Source: a virus. Taken from it: a DNA stretch of 20,234 bases. The notes under the pieces are model-generated. The model was given only the letters and a program-made list of their open reading frames with translations. It did no database searches and was not told the origin of the DNA. The translations under genes were made by a program, and so were the position numbers. Numbering within the stretch: the first letter of the stretch is position 1; every line of letters starts with the position of its first letter. Shown here piece by piece: positions 1 to 20,234 of the stretch. The stretch is from the IMG/VR virus record IMGVR_UViG_3300032304_000654, positions 1 through 20,234 of that record; one strand, given 5' to 3'.

Positions 1-1
1 A

Positions 2-157
2 ATCAAGCACTCACAGCGGTGGGTCGGGCTGACGGATGATGAAATCAAAGAAATTATAGGGCCGTGGGGGGATACGCCAATCAAAGGCTACACCCGCAAA
101 CTGTTTGACCAGATTGAAGCCAAACTGCGAGAGAAAAATGAGATACGGAATCCTTGA
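2..157 (+). CDS. Small phage protein, C-terminal part (5' end outside window)
   Basis: Open frame from the window edge to TGA at 155-157, giving at least 51 residues. The visible part contains LTDDEIKEIIGPWGDTP followed by a helix with KLFDQIEAKLREKN near the C-terminus. This pattern (a 'LTDDEI' turn, an aromatic/Gly segment, then an 'IEAKLREKN' end) is one I associate with small proteins of unknown function in phage early regions. It has no enzymatic motif. It overlaps the next gene by 20 nt (138-157), as expected in a tightly packed early operon. The real start lies left of position 1, so the full length is unknown. Confidence 0.6.
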   Translation: MKHSQRWVGLTDDEIKEIIGPWGDTPIKGYTRKLFDQIEAKLREKNEIRNP

Positions 158-281
158 CGACGAAGGCAAGGTTGTCCGGTGGGTCTGGCATATGCCGCCA
201 TACCCGCACATCGTGCAGAAAATCAAACGCCAGCGAAAGAAGAAACTGGACCTATCTAACGTACCGGAGGCTTTGTTTTGA
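138..281 (+). CDS. Small hypothetical phage protein (47 aa)
   Basis: ATG at 138, TGA at 279-281. The product is short and basic: an N-terminal MRYGILDDEGKVVRW segment that looks like a beta-hairpin, then an aromatic/proline patch (WHMPPYPHI) and a strongly basic stretch (KIKRQRKKK). A GAGAG-type purine run lies just upstream, inside the end of the preceding gene. It overlaps the previous gene by 20 nt and the next by 4 nt. The basic segment could bind nucleic acid, but that is only inference. The overlaps, the reading-frame continuity and the coding-like residue pattern support a real gene. Confidence 0.55.
   Translation: MRYGILDDEGKVVRWVWHMPPYPHIVQKIKRQRKKKLDLSNVPEALF
266..270 (+). promoter_or_regulatory. 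Ribosome-binding site deciding a TTG start
   Basis: GGAGG lies 7 nt upstream of TTG at 278-280. No ATG or GTG in that frame is better placed, so this site supports the rare TTG start of the next gene. The TTG overlaps the upstream stop codon as TTGA. Confidence 0.6.
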
Positions 282-502
282 AGACCATCATCCACGTTAA
301 CCAGCATGTAATCAAAGCCAACAATAAGAATGGAGAAAACAACCCCGTACTCACCGTAAAAACCTACAAAGACAACCGTTACGCGCACGATGTGCGTATC
401 AAAGGCCCTAGCAGAGTCGTTTATTCCCCCGACAAACCCCTGTCATGCGGGGCGCACGTGTGGATTGAGACTGAATCAGAAGTAGAAATTTTAGAGGGGT
501 GA
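278..502 (+). CDS. Conserved-type small phage protein (74 aa), TTG start
   Basis: Starts at TTG with a good GGAGG seven bases upstream and ends at TGA 500-502. The product begins MKTIIHVNQHVIKANNKN and continues through a segment with PVLTVKTYKDNRYAHDV, then GPSRVVYSPDKPLSCGA and an acidic end. It looks all-beta. I recognise the pattern 'HVNQHVIKAN...PVLTVKTYK...HGPSRVVYxPDKPLSCGAxVWIET' as a recurrent small phage protein of unknown function. There is one Cys and no catalytic motif. It sits in the run of small early genes upstream of the helicase and is probably co-transcribed with it. Confidence 0.65.
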   Translation: MKTIIHVNQHVIKANNKNGENNPVLTVKTYKDNRYAHDVRIKGPSRVVYSPDKPLSCGAHVWIETESEVEILEG

Positions 503-505
503 CAC

Positions 506-676
506 GTGATCATTAACGGCAAATTCATCAAAGACTGGGACAAGTCCCAGATCAGTACCGCTTACCAACGACCTAACCAATTCCGGTTAATCACTTGGGA
601 TATGGGCAGGGTTCAAAGCTGGCTGCTTGGCAAGCAACCACTGGCACGCACACTACTAGAGAAGGTGATTAGATAA
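506..676 (+). CDS. Small hypothetical protein (56 aa), GTG start
   Basis: GTG at 506 is preceded by AGAGGGG (493-499) at suitable spacing; TAA lies at 674-676. The product starts VIINGKFIKDWDKSQIS and ends with a predicted helix (TLLEKVIR). It has two Trp in the middle and no recognisable motif. The stop codon shares one base with the ATG of the next gene (TAATG), the usual arrangement for translational coupling. It is too short for a family assignment. The ribosome-binding site and the coupling argue that it is expressed. Confidence 0.55.
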   Translation: MIINGKFIKDWDKSQISTAYQRPNQFRLITWDMGRVQSWLLGKQPLARTLLEKVIR

Positions 677-1029
677 TGATTGATCCCGTAGTTGAGTATC
701 TTACAAACAATGGCGAAGGGTCCATCGCTACCATCGACATCCCGGGCCTGACCAAAAACGCTGTCAAGAGCAGACTAATTAAGTTAGTCAACGCTGGAGT
801 GCTGATTCGTAGGCCGGAAGTAATTCCGACTGGCAGCGGTAAAGATCGTATGCGCTGGCTGTACAGCTTGTCTGGTGTAGCTCCGGCACCTAAGCCCGTC
901 ACTCAGTCTGTGGCTAACAAACTCAGGGATAGGGCACTGGCAAACGAACCCGAGCACTACTTTTGTTTACGTAACTTGCCGAGATACACAAATGACTACG
1001 ACGAATATACCGCTGGTGAACATAGCTGA
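676..1029 (+). CDS. Winged-helix-like small protein (117 aa)
   Basis: ATG at 676, coupled to the preceding stop, with AGAAGG about 10 nt upstream; TGA at 1027-1029. Residues about 1-65 look like a winged helix-turn-helix. A helix containing VVEYLTNNGEG is followed by a recognition-helix-like segment with KNAVKSRLIKLVNAGVLIRR, then a wing with GKDRMRWLYSL. The 'xxLvxaGvLirR...YsL' pattern is typical of small MarR/ArsR-fold proteins in phages that control repetition of helix-wing contacts. The C-terminal 50 residues have no motif I recognise. It probably binds DNA, but the target is unknown. It overlaps the next gene by 38 nt. Confidence 0.6.
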   Translation: MIDPVVEYLTNNGEGSIATIDIPGLTKNAVKSRLIKLVNAGVLIRRPEVIPTGSGKDRMRWLYSLSGVAPAPKPVTQSVANKLRDRALANEPEHYFCLRNLPRYTNDYDEYTAGEHS

Positions 1030-1201
1030 CGCTTGGCTTGTGAACTACGGACCCGACTGGGTATCAGAGGATGAGATAAAGACCGATCCGTTTTTCTGGC
1101 AACAACTGCACAAGCTAATGTCTCGCGGGTTTCTTGAGTCTCAGTTCATGCTTTACACAAACAAGTTGCACTACAGGTTTATTCCGTATGGAGATAGTTG
1201 A
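992..1201 (+). CDS. Small hypothetical protein, possibly half a winged helix (69 aa)
   Basis: ATG at 992, TGA at 1199-1201. It overlaps the upstream gene by 38 nt and the helicase by 14 nt. The sequence has ADAWLVNYGPDWVSEDEI, then a helix with FWQQLHKLMSRGFLES and a strand pair ending LHYRFIPYGDS. The last part resembles the recognition helix plus wing of a winged helix, the same layout as in its upstream neighbour. No strong ribosome-binding site is visible, so translation probably depends on the upstream gene. A frameshift product joining the two proteins cannot be excluded but is not needed to explain the reading frames. Confidence 0.5.
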   Translation: MTTTNIPLVNIADAWLVNYGPDWVSEDEIKTDPFFWQQLHKLMSRGFLESQFMLYTNKLHYRFIPYGDS

Positions 1202-2750
1202 CAACAAGGCGCTGCTTTTCAGGACTCGCAATCCTCAGAAGTACAGCATCATTCCTAAGCACAAGGTGCTTGAGCAAGATGAAGACGGCATCTATCAAGT
1301 GGCTGTGTATTGGGGGCTGGACGAGGCTAGGGTGCTGCGCAACCTTGGCGTCAAAGATGTGCCGTCCCCGATCACAACAAGGTACGGCTGGCCCGGGCGG
1401 TTCAAACCCATGCAACATCAGATTGAAACGTCCGCGTTCTTGACGCTGTATCGCAGAGCTTTCTGCTTTAACGATCCGGGCACAGGTAAAACTATGTCCG
1501 CGTTGTGGGCTGCTGACTACTTGATGGAGCGCGGGTACGTGCGCCGTGTGCTTGTGCTGTGTCCACTATCTATTATGCAGTCGGCGTGGGTGCAGGATAT
1601 AAACAACTCCATCATGCACCGTAGCGTCATAGTCGCCCATCACCAGCAAGCATCGCGCCGGATTGAGATGATCCAGAAGGACTACGAGATCGTCATCACC
1701 AACTACGATGGGCTGGCGCTGATTGCACAAGAGATCAACAACGACGGCAGGTTCGATCTGATCATTGTCGATGAGGCGAACGCATACAAGAACTCAACCA
1801 CGCGCAGGTGGAAAGCACTGGCGTCAATCATTAAGCCGGACACCTACCTGTGGATGATGACGGGTACGCCTGCGTCGCAGTCACCCGTGGATGCGTACGG
1901 TCTGGCTAAGCTGGTCAATCCCAGCGGCATACCCAAGTTCTTGACGGCGTGGCGTGAGCAAGTGATGAACAAGCTCACCATGTTTAAGTGGGCACCGAAG
2001 CCTGACGCCGCGCAACAAGTGCACAAGGCGTTGCAACCAGCGATTAGATTTACGAAAGCCCAGTGCCTCGATCTGCCGCCCGTTGTCACGGTCACACGCG
2101 AAGTGCCCATGACCCCACAGCAGAACAAGTACTACAAGCAACTCAAAGATCAGTTGATGTTCTATGCCGCCGGGGAGACCATCAGCGCAGTCAACGCTGG
2201 CGTGGCGGTGAGCAAGCTGTTACAGATAAGTTGTGGAGCAGCATACACAGACGACAAGGAAGTGGTGGTCTTCGATGCCAGCCCACGCATGGCTGTGCTG
2301 GAGGAGATCATGGAGGAGACGGATCGCAAGGTGCTGATCTTCGCCATGTTCCGTACAAGTATGGACAGCATTGCCGCGCACCTAACCAAGCACGGGTATG
2401 CCAACGCACAGATCAACGGGGATGTGAGCGCCAGCAAACGCAACAAGATCATCCACGACTTCCAGAACACGGACAGCATCCGGGTGCTGGTCATGCAACC
2501 ACAAGCGGCGGCGCACGGGCTGACGCTGACTGCCGCTGACACGGTGGTGTTCTTTGGTCCGCTCATGTCTGTTGAGATGTATACACAGTGTATAGCCCGG
2601 GCAGATCGTAAGGGACAGGACTCAGACAAGGTGACTGTGGTTCACATCCAGAGCAGCACCATCGAGCGCGAACTGTTCTCGGCTATGCGCAACAAGGTGA
2701 ACGACCACACCCTGCTGGTCAAGTTGTTCAGCGAGGAAGTCAAACGATAA
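1188..2750 (+). CDS. SNF2-family superfamily 2 DNA helicase/ATPase (520 aa)
   Basis: ATP-driven DNA translocase of the DEAD/SNF2 class, presumably acting in phage DNA replication or recombination. I chose ATG 1188 over the longer open frame starting at 1134, because the residues before it are only the out-of-frame shadow of the upstream gene. Motifs by residue: PMQHQIE (Q-like, 74-80), Walker A DPGTGKT (96-102), VLCPLSIMQSAW (motif Ia, about 123-134), TNYDGL (171-176), motif II VDEAN (194-198, Asn where DEAH or DEAD is usual), motif III TGTP (225-228), an AAHGLTLTAAD motif V region, and motif VI QCIARADRKGQ (467-477). The two RecA-like lobes are complete and 520 residues is a normal length for compact phage SNF2 proteins. 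It overlaps the previous gene by 14 nt and has only a weak AGG upstream. Confidence 0.88.
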   Translation: MEIVDNKALLFRTRNPQKYSIIPKHKVLEQDEDGIYQVAVYWGLDEARVLRNLGVKDVPSPITTRYGWPGRFKPMQHQIETSAFLTLYRRAFCFNDPGTGKTMSALWAADYLMERGYVRRVLVLCPLSIMQSAWVQDINNSIMHRSVIVAHHQQASRRIEMIQKDYEIVITNYDGLALIAQEINNDGRFDLIIVDEANAYKNSTTRRWKALASIIKPDTYLWMMTGTPASQSPVDAYGLAKLVNPSGIPKFLTAWREQVMNKLTMFKWAPKPDAAQQVHKALQPAIRFTKAQCLDLPPVVTVTREVPMTPQQNKYYKQLKDQLMFYAAGETISAVNAGVAVSKLLQISCGAAYTDDKEVVVFDASPRMAVLEEIMEETDRKVLIFAMFRTSMDSIAAHLTKHGYANAQINGDVSASKRNKIIHDFQNTDSIRVLVMQPQAAAHGLTLTAADTVVFFGPLMSVEMYTQCIARADRKGQDSDKVTVVHIQSSTIERELFSAMRNKVNDHTLLVKLFSEEVKR

Positions 2751-2757
2751 ACAGCAC

Positions 2758-2786
2758 TTGCATTCCCCAGAAGTTACCTGTAAACT
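2758..2786 (+). promoter_or_regulatory. Candidate sigma-70-type promoter
   Basis: TTGCAT (2758-2763), a 17-nt spacer, then TAAACT (2781-2786), lying in the 62-nt gap between the helicase and the next gene. The sequence TG directly precedes the -10 element. Transcription would begin just before the strong AAGGAGAAG ribosome-binding site (2801-2809). This is the only gap in the left block long enough for a full promoter, which supports the call. The boxes match the consensus only partly. Confidence 0.4.
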
Positions 2787-2812
2787 GTCAAACACTAGAC
2801 AAGGAGAAGTAG

Positions 2813-3232
2813 ATGCCTGACGAAGCCAACGATTTGGCGGTTGTCCCTATGGACAAACTCGCCAAGGTGTACCGTAAGATGGCGGCACGGATTCAAACAC
2901 TCACCTCTGAGTACGAGAATGCTGTCGAGGAAATCAAGATTCAGCAGGAGCAGATCAAGAATGCTCTGAAGGATCAGATGCTTGCCCTTGGGCTGGCGTC
3001 TGTGCGCACGACCGAAGGTACCGTAACACTGTCAACCAAGACACGTTACAACACGCAGGACTGGGATGCCTTCAAGCAGTTCGTTATTGCCAACGATGCG
3101 GTCGATCTTCTGGAGAAACGTATCCATCAAACCAATATGGCTTCGTTCCTTGAAGAGAATCCCGGTTCAGTTCCCCCCGGACTCAACTCCGTGCAGGAGT
3201 ATGGAGTCTCTGTTCGCAAACCCACTAAGTGA
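2813..3232 (+). CDS. Coiled-coil phage protein of replication operon (139 aa)
   Basis: ATG at 2813 with a strong AAGGAGAAG three bases upstream; TGA at 3230-3232. Residues about 12-60 form a long charged helix (KVYRKMAARIQTLTSEYENA onward) likely to be a coiled coil. A beta-hairpin follows (ASVRTTEGTVTLSTKTRYN), then a helical C-terminal part with DWDAFKQFV and LEKRIHQTNMASFLEENPG. The architecture 'helix, GxxSVRTxxGTxxLST, DWDxFxxFVxxN, LLExRVxxTAVxxYLEENGxLPPG' recurs in phage proteins next to single-strand-binding proteins. The function is not established. It resembles Siphovirus Gp157 in layout, but I do not assign it there. It ends 6 nt before the next gene. Confidence 0.65.
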   Translation: MPDEANDLAVVPMDKLAKVYRKMAARIQTLTSEYENAVEEIKIQQEQIKNALKDQMLALGLASVRTTEGTVTLSTKTRYNTQDWDAFKQFVIANDAVDLLEKRIHQTNMASFLEENPGSVPPGLNSVQEYGVSVRKPTK

Positions 3233-3238
3233 GGCTGT

Positions 3239-4150
3239 ATGTCTAACGTAACTATGTTCAATCCGGCACAAGTACCCGCTCACGTTCGTGCCCGTGGCGA
3301 GCTTTCAGCCATGGCTAAGTCCTTGGCTGGCGGTGCAGTCGGTGGCGGCAAGCGCATCTCCATCAAGGGCGGGGTCTTCCGTCTCATGGCTGGTGGTAAG
3401 GAAGTAGCGGCTATTGAGGATCGCTTTCTTGATGTCGTGTTTGTCAACGCCGCGCCTAACATTGGACGCACCTTCTATGCTAAAGCCTACGACGGAGACG
3501 CTAACGCGCCTGACTGCTGGTCTGCTGATGGCAAGACGCCAAGCCCTGACTCAAGTAACAAGCAGCATGACCAGTGCGATGGGTGCCCCAAGAACATCGC
3601 TGGTTCTGGTCAGGGTAATTCTCGCGCTTGCCGTTTCCAGCAACGTCTTGCTGTTGTGCTTGCTAATGATGTGGGCGGGGATGTTCTCCAGCTAGCGCTA
3701 CCAGCTACGTCGCTGTTTGGTAAGGGTGATGCGGACCAGCGCCCACTCCAAGAGTACGCGCGCTACCTTGCGGCACAGAATGTAGATCCCGCTGACGTTG
3801 TTACTCGCATGAAGTTCGACACCAAGAGTGAGTCGCCCAAGCTCACGTTCAAGGCTATGCGCTGGATTGATGCGGACGAGCAAGTGACCATCAAGTCGCA
3901 GAGCGAGTCGGACGATGCGGTCAAAGCAATCACCATGACGGTTGCCAAGATGGATAACGTCAAAGCTCCGGCCCCGTTGATGGCTACGCCGCGCCCTGCC
4001 CCCAAGGCAGAGCCGAAGAAGACCGAGGCGCTGGTTGCAGACGAAGCTGAAGAGCCAGTCGTGCGCAAGGAAGAGAAGAAGCCTAGCGCAGTACCCACAA
4101 AAAAGAGTAGCCTAGCGGCTATGGTTGACGACTGGGACGACGAAGCTTAA
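3239..4150 (+). CDS. Candidate single-stranded-DNA-binding protein (303 aa)
   Basis: ATG at 3239 with GAGG (3231-3234) close upstream; TAA at 4148-4150. Residues 40-85 look like beta strands (ISIKGGVFRLMAGGKEV, DVVFVNAAPNIGRTFYAKAY). Four cysteines (C93, C113, C116, C131; spacing CX19CX2CX14C) could bind one zinc inside an OB-like fold, as in T4 gp32-type proteins. The last 75 residues are Pro/Ala/Lys/Glu-rich and disordered-looking. They end in the acidic aromatic tip DDWDDEA, comparable to the acidic tails by which single-strand-binding proteins recruit partners. Its position between a helicase and a primase-helicase fits that role. The assignment rests on architecture and context, not on a recognised signature. 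Confidence 0.55.
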   Translation: MSNVTMFNPAQVPAHVRARGELSAMAKSLAGGAVGGGKRISIKGGVFRLMAGGKEVAAIEDRFLDVVFVNAAPNIGRTFYAKAYDGDANAPDCWSADGKTPSPDSSNKQHDQCDGCPKNIAGSGQGNSRACRFQQRLAVVLANDVGGDVLQLALPATSLFGKGDADQRPLQEYARYLAAQNVDPADVVTRMKFDTKSESPKLTFKAMRWIDADEQVTIKSQSESDDAVKAITMTVAKMDNVKAPAPLMATPRPAPKAEPKKTEALVADEAEEPVVRKEEKKPSAVPTKKSSLAAMVDDWDDEA

Positions 4151-4183
4151 AGGGAGGGGGGCGCAAGCCCCCCAAATATTCAC
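4150..4183 (+). promoter_or_regulatory. GC-rich hairpin between ribosome-binding site and start codon
   Basis: GGGGGGC-GCAA-GCCCCCC (4156-4173) forms a perfect 7-bp stem closed by a GCAA tetraloop. The purine-rich AAGGGA (4150-4155) lies directly before the stem, and AAATATTCAC then ATG (4184) follow. Unfolded, the ribosome-binding site is 28 nt from the ATG, which is too far. Folded, the gap is 10 nt. The stem is followed by only a short A/T run, so intrinsic termination is possible but weak. Confidence 0.5.
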
Positions 4184-4462
4184 ATGGCATATTCACAGAA
4201 ACTTATTGACGAGGTAGCCGCCGCCCCCAAGACGCTGGGTAACCAGCTAGGGCGGTGGGCTATTCACCGGGACTTCTCCGTCCTGCGGGTGGCGCACATT
4301 ACTGGCGCGTCTCGACAGTCTGTATACAACTGGTTTAGTGGTGGAGAAGTTTTCGTGGCCTACAAACCTATAGTGGAGGCGTTGATTAAGATCTTAAAAG
4401 CCAACGTCGATCCTGACGTTGCGCACGAAGAGGCATGCAAGGCATTCAAGATAAACCCGTAA
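4184..4462 (+). CDS. Small helix-turn-helix DNA-binding protein (92 aa)
   Basis: ATG at 4184, TAA at 4460-4462. Residues about 33-52 (VLRVAHITGASRQSVYNWF) form a Cro/XRE-type helix-turn-helix; 'ITGASRQxVYNWFxGG' is a pattern I recognise from phage regulators of about 90 residues. The N-terminal MAYSQKLIDE and a C-terminal helical stretch (VEALIKILKA) flank it. Likely role: a transcriptional regulator of the early region or a replication accessory protein. Its only ribosome-binding site is across a stable hairpin, so its synthesis may be tuned by RNA structure. It is 12 nt upstream of the primase gene and probably shares its transcript. Confidence 0.7.
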   Translation: MAYSQKLIDEVAAAPKTLGNQLGRWAIHRDFSVLRVAHITGASRQSVYNWFSGGEVFVAYKPIVEALIKILKANVDPDVAHEEACKAFKINP

Positions 4463-4474
4463 CTGGGAAAGCTA

Positions 4475-7387
4475 ATGACACTACCGCTGAGATTTCTAGC
4501 GGAGGTTCTGCCGTCCCCGGGAGATGGGTACTATTGCGCGGTAGAGCTTTCAAACACTAAAGAACACATCTTTGTAAAACAAATTGAGGAGATTGACCAG
4601 CCTGTAGAAGACTGGTTGCAGAAGCGATACGACATTTACTTTGCGCTAGCCACATTCAAGACGGCAAGTAATCGCCGCGCAACGAATGCTTTTCAGATCC
4701 GTTCGTTCTTTCTGGATATGGACGGGTACGCCTCACGCAAGGAGGCGGCGCTATCACTGGACGCATTTCTTGAAAAGACAGGGCTGAATGGTCTCGGCAT
4801 GCCATGGTTGGTTAACTCTGGCGGTGGGCTGCATGTGTATTGGCCGCTTACCGAGCCGGTCGATGTTGTTGACTGGAAGCCAGTAGCTGAAGATCTCAAA
4901 CGCCTGTGCAAACAGGAAGGTCTTCGTATCGACATGACTGTCACGGCTGACGCCGCACGGGTGCTGCGCATCCCGGGCACGATGAATTTCAAGAAGAAGT
5001 ACCCAACACCACGGGAAGTTAAGCTGCTGGCTGAAGGTGACAACTTCGCCTTTGCTGACATTGTGAAGTGCATTGCCGATCACCTTGTCGAACCCAGCCC
5101 AATGGGGGCACCGCCGCTACAACTCCCCGGTACGCGCCCATCCAAAGATACTAGCGCGGCTAAGCTGACTCTGATATCTAATAGCGCGACATCGTTTGCG
5201 CTGATGGAGAAGAACAGCGACTGTGCTCAGATCAAGTTCTACCGTGACAACGCGGCTGATGATGGGATGGAGCCACTATGGCGCGGGCTTCTGTCGTGGG
5301 CAAAGGTTTGTGAAGATGGCGAAGAAGCTGCCCGTGAGCTTAGCGCCCTGCACCCATACGATGAAGATCGTATGCGCAACAAACTTGCGGAGATCAAGGG
5401 TCCGTACCCATGCCGCAAGATGGACAGCGAGAACCCGGGTGTGTGTACATCGTGTGTACACGCAGGAGCAATCACGAATCCGCTAATCATGGGGCGCGTG
5501 ATCAAGACCGACAACACAGAGAAAGAGATACAGCTAACAGCCGAGCAGATCCTTGAAGCAGACGAGGATGAGGAGGAGTTGCCGCTCGCCTCAACGCTAT
5601 CTGTTATCAGACCAGAGCCGCCACGTGGGTACAGTTATGGCGTGAACGGTGGGGTATACGCCGAGCGGGAAGAGAAGGATGAGCAGACCAAGAAGAAAGT
5701 AAAGAAGACTGTGCAGATACTGCCATACGATTTGTTTGTGGTTCATATTCTTAAACAGGACTCCGATCATCTGGTTAACTTAGCCGCGACACGACCCGAA
5801 GGTACAACGATTATTAACATGCCACAGAAGGCTGTGGTCAGCAAAGAAGAGACGGTCAAGTGGTTGGCTAATCAGAACGTGCTGGCTTCATTCGGGCAGA
5901 ACAACGACAAGAACTTGTTCGACTACGTGCGGGCTTCTGTTGAACAGGCGTCACTCACAAAGAAAGTACTGGTTGTTCCCAAACAATTTGGTTGGCAAGA
6001 AGACGAGTCGTTTGTCTACAACGAGCGTGTGTTCTACAAGAACGGTGCGGTAGCGCAGATACCCATGCCCGGGCTTGAGAACATCAACCGGAACACGTGC
6101 AGTAAGGGGACGCTTGATGGGTGGCGCGATGCTTGGACCACGATCTTTATCAAGCGCAAGATGTATGACCTGCTGGCCTGTGCCATGGACAGCTTCGGTT
6201 CTATCCTCATGCAGTTCACACAGTTTGAGGGGTTCGTCTGGCACCTTGGTGGCAAGACATCTGGCACAGGTAAGTCTCTGACACTCAGCGCCAAGGCTGG
6301 GGTTTGGGGGCATCCGGTGCGTTACCGCACAGGTAAGGGCACATCTCCTGTAGCCATGCAGAACCGCGCCGGTATCTTGAACAGTATGCCTCTGCTGATT
6401 GATGAGATCACCAGCACTCAGCGCGACAACATGGAGTGGGCACCGGGGTTTATCTTCAACCACACAGAAGGTCAGGGCAAGGAGCGCATGGAGTCTAGCG
6501 CCAACAAGGAGCGGATCAACGACACCAACTGGCACTCGACTGTGACCATGACTTCCAACGAGGTGCTGACTGACTACATGGCCGGTGCGAGGAAGTTCAG
6601 TTCCAACGGCGAGCTTCGCCGGTTTCTGGAGTGGACGCCCAGTGTTGCGTTGCAGTGGAACCCAGAGGAGTTGGAGGCGGTTCGTGCTTTGAAGATGCAC
6701 TTCGGTGTAGCAGGAGAAGCGTTTATCCGCTGGGCGGTAAAGAACCAATCAACCGTCAGGCGGTTAGTTGAAGACACGTACAACCAACTCAAAGTTGAGA
6801 TGTCTTTCTCTGGGGATGAGCGTTACTGGAACGCGGGTACAGCATCAACTGTAGCGGCTTGCATTCTTACGAGCAGACAGTACAGCAACATCATTGATGT
6901 GCCTGTGCTCAACATTATCGACTCGCTCAAGGACAAGGTTAATCACTCACGCTCAGTGATAAGGAACAGCATCCGTACTGCGGAGGATGTTCTCAACGCC
7001 TACACCCGGGACAACTATGGCGGGTTCATCGTTCTCAAGCGCCAGCCAAACGGCGAGACTGCCGCAAGCTGGGGCGACGGGTCCATGTTTAGCGGTCCTG
7101 TTATCCGGTCGAAGATCCTTGGGCGGGTTGAGTTTGAGGTCAGCAAGGAAGGCTATGTGGACTACTTCATTGAGGAGCAGTTACTCAAGGAGCATTGCGT
7201 GAGTATGAGCTACGGCTACTCCGACTTTAAGTTTGAGCTTAGCAAGAACTACGTGGTGACGGTCGTCAAGAAGGACATGCTGGCACGAACCAAGGGTCCG
7301 CTGCTACGGGTCAACGCTCTACACATCTGTCGTAAGAAAGCGCATGAAGCTGAAAATTCACTACCCGTGGAAACAACTGAGACGTAA
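4475..7387 (+). CDS. Primase-helicase: AEP-type primase plus DUF927 ATPase (970 aa)
   Basis: Bifunctional replication protein. Residues about 50-185 form an archaeo-eukaryotic-type primase: FFLDMDGY (78-85, metal-binding D81 and D83), NSGGGLHVYW (114-123, nucleotide-binding His120), and RIPGTMNFKKK (165-175). A Cys/His cluster (C313, C324, C327, H329) follows a helical domain and resembles the zinc-binding linker of phage primases. Residues about 375-800 match DUF927-type P-loop ATPases: FGWQEDESFVYNERVF, Walker A GGKTSGTGKS (592-601), Walker B LLIDE (640-644), and TMTSNE (691-696) with ELRRFLEW (713-720) as sensor and arginine-finger candidates. The acidic stretch at 361-370 is a linker. It is complete. 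It probably primes and unwinds DNA together with the SNF2 helicase and the candidate single-strand-binding protein. Ribosome-binding site GGGAAA is modest. Confidence 0.88.
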   Translation: MTLPLRFLAEVLPSPGDGYYCAVELSNTKEHIFVKQIEEIDQPVEDWLQKRYDIYFALATFKTASNRRATNAFQIRSFFLDMDGYASRKEAALSLDAFLEKTGLNGLGMPWLVNSGGGLHVYWPLTEPVDVVDWKPVAEDLKRLCKQEGLRIDMTVTADAARVLRIPGTMNFKKKYPTPREVKLLAEGDNFAFADIVKCIADHLVEPSPMGAPPLQLPGTRPSKDTSAAKLTLISNSATSFALMEKNSDCAQIKFYRDNAADDGMEPLWRGLLSWAKVCEDGEEAARELSALHPYDEDRMRNKLAEIKGPYPCRKMDSENPGVCTSCVHAGAITNPLIMGRVIKTDNTEKEIQLTAEQILEADEDEEELPLASTLSVIRPEPPRGYSYGVNGGVYAEREEKDEQTKKKVKKTVQILPYDLFVVHILKQDSDHLVNLAATRPEGTTIINMPQKAVVSKEETVKWLANQNVLASFGQNNDKNLFDYVRASVEQASLTKKVLVVPKQFGWQEDESFVYNERVFYKNGAVAQIPMPGLENINRNTCSKGTLDGWRDAWTTIFIKRKMYDLLACAMDSFGSILMQFTQFEGFVWHLGGKTSGTGKSLTLSAKAGVWGHPVRYRTGKGTSPVAMQNRAGILNSMPLLIDEITSTQRDNMEWAPGFIFNHTEGQGKERMESSANKERINDTNWHSTVTMTSNEVLTDYMAGARKFSSNGELRRFLEWTPSVALQWNPEELEAVRALKMHFGVAGEAFIRWAVKNQSTVRRLVEDTYNQLKVEMSFSGDERYWNAGTASTVAACILTSRQYSNIIDVPVLNIIDSLKDKVNHSRSVIRNSIRTAEDVLNAYTRDNYGGFIVLKRQPNGETAASWGDGSMFSGPVIRSKILGRVEFEVSKEGYVDYFIEEQLLKEHCVSMSYGYSDFKFELSKNYVVTVVKKDMLARTKGPLLRVNALHICRKKAHEAENSLPVETTET

Positions 7388-7532
7388 CCAAGCGTTCTTT
7401 GTTCCCGGGTTAGACACAGATAAAGTGCGGGAGGCGACGCTACGCGCAAGCGTAGCGCAGCGAATGCGTCTGCTGGCTACCCCGGGAATAAAGGACGGGC
7501 TTATTGGCGTGCTGTTTGTGCGTAAGAGGTAA
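7344..7532 (+). CDS. Small conserved-type phage protein (62 aa)
   Basis: ATG at 7344, TAA at 7530-7532. It overlaps the primase by 44 nt and the converging giant gene by 32 nt. The product starts MKLKIHYPWKQLRRNQAFFV, then has LDTDKVREATLRASV and ends GIKDGLIGVLFVRKR. The layout 'MKLxIxYPWxxLxxxxxFFVPxLDxxKxRexgLraA...GIKdGxLGVLFxR' is one I recognise from small phage proteins of unknown function, so I consider it a real gene despite the overlaps. A perfect hairpin (7438-7457) lies inside it. It is the last gene of the rightward operon. Confidence 0.65.
   Translation: MKLKIHYPWKQLRRNQAFFVPGLDTDKVREATLRASVAQRMRLLATPGIKDGLIGVLFVRKR
7438..7457. other. Perfect 8-bp hairpin with GCAA loop
   Basis: CGCTACGC-GCAA-GCGTAGCG lies within the 62-aa gene and 44 nt beyond the 3' end of the converging giant gene. 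The loop and closing pair are the same C(GCAA)G as the hairpin at 4156-4173. There is no T-run on either side, so it is not a classical intrinsic terminator. It could stabilise an RNA end or slow ribosomes. Confidence 0.45.
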
Positions 7533-10500
7533 GCATTGTCTGCGCCAGTCTGTTCTGCGCAGCTATGATGTTCTTGATTTGCGCATCCTTTTGTTCAGTA
7601 GTCAGGTTAGGCCGCGCCTCAATACTACGGCGCAGTTCGGCCAGCTTACCGATCTTGTTCTCAACAGCACCAGCCATCTGCGACAGGTTGATGTCCGATC
7701 TGTGCGAAGCCAAGTAAGCGTTTGCGTCTTCCGTACGCCCTTCACCCAACATCTTCTTGTATGTCTTGCGCGCCATATCAATCTCTTTCATGCGGCGGTA
7801 CGCTTCATCAATAATCCCACGCCCTTCTGCTGGCTGGAACAACGTACCAATAACACGCATCTCACTCAAATTCTTGGTGCGCTCTTGTACTTCCTGCCCT
7901 TTGCCAAACGGAAGCACCGCCGCAAGGTCGGAGATCAACACACCAAGCGCACCGAAGTGCCCACGGATCAAGTGATCAATCTGTACTGGCGACAACATGT
8001 TGGCCTTGCCAAGTAGTTCAGCGCCAGCAGAAGTGCCCGGACGTATGCGCTCACTCTTTTCTACAGCAAGCTCACGCGCTGATTCAATCGGCCCACCAAA
8101 AAAGGACGTGCCCAGAAAGACTTCGACGCCCGGTTTGAGTGCGGCAGGTATTGGCGTGAACGGGTTCGATTGCTCAAGCAGTTTGAAGATTCCGCGTGCC
8201 GCATTCTCTGATGTGTCGTTACCTTTGAGCGTGTTGTATATCGCCTCCGGTACGGCTTTGAAGATAAGCCCGATCTCAAACGGAATCGGCACACGAATTA
8301 GATCGCCTTTTGGATCAAACGGATTAACAAGGAACCAGTTGCCGTAGCGCTCTTCAGGCTTGGCTTTCTTGTACCGCTCATCATCCTCCATCAACGCCGC
8401 GTATGCCACGGTGCTAGCCGACATCAGCACAGCGCGCTGGAAAAACTTGGAGCGGATACGCATCTGCTGTTCAAACGGCATCTTGCCCTGTGAACTACGA
8501 TACAGAACATCCAGACCCTGAAGCTGCGCGTTAAGGAAGGGGACGACTGCCGCCAATTGTTGCAAACTTGCGCTAGTACCCCGGCGCGTAAAGTTCTGCG
8601 ACTCCAGCGTACGAAGCAGAGCTTCCTGTTCTGTCAGTCCCTTCCTGATTGAGTCTTCGTATATTGTGATCCGGGTTGTGGCGTCGCCTGCCAGAGACAA
8701 TGCATCTAGCTTACCAATGAGCTTCGTCCAGCCGCTCTTGCCGGTGGCGATCTGTTCGACCAAACGCTGAGCGTCCTCTTTGCCTCCAGTAAAGACAAGG
8801 TTACTGATGGCACCGGACTCCATGAGTTTCTGTGCTTTTGGGTTTTTGCCAGCCGCTAGAGACACGCCTTGTTTTAAGGCACTAAGTACTGGAGTGCTGT
8901 CTATACCCGTGGTGAAGAAGGAGTTCATCGAGTCGCGCACAACTTGGCGCAGGGCATAGACTGGGTTGCGTGTTACGAACTTGCGCAGCACATCAGCCGG
9001 GAACCCCATCGCCCGGACAACTGAAGGGATCATTGTCTTGATACCTTCCATACCCTCGACAATCAGCTTTGCCGGTATGCCAAACTGATCCGTGTCGATG
9101 ACCACAACGTGGTCTTCGCCGTTCACCTTGAACCGGACGACATCTTTGCCAGACAAATTCTTCTTGGCTTTGCCAATGTAGCTAGCCATACCAAGCTTGT
9201 TCAGCACAAACGCTGACTCTTTGATTGCTTGGTTACGTAGCGCCATGTCCGTCAGCAAGAACGTGTTCTGCACGGCGCTATCAAAAATCCCCATGATCTT
9301 CTGCTCACCGCCAACCAGTTCCTGTAGGCGTGGCTCATCCTTGATGTTGCCAATCCGCACTGGCTTAACAGACTTGTCCAGATCCAGCAATAGGTCGCCG
9401 CTCTTACTGTCTACACGGTAGTACGGAACGTATGGTTTACTGTTGAGTTCTTGAGCAAGCGCTTTGGTGATCGTACCTGTCTGCTCCAAGAAGTTAATCA
9501 ACCCCTTGTTGTACTCAGTGTAGATAGCCTCTGCGTTCTTGAACGCGGTCAACGCCTTGGGATTGGCGTTGATGATCTGCATTACGTTGTTGTATTCCGT
9601 CTTGGCTTTTGCCGGGTTCCCTACGTTAACCTTGTCCCAGCCCACTACGTTGGCACGCTGCCCAACCATGTATACGGTGAAGTAGTTCTCCAGCTTGTCG
9701 GCTTTGATGCCAGACTTGTTGAGTTCTTTAGCTACGTCTTGCAGGTTTGCACCCTTGACGCTGCGGTAGATGTACTGAGCACCCTTGGCGGTAACGTCTT
9801 TGATTAGTTGCAACGGACCATTGGTCAGCGCCATACCCGCAAAGTGATTACGCTGCTGCCCCATACGCAAAGCAAACTGCACGTTGCCAGCTTCGGTTGA
9901 GTCGATGATGCCCTGCTCAAAACCTTTCTTCAGCGCTTCGTCCATGCTGGCGTAGCTATCCAACGCTTTCTGTCTGGCAGCAAGCCCAGCCGTACCCTTA
10001 AAGGTGTTGCGTAGTGCTTGGACGTTTGATGTTTTGCCAGCGACAAATGAGTCGTTGGCTGGTTTAGCAATATCAAAAACAGTTTCACTGCCTTCGTGCA
10101 GCATGGCGGGGGAAACAAAAGTTCCGTCCCCGCGTATTACAGAGTCAAGCCCACGATAAAGCGATGACTCTGAACGCAAGCCGAGTATTCTCTTGGCTCC
10201 TTCCAACATCTGACGAAGCCAGTTACGCGCACGCTCTTGCCAGCTTTCTGCTTGCGCGCGCTTTTGCAGAATTTCGGTGGCCTTGACTGCCCAGTATTCG
10301 CTTGCGTTGTACAAGTGGTAGTGTTCGTCGCGCGTCAGTATCCCGCTACTAAACATGGCGCGTGCATTTGACTGCGCCCTAGCGTCTCCGGTTTGAGCTT
10401 CCGCGATAAAGCGCAAAGCTCTTTCCCTTGCCATACTTAAAAGAACATCTTCCGGTATCTTCAAACCCCGGACGCGCTCAGCCAGCACCCGCATCATGTT

Positions 10501-13500
10501 TTGAGGATTGAACGGGTCGTAGTTCCAGCGGGTCTCCATGTAGTCAGACACCACATCTAAGGCGTTCTGTGTTGTGGTGCCGTTCTTTATCGCGGCCTTG
10601 ATTCGTGCATCTCTGTCTTTAACAGCGTCTGCTAGCGCTTTTGCAAATACGCGGGCGTACTGTCTGCGGATGCCGTTTTGTATGTCGGCAGGCATCATGC
10701 GTTCTGTGTGATGCAGAATCTCATGTACGGCAGTTGAGGTGTCGGCAGCACCCGTAAACAAAGTCATCAGTCGCCCAAAAGAACCGTACTGTCCAGCAGA
10801 TCCGGCTTCTTGTTCGTTTGCGGCGCGCACAGAAATGGCAAGATCGGTGGCTAAATGTGGGTTAGCGTTTAATAACCAAAGCGCAAACTCAACAACTGGG
10901 TACTCTAATGCACCAGACCTACGTGCCCGCAACAATCTTTCGCGGACCCAATCCTCACCGCGCTCACGCCCACGCATAACACGGTTGTATTCGTTTTGCC
11001 TGCGTTGTTCACGAGCGGCCATAACTCGTGCCATCAAGCCATCAATTCTAGCGGCGTGCTCTGCTTCTGTTATCCGCCCGTCTGCAAGCATTCGATCAAA
11101 GCCGCGCATGAGTTGCTCGACCCGAATGCTCGGTAATCTTGTGTGTGGATATGTTGCATACGGATCACCCGTTGGTGGCGTTGCAGGTTCGGCAGGCGCA
11201 GCTTCTGGCTCAACCGCCGGTTCAGCTTCCCGTTCAGGTGCCCGAGCAATAGGAGGGCCGCCCTCCTCAGCAGTTTCCTGCTCACGCTCTCTCGCTCTGG
11301 GTGCTTCTGGTCCGCGTAGTGCTGGGCCTTTCTCTTCTTCAACAGGCGCAGGTGCTGGCCCGGGGCCGAGTTCTTCTTCCTGCTCAACTACTTGCTTAGT
11401 CTCTGTTGCTGGCTCAACTGTGTCGCGGACAAGTATGTCTTCGCCGGTCTTGTTTTTGGCTACGTCGCCAAACAGGAAGTCTTGAATGCGCGCCGAGTTA
11501 TCTGGCACAACAAACAATGACGCCCCATCCATCTGCGTCAGGTGGTTATCCAGCAGGAACTTGTAGGACGCTTTGTCTACGTTGATGCAGCCAAAGGAGT
11601 ACCGGGAATCAGACGGATCTTCTTTGGCAATTGCTGCTGCACGCATCTTTGCGTCAGATTCTTTCAGCCAGATTGAGTGGAACAGCGTTGTGCTGTACTC
11701 ACCTTCAACTGCCTTATCCAGAACAAAAACTTTCTGGAAGTCGTATTCCCCAGCGGTGCGCATCTCACCCGGGCTACGCTGCGCGTCGCGCAATCCCATC
11801 TTAAACAACCCAGCCGGGGTAATCCGGTTAGCTTCAACTTCGTTGTTGCCACGGTAGAAATCCCCCATCGCTTTACCGATAAGGACTTTGTGGTCAAGGA
11901 TTGGCGTACCGTCTGGCGCAAACACAAACAACCGGGCGTTTGGTTTGTCTGCAATGATGAAGAGCTTGTTAGCTTCTTTAAGCCGCGCCTGTAGCGCAGG
12001 ATAGAGCGAAGCGTACGCTTGCTTGGCGTTCTCTGACATGCGTGCCGACACGGATGCTGGCACAGGTGCCATCACCTGCTGAACAACTGTGCGCACAACT
12101 TTCGGTGTGATGACTACAGTCTCTGGCAGGTTGATGTTTGTGGCGTTGAACACAAACGATGTGGCGATCAGCGCGTGGTACAGCTTGGCAATTATCTTGG
12201 CAATGCCTTTAGCCAATGCCGACAATCCCTTGCTGGCGTATGTCGCCAAGTCTGCGGACACACCAGAGATAAACTCAGCCGTGCCACGGGCAAACCCATA
12301 GTGGTTCTCAAGCGCGCGAGTCGCGCCTTCACCAACAGCAGGCAGCGCCTCTCGGATACTGTTTGATTCTTTGGTATTGGGTGCTTCTGCTGGGGCGGTT
12401 TGTTCTGCTGTTGCAGCTTGCGCTGGCTTAGCCCTTTTCAGTACAGAAGTCGTGTAATCGTTAACTAACTCTTTAAGCGCTTCCGCTTTAGTATCAGCAA
12501 GCCAAGTAGATACTCTGTACTTTTGTTCGTAAAAAAAATCCCAGAGCGGGCCGTCTACAACGTGCCAACCAGCTATACCACCAGTATTTGAGTCCTGCCT
12601 GTTTATTTCATGCACGCTGCCATCAGACAAAGTGACCCGGGTAAAAGTACCCTCTGCGTCTCTGATGGTTTTGGCTTCTTTGATTGTGATTTCGCCTTGC
12701 GGTTCAGTCGCGGCTTCGGTAGTTTCCTCTGCCACCGCAGCTTGCGCTGGACCTGCGGGCTTGACTACGCGCTTGCCCTTGCGTTGAACAACTGGCTCAG
12801 TCGCTGCGCCTTGAGTTTCAGTCGCTGCGCCTTGAGTTTCAGTCGCGGGTTCGACAGTTTCAGTAGGCGCAGGTGCAGCAGGGGCTTTAGCCACTCTACG
12901 AACTCTTGGCTTCGGTTCGGTTGCTGGCGCAACTGTTTCAGTTGGCGCAGCTTCAGCCTCCTGTTCGACTGGCTTCTTGCGTGTGTAAGTTATCTCGTTG
13001 CCAGATGTTGCGGCATCAAACTTTTCTGCCAGCGCTGCTTTGATGTCTGGATGAAGGTTTTTGGCAGTAGCGGTGGTCATTGACACCGACTGAACAGCTT
13101 GTGGCGCAACTACGTTTGTGCGGTAAACCCCACCGAAAGAAGTTGGTGCGAGCTTTTGTTTTGTGCCACTTACTGCGTCATGCCGAAACTCAATAGAAAT
13201 TGGCTTTCCTTCGCTAGCCAGCATGTCGCTGTTGTAGGCTGCATTGTCCGTAACTTCCAGTTTAACTGGGTGATAGTTGGCATCATTAACAAGAAGATTG
13301 CCCAGCATCATTGGCTGAGAACGATAGAACCAACCGCGTTGAATACCGCTAACTGTCGGGCCGAGATCAGATTTGATTGGCGTGATCTTCTCTTTAACCG
13401 AAGCTGGCGCTTCCGTAATTGACGGTGGCTTGACTGGCTCAACAGGAGTAACAGCAGCGGGTGGTTCTGCTGCTGCTTTTAGTTTGTCTGCGCCGTATTG

Positions 13501-15858
13501 AAATATTTGTTCAGCTTCCAAAACTGAATATTCGTCTGTGACTCCGTACTCACGCATCGTGTCACGAAGGTTTTCAAAATGCACATCGAGTGAATTTTGT
13601 AGCCCTCCCCAAAAAGCTTGTTGATCTTCTGCATCAGACAACAAAGTTTTTGCAAACTTAACCGCATCAAATTTAGTTTCCGCAGGCGCAGCAGGCGTCT
13701 CAACTACAGGCGCAGGAGTTTCAGTTTGCCCCTCAAACACTAGCTCATCGGCTGGAACAAAACTTTTATTGTTGTTGAATAAAACTTCAACATACTTCCT
13801 GCCAGACTTTGGATCTTCTACAGGTTGCCCTACAACTTCTACTGGAAAATCAGAATCCGCACTACGCCAAGTAGCTTTACCTACCGGAGCAGGTGCAGGC
13901 GTCTCAACCACAGGCGCAGCAGGCGTCTCAACCGCAGGTGCAGCAGGTTGGAGAGCAGCAAGCCGCGCTGCTAACTCAGGGGGGACTGGTTTACCGGCGG
14001 CTTGATACTGGGCCACCATGCCTTCGTACATTACACGGGCAGAGTCTTGGCTGCGCTGCGCATAATCTGCTTCTCTTTGCTCCGACGTTGCTGTTGTTGG
14101 CAGCGCAGGTTGGAAGTTAGTCGCAGCCGGTACAACAGGCATCTGCGTAATAGTCGCCGGTCCCGGTTCAGTATCGGGTACTGCCGCAGGCTCAGCTACG
14201 TTGGGTTGGAACCCAAGCCTCGGACCACCTATTTCAAACGGAGCAGCATTAGGGACAACTATTTCTTGTTCAGCTTGCGGCACAACTGTTGGCTGCTCAG
14301 CGCCAACTAACTGCCGACCCCCTTTGCTATCCATGGGGGTGACAATCCCGTTCTGCTCCATCTGCGCAATCAACCGCCCAGCACGGTTGTAACCGATCTT
14401 GAATTCGCGCTGAACCGCAGAGATTGATGGTCTTCCGGGGCCGCTAACAAAAGCAACAGCCTGATCGTACAAAGGATCGACTTGAAGTGTTGGCTCTGGT
14501 ATTGGTTGAACCGTTGGTGGTGCCTCTGCGGTTTGTTGCTCGACCGGCGGTGCTGGTACAACTGGTGTAGCAGGAGGAGCGGCTTGCGCTTCAGCAAGCG
14601 CTTGTTCTACCGTGCGCTGTGCCACCAGCGGATCAATGTCGCCCTTGCGTTCTTTGTACTCAGACAGCAGCGGGTTGTACGTTTCTTTGCGAAATTTAGT
14701 CGCTTCCCTGCTTGCCCGTTTCCAAGCATCAAACGCAGCGGGGTCAGCAGTTTCGTCTGGCTTTTTGCCAAGCGCTGCCTTCATGTCGGTAAGCTGCTGC
14801 TTAGCCGCCAAGTAGTTGTCGTTCAGACCCAGCAGGTACTGAGGGTCGTTCTTAATCGCGTCCTTCTTAGCTTTCTCTTCTGCTTCCAGCTTGCGCCGTT
14901 CAGCCAATGCTTTCTGGTTAGCTTCAACAGTCTTTGTATACTCGCCAAGTTCGTAGCGCCCCTGTTCTGCGCCACGTTCAAATCTGCGACCGACACCCCC
15001 AAACACACCACCAAGCAGCGCGCCATCAAACGCGCTGTCCAAATACTCAGCCCGAGCTTTGTCATCAGTAAGATTAAGTCCGGCTTGCATGCGCTCAAAA
15101 ACTTGCTGCGCAGTTTCTGTGATGGACTCAGCAGTGGCTGCTTTACCAGCGCTCAGCGTGTAATCAAGAACTTTTCTACGAACTGTTTGTTCGACTAGGT
15201 TTTGTGCGGCTTTGGCAGGTATACCAAGAATCTTGCTGACGCCGGGGATAAACGCATTACCAACAGCATCAAGGCCAGACTGAACAACAGCAGATCCAAC
15301 AGCGGCACCCAAGTCCGTGCGCTCAAGCGGTGTACCTTCTTTTACCTGCCGCGTAATATTTGAACCAGTAAATATTGGGATACCGGCGGCAGTCCCCGCC
15401 GCACCAGCAGCAAGCAGCGCAGGCAAACCAACAGGGGCAGTAGCGGCGGCGACACCGCCAGCAATAATTGACGGTACGGCGTAAGGTAAAGACGAACCGA
15501 TCCGCCCACCAAGATAATTAAGTGGGTCTTCTGAGAAGCGCTCTACTGGTCTGTAGGTTTTTGCCGCTTCCGCTTCACGTTCTCTTGCAAACTGTTCGGC
15601 CTCGCGCATGTTGCCGATACCGGCACGCGCGCCAGCGCGGGTAAGGTCTGCCTTTAGTTGTTCGTACCCACTAGAAAGCCCCGACATCAGACCAGACCCC
15701 GGCGGCGTAGTGGGTAGTGTTGGCTGTACCGGCGCCCGTGGGGTTATTCCAAACAGTTGGGGGTATGTATTTAGCGCCCTGCTCCACGCATCATCTGGAG
15801 TTTCGTTGGGGCGTACCTCTACTAACCGACCGTTTGGGAGTGGCAGATATTGGGGCAT
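7501..15858 (-). CDS. Giant polyvalent ejection protein: FtsK-gamma, L,D-transpeptidase, zincin-like, LPD38 (2785 aa)
   Basis: ATG at 15858, 3 nt after the upstream stop and with no ribosome-binding site, so translation is probably coupled; TAA at 7501-7503. Regions: N-terminal motif LPNGRLVEVRPNETPDDAW; hydrophobic Gly/Ala-rich 125-165; coiled coil about 310-405; FtsK-gamma-like winged helix 461-520 (SISAVQREFKIGYNRAGRLI); Pro/Ala linkers to about 655; an unassigned beta-rich part 819-961; amphipathic or membrane-active helices about 1205-1245; YkuD L,D-transpeptidase about 1297-1463 (H1394, YSFGCIN with C1424); charged linker to about 1570; zinc-protease-like HEILHH 1712-1717 with a possible third ligand E1854; helical 1945-2150; LPD38-like about 2290-2550 (RNPVYALRQVVRDS, SQNFTRRG). 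Size, modularity and position suggest a virion internal protein injected with the DNA that acts on the cell wall. Confidence 0.85.
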   Translation of the reverse strand: MPQYLPLPNGRLVEVRPNETPDDAWSRALNTYPQLFGITPRAPVQPTLPTTPPGSGLMSGLSSGYEQLKADLTRAGARAGIGNMREAEQFAREREAEAAKTYRPVERFSEDPLNYLGGRIGSSLPYAVPSIIAGGVAAATAPVGLPALLAAGAAGTAAGIPIFTGSNITRQVKEGTPLERTDLGAAVGSAVVQSGLDAVGNAFIPGVSKILGIPAKAAQNLVEQTVRRKVLDYTLSAGKAATAESITETAQQVFERMQAGLNLTDDKARAEYLDSAFDGALLGGVFGGVGRRFERGAEQGRYELGEYTKTVEANQKALAERRKLEAEEKAKKDAIKNDPQYLLGLNDNYLAAKQQLTDMKAALGKKPDETADPAAFDAWKRASREATKFRKETYNPLLSEYKERKGDIDPLVAQRTVEQALAEAQAAPPATPVVPAPPVEQQTAEAPPTVQPIPEPTLQVDPLYDQAVAFVSGPGRPSISAVQREFKIGYNRAGRLIAQMEQNGIVTPMDSKGGRQLVGAEQPTVVPQAEQEIVVPNAAPFEIGGPRLGFQPNVAEPAAVPDTEPGPATITQMPVVPAATNFQPALPTTATSEQREADYAQRSQDSARVMYEGMVAQYQAAGKPVPPELAARLAALQPAAPAVETPAAPVVETPAPAPVGKATWRSADSDFPVEVVGQPVEDPKSGRKYVEVLFNNNKSFVPADELVFEGQTETPAPVVETPAAPAETKFDAVKFAKTLLSDAEDQQAFWGGLQNSLDVHFENLRDTMREYGVTDEYSVLEAEQIFQYGADKLKAAAEPPAAVTPVEPVKPPSITEAPASVKEKITPIKSDLGPTVSGIQRGWFYRSQPMMLGNLLVNDANYHPVKLEVTDNAAYNSDMLASEGKPISIEFRHDAVSGTKQKLAPTSFGGVYRTNVVAPQAVQSVSMTTATAKNLHPDIKAALAEKFDAATSGNEITYTRKKPVEQEAEAAPTETVAPATEPKPRVRRVAKAPAAPAPTETVEPATETQGAATETQGAATEPVVQRKGKRVVKPAGPAQAAVAEETTEAATEPQGEITIKEAKTIRDAEGTFTRVTLSDGSVHEINRQDSNTGGIAGWHVVDGPLWDFFYEQKYRVSTWLADTKAEALKELVNDYTTSVLKRAKPAQAATAEQTAPAEAPNTKESNSIREALPAVGEGATRALENHYGFARGTAEFISGVSADLATYASKGLSALAKGIAKIIAKLYHALIATSFVFNATNINLPETVVITPKVVRTVVQQVMAPVPASVSARMSENAKQAYASLYPALQARLKEANKLFIIADKPNARLFVFAPDGTPILDHKVLIGKAMGDFYRGNNEVEANRITPAGLFKMGLRDAQRSPGEMRTAGEYDFQKVFVLDKAVEGEYSTTLFHSIWLKESDAKMRAAAIAKEDPSDSRYSFGCINVDKASYKFLLDNHLTQMDGASLFVVPDNSARIQDFLFGDVAKNKTGEDILVRDTVEPATETKQVVEQEEELGPGPAPAPVEEEKGPALRGPEAPRAREREQETAEEGGPPIARAPEREAEPAVEPEAAPAEPATPPTGDPYATYPHTRLPSIRVEQLMRGFDRMLADGRITEAEHAARIDGLMARVMAAREQRRQNEYNRVMRGRERGEDWVRERLLRARRSGALEYPVVEFALWLLNANPHLATDLAISVRAANEQEAGSAGQYGSFGRLMTLFTGAADTSTAVHEILHHTERMMPADIQNGIRRQYARVFAKALADAVKDRDARIKAAIKNGTTTQNALDVVSDYMETRWNYDPFNPQNMMRVLAERVRGLKIPEDVLLSMARERALRFIAEAQTGDARAQSNARAMFSSGILTRDEHYHLYNASEYWAVKATEILQKRAQAESWQERARNWLRQMLEGAKRILGLRSESSLYRGLDSVIRGDGTFVSPAMLHEGSETVFDIAKPANDSFVAGKTSNVQALRNTFKGTAGLAARQKALDSYASMDEALKKGFEQGIIDSTEAGNVQFALRMGQQRNHFAGMALTNGPLQLIKDVTAKGAQYIYRSVKGANLQDVAKELNKSGIKADKLENYFTVYMVGQRANVVGWDKVNVGNPAKAKTEYNNVMQIINANPKALTAFKNAEAIYTEYNKGLINFLEQTGTITKALAQELNSKPYVPYYRVDSKSGDLLLDLDKSVKPVRIGNIKDEPRLQELVGGEQKIMGIFDSAVQNTFLLTDMALRNQAIKESAFVLNKLGMASYIGKAKKNLSGKDVVRFKVNGEDHVVVIDTDQFGIPAKLIVEGMEGIKTMIPSVVRAMGFPADVLRKFVTRNPVYALRQVVRDSMNSFFTTGIDSTPVLSALKQGVSLAAGKNPKAQKLMESGAISNLVFTGGKEDAQRLVEQIATGKSGWTKLIGKLDALSLAGDATTRITIYEDSIRKGLTEQEALLRTLESQNFTRRGTSASLQQLAAVVPFLNAQLQGLDVLYRSSQGKMPFEQQMRIRSKFFQRAVLMSASTVAYAALMEDDERYKKAKPEERYGNWFLVNPFDPKGDLIRVPIPFEIGLIFKAVPEAIYNTLKGNDTSENAARGIFKLLEQSNPFTPIPAALKPGVEVFLGTSFFGGPIESARELAVEKSERIRPGTSAGAELLGKANMLSPVQIDHLIRGHFGALGVLISDLAAVLPFGKGQEVQERTKNLSEMRVIGTLFQPAEGRGIIDEAYRRMKEIDMARKTYKKMLGEGRTEDANAYLASHRSDINLSQMAGAVENKIGKLAELRRSIEARPNLTTEQKDAQIKNIIAAQNRLAQTMLTSYAQTARQ
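12797..12847 (-). repeat. Tandem 21-bp repeat in linker of giant protein
   Basis: Two perfect 21-bp copies (12797-12817, 12818-12838) plus the first 9 bases of a third. They encode a repeated heptapeptide (TETQGAA register). They lie in a Thr/Glu/Ala/Pro-rich linker between domains, so copy-number change would only alter linker length. Confidence 0.85.
13691..13943 (-). repeat. Three dispersed/tandem copies of a 24-25-bp linker repeat
   Basis: Near-identical copies at 13691-13715, 13895-13919 and 13919-13943 encode APVVETPA-type sequence in the giant protein. The last two are adjacent and differ from each other at a few positions. They bracket a short beta-rich segment (about residues 655-710), which suggests that segment was framed by duplicated linkers. 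Confidence 0.75.
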
Positions 15859-15861
15859 TGT

Positions 15862-18000
15862 TTAGCGTGGTGCGTAGAGATCGGTGACAGCAGGAGTTGT
15901 TGTGGGCACTCTTACTCGCGTATCAAATCGAGGGTCGTTTGAGATAACTCCCGGTCCCGGCCTGATCACACTCGGAATACCGCCACCCATTAAGAGCGGA
16001 GCCGCTTGCCCTGCTGGCAAATTCATTACCGGAGGTCTGTCTTGCGCGCGCATCTTTTTTATGTCAGAAAGTGTGTACAACGGTATGTGTTGCGTTGAGT
16101 CCGGTGTCCCCTTGTTCTGCGCAACCACTGAACTGTTGAGCAACACAAGCATTTCGTCATCTGACTTACGGTGCGCACGCTCATACCCAACTTTAATATC
16201 CCCGTCACCCAAGATTCTTGCAAGCGCAATCATGTCGGGTTCTTTCTTGAGTTGTGCCAACGCAACCCGAGTGCTGTTATTGGAAACTTGTAGTTGAGTG
16301 TCGGCAGCTATTCCTGCTCGCACGTTTGCGGCGGCTTCGTTGGCTGCGTTCTTCCCTATGTCCGCCGCAATTGTTGCGTTCATACCCAATTGCTGAATCA
16401 GAGTGTTGGTCACTTTGTCTTGATGGTCACTAAGCGCTTTGGCCTGCTCAATTCTAAAACCCATCGCATCTTTTGCACGACCATACTCTTCAGCGCGGCG
16501 ACGCTCTTTCTCCAACATCTCAAACTTGTCTAAGTCTTTGCTTGCTGCTTTGAATTCTTTGAGCGCTTCCTTGTGCTGTTCAAATCCTTTGCTCAATCCG
16601 CCAGCCACGTTTTCTAAAAATCTGGGGGATTTGCCTGATGCAATAGCTAACCCGGCATTGATCAAGAGCATTGGCCCAAGCGTTTCTTTTTCTGCCGCTA
16701 GTTCTTTTCTGGTTTTTGCAGCGTATTTAGCGGCAGAAGTTTCGTCTGCTTTTTCCAACGCAGGCAGTTTGGCAAACTCATCGGAAGCAGTTCTTTGGCT
16801 TGTCTCAAATGCGCGTTTTGCATCCGCAAGATACCGTTCAACAGCGGGCTTATCCATGTACACATCAGCCTGCGCTTTGGCCTCGGCTGGGGTAAGCCCT
16901 TTTGCGTTGAGTAGTGCCTCAACACCGGAAGATGGTTTGAGCAGACTGATGCCTTCACCGGGCGGGGGTTTCTTCACAATGCTGCGCGTGCCTGCGTCTG
17001 TAGCTGGTGTTGGCGGGGGTGGTGGTAGCGGTGGTTGAACCCGAGCGTTCTCCATGTTAAAAATAAACTGCCCTAGCGCTGGTGAGTTGACCGCAGCTTC
17101 CGCAATGTTTGTTTTTGTTGGGGCTTTGCCACTACTTGGCGAAACTTCGCGGCTTACAAAAGGGTTGGGGTCATTAGGCCCAACAGCCGGTGTTTCACCA
17201 GTCATCCGTGGGTTTGGAATCATTGGCGGATTGGCCGACGCTTCATATGCAGACGGCAGGTCGCGCACCTTTATTGCTGAAGGTGTTACGCCGCTAGTGT
17301 TAGCTAGAGTAAACGACGATTGATTTTGTTGTTGTTGTTGTTGTTGTTGGGCAATTTGAGCCGCCATCCGTTCACGCTGAACTGCTATTTCGATTAACTG
17401 TTGAGGCATGCCGAGCGATCTACCGTGCGCACGAATTGCGTCTTCGTTAAAACCCCCACCAGCCATGCGAATCGCACCACCATCGGCATAGCCAACAGCC
17501 TCGTCCTCGTCAGCATACCCAGCAATCCCACCATCAGCCATGCCTTGCATATTAGGCGCAGGCAAACCAGCTAGGCCCTGCGGGGCCGCGCCGGGACCGG
17601 AAGGTGGGGGCATCTGCGGAGCAGGTGGCATAGGCGGAGGCATCTGCATACCCGGAGGCGGAGCCGGGGGCATACCCTGCGGCGGCATCTGTCCTTGTGG
17701 CCCTCCGGGTGGAGGCATTGGTGCTCCACCTTGTCCTCCCATCCCGGGAGGAAGCATACCTTGAGGATTGAGCGCGGCTACAGCCTGCGGAATAACTTTT
17801 GGTTTATCTCTACCCGTCATCAGCGCTTGCAGACGCTGCATCTGTTCTTTGCGATCCTTGTCCACCTGCATAGCAAGGCTGACGTAGATGGCGTTATCTT
17901 GATTCGCCGCAGCAAACTTCTGAAGCTGCGGGCCGTCCATCTTGGACAGCATGGCGTGGACTTTGGCGATATCCGGCTGGGCAATACTTTGCAAAGACAT
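15862..18000 (-). CDS. Pro/Gly/Met-rich plus coiled-coil virion-type protein (712 aa)
   Basis: ATG at 18000, 9 nt after the upstream stop, with AAGG about 7 nt before it; TAA at 15862-15864. N-terminal 1-65 is helical and charged (VHAMLSKMDGPQLQKFAAAN). Residues 80-145 are Pro/Gly/Met/Gln-rich (PPGMGGQGGAPMPPPGG). Residues 154-183 hold ADGGIAGYADEDE and a second YADGGAIRMAGGG, a Gly-rich repeat I associate with environmental phage structural proteins. An eight-Gln tract is at 218-225. Residues about 370-560 are helical, including LLINAGLAIASGKSPRFLEN (about 446-465) followed by a coiled coil with KEFKAASKDLDKFEMLEKE. The LxxAGLaIAxGkSPxxLxNIaxG pattern is common in uncultured marine and freshwater phages next to internal virion proteins. 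Probably ejected with its neighbours. No catalytic motif is seen. Confidence 0.75.
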   Translation of the reverse strand: MSLQSIAQPDIAKVHAMLSKMDGPQLQKFAAANQDNAIYVSLAMQVDKDRKEQMQRLQALMTGRDKPKVIPQAVAALNPQGMLPPGMGGQGGAPMPPPGGPQGQMPPQGMPPAPPPGMQMPPPMPPAPQMPPPSGPGAAPQGLAGLPAPNMQGMADGGIAGYADEDEAVGYADGGAIRMAGGGFNEDAIRAHGRSLGMPQQLIEIAVQRERMAAQIAQQQQQQQQNQSSFTLANTSGVTPSAIKVRDLPSAYEASANPPMIPNPRMTGETPAVGPNDPNPFVSREVSPSSGKAPTKTNIAEAAVNSPALGQFIFNMENARVQPPLPPPPPTPATDAGTRSIVKKPPPGEGISLLKPSSGVEALLNAKGLTPAEAKAQADVYMDKPAVERYLADAKRAFETSQRTASDEFAKLPALEKADETSAAKYAAKTRKELAAEKETLGPMLLINAGLAIASGKSPRFLENVAGGLSKGFEQHKEALKEFKAASKDLDKFEMLEKERRRAEEYGRAKDAMGFRIEQAKALSDHQDKVTNTLIQQLGMNATIAADIGKNAANEAAANVRAGIAADTQLQVSNNSTRVALAQLKKEPDMIALARILGDGDIKVGYERAHRKSDDEMLVLLNSSVVAQNKGTPDSTQHIPLYTLSDIKKMRAQDRPPVMNLPAGQAAPLLMGGGIPSVIRPGPGVISNDPRFDTRVRVPTTTPAVTDLYAPR
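17326..17349 (-). repeat. (TTG)8 trinucleotide tract
   Basis: Eight perfect TTG units encode the eight-glutamine run of the 712-residue protein (CAA on the coding strand). Slippage would change the Gln number without shifting the frame. Confidence 0.95.
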
Positions 18001-18009
18001 GTCGCTACC

Positions 18010-19902
18010 TTATCCGATTTGAGAGATCGCAAGCGCAGACAACCCGCGCGGCTTATGAACCATACCGCCTTTAGCTTGACCGGGAGCTTTTGAAAACAAA
18101 TTAGCCGCGCCCGCCGCAGCAGTACCAAAACCCACAAGTTGAGAAGCCAGACTTGGTGCTTGCTGATACTGCGCAGTCGATGTTTGGTAAAGCGGCAACC
18201 CACGAAGGAGGTTTGAGAACTGTCCGATCTGTTGCAGCGGGTAGTCTCGCTGGTTAATGAAATCGTTGTAGTTCTGGGTGAGTTGCTGCTGCACATAGTT
18301 CTGCGCCTGCTGCCCCAACAGATTCTGCGCGTTTGCAATGTTTTGCTGCTGCTGGCCATACACCCCACTCAAGTTGCCGTAGTTCTGCATGCCCTGCATG
18401 CCCGCTTGAAGCGCTTGTAAACCAAAGCCCGCACCGTACTGGTTGGCTTGTTCTTGCAACTGGCCAGCCCCCAGCCCGTACTGCGCAGCATTAGCTGCCG
18501 CTGCCATGCTCTGACCATAGCCGTATTGATTGGCAGCTTCTTGTTGTTGCTGCGTCGTCATCCCCGCTTGTTGATTAGCAAGCGCCGCTTGCAAAGCCTG
18601 TTGGTTGTACAGTTGTTGCACGCCCAGATTGGCGGCAAGATTTTGCTGCCCCGTAGTCAGCCCTGCCTGCTGGTTTGCAAGGTTGGCTTGCTGCTGCATC
18701 TGCGCGTTTTGCAGATTGGCTGCTTGCGTGTATTGCCCTTGTTGTAATCCGTACTGCCCAACCAATCCTTGGTTGGCTAACTGCTGTTGTTGTGCTAACT
18801 GCGCATTCTGTAGGGCAGTGTTATACGCTTGCTGTTGGTTAAACTGACCGGCTTGTAGCCCAGTCTGTTGATTGGCAAGGAGCGCCTGCATTCCGGCTTG
18901 TTGGTTTAGCTGCTGAGCAGTTAGCCCCGTCTGCGCACCAAGACCTTGTGTCTGGAGCAGGGCGCTCAGATTCTGTACCCCCGCTTGTTGTTGCACGCCT
19001 TGGTTGGCTAGGGCTGCTTGGAGTGCAGCTTGCTGCTCAGTATTAAACTGCCCTTGTCCTGATTGATATGCGGCCTGCAAACCTTGGGCTTGGATGTCGC
19101 CCTTTTGCGTAGCTAGATTACGTGCGGCTTCAGCGTTCTCAATTGCTTGCCGACCGCCACCAAAAGCCCCGGCTTGAGCAAACTGCGCACCGCGTTTAGT
19201 TGCTGCGATATCCGCTTGGCGTTGCGCTTCGCGTTGTTGTATGTCCACCACATTCTGCATGTAGGGAGACATGTACGCCGCCGCAGATCCGGGCTGTAAA
19301 AAAGACTTTGTTCCAACATTACCAGCCGCCTGCATCTGCAACTGATTGAGCGTTGGCGCAGTAACCTGCCCAGCTTGAAGCGCACTTACTGTGCTAGGGG
19401 TTACGGGAGTTGGAAAGTATTGAAGCTGCTGCCCATAGTAGTTAGTGGGCGCATTACCTAGTTGAGCAGCACTTGCCGTAGAGCCACTTACATTGGTTGG
19501 CTGCTGCATCTGAAAGAACTGCGCAGCCTGCGGACTCGCCGCTTGATAGTTAAACTGATTCGGTACGTATGCGTTGGGCGTTGTGTATTGGTTGCTGTAC
19601 GTGCTCGGGAGGTACTTAGACTGCCCCGCCTGCGCAGCCATGTTGTATACGTTTTGAAGCGTGTTACCCGCTTCAGCACCAAGCCCCATATTCTGGAGCG
19701 TGTTGTACGCCTGCTGACTAAGTACATCAGCATTTGCAAATCTAGGGAAATTGTAAAGGGGGGATTCTTTTATCCCTTTAATGACGGGCTGCGCATCCTT
19801 TGTACCGGGCGGTACTATGTTACCGCTGGCGTCTTTATATATTGGCCTATTGTTTGCGTCGAGTTGGTAGTCATATATAGCCCCATGCGCCATTCCAAGC
19901 AT
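18010..19902 (-). CDS. Gln/Asn/Ala-rich repeat protein, probable internal virion or tail protein (630 aa as read from this ATG)
   Basis: TAA at 18010-18012. The first in-frame ATG after an upstream TAA is 19902, but it has no ribosome-binding site; the natural start is more likely 19977 (see the separate entry). By residue from 19902: an N-terminal Tyr/Pro/Asn-rich part; 209-275 with YMSPYMQNVVDIQQREAQRQ, then AGAFGGGRQAIENAEAARN and GDIQAQGLQAAY, a pattern I recognise from environmental phage proteins of unknown role; 287-451, an 11-residue repeat array very rich in Gln, Asn, Ala and Leu; 545-571 with NDFINQRDYPLQQIGQFSNL and LLRGLPLYQ; and a C-terminal Gly-rich end with KGGMVHKPRGLSALAISQIG. 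Context between two other large low-complexity virion-type proteins suggests a structural or ejected protein. No enzyme motif is seen. Confidence 0.72.
   Translation of the reverse strand: MLGMAHGAIYDYQLDANNRPIYKDASGNIVPPGTKDAQPVIKGIKESPLYNFPRFANADVLSQQAYNTLQNMGLGAEAGNTLQNVYNMAAQAGQSKYLPSTYSNQYTTPNAYVPNQFNYQAASPQAAQFFQMQQPTNVSGSTASAAQLGNAPTNYYGQQLQYFPTPVTPSTVSALQAGQVTAPTLNQLQMQAAGNVGTKSFLQPGSAAAYMSPYMQNVVDIQQREAQRQADIAATKRGAQFAQAGAFGGGRQAIENAEAARNLATQKGDIQAQGLQAAYQSGQGQFNTEQQAALQAALANQGVQQQAGVQNLSALLQTQGLGAQTGLTAQQLNQQAGMQALLANQQTGLQAGQFNQQQAYNTALQNAQLAQQQQLANQGLVGQYGLQQGQYTQAANLQNAQMQQQANLANQQAGLTTGQQNLAANLGVQQLYNQQALQAALANQQAGMTTQQQQEAANQYGYGQSMAAAANAAQYGLGAGQLQEQANQYGAGFGLQALQAGMQGMQNYGNLSGVYGQQQQNIANAQNLLGQQAQNYVQQQLTQNYNDFINQRDYPLQQIGQFSNLLRGLPLYQTSTAQYQQAPSLASQLVGFGTAAAGAANLFSKAPGQAKGGMVHKPRGLSALAISQIG
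18550..19044 (-). repeat. Array of about fifteen degenerate 33-bp (11-residue) repeats
   Basis: From residue 287 to 451 the protein can be written as consecutive 11-residue units in one phase: LANQGVQQQAG (298), QLNQQAGMQAL (331), LANQQTGLQAG (342), LQNAQLAQQQQ (364), LANQGLVGQYG (375), LQNAQMQQQAN (397), LANQQAGLTTG (408), LANQQAGMTTQ (441). LANQ recurs at 342, 375, 408 and 441, exactly 33 residues (three units) apart. Hydrophobics sit at unit position 1 and often position 8, and Asn at position 3. This periodicity suits a right-handed or straight helical bundle. Confidence 0.75.
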
Positions 19903-19923
19903 GTTTTCAACATACGGCTGCGC

Positions 19924-19977
19924 TTAGGCGGGGATTGTTGTCTGCGTTTGCTGGATAACTTGTGGTTCAGCGGCCAT
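19924..19977 (-). CDS. 17-codon N-terminal segment in frame with the Gln-rich gene, ended by TAA
   Basis: ATG at 19977 with an excellent AAGGAAAG ribosome-binding site encodes MAAEPQVIQQTQTTIPA and then TAA (19924-19926). The frame is exactly that of the 630-codon gene downstream: after TAA it continues AQPYVEN and then Met 19902, with no other stop. Read through, the product would be 655 residues beginning MAAEPQVIQQTQTTIPA-x-AQPYVENMLG. That looks like one continuous N-terminus in which a single sense codon (perhaps Tyr, TAT or TAC) has become TAA. Alternatives are a real 17-residue leader peptide with reinitiation 21 nt later, or a sequence error. Confidence 0.6.
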   Translation of the reverse strand: MAAEPQVIQQTQTTIPA

Positions 19978-19980
19978 GAT

Positions 19981-19988
19981 CTTTCCTT
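19981..19988 (-). promoter_or_regulatory. Ribosome-binding site placing the Gln-rich gene start at 19977
   Basis: AAGGAAAG (minus strand), with AGGA 6 nt before ATG 19977. It overlaps the stop codon of the preceding gene. No comparable site precedes ATG 19902, so this site decides the start. Confidence 0.65.
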
Positions 19989-20234
19989 ATGCGGGCAGGA
20001 GACGTTCTGCGTTTGTGTTGGTGGCTACTTTGTTTTTACCAACTGTCTTGCGTCGTGCTCGCTGAACACGGTCCATCATTGCGTACAGTTTACGCGCACC
20101 AGCCTCGGTCGATCCGTTGCCAATTTCAGACACGATGCGTGCCGGTATAACAAACTCCCCATCGGCTAGCCGCGCGGGTTGGCGATCCCCAATAGTTGCC
20201 GGGATGTTGTCAGACACGCCATCACCCGGGCCGC
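19987..20234 (-). CDS. C-terminal part of phage structural protein with GPGxGxSDxIPA motif (5' end outside window)
   Basis: Open to the right edge of the window, so the N-terminus is missing; TAA at 19987-19989. An internal GTG at 20217 is not likely to be the start, because the frame continues upstream with GPGDG. The visible 82 residues contain GPGDGVSDNIPATIGDRQPA, then LADGEFVIPARIVSEIGNGS, then AGARKLYAMMDRVQRAR and a Lys/Asn tail. I recognise 'GpGtGtSDsIPAxLsDGEfVxxAxaVxxiGnGsxexGaxxLyxMm' as a recurrent C-terminal element of environmental phage structural proteins. Its molecular role is not known to me. It is the first gene visible in the leftward virion block and ends 9 nt before the next ATG. 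Confidence 0.75.
   Translation of the reverse strand, partial: GPGDGVSDNIPATIGDRQPARLADGEFVIPARIVSEIGNGSTEAGARKLYAMMDRVQRARRKTVGKNKVATNTNAERLLPA

Follow-up and report, generated by a model that had tools for sequence, protein, structure and literature searches.

An in-frame TAA near the start of a glutamine-rich phage gene is very probably a recent codon change private to one metagenomic record

Results

Gene content of the window and layout around the TAA

The window, meaning the whole stretch of DNA that was analysed, is an entire 20234-base metagenomic record of IMG/VR. Its plus strand carries an SNF2-type helicase and a DUF927/primase-helicase-like protein, while its minus strand carries a row of genes of structural type, namely the end of an upstream gene, a glutamine-rich (Gln-rich) gene, a 712-aa gene and the gene for a 2785-aa protein. 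In the related locus L001, the same gene row comes after endolysin, holin and a virion structural protein, and this position suggests that the Gln-rich product may be a virion protein. Neither the Gln-rich gene nor the 712-aa gene had a family in PHROGs or Pfam, and named phage records gave no match by DNA or protein. An AlphaFold model of the Gln-rich protein of L001 had a mean pLDDT of 44, too poor for a fold search.

The Gln-rich family, without a PHROG or Pfam entry, was seen to be large and very variable in length (about 370 to 1240 aa); an IPxYAxxYVExMLG motif at the start and a central segment, YMSPYMQNVVDIQQREAQRQADIA, are conserved in it. The 2785-aa protein (7501-15858, minus strand) contains both an FtsK gamma domain (residues 460-517, with E 3e-20) and LPD38 (residues 2493-2668); a YkuD L,D-transpeptidase match at 1300-1438 is weak, lying just under the Pfam cut-off. 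KOPS-like GGGNAGGG sites number 3 in the window where 2.0 would be expected, and so show no enrichment.

On the minus strand, a single frame runs from an ATG at 19977-19975 through 17 codons, encoding MAAEPQVIQQTQTTIPA, to a TAA at 19926-19924, and continues through AQPYVEN to a second ATG at 19902, from which 630 codons remain open to the TAA at 18010. Codons 11-17 and the stop read ACG CAG ACA ACA ATC CCC GCC TAA, and those that follow read GCG CAG CCG TAT GTT GAA AAC ATG CTT GGA. The leader and upstream start read cctgcccgcaTAAGGAAagatc ATG GCC GCT GAA CCA CAA GTT ATC CAG CAA, and the AAGGAA ribosome-binding site (19988-19983) overlaps the stop of the upstream gene. The C-terminus of that gene matches a 385-aa ORF located upstream of the Gln-rich homologue in L001. 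The coordinates of the initial annotation, and its claim that the same frame continues past the TAA, were correct on re-reading of the minus strand. The features of the locus are as follows.

19987-20232, minus strand: upstream gene, of which the window holds the 3' end (81 codons), terminated by TAA at 19989-19987 (open frame; relatives)
19983-19988, minus strand: AAGGAA, ribosome-binding site of the true start (anti-SD pairing; TAAGGA..ATG arrangement in relatives)
19927-19977, minus strand: codons 1-17 of the Gln-rich gene, encoding MAAEPQVIQQTQTTIPA (L314 shares 16 of the 17 residues)
19924-19926, minus strand: TAA, codon 18 (TAT/TAC (Tyr) or another sense codon in relatives)
19903-19923, minus strand: AQPYVEN, encoded by the 21 nt that separate the TAA from the internal ATG (no start codon; conserved segment)
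18010-19902, minus strand: remaining 630 codons of the Gln-rich gene, starting with Met26 (open frame; relatives throughout IMG/VR; 19902 a possible site of reinitiation)

Relatives carry a sense codon in place of the TAA

A scan with the 630-aa frame returned hundreds of related stretches, the best 80 of which were taken. The closest among these 80 (L001, L003, L004, L007 and L010) have their start codon at the position corresponding to 19977, preceded by gcccgcataaggaatagtc. Their proteins open with MADPQQI and show IPDYA opposite the IPA*A of the window, with TAC or TAT at the site. The same ATG start, again with TAC or TAT at the site, was found in L083, L084, L086, L087, L008, L009 and L035. 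The 17-codon peptide MAAEPQVIQQTQTTIPA is homologous to MADPQQI.QTQTSIPD in L001, L003 and others.

The nearest relative, L314, was found by scanning with a 140-residue query that begins at Met26, and aligns with the window without gaps at 93% DNA identity over 328 bases spanning the site. Its start is identical to that of the window (cataaggaaagatcATG, MAAEPQVIQQTQTTIP), the leader being base-identical from the ribosome-binding site through the ATG (MAAEPQVIQQTQTTIPDYAQPYVERMLG). It reads DYAQPYVERMLG, with TAT in place of TAA, and its ORF extends for at least 838 codons before running off the end of the locus. AQPYVEN corresponds to AQPYVER in L314 and to ARPYVEQ and similar segments in other relatives. 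Near relatives of the whole phage were obtained by a scan with the primase of the window. L251, a 46.8-kb record, matches most of the window at 86-90% identity, and a region on its contig (L312) carries a Gln-rich gene syntenic with that of the window, with TAT at the site in a gapless alignment and an ORF of 773 codons.

For a wider survey, a leader profile was run over six-frame translations with stops masked, and 116 loci were collected by patterns lying outside the site; a scan by an alignment pattern demanding Y, E or Q at the site was left out of the evidence on stops. Among 56 distinct N-termini, the site was occupied by Y in 35, E in 7, Q in 4, V in 3, F in 3, D in 2, W in 1 and a stop in 1, the stop being the window itself; the weakest rows are uncertain alignments (some Tyr/Trp lie one column off), and none of them shows a stop. 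The alignment of homologues proposed in the initial annotation, which expected Tyr, thus gave Tyr in 35 of 56 and another sense residue in 20 of 56.

This distribution bears directly on programmed readthrough, by which a fixed share of ribosomes would pass the UAA and complete the full-length protein, with the short product serving a regulatory role. The frame does continue, and the protein is conserved on both sides, as such a reading would have it; the stop, however, is not conserved, being found in only one of the 56 distinct N-termini, that of the window. Furthermore, the RNA fold of 19830-19990 is ordinary (z 0.43), with 127 of 200 shuffles folding at least as well. Conserved readthrough was therefore excluded, as the stop occurs in no relative surveyed, and readthrough programmed in this phage is given only a very slim chance.

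Searches of viral contigs with exact 25-base and 24-base patterns brought up no further record of this strain covering the site. Positions 1-11300 of the window, its helicase-primase half, are 96-98% identical to L242, L243, L244, L245, L248, L249 and L286. None of the 96-98% identical IMG/VR fragments searched extends to the Gln-rich gene.

The Gln-rich gene is assigned to the ATG at 19977

Pairing with the anti-SD was calculated at -6.2 kcal/mol for the ATG at 19977 and +0.4 for that at 19902. As roughly one in ten among 303 ATGs internal to the window pairs as well as 19977 does, the energy alone is unexceptional, and the start at 19977 is convincing because its leader, gcccgcataaggaa..tcATG, is conserved in relatives. 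Together, these results bear out a strong ribosome-binding site at 19977 and none at 19902, as originally noted.

The residues on either side of the TAA had been said to read as one sequence, and tblastn with the first 140 residues of the window agreed with this, its matches running across the stop in many relatives. The continuity is accordingly a matter of homology and not of chance. Homologues consistently beginning at the Met encoded at 19902 and lacking the leader had been named as what would refute the initial annotation. The opposite was found: their start corresponds to 19977, and both leader segments (AQPYVEN and MAAEP in the window) are present in them as one protein. Since relatives start at this position and have a sense codon at the site, the gene very probably begins at ATG 19977, with the TAA private to this record.

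The contrary reading takes 19902 as the true start and the 17 codons as a functional leader peptide coupling translation to the upstream gene. The 21-nt gap between stop and ATG does fall in the range where bacterial reinitiation is considered common (PMC5972666), yet the homologues hold both segments in one protein from the 19977 equivalent, ATG 19902 lacks a ribosome-binding site, and changes on either side of the TAA are mostly synonymous. A leader peptide is thus highly improbable, and a functional two-cistron arrangement is contradicted by the single continuous frame in relatives.

TAA remains a terminator in the window

Codon reassignment was also considered, whereby phage or host would translate TAA as a sense codon, at least in the late phase of infection. 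Known phages do reassign TAG or TGA in structural genes (PMC9523058). Against this, one internal TAA compares with 193 Tyr codons in the 6517 codons of the window, and TAA terminates 8 of the 12 listed genes, structural-type ones included (2750, 4150, 7387, 7501, 4462, 15862, 18010 and 19987), the other four ending in TGA. The first four of these had been cited, correctly, as true terminators in support of the view that general TAA recoding is unlikely, a view with which the counts agree. No tRNA genes were found in the 20-kb window, which is part of the phage genome. Reassignment of TAA is very unlikely, its probability verging on negligible.

Selection on both sides of the TAA

When the window was compared with L314, the codons preceding the TAA showed 4 synonymous changes and 1 non-synonymous change, and those following it, as far as the gapless alignment extends, showed 2 changes, both synonymous. 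The upstream gene, at 93% DNA identity between the same two sequences, showed 12 synonymous and 3 non-synonymous codon differences. That the changes flanking the TAA are mostly synonymous indicates a recent lesion and a leader under protein-level selection until recently; both sides were thus maintained as protein until very recently.

Sequence error or nonsense mutation

Taken together, the evidence makes it very probable that the TAA at 19926-19924 is a recent codon change private to this record and outside any decoding programme, in a gene that starts at 19977. Two candidates of the initial annotation, a nonsense mutation and a sequence error, therefore stay, while programmed readthrough is disfavoured, no relative having the stop, and the fourth, reinitiation at 19902, would be a mere consequence of a real nonsense mutation.

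How the probability divides between error and mutation is something we infer by judgement and not by computation. About half is assigned to an error of consensus or assembly not far from the end of the contig, slightly less than half to a real nonsense mutation in this phage, and a small remainder to everything else, so that error and mutation are about equally likely. On the side of error, the TAA sits 308 bases from the end of the metagenomic contig, and L007 (IMGVR_UViG_3300010885_002181) has an unshared lesion in the same repetitive gene, where a one-base frameshift at ~5600-5660 splits the Gln-rich homologue into a 448-codon ORF and a remainder in another frame. Two of the eight copies with both ends recognisable (the window and L007) are therefore broken, each differently. 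On the side of mutation, no other broken gene was found in the 6517 codons of the window, which speaks mildly against a generally error-rich contig. Comparison with the strains 96-98% identical over the first part revealed no broken gene assignable to the window.

If the TAA is real, ribosomes would load at AAGGAA and terminate after a peptide of 17 residues. A minority of them could start again at ATG 19902, 21 nt beyond the stop, which is possible because the gap falls under 30 nt, gaps of less than 30 nt from stop to start being regarded as suited to bacterial reinitiation (PMC5972666). The resulting protein would be missing its N-terminal 25 residues, the conserved IPxYAxxYVE motif among them, and reinitiation at an ATG without a ribosome-binding site would probably be weak. 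That a real, strain-specific UAA is tolerated through reinitiation or low-level readthrough, with virions mixing full-length and N-truncated Gln-rich protein, is accordingly considered improbable.

Discussion

In this record, gene callers would place the start of the Gln-rich gene 25 codons too late. The case shows that the N-terminal motif IPxYAxxYVExMLG is conserved in the Gln-rich family, and it should not be cited in favour of phages recoding TAA or reading through it.

Three known systems offer a comparison. Phage stop reassignment (genetic code 15, TAG to Gln; TGA to Trp) likewise places a stop inside a structural-type gene. Known cases, however, concern TAG and TGA (PMC9523058), whereas the codon in the window is TAA, occurs once, still serves as a terminator and is accompanied by no suppressor tRNA in the 20 kb. 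Bacterial termination-reinitiation (translational coupling) is resembled in the 21 nt from the stop to the next in-frame ATG; the relatives of the window, in contrast, lack a conserved two-cistron arrangement and have one continuous frame from the upstream ATG. The likeness to an ordinary nonsense mutation or consensus error in a metagenome-assembled phage lies in a single private stop, absent from relatives, within a conserved open frame. Nothing tested sets the TAA of the window apart from such a lesion.
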